35,767 bases of DNA from Bacteroidales bacterium (lineage in GTDB: Bacteria; Bacteroidota; Bacteroidia; Bacteroidales; ML635J-15), in contig QKHS01000002.1 of the NCBI GenBank assembly GCA_003249955.1, forward strand, positions 1 through 35,767, given 5' to 3'. The notes beneath the pieces are model-generated. The model had not been told where the DNA came from. It did not search any database and saw nothing but the letters and a program-made list of their open reading frames with translations. Position 1 is the stretch's first letter. The number at the start of each line of letters is the position of its first letter. Positions 1 through 35,767 of this stretch are shown here, in pieces. The translations under genes and the position numbers were made by a program.

Positions 1-312
1 AGACATATAAACTAATGATGAAGTAGGTTCGTTATCATCGGCTAATGGCACATCAAATAGAATTCTAACAACAGCAAAGCTATTGTTAGTAGCATTTAAG
101 TATGTGTTTGCATAAACAATTGCCACATCAAGTGGTACATAATAAGTCCCAGGGGTAGAGTTGTATGGTACTGAGTATGGATATGTCTGGCTTAAATCAT
201 TGCTGGTTATAATATAAGTCATATCTTGTGCATTAGAATTTATAGCAAATAACATTGCAGATAAAATAGTGACAAAAGATATGAGCTTTACTTGAGATGT
301 TTTATTTTTCAT
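1..312 (-). CDS. Small secreted protein, 3' part cut off by the window edge
   Basis: The first 104 codons of a reading frame are visible, beginning with ATG at 312 and staying open to the edge. The N-terminus (MKNKTSQVKLISF, then a hydrophobic stretch ending in NSNAQD) is a typical Sec signal peptide, with likely cleavage after the alanine of NAQ. The mature part is rich in Thr, Ser, Tyr and Asn and looks beta-rich, as in a surface or periplasmic protein. I do not recognise a family. It starts 2 bases downstream of the preceding gene's stop, so it belongs to the operon running leftward from 11212. The function is unknown; it could be the start of a large adhesin or a small stand-alone protein. 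Confidence 0.75.
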   Translation of the reverse strand, partial: MKNKTSQVKLISFVTILSAMLFAINSNAQDMTYIITSNDLSQTYPYSVPYNSTPGTYYVPLDVAIVYANTYLNATNNSFAVVRILFDVPLADDNEPTSSLVYMS

Positions 313-314
313 AA

Positions 315-764
315 TTATTGCGGTAAAGTGTTTCTATTATATATTTTTTCTGACTCCTCGTTGTTATTATTTACAAGAAATACGGTTCCCCAATAAGTTT
401 TAGGTATATCGGCTAGTAGATAAGTTTTTTCAAAAACGAGAGACCTTCCAACAATTTCATAAGAGCCTAATTCGCTACTAATTGCATAATAAGTTCCATT
501 ATTGTTTGTTATGTTAAACATTACAGAATCAAGATCGGTTTTATCTTCTTGACCTCCCAGATAAACATAAACTTTTTGAGTATTTGCTTTGTCTGTAAGT
601 AACATCAAATATTCAAGTTTCACACTGTCTTTTTCTACAATAGTGTCTGATGAGTAATCAGTAAGAGATTTTAGCCTCAGGTTAAACTGGATAATATCAG
701 CCTGAGCATTAGCCAACAATGCTATTGTCAGGATCATTACATTTATTAAAAATATTTTTTTCAT
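315..764 (-). CDS. Small secreted protein of unknown function (149 residues)
   Basis: The product has a clear signal peptide (MKKIFLINVMILTIALLANA, cleaved near ANAQA) followed by about 130 residues of predicted beta structure. I see no recognisable motif and no T9SS tail. An in-frame ATG exists at 794, but it would add ten polar residues in front of the signal peptide and overlap the upstream gene's stop; the ATG at 764 is preferred because it puts the signal peptide at the N-terminus. The gene lies 20 bases after the giant SpvB-like gene and 2 bases before the next secreted protein, so it is co-transcribed with both. By position it may work with the giant protein, for example as an accessory surface subunit. 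That is inference only. Confidence 0.8.
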   Translation of the reverse strand: MKKIFLINVMILTIALLANAQADIIQFNLRLKSLTDYSSDTIVEKDSVKLEYLMLLTDKANTQKVYVYLGGQEDKTDLDSVMFNITNNNGTYYAISSELGSYEIVGRSLVFEKTYLLADIPKTYWGTVFLVNNNNEESEKIYNRNTLPQ

Positions 765-784
765 AATACTATAATTTTTATTTT

Positions 785-3700
785 TTACGGACACTCTTCA
801 ATGTGTCTGATCATATTAACTTCACTGTTAGGGATTAATTTTATACATTTTTTACCGGTATGCGCTTTACCATAAATAAGCTCGAAAGTTTCCAGTGCAT
901 GTCTAAAGCTAAAATGATCATCAATACATTCATCATAGTAATGAGAATTAATTTCATAATCTTCAAAACCATCAAATCCGATTTCGTTGTATCTGGCATT
1001 ATTTGCTTTAGACACCATTCTTGATTGTCCAAATCCAAACTGAGCGGAAGAGAATATATTTAAAGCGTTCATATTTTCGACCTCCATCCCTTGTTGCGAG
1101 TATTTGGATACCTCGTTTACCAATATCCATGGATCGTCAAAATCCGACTCCCAACCCTGGCTATCATAATTCCAGAATGGCGAGAAGTTTTCATATACCC
1201 CGTTATCTCTGATATTAGTATTATAATTATCATCAAACAGAGTTTCATTATATTCCCTTTGAGCTAGGTACACATACTCTCTGTATTTTCTCCAATTATT
1301 TTCTATACCTTTTACAAATGGATTTATGGGACTGATAAATGGAGTTTCGTCCATACAACCACAATACATTTCAGTATCATCCGTTAACTCCAGAGCCTGA
1401 GTACTAATAACGTCAAGATTGCCATTAAATACCATCGGAGAATTTTCAATAGGGTTATTTCTGCATACGATACTTCCTACAGAGACATTCTGTATGTTTT
1501 TACGACCGGACCGCAGTACTTTAACATTATAGTCCCCATCTTCTATTGCATTCCCGTTTCTATCAATAAAAGAGTAGGAAGAGCCATTATAGTACACCCA
1601 ATATTTGTTTGAGCCGATCATTACTTCATCACCATGAATAAACATATCCGAATATTCAGACGAGCTGCCATTAGCAATTGTAACACCTGCAACAAACCCG
1701 ATATTTTTATATGCTTGTCCCATTCCATCATAAACCCAATGAGCTGGATAATTAAAAGTATAATACTCATCCAGGAACTCATTTCTTGTTTTTGTCAATA
1801 AAACTTCTCCCGTTTCGGAGTCGTAAGCCAGGTTGTTGGTACAAACAATAGCCCCATCCTGATAAGTCTCTGTTCTGTCAAGCAAAGCATATCGGTTTAC
1901 AACTTTTGTGGTAACAACTGATCTGAACCTAACATCTTCTGAATTAGCTATAGGTAAAATCACCGGAATTGCAATCGGGAAAATAGCTGCAAGAAAAGCG
2001 TCCAGATTTGCCTGGACTCCGACTCCATTGGAATGACTTGCGTTTTCCCTCATATCGACCACATACTCATAATCCAATCCTATTGTTACTTCATTTTCAA
2101 CAGTATTGTCATTATTTATTATCGTTGCTTTATTTGAAATTTGATGATTTTCTGTTTTGTAAACAGATTTTATTCCGTTAACCAACACACCTGCCGAGTT
2201 ATAATTCATAGTACTTTTCGCCTTCCCATGCATATCATTTAATTCAACAACATACCCCTGACTTGCAGTCATATTGTCGTGAATGAAAGGGAAAACAATA
2301 TTAAGCAGAGGATTAGATCGGTCTCTGAGTGACTCTAGCTCTGTTTTATCTGTTAAAGTCGGGAAATCGTATGCTGTATAAAACTCATGTACTACACTTC
2401 CGGAGTTGCTTATTGAGTTATGTTCCGGAATATAATCAGTAACTGTAACTTTTCTGTATCCGACACTTGGAGCCGGGAAGAAGGATTCTCCAAAAGGTTC
2501 CTCTTTATAGTAGTCCATATTTGGAGCCAGCAAAAATTCTTCCTGATAAAATACAGGTTGACGGAAAGGATTCTCGTCATTACCAATACCAGGTTCGTAA
2601 GATGCTACTCCGGAACTTATATTCCGGCCTCCATGTCTTATTGTATAGTCATACTCCTGTCCGTAATATGCCGAGGTCTCAGAAGATTCAAAGTTTTCCC
2701 ATTCATCACTAATCCTGATTCTCTTAACTCTGCATCCTCCACCTTTTTTGTTCCCAATAGGATTATAAAGTCTTACATAAGACTGATAAGCACTATATTT
2801 TTTGCTTTGTCCTTCTGCCAGCATTTCCCGGTTTGTTCCTCCAATAAATTGAATAATACCTGTAACAGATGATACAAGAGCCTGTACAACGCCAGTAACT
2901 GCATCTGTTGACGGATCTGGCAGGTTATATGCAACTCTCGGGGCATAAATTAAAGTAAAATTTAATGCTGCTTGTACAATTGGACTCATATTAAACGAAA
3001 TATTGTCTTTTGATGGCACTTCCGAAAGAGCTATGTAAGCGACATCTCCGCTTGGCGAAATACTCGATGAGCCATAATCTATTTTTGCATAGCCCGGAAC
3101 ATATTCATAGTTTTCACCATGGTTTCCAATATCAATAAGGAACTTAAAATAAAGATATTCCATAACATTGCCTTTTTCATCCCTTAATAAGTCATAAAGG
3201 CTAAAATCACCGATATAATCAGGAGGGATATTAACTGCAATAATGTTTTTATAAGAAGATGATGACAACCCTGTTCCAGAGTATAAATTTGTCGTATCCA
3301 GAGAAGCTTCGTCAGATTCTTTTACCCCTTTTATCGTAAACATTTGCATTGCTTTCTTGTCCTGAACAAATGCATAATCATCAGATTCGTAATCAACCTT
3401 GATTTTACCACCTGAAGGTAACTCTATGGTAGTGAGATTCCAGGAAGTAGCATAAATATCTGCATCATATCTTGTCTCCTCTCCATTATAATTTTGTGTT
3501 TTTTGAGTGGTGTATGGAAACGTTGCATTGGGCCATGTTGCAGAATTTTTCTGATAGTTTCCCCATCTGTCATATCCTTTGATGTCGTACGAAGGATTGA
3601 TGATCTGATTTGACAAATAGTCTGAACCATCTGTTTTTCGGAATTCACCATACGAAAATTCATATTTATTCATACTTCCCTTTTTAGATCTTCCATACGT

Positions 3701-6211
3701 AAAGTATATAGATTTGAGGGTCAACTTCATTTGACCAGGAGCCGTAGAGTTTTCTGTTCCGGGACAAAGGCTGTAATCATAATCGAAATGTATAGTTTTT
3801 ATAGAAACCGGTGTTGTTTGATTTGAAGCACAATTAATATAATCATTTAATGAATACAATACAATGCTATCTAATTTATACATTGAAGCATTACCATCTG
3901 AATCTTTAGCGTCACTTCTTAGTGATGTATGGAAAACAGCTATTTGTGTTTTTGTTTCAATAGAGTGCAAATAATACAATTCTTTTTCGCCTTCTATGTA
4001 ACTGGCTCTGTCGTCAAGAATATCACCTCTGAGACCTTCATTGTAGTTCGCTTCGTCAGAAGCGTAAGGTATTCTCCAGTCATAGCTGTTTACTCTTGAG
4101 TAGTTAAGCTTTACATAAGTGCCCATGTCTTTTGGTGATGGACCGTTGTCATCTACATCAATGTAGTCAGAGGAAAGAATATCTGTCAATAAATAAGAGT
4201 GAGCATATCCTGGCGTAATATCTTTACTGTAAAACTCATCAATTCCGTTATTGTTTTTTATTTTATCGTCATTGCCGGAGGAGAAAGTTGTTTTTCCATT
4301 TATTGTTTCATCAATCTGACCTGTTCCAAAAACATGGTGTCCATCAATAGCAAAAGTAACATCTTTTTGTGATTTATTATATGCAGGGATACCATAGACG
4401 TATCTGGTTCCATCGTTTCTGGTTACAGATATCTCAGAAATATGATGATCTTTTCTTACTCCTTCATTTCTGGGCTCCTCAGAATGTTGAAAATGCCAAA
4501 TATCATTATCTTCAGACCCGCAGTAATAATTAAAATTATTTGGAATAAATACATTTATTGTTTTACTAATTCCAAAAGACATGGCCTCTTCAGTCGTTAA
4601 GTATGATATGACTTCGTTTCTTTTTGCGCGTGTAGTCCGGAAATTATTATTCCCAATATCAATCATACTGCCATTATTTAATTCCAGTTTGTTATAGGCG
4701 TATCCGTTTGCATCAATTTTAACTCTAACTGGATTGTTAGCTCCAATAGAATTGTAAAGATTTACATCTTCATCATATGTTTTCTCACCAGCTTGTTTGA
4801 AATACACATTTTCATAGTCATCAGAAGCTCCATCTGGGGTCTTGAAAGAATATGCATTTAATATCGCGTTACTTCCGGATGTCCATGCTCCGGATGTTGA
4901 ATTTGAACTGTTAGTGGCACAATTACCACCTACTCTGAATGCAACTCCTGCACCAACTTCGAGCATTGGTAACTCGATGTCTGCGGAACTACTGCTATTT
5001 GATCTGTCCGAAACTAATCCAAAACTGCCTCGAAAAGGTCGATACATTCCACCTATTCCTTGTCCTGAGACAGAATATGTGTCGTAAGTAAGATTTGTAA
5101 GAGGTAAAGAAGGAGTATATTCGTTAAAATTGCCATCTTTTTCTCTGTTAAAATCCAATAAAGGGTTATCTGTTCTAAGAGGCTCATCCAAATATAAATA
5201 GCCATAAGCTTTTACAGTTTCTGATGTCTTTGCTAATGACTGTGAAGAATAATATCCTGTTACTTCTGCAGCAGGATGCCCTCCAAAAATTTCGTATCCT
5301 AATGTAGCTTTAAATGTTGCACTGGTATTTACCATGGGAAATTGAATTTGAGGAGTGTATGTAGGGGTGGCAAAACTTATTGACGCTCCTCCGTTAGATT
5401 TTCCATTAAATTTTGTTTCCATTGAGGTTGTGACCATGCCGCCATCATATTTTGTTACTTTGATTTCTTTAGTGGTAGTTTCAACTCCTGCAGATAATGA
5501 TGTGGATACAAGTCCTGCTCTGTTATTAAATCCTAAACCTGCCTTTAATGAGAGATCTACTGTTTTAAACAAACTGTTTTTTACCCGTGAATCAAAGGAA
5601 ACATTCGGATTTAACCCAACACCGCTTGTCCCTGCTGAAAACCCGAGTCCTGCTGTTAATGAGCCTTTATTTCCTTCAAATGATTTTCCTAAACTAAAGT
5701 TGAAATTCATTCCAATACCACGATAATTATTATAATTTATACCAAAAGATTGGAATATTGTGTTAGGAAGTTGTACCCCTAAATATTCTGCTGCAGGACC
5801 CGCTTCAATGCCATAAGTCCGATTTGGTTTGATGTAAAATTCTTTTTCTATTTTATCTCCGTTAAAGTCATCCGGGATACCACGCATGCCTCTGTTTATT
5901 ACTCCAGGATTAATATTCCAACCTAATCCTACCCAGGAAGCTTCCTGATCAGATGCAATTCCAGAATGATAACTAATGTTTATTGGATAACCTCCTACAT
6001 CAAGCAATGGAATATTGTATGTAAAATCACCTGAAAACAGGTCTACCATTTCTGTTGTTCCTATAGGCTCAAAACTTTGTACTTCCGGCTGACTTGGTCC
6101 TCCTCCTAAAGCGAATGCCGAGAGTGGATATAAAAAATCTGTCAACATGCAAAGCGACAGAAAAACTGCTAAAACCTTTGCTAATTTACTTTTTCTAATT
6201 CTTCTTAACAT
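785..6211 (-). CDS. Giant secreted protein with SpvB/Rhs-type N-terminal head, no Rhs core
   Basis: This 1808-residue protein begins with a basic segment and a hydrophobic signal (about residues 10-36, ending SAFALGG). The next 100 residues carry the hallmark of Bacteroidota SpvB/Rhs-family giants: LFSGDFTYNIPLLDVGG, ISYHSG, then EASWVGLGWNINPG. The middle is long, Asn/Tyr/Gly/Ser-rich and beta-strand-like. Near the C-terminus the FDGFEDY and AHTGKK motifs match the segment that, in longer relatives, precedes a carbohydrate-binding-like region and YD/Rhs repeats. Here the protein stops about 20 residues after AHTGKK, so the repeats, the Rhs core and any C-terminal toxin are absent. No continuation is visible after the stop; a new gene starts 20 bases on. 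It begins 4 bases after the lipoprotein gene, in the same operon. The likely location is the cell surface or outside the cell; export route and function are not shown by the sequence. Confidence 0.9.
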   Translation of the reverse strand: MLRRIRKSKLAKVLAVFLSLCMLTDFLYPLSAFALGGGPSQPEVQSFEPIGTTEMVDLFSGDFTYNIPLLDVGGYPINISYHSGIASDQEASWVGLGWNINPGVINRGMRGIPDDFNGDKIEKEFYIKPNRTYGIEAGPAAEYLGVQLPNTIFQSFGINYNNYRGIGMNFNFSLGKSFEGNKGSLTAGLGFSAGTSGVGLNPNVSFDSRVKNSLFKTVDLSLKAGLGFNNRAGLVSTSLSAGVETTTKEIKVTKYDGGMVTTSMETKFNGKSNGGASISFATPTYTPQIQFPMVNTSATFKATLGYEIFGGHPAAEVTGYYSSQSLAKTSETVKAYGYLYLDEPLRTDNPLLDFNREKDGNFNEYTPSLPLTNLTYDTYSVSGQGIGGMYRPFRGSFGLVSDRSNSSSSADIELPMLEVGAGVAFRVGGNCATNSSNSTSGAWTSGSNAILNAYSFKTPDGASDDYENVYFKQAGEKTYDEDVNLYNSIGANNPVRVKIDANGYAYNKLELNNGSMIDIGNNNFRTTRAKRNEVISYLTTEEAMSFGISKTINVFIPNNFNYYCGSEDNDIWHFQHSEEPRNEGVRKDHHISEISVTRNDGTRYVYGIPAYNKSQKDVTFAIDGHHVFGTGQIDETINGKTTFSSGNDDKIKNNNGIDEFYSKDITPGYAHSYLLTDILSSDYIDVDDNGPSPKDMGTYVKLNYSRVNSYDWRIPYASDEANYNEGLRGDILDDRASYIEGEKELYYLHSIETKTQIAVFHTSLRSDAKDSDGNASMYKLDSIVLYSLNDYINCASNQTTPVSIKTIHFDYDYSLCPGTENSTAPGQMKLTLKSIYFTYGRSKKGSMNKYEFSYGEFRKTDGSDYLSNQIINPSYDIKGYDRWGNYQKNSATWPNATFPYTTQKTQNYNGEETRYDADIYATSWNLTTIELPSGGKIKVDYESDDYAFVQDKKAMQMFTIKGVKESDEASLDTTNLYSGTGLSSSSYKNIIAVNIPPDYIGDFSLYDLLRDEKGNVMEYLYFKFLIDIGNHGENYEYVPGYAKIDYGSSSISPSGDVAYIALSEVPSKDNISFNMSPIVQAALNFTLIYAPRVAYNLPDPSTDAVTGVVQALVSSVTGIIQFIGGTNREMLAEGQSKKYSAYQSYVRLYNPIGNKKGGGCRVKRIRISDEWENFESSETSAYYGQEYDYTIRHGGRNISSGVASYEPGIGNDENPFRQPVFYQEEFLLAPNMDYYKEEPFGESFFPAPSVGYRKVTVTDYIPEHNSISNSGSVVHEFYTAYDFPTLTDKTELESLRDRSNPLLNIVFPFIHDNMTASQGYVVELNDMHGKAKSTMNYNSAGVLVNGIKSVYKTENHQISNKATIINNDNTVENEVTIGLDYEYVVDMRENASHSNGVGVQANLDAFLAAIFPIAIPVILPIANSEDVRFRSVVTTKVVNRYALLDRTETYQDGAIVCTNNLAYDSETGEVLLTKTRNEFLDEYYTFNYPAHWVYDGMGQAYKNIGFVAGVTIANGSSSEYSDMFIHGDEVMIGSNKYWVYYNGSSYSFIDRNGNAIEDGDYNVKVLRSGRKNIQNVSVGSIVCRNNPIENSPMVFNGNLDVISTQALELTDDTEMYCGCMDETPFISPINPFVKGIENNWRKYREYVYLAQREYNETLFDDNYNTNIRDNGVYENFSPFWNYDSQGWESDFDDPWILVNEVSKYSQQGMEVENMNALNIFSSAQFGFGQSRMVSKANNARYNEIGFDGFEDYEINSHYYDECIDDHFSFRHALETFELIYGKAHTGKKCIKLIPNSEVNMIRHIEECP

Positions 6212-6215
6212 ATTG

Positions 6216-6833
6216 CTAATATTTTAAATTTGGAATACATTCTAAATCTGGCTTATTATACTTAAATTTTATAATTCCGTTTCCCCATAAATAATCTTCA
6301 TACACTAATATTAAATCTTCTTTTGATAATAAAAGTTTTTCATAATCCATTTCAAAACTTAATATTATTATATTGTATGGCCTCAAATCATATTCTTGTA
6401 TAAAGTGTGCATTTGTACAGAATACAGTATCTTTGTTATGTATTAATCTAAAATCTTCCTGAATATTAAAAGAACAATATTGTAATCTGTTGCTAAATTC
6501 TTCGTTACTAACAACATTATATTTTAAAGGAGAAGTGGCATTGTCATTGCAACTAATTTTAAAGATAAAATTTACAAATGGAGAATATACTTTTTTTAAA
6601 GAATCAATTTGAGCTTTTTCTAAAACATTCTTCTCAATATCTTTTGCAATGTTGAATTCATAAGGAATAAGTCTTACTGAATAAATATAAGGCTCAAGTT
6701 TTTGTTCTTTAATTAAATATTCATTTTCGTTAACCCATGATATATACTCAGCAGGAGTTAATGATTTTTGCTTATTACAAGACACTATGAAAAATAAAAC
6801 AACAATTAATATGTATAATATTCTATTCTCCAT
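6216..6833 (-). CDS. Lipoprotein of unknown function (205 residues)
   Basis: The N-terminus is a lipoprotein signal: a short polar start, a hydrophobic run, then the lipobox FIVSC, with Cys19 as the lipidated residue and NKQKS after it. The rest (about 185 residues) is soluble, lysine- and tyrosine-rich, and matches no family I recognise. Two adjacent ATGs (6836 and 6833) are possible; the second is used here and the difference is one residue. The start overlaps the end of the OmpH-like gene by about 11-14 bases and the stop lies 4 bases before the giant SpvB-like gene, so translation is probably coupled. Its place between a periplasmic chaperone and a giant exported protein suggests a role in export or anchoring, which is inference. 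Confidence 0.85.
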   Translation of the reverse strand: MENRILYILIVVLFFIVSCNKQKSLTPAEYISWVNENEYLIKEQKLEPYIYSVRLIPYEFNIAKDIEKNVLEKAQIDSLKKVYSPFVNFIFKISCNDNATSPLKYNVVSNEEFSNRLQYCSFNIQEDFRLIHNKDTVFCTNAHFIQEYDLRPYNIIILSFEMDYEKLLLSKEDLILVYEDYLWGNGIIKFKYNKPDLECIPNLKY

Positions 6834-7350
6834 CATATTTGTTATTTATGTAAAATAAAAGATCTTCGGTGATATTTAAGCTTTCTTCTGCATACATAAT
6901 ACTACCGGCATCAGTGGCGCCAAATATTATTTTAATATTATTTTCTTCTCCATATTCATAAACATAATTATTTATCCTATCGATAATTAATTTATTGTAT
7001 TTGTTCTGTAGTTCATAGTTTTCTTGATTGAATTGCTCCATTTTATTCTGGATTTCCAGTTCGTATTTTCTATATTGTTCTACATCTTCATCTGTGATTT
7101 CTGTTGTTTGCAATGCAAATGCATTTAACCTGACTTTCAATTCTTTAATCGTGTCTTCATGCTCTAATACTATCTTCTTATATTTTTCTTCTAATTCCTG
7201 AGCATAATTAAAATTACTTATGAGTTCAGATGTATTTACATAAAATACTTTTTTTTGATTAAAATGGGTTAGTAGTAAAAACCCATTAGAAGCTAATAAT
7301 AGTCCTATTACTATTAAAATAGTTATATTTATTTTATTTGATTTAGTCAT
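6823..7350 (-). CDS. OmpH/Skp-like periplasmic chaperone, membrane anchored
   Basis: The 175-residue product has one N-terminal hydrophobic segment (about residues 8-27, ITILIVIGLLL...) that acts as a signal anchor. A beta strand (VFYVNTSELI) follows, as in OmpH/Skp proteins, then a long charged coiled coil (about residues 50-125, rich in Glu, Lys and Gln), then a second strand region (NIKIIFGATDAGSIMYA), the typical closing part of the OmpH fold. Skp proteins are trimeric holdases that carry unfolded outer-membrane or secreted proteins across the periplasm. ATG at 7350 is chosen over 7377 because it overlaps the upstream stop (ATGACTAA) and removes nine extra polar residues. Sitting between two very large exported proteins, it looks like a dedicated chaperone rather than the housekeeping one, which is usually near bamA. 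Confidence 0.85.
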   Translation of the reverse strand: MTKSNKINITILIVIGLLLASNGFLLLTHFNQKKVFYVNTSELISNFNYAQELEEKYKKIVLEHEDTIKELKVRLNAFALQTTEITDEDVEQYRKYELEIQNKMEQFNQENYELQNKYNKLIIDRINNYVYEYGEENNIKIIFGATDAGSIMYAEESLNITEDLLFYINNKYDGE

Positions 7351-10300
7351 TGCAATCCAATGTGTTATTTGGGTCAACTTTAAATTTTAAATAGCGTTTT
7401 TCATTTTTGGAATTTGTAACCTCAAGCACATAAATAGCGTTGCTGGCTAATCCATCTGTAGATAAAATGAATCTGTTATCCCCATACTTAACAATATCTG
7501 TTTCTAATGACGGGCCAGATGTAGGATATCCCTGATAGTAACAAACACTATAAGTTAAGTGAGTATCGTCTCCGGCTAAATAATATTCTTCATCATATTT
7601 AAATCTAATTTTACCATTTAAACTTCTTGCATATCCACCATCTAATGTTTTATTTAAAACATGATAAGAACATTTTTCAGTATAACAAAACGATGAAATT
7701 GATTCATCTACAGATGACCCCGCTGTGAGTATAGATACAACCGGAGAATACATATCGCTTGTTGTTGTAAGATCAAATGCGCCAATCTCACCAATACTAT
7801 ACAATTCCTTAAATGTATAAGATATCGCATCGCCATATATCTCAAAACCAATATCAAGATCTACTCCATAAACCAAGAATGGATTTCCAATAACTACTCC
7901 ATCATATAAATTTAAAATAAATTTTGCAGATGGCCAATACGCAGTGTAATTATCATTTTTTATTACAATCATCCCATATCCATGACTTAAATTTGTAACT
8001 GTTCCATTCATTAACAATCCAATATACTTTACATCGAATGATCCCAAAAGTTTCATTTTATGCATTGTGAACAAATCTTCTGGTTCATTACATAAAGTTT
8101 CATTTAACGATTTTGCATAATTGTTTGTCTCCCCGGAGCTGTTTGTTAACTTGTTTACACTCTCCAACTCAAGATTAGAAATGTTCCATGTTATATAATT
8201 CCCAACAACTACTACTCGTTTAGCTTGATATGGGTGGTTGCCAATAACAGTATTTCCATTTACTGTAACATAATAATAACCTGGAGCAAGATTCGACACT
8301 GTTGATTCGGTTATTATTCCATTGTTATTAAAGCCATTGGTGCTAGCCCATGTATAAGTTAAATTATTAAGAAGGTGTGTTCCTACAGAAATACTACTGT
8401 TATTCGGGATGTTACAAAACGAATTTTCAGTATTAATATAAACCCTTGGACATAAAGAAAGAACAAGATCATCAGCAATTAATCCGAGTGAGACCATGTT
8501 TACAGCCGGAGCCAGAGAAGATTTAGGCTCCATTTGCTCGGTGTGTACCAGAAAGTTCTTAACATAATATTCTACACATGAATTGTGAGCAATAATTTTT
8601 ATTTCATCTCCTTTATAAATCTGAAAATCAGTTATTATTGTATCCCCGTCACTGATTATGTTGATTAGCCCATTATCTATATAGAGTCCATGTCCAAAAA
8701 TGGCGGTATCATTTATGCTGTCTGTGCTTGTCAAAAAACCAAAGGTGGCAGAAAGGTTGTCCTGCCCGATGTTAAAAGATATTTTATCATTGTGGTCAAC
8801 ATTAAATACCCCGTCAATTATCGTGAAGATGGTATCATTTGTTGTTGAGTCTTTGGTTAAATCATTATTTACAAATTCAAACCCGTTAGTATCACTAAAA
8901 CTTATTTCTGTATTAATAATTGCAGTATAAAAAGCAGTATCTCCTAAAGCGTCTATTATTCTACAGGTATAACTACCTGGCTCTAAGTTGTTTAAGAATC
9001 TTCCCCTGAATGCGTTAAGGTAATAATTGTGTACCCTGGTGTAATCAATATTTACAGAATCTAATTCCGGTATGTTTTGCAATGCTGTTTTAAAATTCAC
9101 ACTATCAGGGAATTCCAAATCTGGAAACCATTGGTAACTGTATGGAGATTTCCCGCCACTTGGTGTAAGAGTTACTGATCCCAGTGGATTACTGTCACTA
9201 ATGTTGATCGAACTAGATTGAACTACTAAATCTGCTACCTCTACATAAAAAATCATAGTGTCTGAGCAACCATACAAGTCGTTAAAAGTAATAGTAGTTG
9301 TCCCCGGTAGTTGTGGAGTTATAAGTCCAGTGCTGCTTATTGTTGCAATGCTGGTATTTGATGATACCCATGGAGTGGTCGTTGCCGGAGTGCTGGTACT
9401 TCCTAATTGTACGGTTTGTCCTATAATTCCAAGTGTATCTCCCGTGATATGAGTGTTTTCGCAACAATAAATTCCCGAGTTTATTCTAATTGTGTAATCA
9501 CAGGTTGAGCAATCAAGACCATCAACCATAACATAATATGTGTCGCCGGGAATTAATCCGCCTACAGAATAAAGATCATTGCCTTCGTCAATACCTGGAA
9601 TTATCAAACTGTTATCGGTAATTTTTGTAAATCCGGAACAGTCTGACCCGTGATAAATAGCTAATTGAATACCTCCTTCTGAAGCTGTACCACATTGTGG
9701 TGTAGAACAGTTTGATACTCCAGTGATCAATAATATGCTTGTTGATGATGCTACAAATTTTAAAAATGCATTATTATCTAATGTCCCGCCAGGAAATGTG
9801 GTTGAATTTATTATGCCTCCCAATGTATTGGGGTTGTAAAAACTGGATGTACTACCTTCATAAGTCTCGCCGGCACACATCCTGGGAGCTAATTCGCAGT
9901 TTTGAGCAGGAACTTCGTTCTCTTCTTCTGTGCAAGTTATTGCAGATGCCCAACCTGATTTAACAGTAGTGCTGTTAGAATAGAATTTCAATGTTAGGCA
10001 CGTTCCAGAAGAAATTACAACAGGGAGCCTATTTGAGTCACTTAACTGACCTGCAAAATGATACATCTGCGGGGCGTAAATATCTGCCCCGTCATAGATA
10101 TCAAGATAGTCATAAATAATTTCATTCCTGCCTATAAGGCCATTAGTCTCTGTATCAAATCCTGAAAAATCAACCTTTAATTTTTGACTTGATGCAGAAC
10201 AGTAGGTAACTGTTGAGTTTTGCGAATTCCCATATGCAGATGAAGGACCTCCTGTGTCATAAAATCCCACATCGCAGACATTATAAGTGCCGGTTTTCAT

Positions 10301-11212
10301 ATAGTAATCAACACCAACTTCAACAGGCGTAGAATAAGCCGTACTGTCTGTTACTGCACAATTAACCTTGCACCTGTAATATGTTTTGTCGTAGATAGTA
10401 CTTATTGTGTATGTCTTTGTAGTTGATCCTGTACCTCCTGTTGCATTAAGATAATTATTATTTGGTTCACTCGATCTTTGCCATTGGTATTCAAGCCCGG
10501 AAAGAAAAGAATAATCGTGAATGCTAACTATCGGTACTGTTACTTTTAGGCCAGTGTTAACATATGTTGGCAATGACGAACTTGCTGTTCCCCCATAAAC
10601 AGAATCTGAACATTCTATACTGGGAACAATGTTAAATCTTATGTTTGGACGCTGTGTAGTGGCTGTTAGTGACGCCTTGGATGTCCATTCAAATGTACTA
10701 CTTACATATCTTCTTGCTATAGTGGGAGATGAGCTGGTATAGCAATAATATGGCTTGTTTGTCGTCTCAGGAGCCTGGTATCCTTTAACTATTAATACCT
10801 GAAGGTTATCTGAATTGTTATAACTAAATGCAGTATTTAAATTGATTTCTACCCATCCCGAAGAAGCGGTATTAGGGTAAGTGCCTGAATACACCTGAGT
10901 ATATCCGATTGTACTGGTAGCTCCTGTAGAAAGTGTCGTTGCAGTGGTATGTTTCATATATATGGTAACATTCTCAATTGTTATAGCGGTACTTCCGGAT
11001 GCCTTATAAAACGCTAACTTGTCAATATAACCTGTGTACCCTATTTCGCTCTGAAAATAAATCATTTCTGCTGCGCTATATGAATAATAACGGCTAATCG
11101 GCAATAAATAAGTACTGGTTGTCCCCGTACCTATAATGACAGTCTCTTGTGCAAATGCAATTGTAGAAAAAATGGTAAACAGAACTATGGTTAATAATTT
11201 AAGTTTGTTCAT
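7343..11212 (-). CDS. Multidomain secreted surface protein (CUB, PPC, Big2 and SprB-like parts)
   Basis: The 1289-residue protein starts with a signal peptide (MNKLKLLTIVLFTIFSTIAFAQ). Residues about 25-200 form a beta-rich domain seen in many Bacteroidota surface proteins. An Ig-like segment follows (EYQWQRS and YYRCKV, about 225-300). Residues about 310-428 are CUB-like, with DYLDIYDG, cysteine pairs and a Ser/Gly-rich close. Residues about 440-585 resemble a pre-peptidase C-terminal (PPC) domain with paired cysteines. A Big2-like repeat (VSSNTSIATIS, about 590-660) and an SprB-like repeat (GGKSPYSYQW, about 670-770) come next. The last 80 residues end in YVLEVTNSKNEKRYLKFKV, which faintly recalls a T9SS sorting domain, but no clear type A domain is present. 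It is the first gene of the operon. A role in adhesion or substrate binding at the surface is inferred from the domains. Confidence 0.88.
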   Translation of the reverse strand: MNKLKLLTIVLFTIFSTIAFAQETVIIGTGTTSTYLLPISRYYSYSAAEMIYFQSEIGYTGYIDKLAFYKASGSTAITIENVTIYMKHTTATTLSTGATSTIGYTQVYSGTYPNTASSGWVEINLNTAFSYNNSDNLQVLIVKGYQAPETTNKPYYCYTSSSPTIARRYVSSTFEWTSKASLTATTQRPNIRFNIVPSIECSDSVYGGTASSSLPTYVNTGLKVTVPIVSIHDYSFLSGLEYQWQRSSEPNNNYLNATGGTGSTTKTYTISTIYDKTYYRCKVNCAVTDSTAYSTPVEVGVDYYMKTGTYNVCDVGFYDTGGPSSAYGNSQNSTVTYCSASSQKLKVDFSGFDTETNGLIGRNEIIYDYLDIYDGADIYAPQMYHFAGQLSDSNRLPVVISSGTCLTLKFYSNSTTVKSGWASAITCTEEENEVPAQNCELAPRMCAGETYEGSTSSFYNPNTLGGIINSTTFPGGTLDNNAFLKFVASSTSILLITGVSNCSTPQCGTASEGGIQLAIYHGSDCSGFTKITDNSLIIPGIDEGNDLYSVGGLIPGDTYYVMVDGLDCSTCDYTIRINSGIYCCENTHITGDTLGIIGQTVQLGSTSTPATTTPWVSSNTSIATISSTGLITPQLPGTTTITFNDLYGCSDTMIFYVEVADLVVQSSSINISDSNPLGSVTLTPSGGKSPYSYQWFPDLEFPDSVNFKTALQNIPELDSVNIDYTRVHNYYLNAFRGRFLNNLEPGSYTCRIIDALGDTAFYTAIINTEISFSDTNGFEFVNNDLTKDSTTNDTIFTIIDGVFNVDHNDKISFNIGQDNLSATFGFLTSTDSINDTAIFGHGLYIDNGLINIISDGDTIITDFQIYKGDEIKIIAHNSCVEYYVKNFLVHTEQMEPKSSLAPAVNMVSLGLIADDLVLSLCPRVYINTENSFCNIPNNSSISVGTHLLNNLTYTWASTNGFNNNGIITESTVSNLAPGYYYVTVNGNTVIGNHPYQAKRVVVVGNYITWNISNLELESVNKLTNSSGETNNYAKSLNETLCNEPEDLFTMHKMKLLGSFDVKYIGLLMNGTVTNLSHGYGMIVIKNDNYTAYWPSAKFILNLYDGVVIGNPFLVYGVDLDIGFEIYGDAISYTFKELYSIGEIGAFDLTTTSDMYSPVVSILTAGSSVDESISSFCYTEKCSYHVLNKTLDGGYARSLNGKIRFKYDEEYYLAGDDTHLTYSVCYYQGYPTSGPSLETDIVKYGDNRFILSTDGLASNAIYVLEVTNSKNEKRYLKFKVDPNNTLDCND

Positions 11213-11265
11213 AGCGTGTACAATTAAATAATAATGCTCTTTGTAATCGTGTGATAAATGTGTAA

Positions 11266-11296
11266 CAAATGTAACGTTATTTTGTAAATATTCAAA
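11266..11296 (-). promoter_or_regulatory. Bacteroidota-type promoter of the giant secreted-protein operon
   Basis: Read on the minus strand, TTTG (11296-11293) is followed after exactly 19 bases by TACATTTG (11273-11266). Both match the Bacteroidota sigma-ABfr consensus TTTG-N19-21-TAnnTTTG. Transcription would start near 11260, leaving a leader of about 50 bases before ATG at 11212. It is the best promoter match in the window and supports one long transcript for the operon. Confidence 0.75.
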
Positions 11297-11547
11297 TATT
11301 TTATAAAATAAAAATAAAAAATTATATATTATACATTTATTTATCTTAGAGGTATTTTTTAAATATTTGATATCCAGATAATTATCCGTTCAAACATATT
11401 GCCATATTTATATAATTGATGTTTGATATTAGTATTATATTCATTTATTATTACGATTTTAAATTTTTAAACACAGAGAATTTGAACATTTAACAACAAA
11501 TAACTTTAAAAAAATGTTAATTAGTAAAGTTGATAGGGATTGTTTGT

Positions 11548-11555
11548 TAACTTTG
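11548..11555 (+). promoter_or_regulatory. -7 promoter box upstream of the S41 protease
   Basis: TAACTTTG matches the TAnnTTTG -7 consensus exactly and lies 20 bases before ATG at 11576. No good TTTG sits at the standard spacing; TTAG near 11521 is the closest. The leader would be very short. Confidence 0.5.
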
Positions 11556-11575
11556 TGACTTAAAAATTGAATATT

Positions 11576-13177
11576 ATGCGATTAAAAGGATTGGTATTGC
11601 CGCTGATTGGACTATTATTTCTGTCTGTTAATATTTTTGCTCAGGATGTAAATGCTGAGACAAGAAAATTCAATAAAATGCTTTCGCTTATTGATGCAAT
11701 GTATGTTGACTCTGTAGATATGGACGGGTTGGTAGAGACTGCTATAGTAAGTATGCTTAAAGAAATGGACCCGCACTCTGTTTATATAAGTGCCGAGGAA
11801 ATAGAAAAAATGAAGGAACCTCTCGAAGGAAGCTTTGAAGGTATTGGCGTTCAGTTTCGCATAATGGAAGATACATTGCTGGTAGTTGGCGTTATCAGTG
11901 GTGGTCCGTCGGAAAAAGTAGGGATTCATAATGGGGACAGAATTATTGTTGTAGATGATGAAAATATTGCAGGTGTGGGAATCGACAATAATGGTGTTGC
12001 AAAAAGATTAAGAGGGAAAAAAGGTACTGTTGTAAAAGTTGAGGTTTTGAGAAGAAGCGAAAAGCAGCCACTTGTTTTTAATATTACAAGAGATAAAATT
12101 CCGATTTACAGCGTAGATGCCAGTTATATTACTGATGATAATACAGGTTATATAAAACTCAATAAATTTGCCAGAACAACCAAGGAAGAACTGGATTCTG
12201 TATTTACAACATTTGTAAAAGCCGGGGTAAAAGATATTATTCTGGATTTAACCGGAAATACAGGAGGATATCTTGATAAAGCTGTTAGCCTTTGTGATGA
12301 ATTCCTGCAAAAAGATAAGCTTATTGTTTATACCGAAGGCGTAAGAATGCCACGCTCTGACTACAAATCAACAAAAGACGGACGTTTCTACAGAGGTAAA
12401 CTTATCGTTTTGGTTGATGAAGGATCTGCATCTGCCAGCGAGATTGTTTCCGGAGCATTACAGGATTGGGACAGAGCTGTTATTGTCGGACGCCGCACTT
12501 TCGGTAAAGGACTGGTACAAAGAGAAATGCCGCTTACTGATGGTTCTGCAGTACGCCTAACAATTGCACGTTATTATACTCCTACCGGCAGACTTATTCA
12601 AAAACCTTATGTGGAAGGTTATGACGAGTATGCAGATGATATGACAAACAGATATCTGCATGGAGAATTTATGCATAAAGACAGTATCGTTTTTGCAGAC
12701 TCACTTAAATATGAAACTCTGGTTTACAAAAAGACAGTTTATGGTGGCGGAGGTATTATGCCTGATGATTTTATTCCTGTTGATACAACCTTAAGATCAG
12801 ATTTTCATCTCGAACTTTTACGCAAAGGAGTATTGTTTACATTCGTTTCAAAATATGTTGACCAGCACAGGGCAGAGTTAAATGAAAAATATCCTGATAT
12901 AGAAACATTTAAACGTGATTTCGAAGTGAATCAGGAAGTACTTGACATGCTTACTACAGAGGCTAAAGAGCAAAAGATTAATGTTGACTCATTAACGCCG
13001 GCAACTGAGGCTCAGAATACATATCTTAAAGTGCATTTAAAATCACTTATTGCAGGTGATATCTGGAGAAATAATGAATTCTGGTTTATTTTTAACGATA
13101 TTAACCCGTTTTTCCTTCGTGCTCAGGAAATCATTAACGACGACAAACTTTACGATTCATTGCTGAAGGGAAAATAA
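11576..13177 (+). CDS. S41-family C-terminal processing peptidase (CtpA/Prc type)
   Basis: The 533-residue enzyme has a signal peptide (MRLKGLVLPLIGLLFLSVNIFAQ) and therefore acts in the periplasm or at the cell envelope. A PDZ domain covers about residues 84-165 (GSFEGIGVQF, then VISGGPSEKVGIHNGD), followed by the S41 catalytic domain (VDEGSASASEIVSGALQDW, then GRRTFGKGLVQ). By alignment with known family members, the catalytic serine is Ser286 (the middle Ser of SASAS) and the general base is Lys311, 25 residues later. The C-terminal part, about 370-533, is the helical extension seen in Bacteroidota members. A TTG at 11567 would add three residues; ATG at 11576 gives a normal signal peptide. 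It overlaps the next gene by one base (TAATG). Family members trim exported proteins from their C-termini; the substrate here is unknown. Confidence 0.95.
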   Translation: MRLKGLVLPLIGLLFLSVNIFAQDVNAETRKFNKMLSLIDAMYVDSVDMDGLVETAIVSMLKEMDPHSVYISAEEIEKMKEPLEGSFEGIGVQFRIMEDTLLVVGVISGGPSEKVGIHNGDRIIVVDDENIAGVGIDNNGVAKRLRGKKGTVVKVEVLRRSEKQPLVFNITRDKIPIYSVDASYITDDNTGYIKLNKFARTTKEELDSVFTTFVKAGVKDIILDLTGNTGGYLDKAVSLCDEFLQKDKLIVYTEGVRMPRSDYKSTKDGRFYRGKLIVLVDEGSASASEIVSGALQDWDRAVIVGRRTFGKGLVQREMPLTDGSAVRLTIARYYTPTGRLIQKPYVEGYDEYADDMTNRYLHGEFMHKDSIVFADSLKYETLVYKKTVYGGGGIMPDDFIPVDTTLRSDFHLELLRKGVLFTFVSKYVDQHRAELNEKYPDIETFKRDFEVNQEVLDMLTTEAKEQKINVDSLTPATEAQNTYLKVHLKSLIAGDIWRNNEFWFIFNDINPFFLRAQEIINDDKLYDSLLKGK

Positions 13178-13776
13178 TGGAATTAATAATTGGCTGGCTG
13201 CAGCAAAACTGGTTTGAAACTACTGCTGCTGCTTTGGGGTTGATAGGTATTTACCTGCAGATAAAGCAAAATCCGTGGTATTGGTTTACTGCCATATTGA
13301 TGGTATTGATGTATATCGTAGTATTTTATCAGTCAAAGTTTTATGCCGATATGTCATTTCAGTTTTATTATCTTGCAATAAGCATATATGGTTGGTTGTT
13401 CTGGTTGTCGGGAAAAGAGAATAATACTGAAAAGACTGTAAATACTTCAAGACTGACTATTAAGAGTTGGGTGTTATCATTACTGGCATCGTTTATCCTT
13501 TTTATTATTATTTATAACATTCTTGGAAAATATACAGATTCGGATGTAGTTGCAGGAGATGCATTTACAACAGCCCTCAGTTTTGTGGCAACCTTGCTTC
13601 TTGCACGTAAGATTCTCGAAAACTGGCTTTTCTGGATAGTCGTGGATTTGGTTTCAACCGGGCTATATATTTACAAAGGACTTTACCCAACTGCAATATT
13701 GTTTTTTGTTCTCACAGTACTGGCTTTTGTGGGCTATTATCAATGGAAAAGAACTTTAATAAATGAAAATGAGTGA
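13177..13776 (+). CDS. pnuC: PnuC-family nicotinamide riboside transporter
   Basis: The 199-residue protein is almost entirely hydrophobic, with about seven membrane segments. The conserved PnuC region is visible near the N-terminus (GIYLQIKQNPWYWFTAI, and QFYYLAISIYGWLFW), as is the C-terminal DLVSTGLYIYKGLY segment. PnuC proteins are facilitators that let nicotinamide riboside, or in some subfamilies thiamine or riboflavin, cross the inner membrane; trapping by phosphorylation drives uptake. The gene starts at the stop of the protease gene and overlaps the following kinase by 14 bases. A NadR-like kinase next door points to nicotinamide riboside rather than thiamine. Confidence 0.93.
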   Translation: MELIIGWLQQNWFETTAAALGLIGIYLQIKQNPWYWFTAILMVLMYIVVFYQSKFYADMSFQFYYLAISIYGWLFWLSGKENNTEKTVNTSRLTIKSWVLSLLASFILFIIIYNILGKYTDSDVVAGDAFTTALSFVATLLLARKILENWLFWIVVDLVSTGLYIYKGLYPTAILFFVLTVLAFVGYYQWKRTLINENE

Positions 13777-14293
13777 AACAATAAAAATAGTGCTAACGGG
13801 TCCTGAATCTGTAGGGAAATCTACATTAACCAAACAACTGGCAGATTATTTTAAGGTGCCATATGTTTCTGAAATAGCCCGCGAATACATTTCAAATCTT
13901 AAGCGGCCATATAATATTGATGATGTTGTTGAAATAGCAGGATTACAGATTGCTGCCGAAAAAGAAGCCCTTAGTAGTAGCCCGCGAATTGTTTTTTTTG
14001 ATACAGACCTGATAATTACAAAAATATGGTTGTTGCATGTTTACGGACAATGCCCGTCATGGATTGATGAAGAACTGAGACAAAATCCGGCTTATTTTCA
14101 TTTGCTTTGTTATTACGATTTACCATGGGAACCTGATCCTGTTCGTGAGAATCCCGATATAAGGTCTTTGTTGTACGATAAATACGAAGCAGAAATAAAT
14201 AATTACGGACTAAAATACGGCGTTGTTAAAGGGCTTGACAATAACAGATTTTTAAATGCAATAGCTCTTCTGAGGGAAAATCATATAATCTGA
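13763..14293 (+). CDS. NadR-like nicotinamide riboside kinase (AAA/P-loop domain only)
   Basis: The 176-residue protein is a compact P-loop kinase. Walker A is GPESVGKST (residues 13-21), followed by a conserved SEIAREYI segment and a FFDTDLIITKIW segment with an acidic DTD, as in the C-terminal domain of NadR. The DNA-binding and NMN adenylyltransferase domains of classical NadR are absent, so this would be a stand-alone ribosylnicotinamide kinase making NMN from imported nicotinamide riboside. Bacteroidota often carry such short forms annotated as AAA-family ATPases. It overlaps pnuC by 14 bases, which makes a two-gene salvage unit likely. ATG at 13769 is an alternative start, two codons in. 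Confidence 0.88.
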   Translation: MKMSETIKIVLTGPESVGKSTLTKQLADYFKVPYVSEIAREYISNLKRPYNIDDVVEIAGLQIAAEKEALSSSPRIVFFDTDLIITKIWLLHVYGQCPSWIDEELRQNPAYFHLLCYYDLPWEPDPVRENPDIRSLLYDKYEAEINNYGLKYGVVKGLDNNRFLNAIALLRENHII

Positions 14294-14309
14294 TTATGGC
14301 CGTGACATG

Positions 14310-14341
14310 CTTTTTTCATTTCGGAAAAAAGTATATATTTG
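14310..14341 (+). promoter_or_regulatory. Promoter -7 box and A/T hairpin before the carbamoyltransferase operon
   Basis: TATATTTG at 14334-14341 matches TAnnTTTG and lies 18 bases before ATG at 14359. Just upstream, CTTTTTTC (14310-14317) can pair with GAAAAAAG (14324-14331) around a 6-base loop. The hairpin may weaken read-through from the kinase gene, but it has no following T-run, so it is not a classical terminator. Together they suggest the carbamoyltransferase operon has its own start. Confidence 0.45.
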
Positions 14342-14358
14342 ACTAAAATTTCGCCACC

Positions 14359-16047
14359 ATGAATATTTTAGGGTTATCATGTTACTATCACGATTCGGCA
14401 GCTTGTCTTATCAAAGACGGAAAGTTGGTTGCAGCAGTTCAGGAAGAAAGATTTAACCGTGTAAAAAATTCATCAGATTTTCCGATAAATGCGATAAATT
14501 TTTGTATTCAGCAAGGTAATATAGGGTTTGACCAGATTGATTATGTAGCATTTTACGAAAAGCCATTTCTTAAATTCAGTCGTGTTATACAGGATATTGT
14601 TTCAAAATTTCCGTCATCATATGGTTCGTTCATACGTAATACCCCGCAATGGTTGCAGGACAGGCTTATACTTCCGGCAGTCCTGAAGCGCGAAATAGCA
14701 TATAAAGGAAAAGTTTTGTTTATTCCGCACCATCATGCACATGCCGCCAGTACCTTTTTTGTATCTCCGTTTAAAGAGGCGGCAATTCTTATTAATGACG
14801 GGGTAGGAGAATTTGCTGCTTCAAGTTACGGATTCGGGAAAGACAATAATATTGAGCTTGTTAACCAGATAAATTATCCCGATTCGCTGGGATTACTTTA
14901 TACATGCATAACAACATTTCTGGGTTTTAAGGCAAACAGCGGAGAAGGTACAACAATGGCACTGGCAAGTTTTGGACAACCTTCATATATTGAAGAGTTT
15001 CGTAAAATTATTAATGTAGCCGAAGATGGTAGTTATAAAATAAATCAAAAATATTTTTCGCTTAACAAAAGAAAAAGAATGTATTCTGGTGAGATGATCA
15101 GGCTTCTTGGAGAACCCCGTAAATACGGAACGGATTATACTCAGCGACATAAAGATATTGCAGCAACATTGCAGTATGTTATAGAAGATTGCCTTGTTAA
15201 ACAGGCCGGATTTGTTCATAAAACATATGGAAGTGATAATCTTTGTCTTGCAGGAGGAGTATTTCTTAATTGTGTTGCTAATCAGAAAATTCTTGAACAA
15301 ACGCCGGTAAAAAACATATTTATTCAACCTGGAGCCGGAGATGCCGGTGCTGCAATCGGAGCGGCTTTTTATGCATATAATGCCATTCTTGGTAACCAAA
15401 GAACGTTTGTGATGACAAATGCATACCTGGGGCCGGAATCACAAAATAAAGATATTGAAATTGCCTTAAAAGCCAACGGGCTGAAATTACAAAAACTTGA
15501 ATATGACGAACTTTTGGAGGTTGTAACCGGACGCATTATTGCAAAGAAAACAGTAGGCTGGTTTCAGGGACGGCTGGAGTTTGGGCCGAGGGCTTTAGGA
15601 AACCGCTCTATTCTTGCCAGCGCGCAGGATACCGAGATGGTAGAAATTCTTAATAGCCGCATTAAACATCGGGAATGGTTTCGCCCTTTTGCCCCGATAG
15701 TAAAAAAGGAAAAAGCAGGAGAGTATTTTAAAATGCTGAACGATTCTCCGTTTATGTTACTTGCCCCTGAAGTGCTTGAAGAAAAAAAATCTGTAATACC
15801 GGCTGTTACACACATTGATGGCACAGCAAGAACACAGTCTGTAGATAAAGAGTTTAACCCTCTTTTGTGGCAATTACTTGATGTCCACGAAAAGAAAACA
15901 GGAATTCCGGTAATAATTAATACGTCATTTAACCTGCAGGCAGAGCCTATAGTTTGTACTCCCGAAGAGGCAATAAATGATTACTTAAAGTCTGATATGG
16001 ATTGTCTTGCTTTAGGAAACTATTTTGTTGAAAAAGCCAATGACTAG
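14359..16047 (+). CDS. NodU/CmcH/TobZ-type O-carbamoyltransferase
   Basis: The 562-residue enzyme is full length for the family, which moves a carbamoyl group from carbamoyl phosphate to a hydroxyl (or amine) through a carbamoyl-adenylate. The N-terminal half has the YrdC/Kae1-like features: GLSCYYHDSAA (residues 5-15), EERFNRVK, the metal-binding HHHAHAA (124-130), DGVGEF (147-152) and LAGGVFLN (297-304). The C-terminal carbamoyltransferase half has GRLEFGPRALGNRS (404-417) and the late IINTSFN motif. All expected motifs are present. It heads an operon: the SGNH hydrolase gene overlaps its stop by 8 bases (ATGACTAG). Substrates in the family range from Nod factors to antibiotics and saxitoxin-like compounds; the one here is unknown. 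Confidence 0.95.
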   Translation: MNILGLSCYYHDSAACLIKDGKLVAAVQEERFNRVKNSSDFPINAINFCIQQGNIGFDQIDYVAFYEKPFLKFSRVIQDIVSKFPSSYGSFIRNTPQWLQDRLILPAVLKREIAYKGKVLFIPHHHAHAASTFFVSPFKEAAILINDGVGEFAASSYGFGKDNNIELVNQINYPDSLGLLYTCITTFLGFKANSGEGTTMALASFGQPSYIEEFRKIINVAEDGSYKINQKYFSLNKRKRMYSGEMIRLLGEPRKYGTDYTQRHKDIAATLQYVIEDCLVKQAGFVHKTYGSDNLCLAGGVFLNCVANQKILEQTPVKNIFIQPGAGDAGAAIGAAFYAYNAILGNQRTFVMTNAYLGPESQNKDIEIALKANGLKLQKLEYDELLEVVTGRIIAKKTVGWFQGRLEFGPRALGNRSILASAQDTEMVEILNSRIKHREWFRPFAPIVKKEKAGEYFKMLNDSPFMLLAPEVLEEKKSVIPAVTHIDGTARTQSVDKEFNPLLWQLLDVHEKKTGIPVIINTSFNLQAEPIVCTPEEAINDYLKSDMDCLALGNYFVEKAND

Positions 16048-18073
16048 GCAAAATAAAATATTGCTTTTATCTGTTTTACTTTTGCTTATTAGTGCAGGAA
16101 CAGTTCTTTTTATGTCCGTAAAAACTGCCCGTGTTCCTTTTATTTCAACAACAGGATTTTACATCCATGGAATTGATTCCGATGACCCTGAACTTATATC
16201 TTCGTGGGGACAATATAAAAACAGTGATGAACATTTGTATATACATTGTTTCCAGCAATACCGTAGTACCGAAGATTATATTTACGATTACTGGCGCAGA
16301 GACATGTTTTTTTATTTTAAAGCAGACCGTGTTTTTCTGGAAATGCCGGACAGCATATGGGCAAAGGTAGATTTTGTCTGGTTTAAAACCGGCAATAAGG
16401 TTTTGAAATATGACAAAACCAATATGGAGAATGAATGGGAAACCGAAAGGAGTCCAGGGAAAATTATGTTTGTTTCAGGGCAAAATCAGATATCAGGGAA
16501 TACAATCTATGACGGATTTAAAAGTTTCTGGAATTCTTCAGCGGAGTTGGGAATCAACAATAAGTTTCCGGTAAGCATTCTGTTTGTTCTCTTATTGGGT
16601 ATGATAATTTATAGCCTTTCAGAAAAAATAAAATATGTGCTGAATTTAATTCTGAAAAAACTAAGGTCATATGTAAATAAACATAAAAATTTCTTTTCAG
16701 GAGTGTTTTCTGTGTTTGCCGGTTTGATTACGGTTTTTATTTTTCTGGAAATCAGTCTTAGAATAATAGGCTATTTTCACGAAAAGCAGAATATTAATAA
16801 AAATTACAGTATTGCAAAAGATGCAGACAAATTAATTGTATGCCTGGGCGATAGCTTTACCGAAGGTTTTGGTTCCGGCTTTGGAAATGACTACCCGGCA
16901 GTATTGAACAGAATGGTAAAAGAGGAATTTGGTCAGGATTATCAGGTTGTAAACTTTGGGCAGTCAGGCAAAAATACTACTCAGATTAAAGATGAATTTC
17001 TAAATTATCTTGAAATAAAGACCCCTGAGGTGGTGGTTTTAATGGCCGGATCTGCAAACTATTGGAACTATTACGGCTTCGAAAACAAAACAGGATTTAT
17101 TTATAATATCAGAACGTTTAAACTTATAAAACTTCTTTGGAACCAGATTTTCTCGGAGAAAGCAGAAAAGAGAATACATGGTAATACTGATTACTTTTCG
17201 GAAGCAGAATATCTGGAAAACAGAAATGAATTTCAACAATCAGATATGATTAAAACTTTAAATTCCCATCCTGCAGATTCGTTGGAAAAATTTACTGACA
17301 GAGATTTAATTTATTATTCGATATTGACAAATACTACTCAGGACTTTACCACTGATTTCAGAAATTCACAGGATTCAGATTTGCAACAATTATTGATTAT
17401 CCATGATTTATATAAAGGTGTCCCGGTTGATTTTAATTTATTATCTTCGGGTTATTACAAGGCTTTGTATTTCTATTTGTGTTCAACAAAAAAGGATAGC
17501 TTTCATAAGAAAAGATACCTGTTTATGGCATTAAGAGAGTATCCGTACCTTGAAGATGCATATTATGGTCTGGTTGCAGGATCGAACAGTTTCTTACCTT
17601 TGTTAAAATCTGATTACAGCGAAAACAGAGTGTGTATTGCTGATACGGTTACTTATTATAAAATCAAATTCGGATTTGTCCAGCCGGGAGTTAAAACAGG
17701 TAAAGTATTTATTAATGAAAGCACAGATCTTGACATTGAAAAAAGTAAAATTAACAGGTGGGTAGAGGATGATCTGGAAGAAATTATTGTAGCTTGCAGG
17801 AAAAAAGGTGTGCAGCTTATAATTATGACTTATCCGTATAAATATAAAAATCCTTTGTATGCTCCGGTTAATGATGTCCTTTACGGACTTGGCAAAAGAT
17901 ACAATATTCCTGAAGTAGATAATTTTTCTGCATTTGATAAGATTACAGAGGACAGGGATTCTTATTTTGTGGCAGACGGACATTGCAGTGATAAAGGATA
18001 CAGGTATATTGCAGAACAAATTTTTGAAGTAATTAAATCCGAAAAAATGTTGAAAGACACAGATGCTGAATAA
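16040..18073 (+). CDS. Membrane-anchored SGNH/GDSL-family hydrolase
   Basis: The 677-residue protein begins with a signal anchor (about residues 6-26), has a divergent soluble region, then two hydrophobic segments (about 175-195 and 220-245). The SGNH domain starts at about 265: block I is LGDSFTEGFG with the nucleophile Ser272, the oxyanion block is VNFGQSGKNTTQ, block III is GSANYWN (Asn in place), and block V is VADGHCSDKG with Asp646 and His648. About 200 residues are inserted between blocks III and V. ATG at 16040 is chosen over in-frame TTGs at 16025 and 16028 because it overlaps the carbamoyltransferase stop. SGNH enzymes are esterases or acyltransferases; with a carbamoyltransferase next door a glycan or glycolipid substrate is plausible. 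The next gene overlaps by 11 bases. Confidence 0.88.
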   Translation: MTRQNKILLLSVLLLLISAGTVLFMSVKTARVPFISTTGFYIHGIDSDDPELISSWGQYKNSDEHLYIHCFQQYRSTEDYIYDYWRRDMFFYFKADRVFLEMPDSIWAKVDFVWFKTGNKVLKYDKTNMENEWETERSPGKIMFVSGQNQISGNTIYDGFKSFWNSSAELGINNKFPVSILFVLLLGMIIYSLSEKIKYVLNLILKKLRSYVNKHKNFFSGVFSVFAGLITVFIFLEISLRIIGYFHEKQNINKNYSIAKDADKLIVCLGDSFTEGFGSGFGNDYPAVLNRMVKEEFGQDYQVVNFGQSGKNTTQIKDEFLNYLEIKTPEVVVLMAGSANYWNYYGFENKTGFIYNIRTFKLIKLLWNQIFSEKAEKRIHGNTDYFSEAEYLENRNEFQQSDMIKTLNSHPADSLEKFTDRDLIYYSILTNTTQDFTTDFRNSQDSDLQQLLIIHDLYKGVPVDFNLLSSGYYKALYFYLCSTKKDSFHKKRYLFMALREYPYLEDAYYGLVAGSNSFLPLLKSDYSENRVCIADTVTYYKIKFGFVQPGVKTGKVFINESTDLDIEKSKINRWVEDDLEEIIVACRKKGVQLIIMTYPYKYKNPLYAPVNDVLYGLGKRYNIPEVDNFSAFDKITEDRDSYFVADGHCSDKGYRYIAEQIFEVIKSEKMLKDTDAE

Positions 18074-19517
18074 GGTTTATAACATATTACCCGGCTTTGT
18101 ACAGAATCTGGCTATTGAAATACACCGGGATTTAAGACTGTTTGCATATGAATTTTTAAAAGCTGAAAAATCAGCAAAATGCAGCGGGATAAGCAAAAAT
18201 GTTCTTGAAGGGTTTAACAGATCAAGAAGATACGGGCCTTTAAAGCATGTTTGTTATGCTCCTTACACAAGCATGTTCTTTTCGCGTTCCGGCCTGGTTT
18301 CCCCCTGCTATGCAAGTTATAATTCAGAGTCTTCACATATGTCTCAACACAGTATCAGGGAAATATGGTTTAACGGATCGTTTCGCAAAATACGGGAAGA
18401 ACATTCAACATGTAATCTGTCATCAACCTGTAAGTTTTGTAAAGACATAATGGAATCTGGTTCTTACGGCAGTTTGCTTATAAACAAATATGAGCATTAT
18501 GCTTTTTCAAAATCAGAATATCCTGTGATAATGGAATTTGAGTTGTCTAATACCTGCAATCTTTCCTGCATAATGTGTGATTCAAACCTTTCGTCAGGAA
18601 TAGCCGGGGCTGATTGTGCCGGCACCTCAGGAAATCAGCATTACAAATCCAGGTTTTTTGACGAACTGCGTGAATTTATCCCGTATTTGCAGTTGGCAGA
18701 ATTTACAGGTGGAGATCCTTTTATGATAGAAGAATATTACAAAATCTGGGAAATGATTTCTGTATTGAACCCGGCATGTAATATTCTTGTTACAACAAAT
18801 GCAAACACTATGAATCCCCGTGTGGAGCGATTTATGGATTCGCATAAAAAAATCAGTTTTAATATTTCTATAGATTCTTTACAAAAAGAAAATTACGAAA
18901 AAATAAGGAGAAACGGCAACTTTGAGTTTGCCTTGAATAATATTGAAAAATTTCTGAATTATAGCCGTAAAAACAAAACTCAGGTTAATATTCTGGTTTG
19001 CCCTATGACTGTTAACCGGAATGAGTTTGCTGATTTTGTAAATTTTGCAAATGAAAAACAAATTTGTGTTTATTTCCATACTGTTATAAAACCCAAAAAC
19101 CTGTCTTTAAAGTATTTTGATAAAAATGAGCTTGGGAAACTGATTGCAGATATGGAAAAACAAAAATTTCCGGCACGTACAAAAAACGAAAAAATAAACA
19201 GCAGGAATTTTTCAAACCTTATAGAATTGCTTAAAACATGGTATGATGATAAGGATTCAGAACCTGAAGCAATAGAGTCTCAAAAGCCTGAAATAAGTAC
19301 TGAAGAGGCAGAAAAAATACTGCGTGATAAAGTTTTGACACATTCCCCGCATTTGGCGGATAAATTTGATGAGCTGCTTTCCGGAATTTGTGATTTTGAA
19401 AATGCTGATTATGTTAAGATGAGACTTTTTAATGTGAAGGATGATGAGTTTTTTGAGTATCTTGCGGATAAAAGTATCTCAGATCTCATTGAAATTTGCA
19501 GAGGCTTAAAAAAATAA
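18063..19517 (+). CDS. Radical SAM protein with N-terminal SPASM-like cysteine region (paralogue 1)
   Basis: The 484-residue protein carries the radical SAM cluster motif CNLSCIMC (Cys165, Cys169, Cys172), a TGGDPF motif (216-218 as the GGE-like site), and later barrel strands such as NISIDSLQKE and NILVCPM. Ahead of the barrel, residues 64-126 look like a SPASM domain: CYAPYTSMFFSRSGLVSPC, then IREIWFNGSFRKIR, then CNLSSTCKFC (Cys64, 82, 117, 123, 126). In most SPASM enzymes this domain follows the barrel, so the order is reversed. A helical tail of about 100 residues ends the protein. It starts inside the end of the SGNH gene and overlaps it by 11 bases. SPASM enzymes modify peptides, sugars or tRNA-like substrates; no precursor peptide gene is visible nearby, so the substrate is open. 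Confidence 0.9.
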   Translation: MLNKVYNILPGFVQNLAIEIHRDLRLFAYEFLKAEKSAKCSGISKNVLEGFNRSRRYGPLKHVCYAPYTSMFFSRSGLVSPCYASYNSESSHMSQHSIREIWFNGSFRKIREEHSTCNLSSTCKFCKDIMESGSYGSLLINKYEHYAFSKSEYPVIMEFELSNTCNLSCIMCDSNLSSGIAGADCAGTSGNQHYKSRFFDELREFIPYLQLAEFTGGDPFMIEEYYKIWEMISVLNPACNILVTTNANTMNPRVERFMDSHKKISFNISIDSLQKENYEKIRRNGNFEFALNNIEKFLNYSRKNKTQVNILVCPMTVNRNEFADFVNFANEKQICVYFHTVIKPKNLSLKYFDKNELGKLIADMEKQKFPARTKNEKINSRNFSNLIELLKTWYDDKDSEPEAIESQKPEISTEEAEKILRDKVLTHSPHLADKFDELLSGICDFENADYVKMRLFNVKDDEFFEYLADKSISDLIEICRGLKK

Positions 19518-20968
19518 CAGGAGTGATAAAACATAAGATTTCAGATATTGTCGCTACATTTTCAGGGTTTGTGAAAAAATCACGAAATAAAATACGTTAC
19601 CGTAACCTGTCAGACCTTATAAATCCGGCATTTGGCAATAAAGACAAACTGCTGGCTTATAACAAAAGCCGTGTAACAGGACCTGAACCTTGTGTGTGTC
19701 ATGCTCCTTCACGAAGTTTATATTTTGATATTCACGGCAAAGCGACAGCATGTTGTTTTAACAGGGCAAATGTTTTGGGTAAATTTCCGGAGAACAGCAT
19801 AAGCGAAATTATAGACGGGGGAAAACGCAGGTTTTTACAGACAGAATTATGTAGGCAGAATTTTATGTATGGCTGTCAGCATTGCCACAAACTTATAGAA
19901 GCCGGGAATTTTGACGGTGCCGAATCCAGATTATACGACAATCTTAAGGATCAGGCTTATGTCCCGTCCGAAATAATATTTGAACTGGACAATACATGCA
20001 ATCTGGAGTGCGCAATGTGTCACGGGGAATTTTCTTCGTCAATAGCAAAAAGGCAGGGACTGGATAAAATTAAACATCCTTACAGCCCGGAATTTCTTAA
20101 ACAACTTGAGGCATATACCCCAAGCCTTAAAGTCGCAAAATTCCTTGGCGGAGAACCTTTTCTGATAAGTATTTATTATGAAATATGGGATTTGATAATA
20201 AAGCTTAACCCAAAATGCAAAATCAATCTTCAGACAAACGGAACCGTTTTTAACGACAGAGTGAAGTCTTATCTGGAGAAAGGCAATTTTTACGTTGGAA
20301 TTTCCGTCGATTCTTTACAAAAAGAAAGATTTGAATCCATTCGTAAAAATGCAGTTTTTGAGAATGTGATGGATAATATAGACAGGTTTATTGAAATCTC
20401 GAAAAAGAAAAATAATTATGTAAACATTTCGGTTTGTCCTATGCAGCAGAATTGGGAAGAGATTCCTGCTATTGTAGAGTATTGCAACCGTAAAAATGTG
20501 TTCGTTTATTTTAATACTGTTTATACTTCCGGGTTTGCAATATCCGAAATGCCTGAAGATAAACTGCTTGAAATTCTGGAATTTTACAAATCAGTAAAAA
20601 TTGAAGGTACAGGAATTATTGCAAAACGTAATATCAGATTTTTTGAAAATCTTACCTCTAATATTGAAAGCTGGTATGCCGCAAAAGAAGAAGCTTCACG
20701 TCCTTACCGCAGGAGGCATTTGTGGAATACTCATATGCTGGAACTTAAGATGTTGGGAAAATTGAAGAATCATGAAAATCTGAGTCCTGTAATTACAGAA
20801 GTTTTTAAACCTTTGGAGAAGGAATTTTATTTGTCTGATAACGACCTGATTTCGCTGGAAAATATTAAAGAAGAAGATGTTGTTCAATCGGCAGAGAACG
20901 AATCTGTTGAAGAAATCCGGAAAAGAATATTACTTTTTATTGAAACAGGGAGATTTAATGCAAAATAG
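19496..20968 (+). CDS. Radical SAM protein with N-terminal SPASM-like cysteine region (paralogue 2)
   Basis: This is a paralogue of the preceding gene, with the same order: SPASM-like cysteines first (Cys66, 68, 86, 87, 119, 127, 130), then radical SAM Cys168, Cys172, Cys175 in CNLECAMC, and a classical GGEP at 218-221. DSLQKE and the VCPM strand recur in both proteins, and an 18-base DNA stretch is identical (18873-18890 and 20309-20326). The frame has no early ATG: either TTG at 19496, which overlaps the previous gene by 22 bases, or GTG at 19523, 5 bases after its stop and preceded by AGGAG, must serve as start. It ends 32 bases before a convergent gene. Length is 490 residues from the TTG, or 481 from the GTG. 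The pair may act sequentially or as a heterodimer on one substrate. Confidence 0.88.
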   Translation: MQRLKKITGVIKHKISDIVATFSGFVKKSRNKIRYRNLSDLINPAFGNKDKLLAYNKSRVTGPEPCVCHAPSRSLYFDIHGKATACCFNRANVLGKFPENSISEIIDGGKRRFLQTELCRQNFMYGCQHCHKLIEAGNFDGAESRLYDNLKDQAYVPSEIIFELDNTCNLECAMCHGEFSSSIAKRQGLDKIKHPYSPEFLKQLEAYTPSLKVAKFLGGEPFLISIYYEIWDLIIKLNPKCKINLQTNGTVFNDRVKSYLEKGNFYVGISVDSLQKERFESIRKNAVFENVMDNIDRFIEISKKKNNYVNISVCPMQQNWEEIPAIVEYCNRKNVFVYFNTVYTSGFAISEMPEDKLLEILEFYKSVKIEGTGIIAKRNIRFFENLTSNIESWYAAKEEASRPYRRRHLWNTHMLELKMLGKLKNHENLSPVITEVFKPLEKEFYLSDNDLISLENIKEEDVVQSAENESVEEIRKRILLFIETGRFNAK

Positions 20969-21000
20969 GTATTTCTTACCAAAAGATATCCTGAATTTTT

Positions 21001-21372
21001 TTACATTTTGACAACCTCAAACTTTGCTGTTTTGTTGCCCGATTTATCCATAATTAAAAGCATGTACGTGCCTTTCTTTATCAGGCAAGACTTTATGCTT
21101 ACCCGGCCATTAATTGAAAAATCTCTGCGTATTATATTTCCGTCAGAATCGTAAAACACACATGAAAAAGCCTGCCCCGAAAAATCAGATTCAATGATTA
21201 TACAATCTGAAACAGGATTGAAAACGGCTTTCACCAGCGTGCCTGATTGTCTGGTGATTTTTATGTCATCCTTTCCTTTATGAGAATTAACTGTGGCAGC
21301 ATAGTTTGGCGTACCAGCCAAAATAGTTATAAATGAGACTAATAATAATGTCTTTACTTTTTTTGCTTGCAT
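21001..21372 (-). CDS. Small secreted protein consisting almost only of a T9SS-type sorting domain
   Basis: The 123-residue product has a signal peptide (LLLVSFITILAGTPNYAA) and a mature part of about 95 residues. From residue 48 on it reads like a T9SS type A C-terminal domain: FNPVSDCIIIES, a central FYDSDGNIIRRDF strand pair, then KKGTYMLLIMDKSGNKTAKFEVVK. These correspond to the usual NP, D.xG, L.xGxY and final V.K positions. Sorting domains normally sit at the end of a large cargo; here only about 20 linker residues precede it. The C-terminal residues (VVKM) fit the normal end. It is convergent with the radical SAM gene, with a 32-base gap. It could be a decayed cargo remnant, a competitor or adaptor for the sorting machinery, or a small surface protein. 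Confidence 0.8.
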   Translation of the reverse strand: MQAKKVKTLLLVSFITILAGTPNYAATVNSHKGKDDIKITRQSGTLVKAVFNPVSDCIIIESDFSGQAFSCVFYDSDGNIIRRDFSINGRVSIKSCLIKKGTYMLLIMDKSGNKTAKFEVVKM

Positions 21373-21403
21373 ACAAATTAAATTTATTGTTTTACCTAAG
21401 ACC

Positions 21404-21517
21404 TTAAATTACAACCATAATTATTTTTGCAAAGAGAGCCAGACTTACAAAAAGCAGTATCCACAAACTTGTGATGGCAAGCTTTAAATAGCCCAGAGAT
21501 TTTGAGTGTTGTTCCAT
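21404..21517 (-). CDS. Putative 37-residue single-pass membrane peptide
   Basis: The short frame starts with ATG at 21517 and ends with TAA at 21404. It has a polar start (MEQHSKSLGYLK) followed by a hydrophobic segment to its end (LAITSLWILLFVSLALFAK then IIMVVI). This is the layout of a small inner-membrane protein. It lies between a T9SS-domain gene and a terminator, on the same strand as both neighbouring genes. I do not recognise a family; composition alone supports it, so a chance frame is possible. Confidence 0.4.
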   Translation of the reverse strand: MEQHSKSLGYLKLAITSLWILLFVSLALFAKIIMVVI

Positions 21518-21660
21518 AGTTTTATTTTTTTGTGTCTTTATCATAGTAGGGTTAATTCGTATTATGAAACAAAAATACATCGTGGTTTATACGGAGTCAA
21601 GTCTCAATTAGCTAATGAATGGTGGCAGGTAGGGAGTGGCGTATTTTTAGGGGAAAACGG

Positions 21661-21698
21661 AAAAATCCCGATAATAATTATTTACTATCGGGATTTTT
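21661..21698 (-). terminator. Rho-independent terminator downstream of the carboxyltransferase gene
   Basis: AAAAATCCCGATA (21661-21673) pairs perfectly with TATCGGGATTTTT (21686-21698), a 13-bp stem with a 12-base loop. It lies about 23 bases beyond the stop of the minus-strand gene ending at 21721. The A/T ends give a T-run in either direction. The rest of 21518-21660 holds nothing I can name. Confidence 0.75.
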
Positions 21699-21720
21699 AT
21701 ACTGACTTTTTTTATTACTG

Positions 21721-23475
21721 TTAATCTACTTCTACCAATGCAATTACAGAATCTTTTTCAACTGTTTGCCCGTGTGAAAATAATACTGAATTCATCTTAC
21801 CGTCAAAATCGGCGTTTATTTCCTGATAACGGTGATCTGATTCAAGATAGAATAAGCGTTTCCCCTTGACAATCTTATCGTTAGGCTTAATGATTTCTCT
21901 GTCCAGTTCCACTGAAAGATCGTAATAAACTTTTGCTTTATAAGGAGCTCTTATTTCGACAAGATTTGATTTTACATCATTTGGTTTGGGAACAATTACA
22001 GCCTGGCCGGCTTTTTTACTCTTTAGCGAGTTAAATTCTTCGTCAAATCTTTGTTTTGCAATTCCTTCCTTGTAATCACGGTATTGTCTGTCATGCATTG
22101 CAAATTCAAATAATTCTTCGTCATTTTCACCTGTATCCCAACCTTTTTCTTTCATTTCGGCACGGAATTTTTCCAATTCGTCAGGATAGTTATCCTGAGG
22201 AACACCTGTAAAGAATTCTTTGTTCTGGGCTTTTGCAAGATCAAGTATTTCCGGTGCCAGAGGTCCTGGCAAAGTTCCGGCTTTACCCAATATCATATCC
22301 CAGGTGTTTTTGTCTATCATCTCCCACCTGTTTTTACCCTGTAACAGGAACATTACATTTACCAAAGCCACATTTTTTACATATTGACTAAACGGGGTTA
22401 CCAGCGGAGGATACCCAAGTTTTGGCCATACATACTGAACTTCGTCGAATAACATAACCAGAATATCATCAATGCTAAGAGGCTCTTTACCACTATTAAT
22501 CTGAGTCTGGTTTATTCCTGCATGAACATTTTCAAGGTCAGCCATCATACTTCCCATCATACCTCCCGGTAAACCGCAACCTACCAGAAGAGAGGACATT
22601 TCACGGTTTTTTGGATTTATCCAATAACCCAGAAATTCATCTATAAACTCCTGATTTAATGTGCGGGCCTGCATATAAGCTTTCATGTTAATGTCAGGAA
22701 CTTTAAACCCGGCATCTTTAAGCATAGCCTGAATTGTAATTACGTCCGGATGAACTGTTCCCCAGGACAGTGGCTCCATTGCCACATCAATATAATCGGC
22801 TCCGGCACGGGCAACTTCAAGAGTTGATGCAACCGAGAAACCGGGACCTGAATGTCCGTGATATTGAACAATTACGTTTGGATAAGCTGCTTTTATTTCA
22901 TGTACCAATCTGCCCAAAGATACAGGACGTCCGACACCGGCCATGTCTTTAAGACATATTTCGTCAGCTCCGTAAGACATTGCTTTTTCAACAACTCCCA
23001 TATAGTATTCAACAGTGTGAATATCTGAGTGTGTTATGCTTAAAGTAGCCTGTGAAATCATACCGGCTTCTTTTGCATATTTTATTGACAACTCAAGGTT
23101 GCGATGATCGTTTAGTCCGCAAAAAGATCTTGCAATATCAACACCCTGAGCTTTCTTTACTTTATACATTAATTTACGTACATCGGCAGGAACCGGATAC
23201 ATACGTATTCCGTTCAAAGCTCTTTCAAGCATATGTGTCTGAATCCCGGCCTGATTAAATGGCTTTGTCCATTCCTTTACAACTTCATTAGGATTTTCTC
23301 CGTATAACAAATTAACCTGCTCAAAAGCACCGCCATTTGTTTCAATTCTGTCAAAACAACCCATGTCAATTATTACGGGAGCAATTCTCTTTAACTGCTC
23401 AAGACGTGGAACATACTTACCGCTCGACTGCCACATATCTCTGTAAACGAGGCTGAATTTAATTTCTTTTGACAT
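21721..23475 (-). CDS. Pyruvate carboxylase/oxaloacetate decarboxylase-type carboxyltransferase subunit
   Basis: The 584-residue protein has an HMG-CoA-lyase-like TIM barrel (about residues 1-300) with the Bacteroidota start FSLVYRDMWQSSGKY, the carbamylated-lysine segment ICLKDMAG (Lys176) and the metal ligands YHGHSG (His206, His208). A PYC/OadA conserved region follows (GLPGGMMGSMM, then TPFSQYVKN). The last 80 residues are a biotinyl/lipoyl-like domain, but at the place of the usual EAMKM the sequence is ESDHRY, so the biotinylated lysine is replaced by His548. The enzyme either uses a separate biotin carrier or does other chemistry. ATG at 23475 gives the family's normal start; ATG at 23502 would add nine residues. 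A possible promoter lies just upstream and a terminator follows. Confidence 0.92.
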   Translation of the reverse strand: MSKEIKFSLVYRDMWQSSGKYVPRLEQLKRIAPVIIDMGCFDRIETNGGAFEQVNLLYGENPNEVVKEWTKPFNQAGIQTHMLERALNGIRMYPVPADVRKLMYKVKKAQGVDIARSFCGLNDHRNLELSIKYAKEAGMISQATLSITHSDIHTVEYYMGVVEKAMSYGADEICLKDMAGVGRPVSLGRLVHEIKAAYPNVIVQYHGHSGPGFSVASTLEVARAGADYIDVAMEPLSWGTVHPDVITIQAMLKDAGFKVPDINMKAYMQARTLNQEFIDEFLGYWINPKNREMSSLLVGCGLPGGMMGSMMADLENVHAGINQTQINSGKEPLSIDDILVMLFDEVQYVWPKLGYPPLVTPFSQYVKNVALVNVMFLLQGKNRWEMIDKNTWDMILGKAGTLPGPLAPEILDLAKAQNKEFFTGVPQDNYPDELEKFRAEMKEKGWDTGENDEELFEFAMHDRQYRDYKEGIAKQRFDEEFNSLKSKKAGQAVIVPKPNDVKSNLVEIRAPYKAKVYYDLSVELDREIIKPNDKIVKGKRLFYLESDHRYQEINADFDGKMNSVLFSHGQTVEKDSVIALVEVD

Positions 23476-23499
23476 ATAATAATAATTAAATATTTTTTT

Positions 23500-23533
23500 C
23501 AAAAATACTTAAATTACTTTATTTATATGCAAA
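23500..23533 (-). promoter_or_regulatory. Possible promoter of the carboxyltransferase gene
   Basis: On the minus strand, TTTG (23533-23530) is followed after 22 bases by TATTTTTG (23507-23500), which fits TAnnTTTG. The spacing is slightly long for the consensus (19-21). The -7 box is 25 bases before ATG at 23475. The -33 element overlaps the edge of the terminator region of the upstream gene. Confidence 0.45.
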
Positions 23534-23534
23534 G

Positions 23535-23570
23535 AAAAATCCTCAATTATCTATGTAATTGAGGATTTTT
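23535..23570 (-). terminator. Rho-independent terminator of the T9SS cargo gene
   Basis: AAAAATCCTCAATTA (23535-23549) pairs perfectly with TAATTGAGGATTTTT (23556-23570), giving a 15-bp stem and a 6-base loop. It lies 25 bases past the stop at 23595. On the minus strand it ends in a T-run, so it insulates this gene from the carboxyltransferase gene downstream. Confidence 0.85.
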
Positions 23571-23594
23571 TTAAATTTTTATACAAATGAGTTT

Positions 23595-25943
23595 TTATTT
23601 GGTAATAACAAGCTTCTGAACGGCAATAATACCTTCGGAATTATACAGGTTTACGAAGTATGAACCAGCCTCTAAGCCTTTTATTGTCTGAGAAGTCCCG
23701 GTAAGTGCACTTTCAAAGACGACACTACCTTTCAAATCTGTTATTTTTAAAGAAATATCCTTATAATTTTCCTTTTTGTAATTTATTTCAAATTTGTCTT
23801 CCGCCGGGTTCGGATAAACTGTGAATATGTTGTCGTAATATGATTGCGGGACATAGTTGTCTTCGAATTCATCAACATATACCGAAGCAGTTTTTTGACA
23901 ACCTATAGCATCTGTTACCTGAACGTCATAATGACCAAAACAAAGTCCTGCCTGAGGATTTCCGAAACCACCTATAGGAGATTGCCAGAAATAAGTGTAA
24001 GGATAAATGCCTCCGTTTACGACAGCATTTGCCTGTCCGTTACAGGAACCGGTATCGTCAGATGTAGTAAAAGTAATATCCATATCCGAATATTTAACGA
24101 TAACATGGTCTTCGATATAATTACCGCAGGCATCAAAAATTCTTACCCAGTAATCATTTGTCCCTACCTGTGGGGTTACAGATATTGAGGCTGTTTCCAT
24201 GGAATTATTCCATTGGAAGATAGGATTCGGTTGATTTGATTCTGCGGTTAATTCAATTGTTCCCGGATTTTCACAAAATTCCATGTCGGACTGTAAGATC
24301 CCAACTGCAAGATTGATAGGAGGCGGATTTTGAAGAGTGTATTCATAACGTTTAAAACAGCCTACCGCATCGGTAACTGTAATTTTATATGTTCCAGGAC
24401 AAAGATTGCCGAATGTGTTTACAGGAGTGTTGTGTACGCTGTCGGGGAAGAATTGGTACAAATTGTTTACATACCTGTATTGGAAAGGAGTATAGTCGCT
24501 TTCCATATTCATTTGAATATATCCGTCACATTCGTTATAACAGGATGGCGGGACAATATTAACGTCGGTAAGGTTTATATCCGAGACTCTTATTGTTACT
24601 GAATCATAAACTTCGTTACCGCAGGCATCTGTCATGGTAACGTAATATGTTGTCGCGCCGGATTGAGGGGTAATGGTAATTGTACTTGTAGTTTCGCCGG
24701 TACTCCAGAGATAGCCAACGTTAGGGTCAATATTACATTCTCCGACCAAATCGAGAGATGCCGGAGCTTCCGTGCCACAGTAAAATGTTTCCAGATCCTG
24801 TATCCCGCCTTTAATAAATTCTGCATCGTAAATCCATATAGTGTCGTAAACCGCTGTTGACATATTACCGCACGGACATGCAGTGTAAAATGCAATAATT
24901 ATGGTTTCATGACCTTCGTCCAGACCGTCATTATAAGCAGAATAAAAAATTGTATCTGTCATCTGACCTGCCGGAATAACTATTTGTGTAGGGAAGTTGT
25001 TAAAGTCTGTTCCTTCTGTAGCTGTAGAAGAATCATCAACCAAAATGTCTATTACAACTTCATCCTCAGCTTCAGAACCTTCTTCTCTGCTTATTACATA
25101 ATAGTTTTCACAACCTTCCCATAAATCGGCTTCCCCACCAACCTGTGATGAGTTTATTACACTTATGGATTCACCTGATACAAAACTTCCTGCCTCCAGA
25201 AAAACTCCCGAGTCATAGGCAGAGTCACCGGCATCTCCTACAGCAAGCTTGATGTGGTATGTTTCGCATGCTGTAACAATAGCAGTGGCAGTTAATACAA
25301 TTGTATTGCCATCGTATTGAACAGCGTTGTAAAACGAACTGGCTGCTCCGCTACTTGGATTTGCAATATAGTAATTGTAGTTGTGTACATTGTCAATCGT
25401 AACCGGTTGATTGTTTGGCAATATTGCAATGTTAATAGCTCCGTTTGAGTACGGACCACTTATACCGGGTCCTGAAAGAAAAAAACCAAACACATCATTA
25501 TAGCTACTGTTGGCATATTCCGGAAATTCCTCAGAACCAAAAATATAATTAAATACAACAGTGTCTGATGCCGGAATAAAATCAAACTGTACAACAGTTG
25601 CATCGTTAATAGTGAACCCCGATGCAATTGCGGCCAGATCAGGATCAGACCCGCTGCCAATGCTGTTTCCGTCACTTCCCGAATCGTTAGGCCCTTGTGC
25701 GTTTGCAATGTTGCCGGAAGCTAAAATTATTCCGGACTGAAAAGGGAACTGAGAATTTGCCTTGTTAAAGTAGCCATATGCACCGTTATTATTAACAGTA
25801 ACATTTGATACCTGAATACATCCATTAATTAATGTATCTTCTACCAGATTAGTAATTGATAAACCGCTTTGAGTTGTGATACTTTGAGCAAATATGTAAG
25901 TTCCTGCAAATAAGATGCTTACAAGTAGTAAAAGTTTTTTCAT
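23595..25943 (-). CDS. T9SS-secreted surface protein with choice-of-anchor L domain and SprB repeats
   Basis: The 782-residue protein starts with a signal peptide (MKKLLLLVSILFAGTYIFAQ). Residues about 25-250 match the choice-of-anchor L domain (FQSGIILASGN, FNYIFGSEEFPEY, NDVFGFFLSGPG, KLAVGDAGDSAYDSGVFLEAGSF). A Calx-beta-like segment with TEGTDFNNFP follows at about 290-360, then Ig/PKD-like stretches (YLWSTGETTSTITI) and two SprB-type repeats (GTYKITVTDAVGC and GHYDVQVTDAIGC). The C-terminus is a clear T9SS type A sorting domain: VYPNPAEDKFEI, ITDLKGSVVFE, LEAGSYFVNL, ending VQKLVITK. ATG at 25943 places the signal peptide at the start; ATG at 26009 would add 22 residues that look like untranslated leader. 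It should be attached to, or released from, the cell surface by T9SS. Ligand unknown. Confidence 0.93.
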   Translation of the reverse strand: MKKLLLLVSILFAGTYIFAQSITTQSGLSITNLVEDTLINGCIQVSNVTVNNNGAYGYFNKANSQFPFQSGIILASGNIANAQGPNDSGSDGNSIGSGSDPDLAAIASGFTINDATVVQFDFIPASDTVVFNYIFGSEEFPEYANSSYNDVFGFFLSGPGISGPYSNGAINIAILPNNQPVTIDNVHNYNYYIANPSSGAASSFYNAVQYDGNTIVLTATAIVTACETYHIKLAVGDAGDSAYDSGVFLEAGSFVSGESISVINSSQVGGEADLWEGCENYYVISREEGSEAEDEVVIDILVDDSSTATEGTDFNNFPTQIVIPAGQMTDTIFYSAYNDGLDEGHETIIIAFYTACPCGNMSTAVYDTIWIYDAEFIKGGIQDLETFYCGTEAPASLDLVGECNIDPNVGYLWSTGETTSTITITPQSGATTYYVTMTDACGNEVYDSVTIRVSDINLTDVNIVPPSCYNECDGYIQMNMESDYTPFQYRYVNNLYQFFPDSVHNTPVNTFGNLCPGTYKITVTDAVGCFKRYEYTLQNPPPINLAVGILQSDMEFCENPGTIELTAESNQPNPIFQWNNSMETASISVTPQVGTNDYWVRIFDACGNYIEDHVIVKYSDMDITFTTSDDTGSCNGQANAVVNGGIYPYTYFWQSPIGGFGNPQAGLCFGHYDVQVTDAIGCQKTASVYVDEFEDNYVPQSYYDNIFTVYPNPAEDKFEINYKKENYKDISLKITDLKGSVVFESALTGTSQTIKGLEAGSYFVNLYNSEGIIAVQKLVITK

Positions 25944-26029
25944 ATTAAGGATATTTTGTGCTTCAACAGGTAAAATTAGATAAAAAAATGATACGAAATA
26001 TAAAAACATGACGAAATTTTATCATTTTG

Positions 26030-26060
26030 GTTGTTTTATAATTTAAACAGTATAATTTTG
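26030..26060 (+). promoter_or_regulatory. Promoter of the ruvX-def operon
   Basis: GTTG (26030-26033), 19 bases, then TAATTTTG (26053-26060): an exact TAnnTTTG box and a near -33 element. It lies 9 bases before ATG at 26070, so the leader is very short or absent. The same GTTG-N19-TAnnTTTG layout recurs at 31791-31821. Confidence 0.6.
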
Positions 26061-26069
26061 CAAATAAAT

Positions 26070-26495
26070 ATGAAGAGATATCTTGCATTGGACATAGGGC
26101 GGAAAAGAACAGGTGTTGCAGTTACTGACACTAACAGGATTATTGCAAGTGCTCTGGAAACTGTCCCTACTCATGAACTGGAGGCTTTCTTAACCAGTTA
26201 TTTAAAACAAAATGAAGTTGAAAAAATAATTATAGGAATGCCGGTTCAGCTGAACAACACCCCGTCCGAATCTGTTAAATTTATTCAGCCGGTTATCAAT
26301 AGGTTAAAGAAAGTTTTCCCTGAAATGGAATTCTTTATGGTTGATGAACGCTTTACATCAAAAATGGCTTTTCAGACAATGATTGATGCCGGGATAAAAA
26401 AAATGCAGAGGCAGGATAAATCAACGGTTGATAAAATCAGTGCAACTTTGATTTTACAATCTTTTATGGACAGTGAAAAATTTAAAAACTTATGA
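26070..26495 (+). CDS. ruvX: RuvX/YqgF-family Holliday-junction resolvase-like nuclease
   Basis: The 141-residue protein has the RNase H-like fold signature of YqgF: LALDIGRKRTGVAVTD at the start (Asp8), IIIGMPVQLNNT in the middle, MVDERFTSKMA with the second acidic pair, and a late STVDKISATLIL segment with the third acidic residue. Family members are implicated in 16S rRNA 5' maturation and, by structure, in Holliday-junction resolution. ATG at 26070 gives the normal family start; an in-frame start at 26031 would add 13 residues lying over the promoter. It overlaps the deformylase gene by 4 bases (ATGA), an arrangement that indicates co-translation. Confidence 0.95.
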   Translation: MKRYLALDIGRKRTGVAVTDTNRIIASALETVPTHELEAFLTSYLKQNEVEKIIIGMPVQLNNTPSESVKFIQPVINRLKKVFPEMEFFMVDERFTSKMAFQTMIDAGIKKMQRQDKSTVDKISATLILQSFMDSEKFKNL

Positions 26496-27040
26496 TATTA
26501 CCAATTTATTTGTACGGACATCCGGTCTTACGAAAAAAATCAGTTGATATAGAACCGGATTATCCGGGGCTTAAAGAACTTATCGCAAATATGTTCGAAA
26601 CAATGTACAAAGCTGAAGGTGTCGGACTTGCGGCACCGCAAATAGGCCTGAATATTAATTTATTTGTTATTGATGCTTCTCCTTTAGCCAAGGACGAGCC
26701 GGAATTGAAGGATTTTAAAAGAGTATTCATAAATCCTGAAGTTACTTTTAATACTACCGAAAAAATTACAATTGAAGAAGGTTGTCTCAGCATTCCTGAT
26801 ATACATGAAAATGTGAGCAGGCCTTCGGATCTTACAATTACTTATTTTAATGAAAATTTTGAGCAGGTAACCGAAAGGCTTACAGGATATAAAGCAATTG
26901 TTATGCAGCATGAATACGATCATATAAACGGAATAATGTTCGTGGATAAGATTTCTCCTTTACGGAGAAGGATGCTGCAAAACAGACTGAACAGCATTTC
27001 CAAAGGTAAGGTATCAACATCATACAGAGTGAAAATTTAA
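26492..27040 (+). CDS. def: Peptide deformylase
   Basis: The 182-residue enzyme removes the formyl group from the N-terminal methionine of new proteins in the cytoplasm. All three family motifs are present: GVGLAAPQIG (residues 43-52), EGCLSIP with the metal ligand Cys98, and QHEYDH with ligands His140 and His144 and catalytic Glu141. Length and motif spacing are normal for a type I enzyme. It overlaps ruvX by 4 bases and is followed 34 bases later by a TPR lipoprotein gene. I see nothing unusual. Confidence 0.97.
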   Translation: MILPIYLYGHPVLRKKSVDIEPDYPGLKELIANMFETMYKAEGVGLAAPQIGLNINLFVIDASPLAKDEPELKDFKRVFINPEVTFNTTEKITIEEGCLSIPDIHENVSRPSDLTITYFNENFEQVTERLTGYKAIVMQHEYDHINGIMFVDKISPLRRRMLQNRLNSISKGKVSTSYRVKI

Positions 27041-27074
27041 TTCATAGAGAGGCATTTTTATAAAAAGCATTGTT

Positions 27075-27611
27075 ATGAAAGCAAAAGTCGCAGTAGTTAT
27101 CGTTTTGACCATTATGGTTTTTTCTTCGTGTAAATCGGGTAAAAAACCTTTATCTGATCAGGAAAAACTTAAACAGGAAATTGCTGAAAAGGAGAAAGAA
27201 CTTTTAGGCAAGGAAGATGCTGATGCAGATGTCGCAAATGAAATGATTGCAAAATACATTAACTACGTAGACAAATACCCTGAAGATGTAGCTAATGCAG
27301 AGTATCTTTTTAAGGCTTCCGAAATTGCAATGAACTTCGAAAGACCTGAAGATGCGGTTTCTTTTCTGTCGCGTATAGAAAAGAATTATCCTGATTTTGA
27401 TAAATATGCTACAAGCATCTTCCTTAAAGGGTTCGTTTATGATAATTATTTGAATGATGTCGAAAATGCAAGAGAATATTACAATCTGTTTATAAAAAAA
27501 TATCCTGAGCATAAACTTGTTAAAGATGCAGAGGCTGCTCTTCAATATCTTGATATTGATGATGAGGATTTAATAGAGATGTTTAATAATGTAAATGATA
27601 CAATTCAATAA
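27075..27611 (+). CDS. TPR-containing lipoprotein
   Basis: The 178-residue protein starts with a lipoprotein signal; the lipobox is VFSSC, with Cys19 modified. A charged coiled-coil-like segment (QEKLKQEIAEKEKELL) follows, then about three tetratricopeptide-like helical hairpins (YVDKYPEDVANAEYLF, FERPEDAVSFLSRIEKNYP, NDVENAREYYNLFIKKYPEH). Bacteroidota often carry such a protein beside def and ruvX. It probably acts as a periplasmic scaffold; the partner cannot be told from sequence. It lies 34 bases after def and 6 bases before comEC and is likely in the same transcript. Confidence 0.88.
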   Translation: MKAKVAVVIVLTIMVFSSCKSGKKPLSDQEKLKQEIAEKEKELLGKEDADADVANEMIAKYINYVDKYPEDVANAEYLFKASEIAMNFERPEDAVSFLSRIEKNYPDFDKYATSIFLKGFVYDNYLNDVENAREYYNLFIKKYPEHKLVKDAEAALQYLDIDDEDLIEMFNNVNDTIQ

Positions 27612-27617
27612 TACCTG

Positions 27618-29750
27618 ATGAATTCTGAATTTTCGGAAGAAATAAAGAGATATCCGTTTGTCAGAATTACACTTGCCTTTATTGCAGGAATAGTATTTTC
27701 GCTAATAACAGAAATTACATCAATATACATTATACTTACATTCTTCTGTTTGTTTGCAGTTTTTCTTTTTTTGCACATCAGGAGCAAGTTTTCACAATCA
27801 ATATTTGCAGGTATAGCAATTAATCTGATTTTGTTCTCGGCCGGAGCTGTTTTGACTTCGGTACAAACCGAATCTGCCCGCTTAAGTCTTGGTGAAACCA
27901 AAGAAGGTCTTCTTATAGGAGAAATCAATGCAGATCCGAAAACAGGAGAGAAAACAGTAAGTCTTGAAGTTAATATTCTGGCTGTTAAAAACAAAAATTC
28001 ATGGCTGTCGGCTCAGGGAAAAACACTGTTGTTTCTGGATAAAGATCAGCGTGTTGCAGAGCTAAAACCCGGGGATAAAATAGTTTTTAGTCCTCAGTTA
28101 AACGAAATTGAGAATAAAGGAAACCCGGAGGAATTTGATTATAAAAAATATCTTTCATACAACCTTATTTTAAGTTCAGATTATCTTAAATCGGATGAAT
28201 GGCAGTTGCTTGAGACAGAACATAATATAAATATGCGATACCGGTTTTTAAGATTCAGAACCGGATTAATTAAAAAGCTTGAAGAACTCGGACTTAACAA
28301 CGATGAACTTGCTGTAGCATCAGCTCTCGCTCTTGGATACAAAGATTCTCTGAGTGACGAAGTCAGGCACGCGTATTCATCTTCAGGAGCAATGCATATT
28401 CTTGCCGTTTCGGGACTTCATGTGGGAATTATTTACGGGATTATTGTTTTTTTACTTTCATTTATCAAAATCAAAAAACTTAATGTTTTTAAGGTTCTGC
28501 TGACAATTATACTGATTTGGGCTTATGCTGCTTTAACCGGGTTATCGCCGTCAGTATGCAGGGCTGCATTAATGTTTTCAATAATAGCAGCAGGAAAACT
28601 ACAGAAACACAGTTCAGGTTCTTTGAATGCAGTCGCCGCTTCAGCATTTATTTTACTTGTAATCAATCCTTTAAACCTGACAAATCTTGGATTCCAACTA
28701 TCATATGTTGCGGTAACAGGAATAATTTTACTTTATGATAATATTTATAAGCTGATTAATGTAAAGAACAAATTTGTTGACAAAGTATGGTCTTTAACGG
28801 CTGTATCCGTTGCTGCCCAAATTGCAACAGCCCCTTTATGTCTGTATTACTTTCATCAGTTCTCAAATTATTTTTTGATAACCAATTATTTATTGATACC
28901 GGTTTCCACTGTTGCGATATGGTTGGTTATTATTGTTTTCGCGACTTCAGGACTTGGTGCGGCGGGAGTATTTTTTGCAAAAATCCTTGGCTTTGTAATT
29001 AAGACAATGAACTTTCTGGCAACAGGAATTGAGTCTTTGCCGTTTTCGGTAACTCATGACGTTTATATCAGTATTTACCAAATGTTTTTATTGTATTTCG
29101 CGATAATTCTTTTTGCTGTTTTCTTTTTTAACTCAAAAAGATATTCTCATTTTTTTGCAGGGCTAATTGCAGTAATTACGTTTGCGGCAATTAGCCTGTC
29201 TCAGGCTATTGACAGTAAAAATCAGAAATATTTTATTGTTTACAATGTAAATAAAGCCAGTGCAATTAATATTATAGACGGTTCGGATAATGTCCTGTTT
29301 GCAAATCTTGATTCAGTTTCGGCCGGAGATATAGAATTTTCTGCAAAAAATAACTGGCTTAAGAAAGGCCTTGAGGAAGAGAAATATATTAATCTTTCTT
29401 CGGGACCGGAATCAATTTTGTCAAATATTGCTGCAATAAATGACCGGAATATCTTTTTTAAGAAGAAATTTATTTCATTCGATGGATTAAAGGCATTTGT
29501 TCTGGATAACAGTTTCAGATATATTATTGCGGATGAAAGTTTTAATAAAATTACAGTAGATTATATAATCCTTAGTAACAGTCCGGGAATAAAACTTTCG
29601 GAATTGCAGCAATATTTTAATTTTAAGACTGTGATTATTGACAGTTCAAACAAAAACACCTCAGTTGAATCATGGATGGAAGAGAATAAAGAGTCGGGTT
29701 TGGAAATATATAATGTTAAGTCAGAAGGAGCTTTTGTAAAAGAACTTTAA
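27618..29750 (+). CDS. ComEC/Rec2-family competence membrane protein
   Basis: The 710-residue protein opens with two to three membrane segments and a soluble DUF4131/OB-like region (about 60-200, with KPGDKIVFSPQLNE and NPEEFDYKKYL). The Competence domain follows (about 225-500): ALALGYKDSL, then AYSSSGAMHILAVSGLHVGIIYG, ALTGLSPSVCRAALM and NLGFQLSYVAVTG are the standard motifs. The C-terminal part (FIVYNVNKASAINII onward) stands where other bacteria have a metallo-beta-lactamase domain and lacks the HxHxDH motif, which is usual for Bacteroidota. The protein forms the inner-membrane channel for DNA uptake. It ends 10 bases before a convergent gene, with no terminator visible between them. Confidence 0.93.
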   Translation: MNSEFSEEIKRYPFVRITLAFIAGIVFSLITEITSIYIILTFFCLFAVFLFLHIRSKFSQSIFAGIAINLILFSAGAVLTSVQTESARLSLGETKEGLLIGEINADPKTGEKTVSLEVNILAVKNKNSWLSAQGKTLLFLDKDQRVAELKPGDKIVFSPQLNEIENKGNPEEFDYKKYLSYNLILSSDYLKSDEWQLLETEHNINMRYRFLRFRTGLIKKLEELGLNNDELAVASALALGYKDSLSDEVRHAYSSSGAMHILAVSGLHVGIIYGIIVFLLSFIKIKKLNVFKVLLTIILIWAYAALTGLSPSVCRAALMFSIIAAGKLQKHSSGSLNAVAASAFILLVINPLNLTNLGFQLSYVAVTGIILLYDNIYKLINVKNKFVDKVWSLTAVSVAAQIATAPLCLYYFHQFSNYFLITNYLLIPVSTVAIWLVIIVFATSGLGAAGVFFAKILGFVIKTMNFLATGIESLPFSVTHDVYISIYQMFLLYFAIILFAVFFFNSKRYSHFFAGLIAVITFAAISLSQAIDSKNQKYFIVYNVNKASAINIIDGSDNVLFANLDSVSAGDIEFSAKNNWLKKGLEEEKYINLSSGPESILSNIAAINDRNIFFKKKFISFDGLKAFVLDNSFRYIIADESFNKITVDYIILSNSPGIKLSELQQYFNFKTVIIDSSNKNTSVESWMEENKESGLEIYNVKSEGAFVKEL

Positions 29751-29760
29751 AAAATAACTT

Positions 29761-30786
29761 TCATAAGTGCTTTGTGAAATCTATGCCCATTTTCCCGGCA
29801 ACATCCTGTAATGTTTTTTTGTCGAAGTTTAATTTAAGCTGTTCCAGAGCCTCTTCGCGTGTAATAACACCTTCGCGGATTAACTTGCTGGCTTCTACAT
29901 GATAGTGAGTGTAGCCGAAATGCTTTAATGAATTATAAACAGATATAAAATTCAATGTACAGTTTGTCGATCCGGCCGGGTAACTTAATTCAGGAGCCTT
30001 CCACCCCAGTTCTTCTTTTATAATTTTTATATATTCTTCAGGTCCGTAAGGCAGAAACCAATGTGGTGATATTACGAGGGATTTGTGACGTTTTTTTGCC
30101 CGCTTAAGCACTTCTTCCATGCTTTTCGGGAAATTTTTATATTGTTCGTAATCTGACAAACTATTCTCCAGAAAGTCTTTTGTGCTGTCTGCCATAGCTT
30201 TAAACTCAGCCGCATGAACATTACAACCACACTTGGACATTACTTCCTGCTTTGTTGATTGCCCTTTTGTCCAGCCTGCAACAATCAGCGGAATATCATA
30301 GCGGGCTGCCGTGTCAAAAGCCAGATCCATATACCAGATTGAGCAAGGGTGACAAATAACTGCTTTTGAATCTGTACTTATCATCTTTTCAAACATTGGC
30401 TTCATAAAAGATGATTTATACAAAATAAGATCTATTCCTAAAATATCTACAGCCTTGTTTACATTGGATATGGCTTCTTCTGTCTCAAAACCATGGTCAA
30501 ACATAAAAGCCAGAACATTTAGTTTATATCTTTTTTTCATAAAATACAAAGCGGAGGTGCTGTCTTTTCCGCCACTGCACATTACCATGCAATCATATTT
30601 GTGCTTTCCGCGGTGTTTGTCCAGAATCTTAATGAGATCGCTTTCAAGCGGTTTTTGAATAACTTCGGTTTTTTTTACAAAGTCGTGGGCAAGACAAATA
30701 TTACAAACTCCGTCGTCATTAAAAAAAATGTCAGGTGGGTTTTCCGGCATAATGCAGCGTTTACAGATTTTATTTCCGTCCTGCAT
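29761..30786 (-). CDS. PP-loop ATPase of the N-acetyl sugar amidotransferase type
   Basis: The 341-residue protein has a four-cysteine N-terminal knuckle (Cys8, Cys11, Cys28, Cys31 in CKRCIMP and GVCNIC), then the ATP-pyrophosphatase P-loop SGGKDST (residues 71-77). This matches the WbpG/PseA-like family, which adenylates a sugar and adds an amine. Two further cysteine pairs (Cys145/Cys148 in CHPC and Cys186/Cys188 in CGC) could hold an iron-sulfur cluster or relay sulfur. The C-terminal part (EASKLIREGVITREEALEQL) is the usual end of the family. The gene starts 2 bases after a TusA-like sulfur carrier, so thiolation rather than amidation is a real alternative: related PP-loop enzymes such as MnmA and ThiI insert sulfur. 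It is the last gene of a four-gene operon. Confidence 0.9.
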   Translation of the reverse strand: MQDGNKICKRCIMPENPPDIFFNDDGVCNICLAHDFVKKTEVIQKPLESDLIKILDKHRGKHKYDCMVMCSGGKDSTSALYFMKKRYKLNVLAFMFDHGFETEEAISNVNKAVDILGIDLILYKSSFMKPMFEKMISTDSKAVICHPCSIWYMDLAFDTAARYDIPLIVAGWTKGQSTKQEVMSKCGCNVHAAEFKAMADSTKDFLENSLSDYEQYKNFPKSMEEVLKRAKKRHKSLVISPHWFLPYGPEEYIKIIKEELGWKAPELSYPAGSTNCTLNFISVYNSLKHFGYTHYHVEASKLIREGVITREEALEQLKLNFDKKTLQDVAGKMGIDFTKHL

Positions 30787-30788
30787 AG

Positions 30789-31022
30789 TTAATAAACTTT
30801 AATAAATAAATGAATATTGTGTCCGTTTATTGTCGGTTCAAGCATCTTATAATCAGGTTCTTCCCTTATAGCTTCAGGAATTCTGTCCAGTGCTATAATA
30901 TCATCCAGAATAATTTCCAGAATATCTCCTTCGTCAAGGCCTTCCAGAGTTAGTAATATCTTTGGCAGATTGCCGGGACACGGGTTGCCTCTTAAATCCA
31001 ATATTTCGCTTACACTTACCAT
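30789..31022 (-). CDS. TusA-like sulfur-carrier protein
   Basis: The 77-residue protein has the TusA fold pattern: a first strand ILDLRGNPCPGN with the conserved cysteine at position 15, a helix (LPKILLTLEGL), strand GDILEIILDD, helix ALDRIPEAIREE, and a last strand HIHLFIKV. The motif reads CPGN where TusA itself has CPxP, so one proline is missing. Family members receive a persulfide from a cysteine desulfurase and pass it to a PP-loop or other enzyme. It sits 2 bases before the PP-loop gene and 5 bases after the DUF5989 gene, which strongly suggests a working pair with the PP-loop enzyme. Confidence 0.85.
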   Translation of the reverse strand: MVSVSEILDLRGNPCPGNLPKILLTLEGLDEGDILEIILDDIIALDRIPEAIREEPDYKMLEPTINGHNIHLFIKVY

Positions 31023-31027
31023 AAAAC

Positions 31028-31189
31028 TTATACTCCTGCGTAAATAAATGAAACAATAACTGCCGGGCCGATATAATAAACGAGAAATGCAAGTATGGCA
31101 AGAATGATAAAAACAGGTGCCAGAAAACTTAGCTTGTGCTTTCTGATCATCTTAAACATTTCTTTAAGTATGTATGCAATCTTTCTCAT
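31028..31189 (-). CDS. DUF5989-family small membrane protein (53 residues)
   Basis: This short frame runs from ATG at 31189 to TAA at 31028. The product has a basic amphipathic start (MRKIAYILKEMFKMIRKHK), one hydrophobic segment (LSFLAPVFIILAILAFLVYY) and a tail ending SFIYAGV. The order of a charged helix, an LAP-type membrane segment and a final FIY motif is the pattern I know for DUF5989 proteins, which usually sit between a carbamoyltransferase gene and an sxtJ-like gene. Here the SxtJ-like gene is immediately upstream (2-base gap) and a TusA-like gene follows after 5 bases, which supports both the call and the operon. Molecular function is unknown. Confidence 0.8.
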   Translation of the reverse strand: MRKIAYILKEMFKMIRKHKLSFLAPVFIILAILAFLVYYIGPAVIVSFIYAGV

Positions 31190-31191
31190 AA

Positions 31192-31422
31192 TTATGACTG
31201 TTCGGTATATTCTTTTATATCTGAACTCAACTTATCTGTCTTTATCCAGTATGACTTCTTTATTTTAAAAGGTCTGAAAACATAATCAGTTTTGAAAATA
31301 ATCATAAAAAGCCAACTAAAGGGAATAATCAAAAAATATGTTAATGTCAGAAAGATCGCAATCAGAATTCGTTGAACAAACCTGATATAAATCCACATTA
31401 TTTTTTTTAATTTCCCAAACAT
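31192..31422 (-). CDS. SxtJ-like small membrane protein
   Basis: The 76-residue protein has a basic N-terminus, one long hydrophobic region (about residues 18-43), and a tail VFRPFKIKKSYWIKTDK. The arrangement of a membrane segment ending in an IPFSW turn, a short basic stretch and a final SYW motif resembles the C-terminal half of SxtJ-family proteins. Those are usually about 130 residues with further membrane segments, so this is either a short variant or an N-terminally reduced form. ATG at 31422 is supported by a TAAATTTG -7 box 18 bases upstream. It heads the operon of DUF5989, TusA-like and PP-loop genes. The family takes its name from the saxitoxin cluster, where its role is unproven. 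Confidence 0.65.
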   Translation of the reverse strand: MFGKLKKIMWIYIRFVQRILIAIFLTLTYFLIIPFSWLFMIIFKTDYVFRPFKIKKSYWIKTDKLSSDIKEYTEQS

Positions 31423-31439
31423 AGGCCGATTTTTCAGAA

Positions 31440-31447
31440 CAAATTTA
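31440..31447 (-). promoter_or_regulatory. -7 promoter box of the SxtJ/DUF5989/TusA/PP-loop operon
   Basis: On the minus strand this reads TAAATTTG, an exact TAnnTTTG match 18 bases before ATG at 31422. No TTTG is seen at the standard -33 spacing, so it is only a candidate. Confidence 0.4.
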
Positions 31448-31523
31448 ATAAAAATTCATTATCCGGTACTTATTAATTCAAAACATTATATTTTGATGAA
31501 TCAAATATTACCATTTCCCTATT

Positions 31524-31616
31524 TTACAAAATAATCACATCATAAAAACAACCTGTAATACCATAAGCAACTGCTGAAACGCTTAAAACAGTTGCGGTAA
31601 GTCATGTTAGTTTCAT
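31524..31616 (-). pseudogene. Possible decayed tiny lipoprotein frame with in-frame stop
   Basis: Starting at ATG 31616 the frame reads MKLT, a TGA stop (31602-31604), then LTATVLSVSAVAYGITGC and FYDVIIL to a TAA at 31524. Reading through the TGA would give a short signal-like segment ending in a lipobox-like ITGC. Its length and composition recall tiny lipoprotein-like peptides common in Bacteroidota. Chance is a serious alternative at this length. Confidence 0.2.
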
Positions 31617-31790
31617 AATATCCATATTTTAATCATAGATTCTTTTAAATATAAAATAAGCCTGTTTGCCATTAAACAGTTTCCCTGAAGAAAAAAAGGT
31701 TTTTCTGTGTATGTTTCTGATAATTAGATAGTTATACGGTTGGTGGTTCTCATTTAGTTATTATTCTGATCATTCAAAATTAAAAATTTA

Positions 31791-31821
31791 GTTGCGCAAT
31801 GCTTTAATATTTGTAACTTTG
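31791..31821 (+). promoter_or_regulatory. Promoter of the TPR/AraC regulator gene
   Basis: GTTG (31791-31794), 19 bases, then TAACTTTG (31814-31821), an exact TAnnTTTG box. It lies 41 bases upstream of ATG at 31863, a normal leader length for this phylum. Confidence 0.65.
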
Positions 31822-31862
31822 CATATTGCAATTGCTAACAGAAAACGAATATCCGGCAGATT

Positions 31863-33731
31863 ATGAAAGATTCAGGTTTATATAAACTGAGATCGGCGAT
31901 TATATCGTTCCGGGAACTTCTTATATTGCTTTGTTTGTTCACTTTTTTATTTAGTTTTACCTCTTGTACAGGAAGGCTCAAAGATTCGGACTTTCCGGAG
32001 GAAGTTAACTATGAGTCTGATGCGAAAACTGATTCAGTATTTTCCGTTTTATTAAATTATTACAATGAAGATACCGATTCTGCAATAATAAAAGCTATCG
32101 AGTCGGAAGAACAGTTTATCAAAGAAAAAAGATACAGTGATCTGGTAAGGTTATACAGTTTTTTGTCAGAGGTTTACCAATATCGTAAAAATGATGATTA
32201 TAAGGCCCTTGAGTACATCACTAAGGGGATAGATATTGTTGCCACACATCCTGATATGCAATTTGACAGGACATTTCTGTACATAAATGTGGGTAATATT
32301 ATGTACCGGTATAAGCTTTATGATGAAGCAATATATATTTACCGGGAGATTCCTAAAATTACAGATGCTGGGAAAAAGCCAGGAGTAATGGCTTTGATTT
32401 ATAATAATATAGCACTTTCTTTTCAGGCTAAGCACGAGTGTGATACAGCGAAATATTATTTTGATCTTACCGAAAAATTCATAGAAGAATCCGGAATCAG
32501 TGAAACGATTTTAAAAATACAATATTATTATTACCGGAGTTCCTTATCATTAGATTGCGGGGAAGTTGACTCAATACCTGTTTATTATAAGAAAACGGAA
32601 GCACTCTTTAACGGGATAGATAATGTAATTAATCAGTATTCAAAGTTAAGTTATGTTAAGCAATACTGGCATGATGTCAGCCTCAATTATTACATAAATA
32701 AAATCAGGTTGCTGGATAAAATGGCAGAGTATTGCAGGTTAAAAGGCGATGCGGAAACTGCAATGATCTTTTATGCCAGAGCTCTGGACTATTCAAAAAT
32801 CAGCAAGGATTGTATCAGGGGGGTGGATATTTTTATCGGGATGTCCGATGCCTGCATTTCGATGGATAATTACGATTCTGCATTACTATATCTTGACTCT
32901 GCCTTAAATCAGCAAGGTTGTGATAATACCGATTATGAGGAATTAAGCAAAATTTATATTAAAGAATCTGAGATTTTTGAGTTCAGAGGAGATAGCGGAG
33001 ATGCCATCGAATGTAGGAAACTTGCCGATTTATATGTTGATAGCCTTAAACAACAAAAATTTTCGGACGAATTGGTACTGAAGAAAATGGAGTTGGCAGT
33101 AAAACCTGTTCAGTTGGCTATGAAAAATATTGAGCTTAGCAGAAATGATAAAATAAGAACAATAGAAAATCAAAATCTTATTATTAATTTTTTACTCGCT
33201 GTTTTTATTTTTATTTCCTTAACTCTTTTTATTTATTACCGTCTCTATAAAAATCTTAAAAAGACCCAACGGGAGCTGGCAACCAGAACTATTGAGAAAT
33301 TAAAAATTACCAATAATGCCGGTGCCGGTACTGAAAAAAATAAACTCAGCGATGCCGTTGAACAGGAATTGTTGTTAAAGTTCGAAGAAGAGGTATTGAA
33401 TAAAAAAGCATTTCTTGAGAGTAATCTCACACTAAATGTAATTGCAGAAAAACTAGAGACCAACAGATCGTATATTTCCAGAATAATCAACACTGTTTAT
33501 GGAATGAACTTTAACGATTATATTAATAAGTTGAGAATAAATGAAGCTTGCACAATAATCTGCAACAATACCAATCCAAATTTTACCATAGATCATTTGT
33601 TCTCAGAAGTAGGTTTTACAGGTAAATCAACATTTTATGCAGCATTTAAAAAGTACTCCGGAGTTACCCCGGCAGTGTTCTTTAAAATGAATAATATGAC
33701 CGGCAATCATTCTGACCCACAAAACGGGTAA
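31863..33731 (+). CDS. Membrane-bound TPR and AraC-type DNA-binding regulator
   Basis: The 622-residue protein begins with a hydrophobic signal (about residues 15-34) ending in a lipobox-like FTSC (Cys35). Residues about 60-410 are helical repeats of TPR type (YKLYDEAIYIYREIPK, NIALSFQAKHECDTAKYYFDL, AMIFYARALDYSK, DNYDSALLYLDSAL). One membrane segment follows at about 440-460 (FLLAVFIFISLTLFIYY), then a short linker and a C-terminal AraC-type double helix-turn-helix domain (about 500-610; LNVIAEKLETNRSYISRIIN and HLFSEVGFTGKSTFYAAFKKYSGVTP). This layout, a periplasmic TPR sensor joined through the membrane to a cytoplasmic AraC domain, is common in Bacteroidota. The signal and the target genes are unknown; it stands divergent to the SxtJ operon, which is a natural candidate target. 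Confidence 0.9.
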   Translation: MKDSGLYKLRSAIISFRELLILLCLFTFLFSFTSCTGRLKDSDFPEEVNYESDAKTDSVFSVLLNYYNEDTDSAIIKAIESEEQFIKEKRYSDLVRLYSFLSEVYQYRKNDDYKALEYITKGIDIVATHPDMQFDRTFLYINVGNIMYRYKLYDEAIYIYREIPKITDAGKKPGVMALIYNNIALSFQAKHECDTAKYYFDLTEKFIEESGISETILKIQYYYYRSSLSLDCGEVDSIPVYYKKTEALFNGIDNVINQYSKLSYVKQYWHDVSLNYYINKIRLLDKMAEYCRLKGDAETAMIFYARALDYSKISKDCIRGVDIFIGMSDACISMDNYDSALLYLDSALNQQGCDNTDYEELSKIYIKESEIFEFRGDSGDAIECRKLADLYVDSLKQQKFSDELVLKKMELAVKPVQLAMKNIELSRNDKIRTIENQNLIINFLLAVFIFISLTLFIYYRLYKNLKKTQRELATRTIEKLKITNNAGAGTEKNKLSDAVEQELLLKFEEEVLNKKAFLESNLTLNVIAEKLETNRSYISRIINTVYGMNFNDYINKLRINEACTIICNNTNPNFTIDHLFSEVGFTGKSTFYAAFKKYSGVTPAVFFKMNNMTGNHSDPQNG

Positions 33732-33836
33732 GGGAATACTTATTTTAGTACCACGCGGATCTGTTAAAATTTTTCCCAAAATATCAATTTGTACGATTCT
33801 GAAAAATATTCATTTTATTGTATGCCGGAGTTTGAA

Positions 33837-33844
33837 TAATTTTG
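33837..33844 (+). promoter_or_regulatory. -7 promoter box of the small membrane protein gene
   Basis: TAATTTTG matches TAnnTTTG exactly; TTTA (33814-33817) lies 19 bases upstream as a weak -33. The box ends 8 bases before ATG 33853 and 23 before ATG 33868, which favours the second as the true start. Confidence 0.5.
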
Positions 33845-33867
33845 CACTGTAAATGAAACAGATCATT

Positions 33868-34044
33868 ATGCGAAAAAAAGAAAAATTTCTTAGCCGTATT
33901 TTTCAGAAGAATTTCAGTGATGCGCAAACTGCTTCGGATATTTCGACATACAGGCATACCGCATTTTATATTTGGGTAATTTCGTTTATATTGTTTTTTG
34001 CGGCATTATTCTTTTTTATCGGGACACGCATTATGTTCGGATAA
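33868..34044 (+). CDS. Small single-pass membrane protein (58 residues)
   Basis: The product has a basic N-terminal half (MRKKEKFLSRIFQKNFS, then a polar stretch to TYRHTAF) and one membrane segment close to the C-terminus (FYIWVISFILFFAALFFFIG), ending TRIMFG. I do not recognise the family. An ATG at 33853 would add five residues, but the -7 box at 33837-33844 puts transcription start almost on it. The gene has its own promoter and is followed about 90 bases later by a strong terminator, so it is probably expressed alone. Confidence 0.65.
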   Translation: MRKKEKFLSRIFQKNFSDAQTASDISTYRHTAFYIWVISFILFFAALFFFIGTRIMFG

Positions 34045-34134
34045 ACATGTGTTACAGGATAAAATTAAGCCCGGAAGCAAACGAAAAAAAGAAAGTTTAG
34101 TAGTAAATAATAGTTGTGGAAAGGTGGTTAATTG

Positions 34135-34172
34135 ACGGCAGTCCTGATTTACGGGATTGCCGTTCTTTTTTT
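34135..34172 (+). terminator. Strong rho-independent terminator
   Basis: ACGGCAGTCC (34135-34144) pairs with GGATTGCCGT (34154-34163), a 10-bp stem with one G-T pair and a 9-base loop, followed after one C by a T-run to about 34172. It closes the transcript of the small membrane protein gene and isolates the RNA gene downstream. Confidence 0.88.
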
Positions 34173-34284
34173 TACATAATTGCAAATTACTGATTTATAG
34201 CCTGATGCGAAATTGTACTTTTCCTGAATCATAAATATTTACTTTACGGGAAAGCTTATTTTTTTTAATTGCATCGCTATGGAG

Positions 34285-34292
34285 TAATTTTG
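34285..34292 (+). promoter_or_regulatory. -7 promoter box of the structured RNA
   Basis: TAATTTTG is an exact TAnnTTTG match between the terminator at 34135-34172 and the structured RNA region. No clear -33 TTTG is seen. Transcription would begin near 34299. Confidence 0.45.
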
Positions 34293-34298
34293 CAAAAC

Positions 34299-34520
34299 AT
34301 AATTTAAATGCATTAATATTTTTTTAATGGCCGGAAATTTTAATATCCTTTCAAATCCCAAAAATTTCTCCTCTGAGCCCGAAGCTCAACAATCTCAGTA
34401 TCTTCAGGTCTGACACAACTCGTAGACCAACAGCAGCACAATACCCTCTCTGGTATATCAAATCACTTCGGGTAAGGAGGAGATTTCCGGTTACTAATTT
34501 AATCCGGCTGTATTTTTTAT
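34299..34520 (+). ncRNA. Structured non-coding RNA resembling 6S / Bacteroidales-1 RNA
   Basis: No protein frame covers this stretch, yet it folds well by eye. CCGGAAAT (34331-34338) pairs with ATTTCCGG (34483-34490); CTCCTC (34368-34373) with GAGGAG (34477-34482); CCCGAAG (34378-34384) with CTTCGGG (34466-34472). Inside are two small hairpins: GGTCT/AGACC (34407-34411 with 34424-34428) and ATACC/GGTAT (34441-34445 with 34452-34456). A local hairpin TGAGC/GCTCA (34374-34378 with 34384-34388) competes with the long-range stem. The ends, ATTTCTCC with CTGAG near the start and GGAGATTTCC near the finish, recall enterobacterial 6S RNA, and the size (about 200 bases with a promoter and a T-rich end near 34510-34520) fits. 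6S RNA binds RNA polymerase and mimics an open promoter. The family call is tentative; exact ends are estimates. Confidence 0.5.
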
Positions 34521-34585
34521 AAAAAAATTAATTTTCCCTTCTTAATACAAATTTTTTGTATTTTTACTTAGCCTTGCAAAGTAAC

Positions 34586-35767
34586 ATGATAACAAAACAA
34601 ACTACCTCCAAAAGCTTATTGCTGTTGAGAGTTTTCTCAGCTATAGTATTTCTTATTGCTATGTTGCTGATGATGTTTTATGTTTCAGCGATTAATTTTG
34701 GCAAAGAAATTTATGTGAATGATGATAAGGGGATACAGGAAGTTGTAGTAATAAGCCCTTTGGGTAACAAACAAACTTTGCAGAGTTCAGACGGTCAGTA
34801 TTATTTTCACGGGTATCTTAATTCTGTTATAGTTTCAACCGACGGAACTTTGCAGGCAGATCAAATACAGATTTGTAACCATGATGGATATAATGTTGAG
34901 ATTACAATTGCTGAAACTGAAGGAGATTCTTATACCTTTTCAACCCGGGGGCTTAGCTTTTTTAGCAAAGCAGAAATATTTTTACATGTAAACCGCATTA
35001 AATTGATATTCGGTTTTTTATTTTTTTGCTTTTATATTACTTTTTTAATTATTCCACTCAAATTTATTTCACCGATTCAAAAAGCTTCTGCAAAATTAAT
35101 ATCGGAGCTGCGAAAAATCTGTTTTTTTGTTAAAACAGGTAAGATAAGGCTCTTATTAAGTGTTGTTAGTGCGCTGATAATAATTTTTTTACTGCGTTTT
35201 GCTGCAGGTATCAGGTTCGAAGTTCTGTATTTCTCAAATACGGTTTTAATTCATTTAATTGTTTTCTCATTCATTATTATTCCGGTAACAGGGATATATT
35301 TTTATAAAAATATTAAACCTGAAAAACGTTTTTCATTTTTTAGTTTCTGGATAATTTTTTATCTGCTTTACTTTCTGGTTTGTCCTGGGGATTTTGCAGG
35401 GAATTATGGTTTTCACGGCTTCTTTTTTGATTATCTTTTCCGACCGCCTCAACTAGGAATTTTTAAAAGCTTTTTTGTCCCGGACACCGGTTATGTTGCA
35501 TTGATTCCCCGAATAACATACGGATTAGCTTCTTTGGCAGATAAATACGGAGCTTCGTCAATTGCAATAACATCATTAATTTCACTTATAATTTATTCAT
35601 GGATTTTTGCTTTGTTTTGTAACCCCCGGTTTCGGTTTATTATCAGGAATGACTATTTAAGATGTTTTTTTGTAATCTTCTTTGCCGTTTTTTCTTTGTA
35701 CAGTCTGTCGTTATCAAGGCATTATTCCCTTTCTGTTACCGATGTCGCTTATTTTGGGATAATTCTT
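34586..35767 (+). CDS. Polytopic membrane protein, 3' end outside the window
   Basis: The frame from ATG at 34586 is open for 394 codons to the window edge. The product has an N-terminal membrane segment (about residues 13-37), an extracytoplasmic beta-rich part of about 100 residues (EVVVISPLG, then YYFHGYLNSVIVSTDG), a second membrane segment near 140-158, then at least six more from about 185 to the edge (LLLSVVSALIIIFLLRF, VFSFIIIPVTGIYFY, FWIIFYLLYFLV and others). The layout recalls integral-membrane glycosyltransferases or polysaccharide-export proteins, and the loop with FRPPQLGIFKSFF and DTGYVALIPRITYG recalls loops of such proteins. I do not recognise a definite family. It follows the structured RNA by about 65 bases and has no clear promoter of its own. 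Confidence 0.75.
   Translation, partial: MITKQTTSKSLLLLRVFSAIVFLIAMLLMMFYVSAINFGKEIYVNDDKGIQEVVVISPLGNKQTLQSSDGQYYFHGYLNSVIVSTDGTLQADQIQICNHDGYNVEITIAETEGDSYTFSTRGLSFFSKAEIFLHVNRIKLIFGFLFFCFYITFLIIPLKFISPIQKASAKLISELRKICFFVKTGKIRLLLSVVSALIIIFLLRFAAGIRFEVLYFSNTVLIHLIVFSFIIIPVTGIYFYKNIKPEKRFSFFSFWIIFYLLYFLVCPGDFAGNYGFHGFFFDYLFRPPQLGIFKSFFVPDTGYVALIPRITYGLASLADKYGASSIAITSLISLIIYSWIFALFCNPRFRFIIRNDYLRCFFVIFFAVFSLYSLSLSRHYSLSVTDVAYFGIIL

Follow-up and report, generated by a model that had tools for sequence, protein, structure and literature searches.

A carbamoyltransferase–SGNH gene pair joined to two N-twitch radical SAM genes in an uncultured Bacteroidales-type bacterium: a possible surface-glycan tailoring operon

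Most of the radical SAM enzymes with a known role in editing sugars belong to antibiotic pathways, and HygY is reportedly a sugar epimerase of this kind. BtrN, the 2-deoxy-scyllo-inosamine dehydrogenase, has a radical SAM core followed by a C-terminal twitch domain, and the available text of PMC9012708 gives its auxiliary cluster four cysteine ligands. For NeoN, the available text of PMC10991966 proposes Cys249 as hydrogen donor. With regard to carbamoyl transfer to surface glycans, WapO is a putative LPS core carbamoyltransferase of Pseudomonas, for which the portion of PMC8005017 at hand names no radical SAM partner. Here we describe a predicted operon of an uncultured Bacteroidales-type bacterium in which two modules are combined, one a carbamoyltransferase gene with an SGNH gene (CarbT-SGNH) and the other a pair of radical SAM genes (rSAM1 and rSAM2). 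The families are already known and their combination is a variant; in a search of the open-access literature, with subscription papers mostly outside it, no paper was found that joins radical SAM, carbamoyltransferase and SGNH, that links radical SAM and carbamoyltransferase to O-antigen, that treats radical SAM/SPASM in exopolysaccharide glycosyltransferase gene clusters, or that describes an 'N-terminal twitch'. Judging from sequence comparisons, we give a probability of about one half to the reading that the four genes form one unit tailoring a cell-surface glycan of the O-antigen, capsule or glycolipid type.

Operon layout and the carbamoyltransferase–SGNH module

The window, that is, the whole stretch of 35,767 nucleotides that was analyzed, contains the four genes as + strand ORFs (Table 1), the second ORF extending from 16025 to 18073. 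The first in-frame start of this SGNH ORF is a TTG at 16025, and the ATG at 16040 gives an 8-base overlap with CarbT, while the overlap between SGNH and rSAM1 spans 11 bases (18063-18073). For rSAM2 the options are TTG 19496, overlapping rSAM1 by 22 bases, or GTG 19523, which leaves a 5-base gap; the latter appears more likely, and the junction is probably a small gap because the rSAM2 orthologs align from about GTG 19523. An earlier note on this DNA had described four chained genes with overlaps of 8 and 11 bases and a third overlap or tiny gap, and the ORF coordinates agree with that description. Since all four genes have orthologs, and dN/dS in the comparison of G003 with G014 is 0.11 for rSAM1, 0.11 for rSAM2, 0.07 for CarbT and 0.18 for SGNH, the four-gene block goes beyond chance. 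Promoter and terminator scans gave matches at about chance level; TATATTTG lies at 14334-14341 shortly upstream of CarbT, but 50 copies of this motif are present in the window where 54 would be expected.

Table 1. Positions of the operon genes, their domains and a WbuX-like gene in the window
Feature	Positions	Strand	Evidence
CarbT, O-carbamoyltransferase, 562 aa	14359..16047	+	PF02543 277 bits, PF16861 224 bits; full-length alignment to solved enzymes
SGNH, membrane SGNH/GDSL enzyme, 677 aa from ATG 16040	16040..18073	+	PF13472, three hydrophobic regions, catalytic blocks
SGNH catalytic region (approximate), contains insert absent from G003 and G014 orthologs	16835..18055	+	PF13472, alignment A3
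rSAM1, N-twitch radical SAM protein, 484 aa	18063..19517	+	PF04055, PF13186, NF033640, model pLDDT 89
rSAM1 twitch domain, C64, C82, C123, C126	18252..18440	+	four Cys in 31/31 rows; match to BtrN twitch
rSAM1 radical SAM core (approximate), C165, C169, C172; C313 after barrel strand	18522..19112	+	PF04055, model, alignment
rSAM2, N-twitch radical SAM protein, 490 aa from TTG 19496	19496..20968	+	PF04055, NF033640, ortholog starts
WbuX-like sugar amidotransferase	29761..30786	-	TIGR03573 187.9 bits vs cut-off 203.2

By its sequence, CarbT is a clear O-carbamoyltransferase of the NodU/CmcH kind, with Carbam_trans_N and Carbam_trans_C both above cut-off (277.3 and 224.2 bits). It shares both Pfam domains with TobZ, GdmN, NodU and 7xb6, presumably VtdB, and aligns over its entire length with 7xb6, GdmN, the novobiocin enzyme and TobZ; however, it does not belong to the NodU equivalog NF041651 (160.7 bits vs a cut-off of 1000). 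The role proposed here for CarbT resembles that of the putative enzyme WapO in placing carbamoyl on a surface glycan, a likeness of description only (PMC8005017). The SGNH protein matched PF13472 with 57.8 bits (cut-off 32.9) and contains all four blocks of the superfamily (GDS Ser, Gly, Asn and DxH/DxxH), with D271-S272, G307/G310, N340 and D646-H648 invariant in the five rows of alignment A3, from which the split SGNH gene of G011 was left out. What sets it apart from other SGNH/GDSL membrane enzymes is a region of about 150 residues that separates the first membrane segment from the second, together with a large insert within the SGNH domain. Its profile at E 1e-30 matched no other genome in the class sample of 395, and its structure model (pLDDT 42.8) was too poor for a structure search. 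At the membrane, the protein would act in deacylation or acyl transfer.

Radical SAM pair with an N-terminal twitch domain

Both radical SAM proteins matched PF04055 (rSAM1 54.7 bits, rSAM2 60.2 bits), and the best NCBIfam model for each, over nearly its whole length, was NF033640 (N_Twi_rSAM), in which the twitch domain precedes the radical SAM core as it does here. This is their nearest family, yet the scores (145.6 bits for rSAM1 and 131.1 bits for rSAM2) lie below the curated cut-off of 170, which is passed by the relatives L160:4535-6043 and L161:7404-8921 and by a Methylomagnum protein. The earlier note had called the pair 'SPASM-like'; the domain proved instead to be a twitch N-terminal to the core (PF13186 in rSAM1, 25.8 bits, residues 64-126), and its four cysteines align with those of BtrN, so that by sequence alignment rSAM1 has the four cysteine ligands of a BtrN-type auxiliary cluster. 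Identity as a C-terminal SPASM maturase was rejected on this basis. Unlike BtrN, rSAM1 and rSAM2 have the two domains in swapped order and about 100 extra C-terminal residues; BtrN was absent from the structure-match lists, an absence that is uninformative. In rSAM1, C313 is kept in 28 of 31 rows and directly follows strand 308-312 in the model, which makes it a candidate active-site hydrogen donor; the proposed donor cysteine of the antibiotic-pathway epimerases NeoN and HygY offers a parallel by description only. Because rSAM1 and rSAM2 fall in separate supported clades, with rSAM2 inside a supported 17-row group that lacks rSAM1, origin of the pair by recent duplication was rejected. Only weak relatives turned up in phages, at 23-29% identity in 13 Vibrio phages.

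In the fold-match lists, peptide-acting enzymes stand side by side with sugar-acting ones, the peptide enzyme SuiB ranking first, and the best sequence and fold matches also include SkfB, the CteB-type 5wgg and anSME, as would be expected if the two proteins were peptide or protein maturases (RiPP-like or sulfatase-maturase-like) and CarbT and SGNH worked on another product. We consider this rather improbable, given that the auxiliary domain is an N-terminal four-cysteine twitch, that relatives are found in glycan loci, and that no small-ORF family occurred in more than two of the 11 rSAM-pair loci when 100 small ORFs within 4 kb were compared, a comparison outside which a remote or unlisted precursor would fall. 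On the last result RiPP maturation was rejected as the main reading, and it is in line with the earlier remark that no precursor peptide is visible. A small diffusible molecule bearing a carbamoyl group, similar to an aminocyclitol or a nucleoside and made by these together with distant genes, would fit the matches of CarbT to the antibiotic enzymes TobZ and GdmN and to the novobiocin enzyme, that of the twitch to BtrN of butirosin synthesis (PMC9012708, in the part available), and the presence of BlsE (blasticidin S synthesis) among the best fold matches, but its chances look slim: no scaffold-forming genes were recognized beside the operon, and relatives adjoin polysaccharide export genes and sugar transferases.

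Distribution of the two modules in the family

CarbT and SGNH are adjacent in six of 61 genomes searched, and rSAM1-rSAM2 is an old ortholog pair; of the 31 genomes of the family, 11 have the two genes side by side. The earlier note had suggested checking whether all four genes are conserved together. The results showed that they occur together in only two of the six CarbT-SGNH genomes, here and in G018, which rules out a generally conserved four-gene unit; in the remaining four the radical SAM genes are missing beside close CarbT homologues, a situation that the same note had named as speaking against it, the two modules lying on separate contigs in G003, G014 and G020 and about 9 kb apart in G011. 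In addition, six genomes (G008, G019, G024, G028, G029 and G057) carry rSAM1 without the CarbT-SGNH pair, and a seventh, G001, has a CarbT piece and no rSAM1 ortholog. These distributions would fit two independent modules that became neighbors by accident, CarbT-SGNH acting on one glycan and the rSAM pair in another pathway, with the overlaps reflecting compact packing in one lineage. Against this, which we hold to be unlikely though with a substantial share of the probability, all six CarbT-SGNH genomes hold the rSAM pair (6e-4 if the genomes are independent), and G018 shows an identical order of the four genes and also retains the 11-base overlap, with synonymous divergence saturated. The gene order around the operon is also common to G000 and G018, and the retained junction is therefore modest evidence.

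Glycan context and proposed pathway

In f44, f58 and f80, three further families of the class, tandem N-twitch radical SAM genes again have an SGNH gene as neighbor, which further argues against an accidental neighborhood. Outside the family, five of six tandem N-twitch loci have an SGNH gene within 60 bases on the same strand; within the family the SGNH gene abuts only 2 of 11 adjacent rSAM pairs. The second-round SGNH profile used for the loci outside the family includes the first-round matches, whose own scores in it are thus not independent, and the locus counts omit the second loci of G322 (3.4 kb contig, L141) and G227 (C292). The SGNH profile matched 8 of 128 neighbor ORFs vs none of 172 ORFs from twelve control regions, which were hand-picked and not random. 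Enrichment of CarbT beside N-twitch genes was weak, at 3 of 128 vs 0 of 172 (p 0.08), with all three from a single genus. Bulk Pfam counts, from 110 of the 128 neighbor and 110 of the 172 control ORFs, favor glycan genes near N-twitch genes. Several N-twitch loci outside the family hold sugar transferases, AsnB, WbuX or polysaccharide exporters, a Methylomagnum plasmid carries a relative amid glycan genes, and the G057 contig encodes an ABC exporter, a flippase, a glycosyltransferase, a deacetylase and WbuX. In the cultured methanotroph Methylomagnum ishizawai the related N-twitch gene lies at 186599-188101 of NZ_AP019784.1. The neighbors of the rSAM pair scanned in G003, G008, G011 and G020 showed no glycan theme, where the pair lies away from CarbT-SGNH the genes around it often share no theme at all, and in L159 the N-twitch gene lies among genes of housekeeping look, as judged by eye. 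A glycosyltransferase-like family of 400 residues, tentatively so labeled from a DXD-type motif, adjoins many N-twitch genes; it gave no convincing Pfam match, and none of its PDB-profile matches fell below E 0.08.

CarbT-SGNH for its part follows a WbuX-like gene in G011 and G020 (L090, L096), as also in L158, which belongs to another family. In G014 it is part of a run that includes a family-2 glycosyltransferase, with the same order in G003. Because its homologues directly precede CarbT in G011 and G020, the WbuX-like gene of the window is a possible distant partner of the operon. Taken on these gene neighborhoods, a glycan context of the operon is moderately supported. The earlier idea of a modified glycan, lipid or small molecule finished at the membrane is thus narrowed, the neighborhoods of relatives favoring the glycan, and it loses the four-gene unit as something generally conserved.

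For the reading of one glycan-tailoring unit we infer a single common glycan, the step order, the substrates, epimerization or oxidation, the membrane side and co-transcription. In the cytoplasm, rSAM1 and rSAM2, as anciently separate N-twitch enzymes, would have as substrate a sugar linked to a nucleotide or polyprenyl, each using a 5′-deoxyadenosyl radical formed at its CX3CX2C cluster to remove a hydrogen from a sugar carbon, with the four-cysteine twitch cluster handling the electron. Return of hydrogen from the other face by C313 of rSAM1 would give epimerization, and without this return the product would be a ketone; the four-cysteine cluster points to oxidation and C313 to epimerization, and both readings stand. 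CarbT would then add carbamoyl to a sugar hydroxyl, and on the periplasmic side the membrane SGNH enzyme would remove or transfer an acyl group on that glycan.

More tentatively, and with odds we set well below even, tandem N-twitch proteins may represent an unstudied glycan-editing class of Bacteroidia that carries out radical epimerization or oxidation of lipid- or nucleotide-linked surface-glycan sugars; SGNH would be their regular partner, and carbamoylation would come in as an optional extra. If this is true, radical sugar chemistry would have a separate architecture in the form of the swapped twitch domain. Should N-twitch pairs turn out to edit surface polysaccharides, a large family so far unassigned would gain a substrate class and a testable chemistry, bacterial glycans may hold sugars that sequence-based prediction has missed, and the recurrent SGNH partner would provide a handle for finding such loci.

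The four-gene block and its products

The earlier note had described four genes joined by overlaps of 8 and 11 bases and, at the third junction, by an overlap or a minimal gap, and ORF reading of the window (contig C34 of genome G000) bore this out for the O-carbamoyltransferase gene (CarbT), the SGNH/GDSL gene (SGNH) and two radical SAM genes (rSAM1 and rSAM2). The rSAM1/rSAM2 junction is probably a 5-base gap, since rSAM2 orthologs begin near GTG 19523. The first gene product is, judging by its sequence, an O-carbamoyltransferase, with both Pfam domains far over cut-off and a whole-length alignment with solved antibiotic-pathway enzymes. The second is predicted to be an SGNH enzyme of the membrane: it has three hydrophobic regions, and its catalytic blocks show no variation across the five rows of alignment A3. 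Judging by gene order in G018:C31, the window probably continues into contig C61 of the same genome (start of L017), which encodes an SGNH protein of 766 residues.

Coordinates of the genes and loci discussed
Feature	Location	Coordinates	Remarks
CarbT	window	14359-16047	
SGNH	window	16040-18073	
rSAM1	window	18063-19517	
rSAM2	window	19496 or 19523-20968	
PnuC-type transporter and NadR-like kinase genes	window	13177-14293	mutually overlapping, shortly 5' of CarbT; nicotinamide riboside salvage
TPR/AraC-type regulator	window	31863-33731	11 kb from rSAM pair
Regulator homologues	L091; L093	5365-7212; 12384-14279	
ORF at window end	window	34556-35767	continues past window end
Row of second carbamoyltransferase, 119-residue protein and second SGNH-like protein	L016 (own genome, G000:C54)	6167-9837	carbamoyltransferase 43% identity
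Divided SGNH ortholog	L090 (G011)	14108-16198	in-frame TGA, two ORFs; broken gene or assembly error
Second N-twitch locus	L014 (own genome, G000:C91)	1-19901	two N-twitch genes, ketosynthase-like genes, B12-type radical SAM, MoaA-like radical SAM, one AsnB-like gene
Seven N-twitch genes within 20 kb	L102 (G057:C30)	1-19900	include rSAM2 ortholog and rSAM1 ortholog (cut by stretch end); also ABC exporter pair, CarbT-like gene
~400-residue family (alignment A7)	L104 and five relatives	2607-3851 (L104)	DXD-like and WNGGVFLF motifs

Distribution of the two gene pairs

Searches with rSAM1, SGNH and CarbT covered 61 genomes, our own (G000) included, and 20 stretches were read. By rSAM1 similarity the closest 11 named records all come from metagenome assembly, and are titled Bacteroidales (9), Marinilabiliales (1) and Bacteroidota (1). 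CarbT (76-81% identity) with an adjoining SGNH was found in 6/61 genomes, namely that of the window, G003, G011, G014, G018 and G020, while G001 holds a CarbT piece only, at a contig end. Orthologs of rSAM1 occur in 12/61 genomes. They adjoin rSAM2 in 11 of these, the exception being G057, where ~12 kb of the same contig separates the two. A family census placed rSAM1 in 11 of 31 genomes at E < 1e-200, its tally of 12 at E 1e-90 including G030, whose matches are paralogs, and an rSAM1 pattern scan of the species-genome collection returned 11 loci, those of the 11 other genomes already found. In a tree of 66 N-twitch proteins (twitch domain N-terminal to the radical SAM core), rSAM1 and rSAM2 each fall in a supported clade of their own, and both clades draw on the same 12 genomes.

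The rSAM pair is present in all six CarbT-SGNH genomes, for which the chance is 6e-4 assuming independent genomes, which they are not, or 4e-3 with G001 taken as an exception. Conservation of the four genes together, for which the earlier note had proposed a check, did not extend far: among the 61 genomes the complete set stands side by side only in G000 and G018. G018 has the identical gene order and 11-base SGNH/rSAM1 overlap; CarbT and SGNH abut there without overlap, and rSAM1-rSAM2 spacing is 7 bases. Synonymous sites are saturated between these genomes, and the order kept despite saturation is modest evidence only, because the surrounding gene order is also common to both. The two pairs lie ~9 kb apart in G011 and on separate contigs in G003, G014 and G020. 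Comparison of G003 with G014 shows purifying selection on each of the four genes.

Across the class, N-twitch relatives were found in 12/295 genomes, our own included, and one locus per other genome (11 loci, L152-L162) was compared with 12 control regions. The SGNH profile from the window's own family matched 8/128 neighbour ORFs (6/11 loci) vs 0/172 control ORFs (p 0.001 counting ORFs and 0.005 counting loci, both on the assumption of independence), and CarbT matched 3/128 vs 0/172 (p 0.08), all three from one genus. With tandem N-twitch genes defined as co-directional with a gap of <=60 bases, and SGNH adjacency as same strand within <=60 bases, a second-round profile that still matched 0/172 control ORFs showed SGNH adjoining the tandem genes in 5/6 such loci, upstream in L154, L155, L160 and L161 and downstream in L153. 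The tandem N-twitch/SGNH loci represent three families (f80, f58, f44). In L157, the sixth tandem locus, the upstream gene is divergent and non-SGNH, and 271 bases remain downstream to the contig end. Block I of the SGNH genes beside the pair in L154 and L155 is GCS or GSS, not GDS, with the serine retained.

Glycan-related neighbourhoods

Bulk Pfam analysis of 110 neighbour ORFs gave GDSL (8), PF04488 sugar transferases (6), AsnB (4), and carbamoyltransferase, family-2 glycosyltransferases, ABC-2 exporter membrane parts and UbiA (3 each), none of which is among the 25 families listed for 110 control ORFs, the rarest of these having 2 members. Neighbour and control ORFs are alike in ABC ATPases (4 vs 4) and in radical SAM proteins of other kinds (4 vs 3). 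Directly ahead of CarbT-SGNH, G011 and G020 have an amidotransferase like the sugar amidotransferase WbuX (under model cut-off), and L158, from another family, has a tight run of WbuX (above cut-off), CarbT and split SGNH. In G014 a family-2 glycosyltransferase gene belongs to the same run as CarbT-SGNH, and the G003 order is identical. The 43 kb G057 contig with both rSAM orthologs also carries an ABC exporter pair, flippase, glycosyltransferase, polysaccharide deacetylase, WbuX and two AsnB-like genes, and in G019 the rSAM pair is preceded by an AsnB-like gene and two glycosyltransferase-looking genes (by eye). A protein encoded on a Methylomagnum plasmid aligns with rSAM2 at 37% identity over 72%; it bears a twitch radical SAM annotation and is neighboured by asnB, UbiA, glycosyltransferases and an ABC transporter. 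Against a glycan context, the N-twitch gene of L159 lies amid housekeeping-looking genes (by eye), and the rSAM-pair neighbours scanned in G003, G008, G011 and G020 share no theme.

Several further observations were made. Cassettes similar to L014 occur in G011 and G018. The A7 family, recurrent beside N-twitch genes, looks like a glycosyltransferase and has no convincing Pfam match. In G011 and G024, regulator homologues are divergent from the rSAM pair and directly adjoin it. Two large Vibrio phages, K566 (OZ196521.1) and K567 (OZ196593.1), each have two places with radical SAM genes of weak similarity (23% identity, the match extending into the twitch part).

Proposed radical SAM chemistry and a probable tailoring role

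The third and fourth genes are predicted to encode radical SAM proteins. Their nearest NCBIfam model is N_Twi_rSAM (NF033640), with scores under its cut-off, and the NCBIfam descriptions read give no function for the N-twitch family. The Pfam SPASM model matches rSAM1 residues 64-126, N-terminal to the core, whereas twitch and SPASM domains are described as C-terminal extensions in the excerpted review (PMC9012708). A profile of 31 relatives matches both domains of BtrN (2-deoxy-scyllo-inosamine dehydrogenase), but in swapped order, the core match alone being weak. Seven cysteines (4 twitch, 3 core) are kept in 31/31 aligned rows. Excerpts of the same review give the BtrN auxiliary cluster four Cys ligands and a two-electron oxidation, and the MoaA cluster, unlike that of BtrN, an open site (PMC9012708). 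The rSAM1 structure model is confident (mean pLDDT 89) and its predicted fold is a radical SAM barrel by structure comparison. C313, conserved in 28/31 rows and placed by the model directly after strand 308-312, is proposed as a hydrogen donor by analogy with the radical SAM epimerase NeoN, as described in excerpts of PMC10991966. The four-Cys cluster would point to oxidation, and C313 to epimerisation.

The protein families are already known, and in the openly accessible literature we found no paper on the CarbT/SGNH/radical SAM combination. Radical editing of sugars has precedent in aminoglycoside pathways, and a putative carbamoyltransferase, WapO, carbamoylates heptose of the Pseudomonas LPS core according to excerpts of PMC8005017. 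The operon in the window is two recurrent associations, CarbT-SGNH and SGNH-rSAM-rSAM, meeting at one SGNH gene, and the simplest account of the four genes is a surface-glycan tailoring unit.
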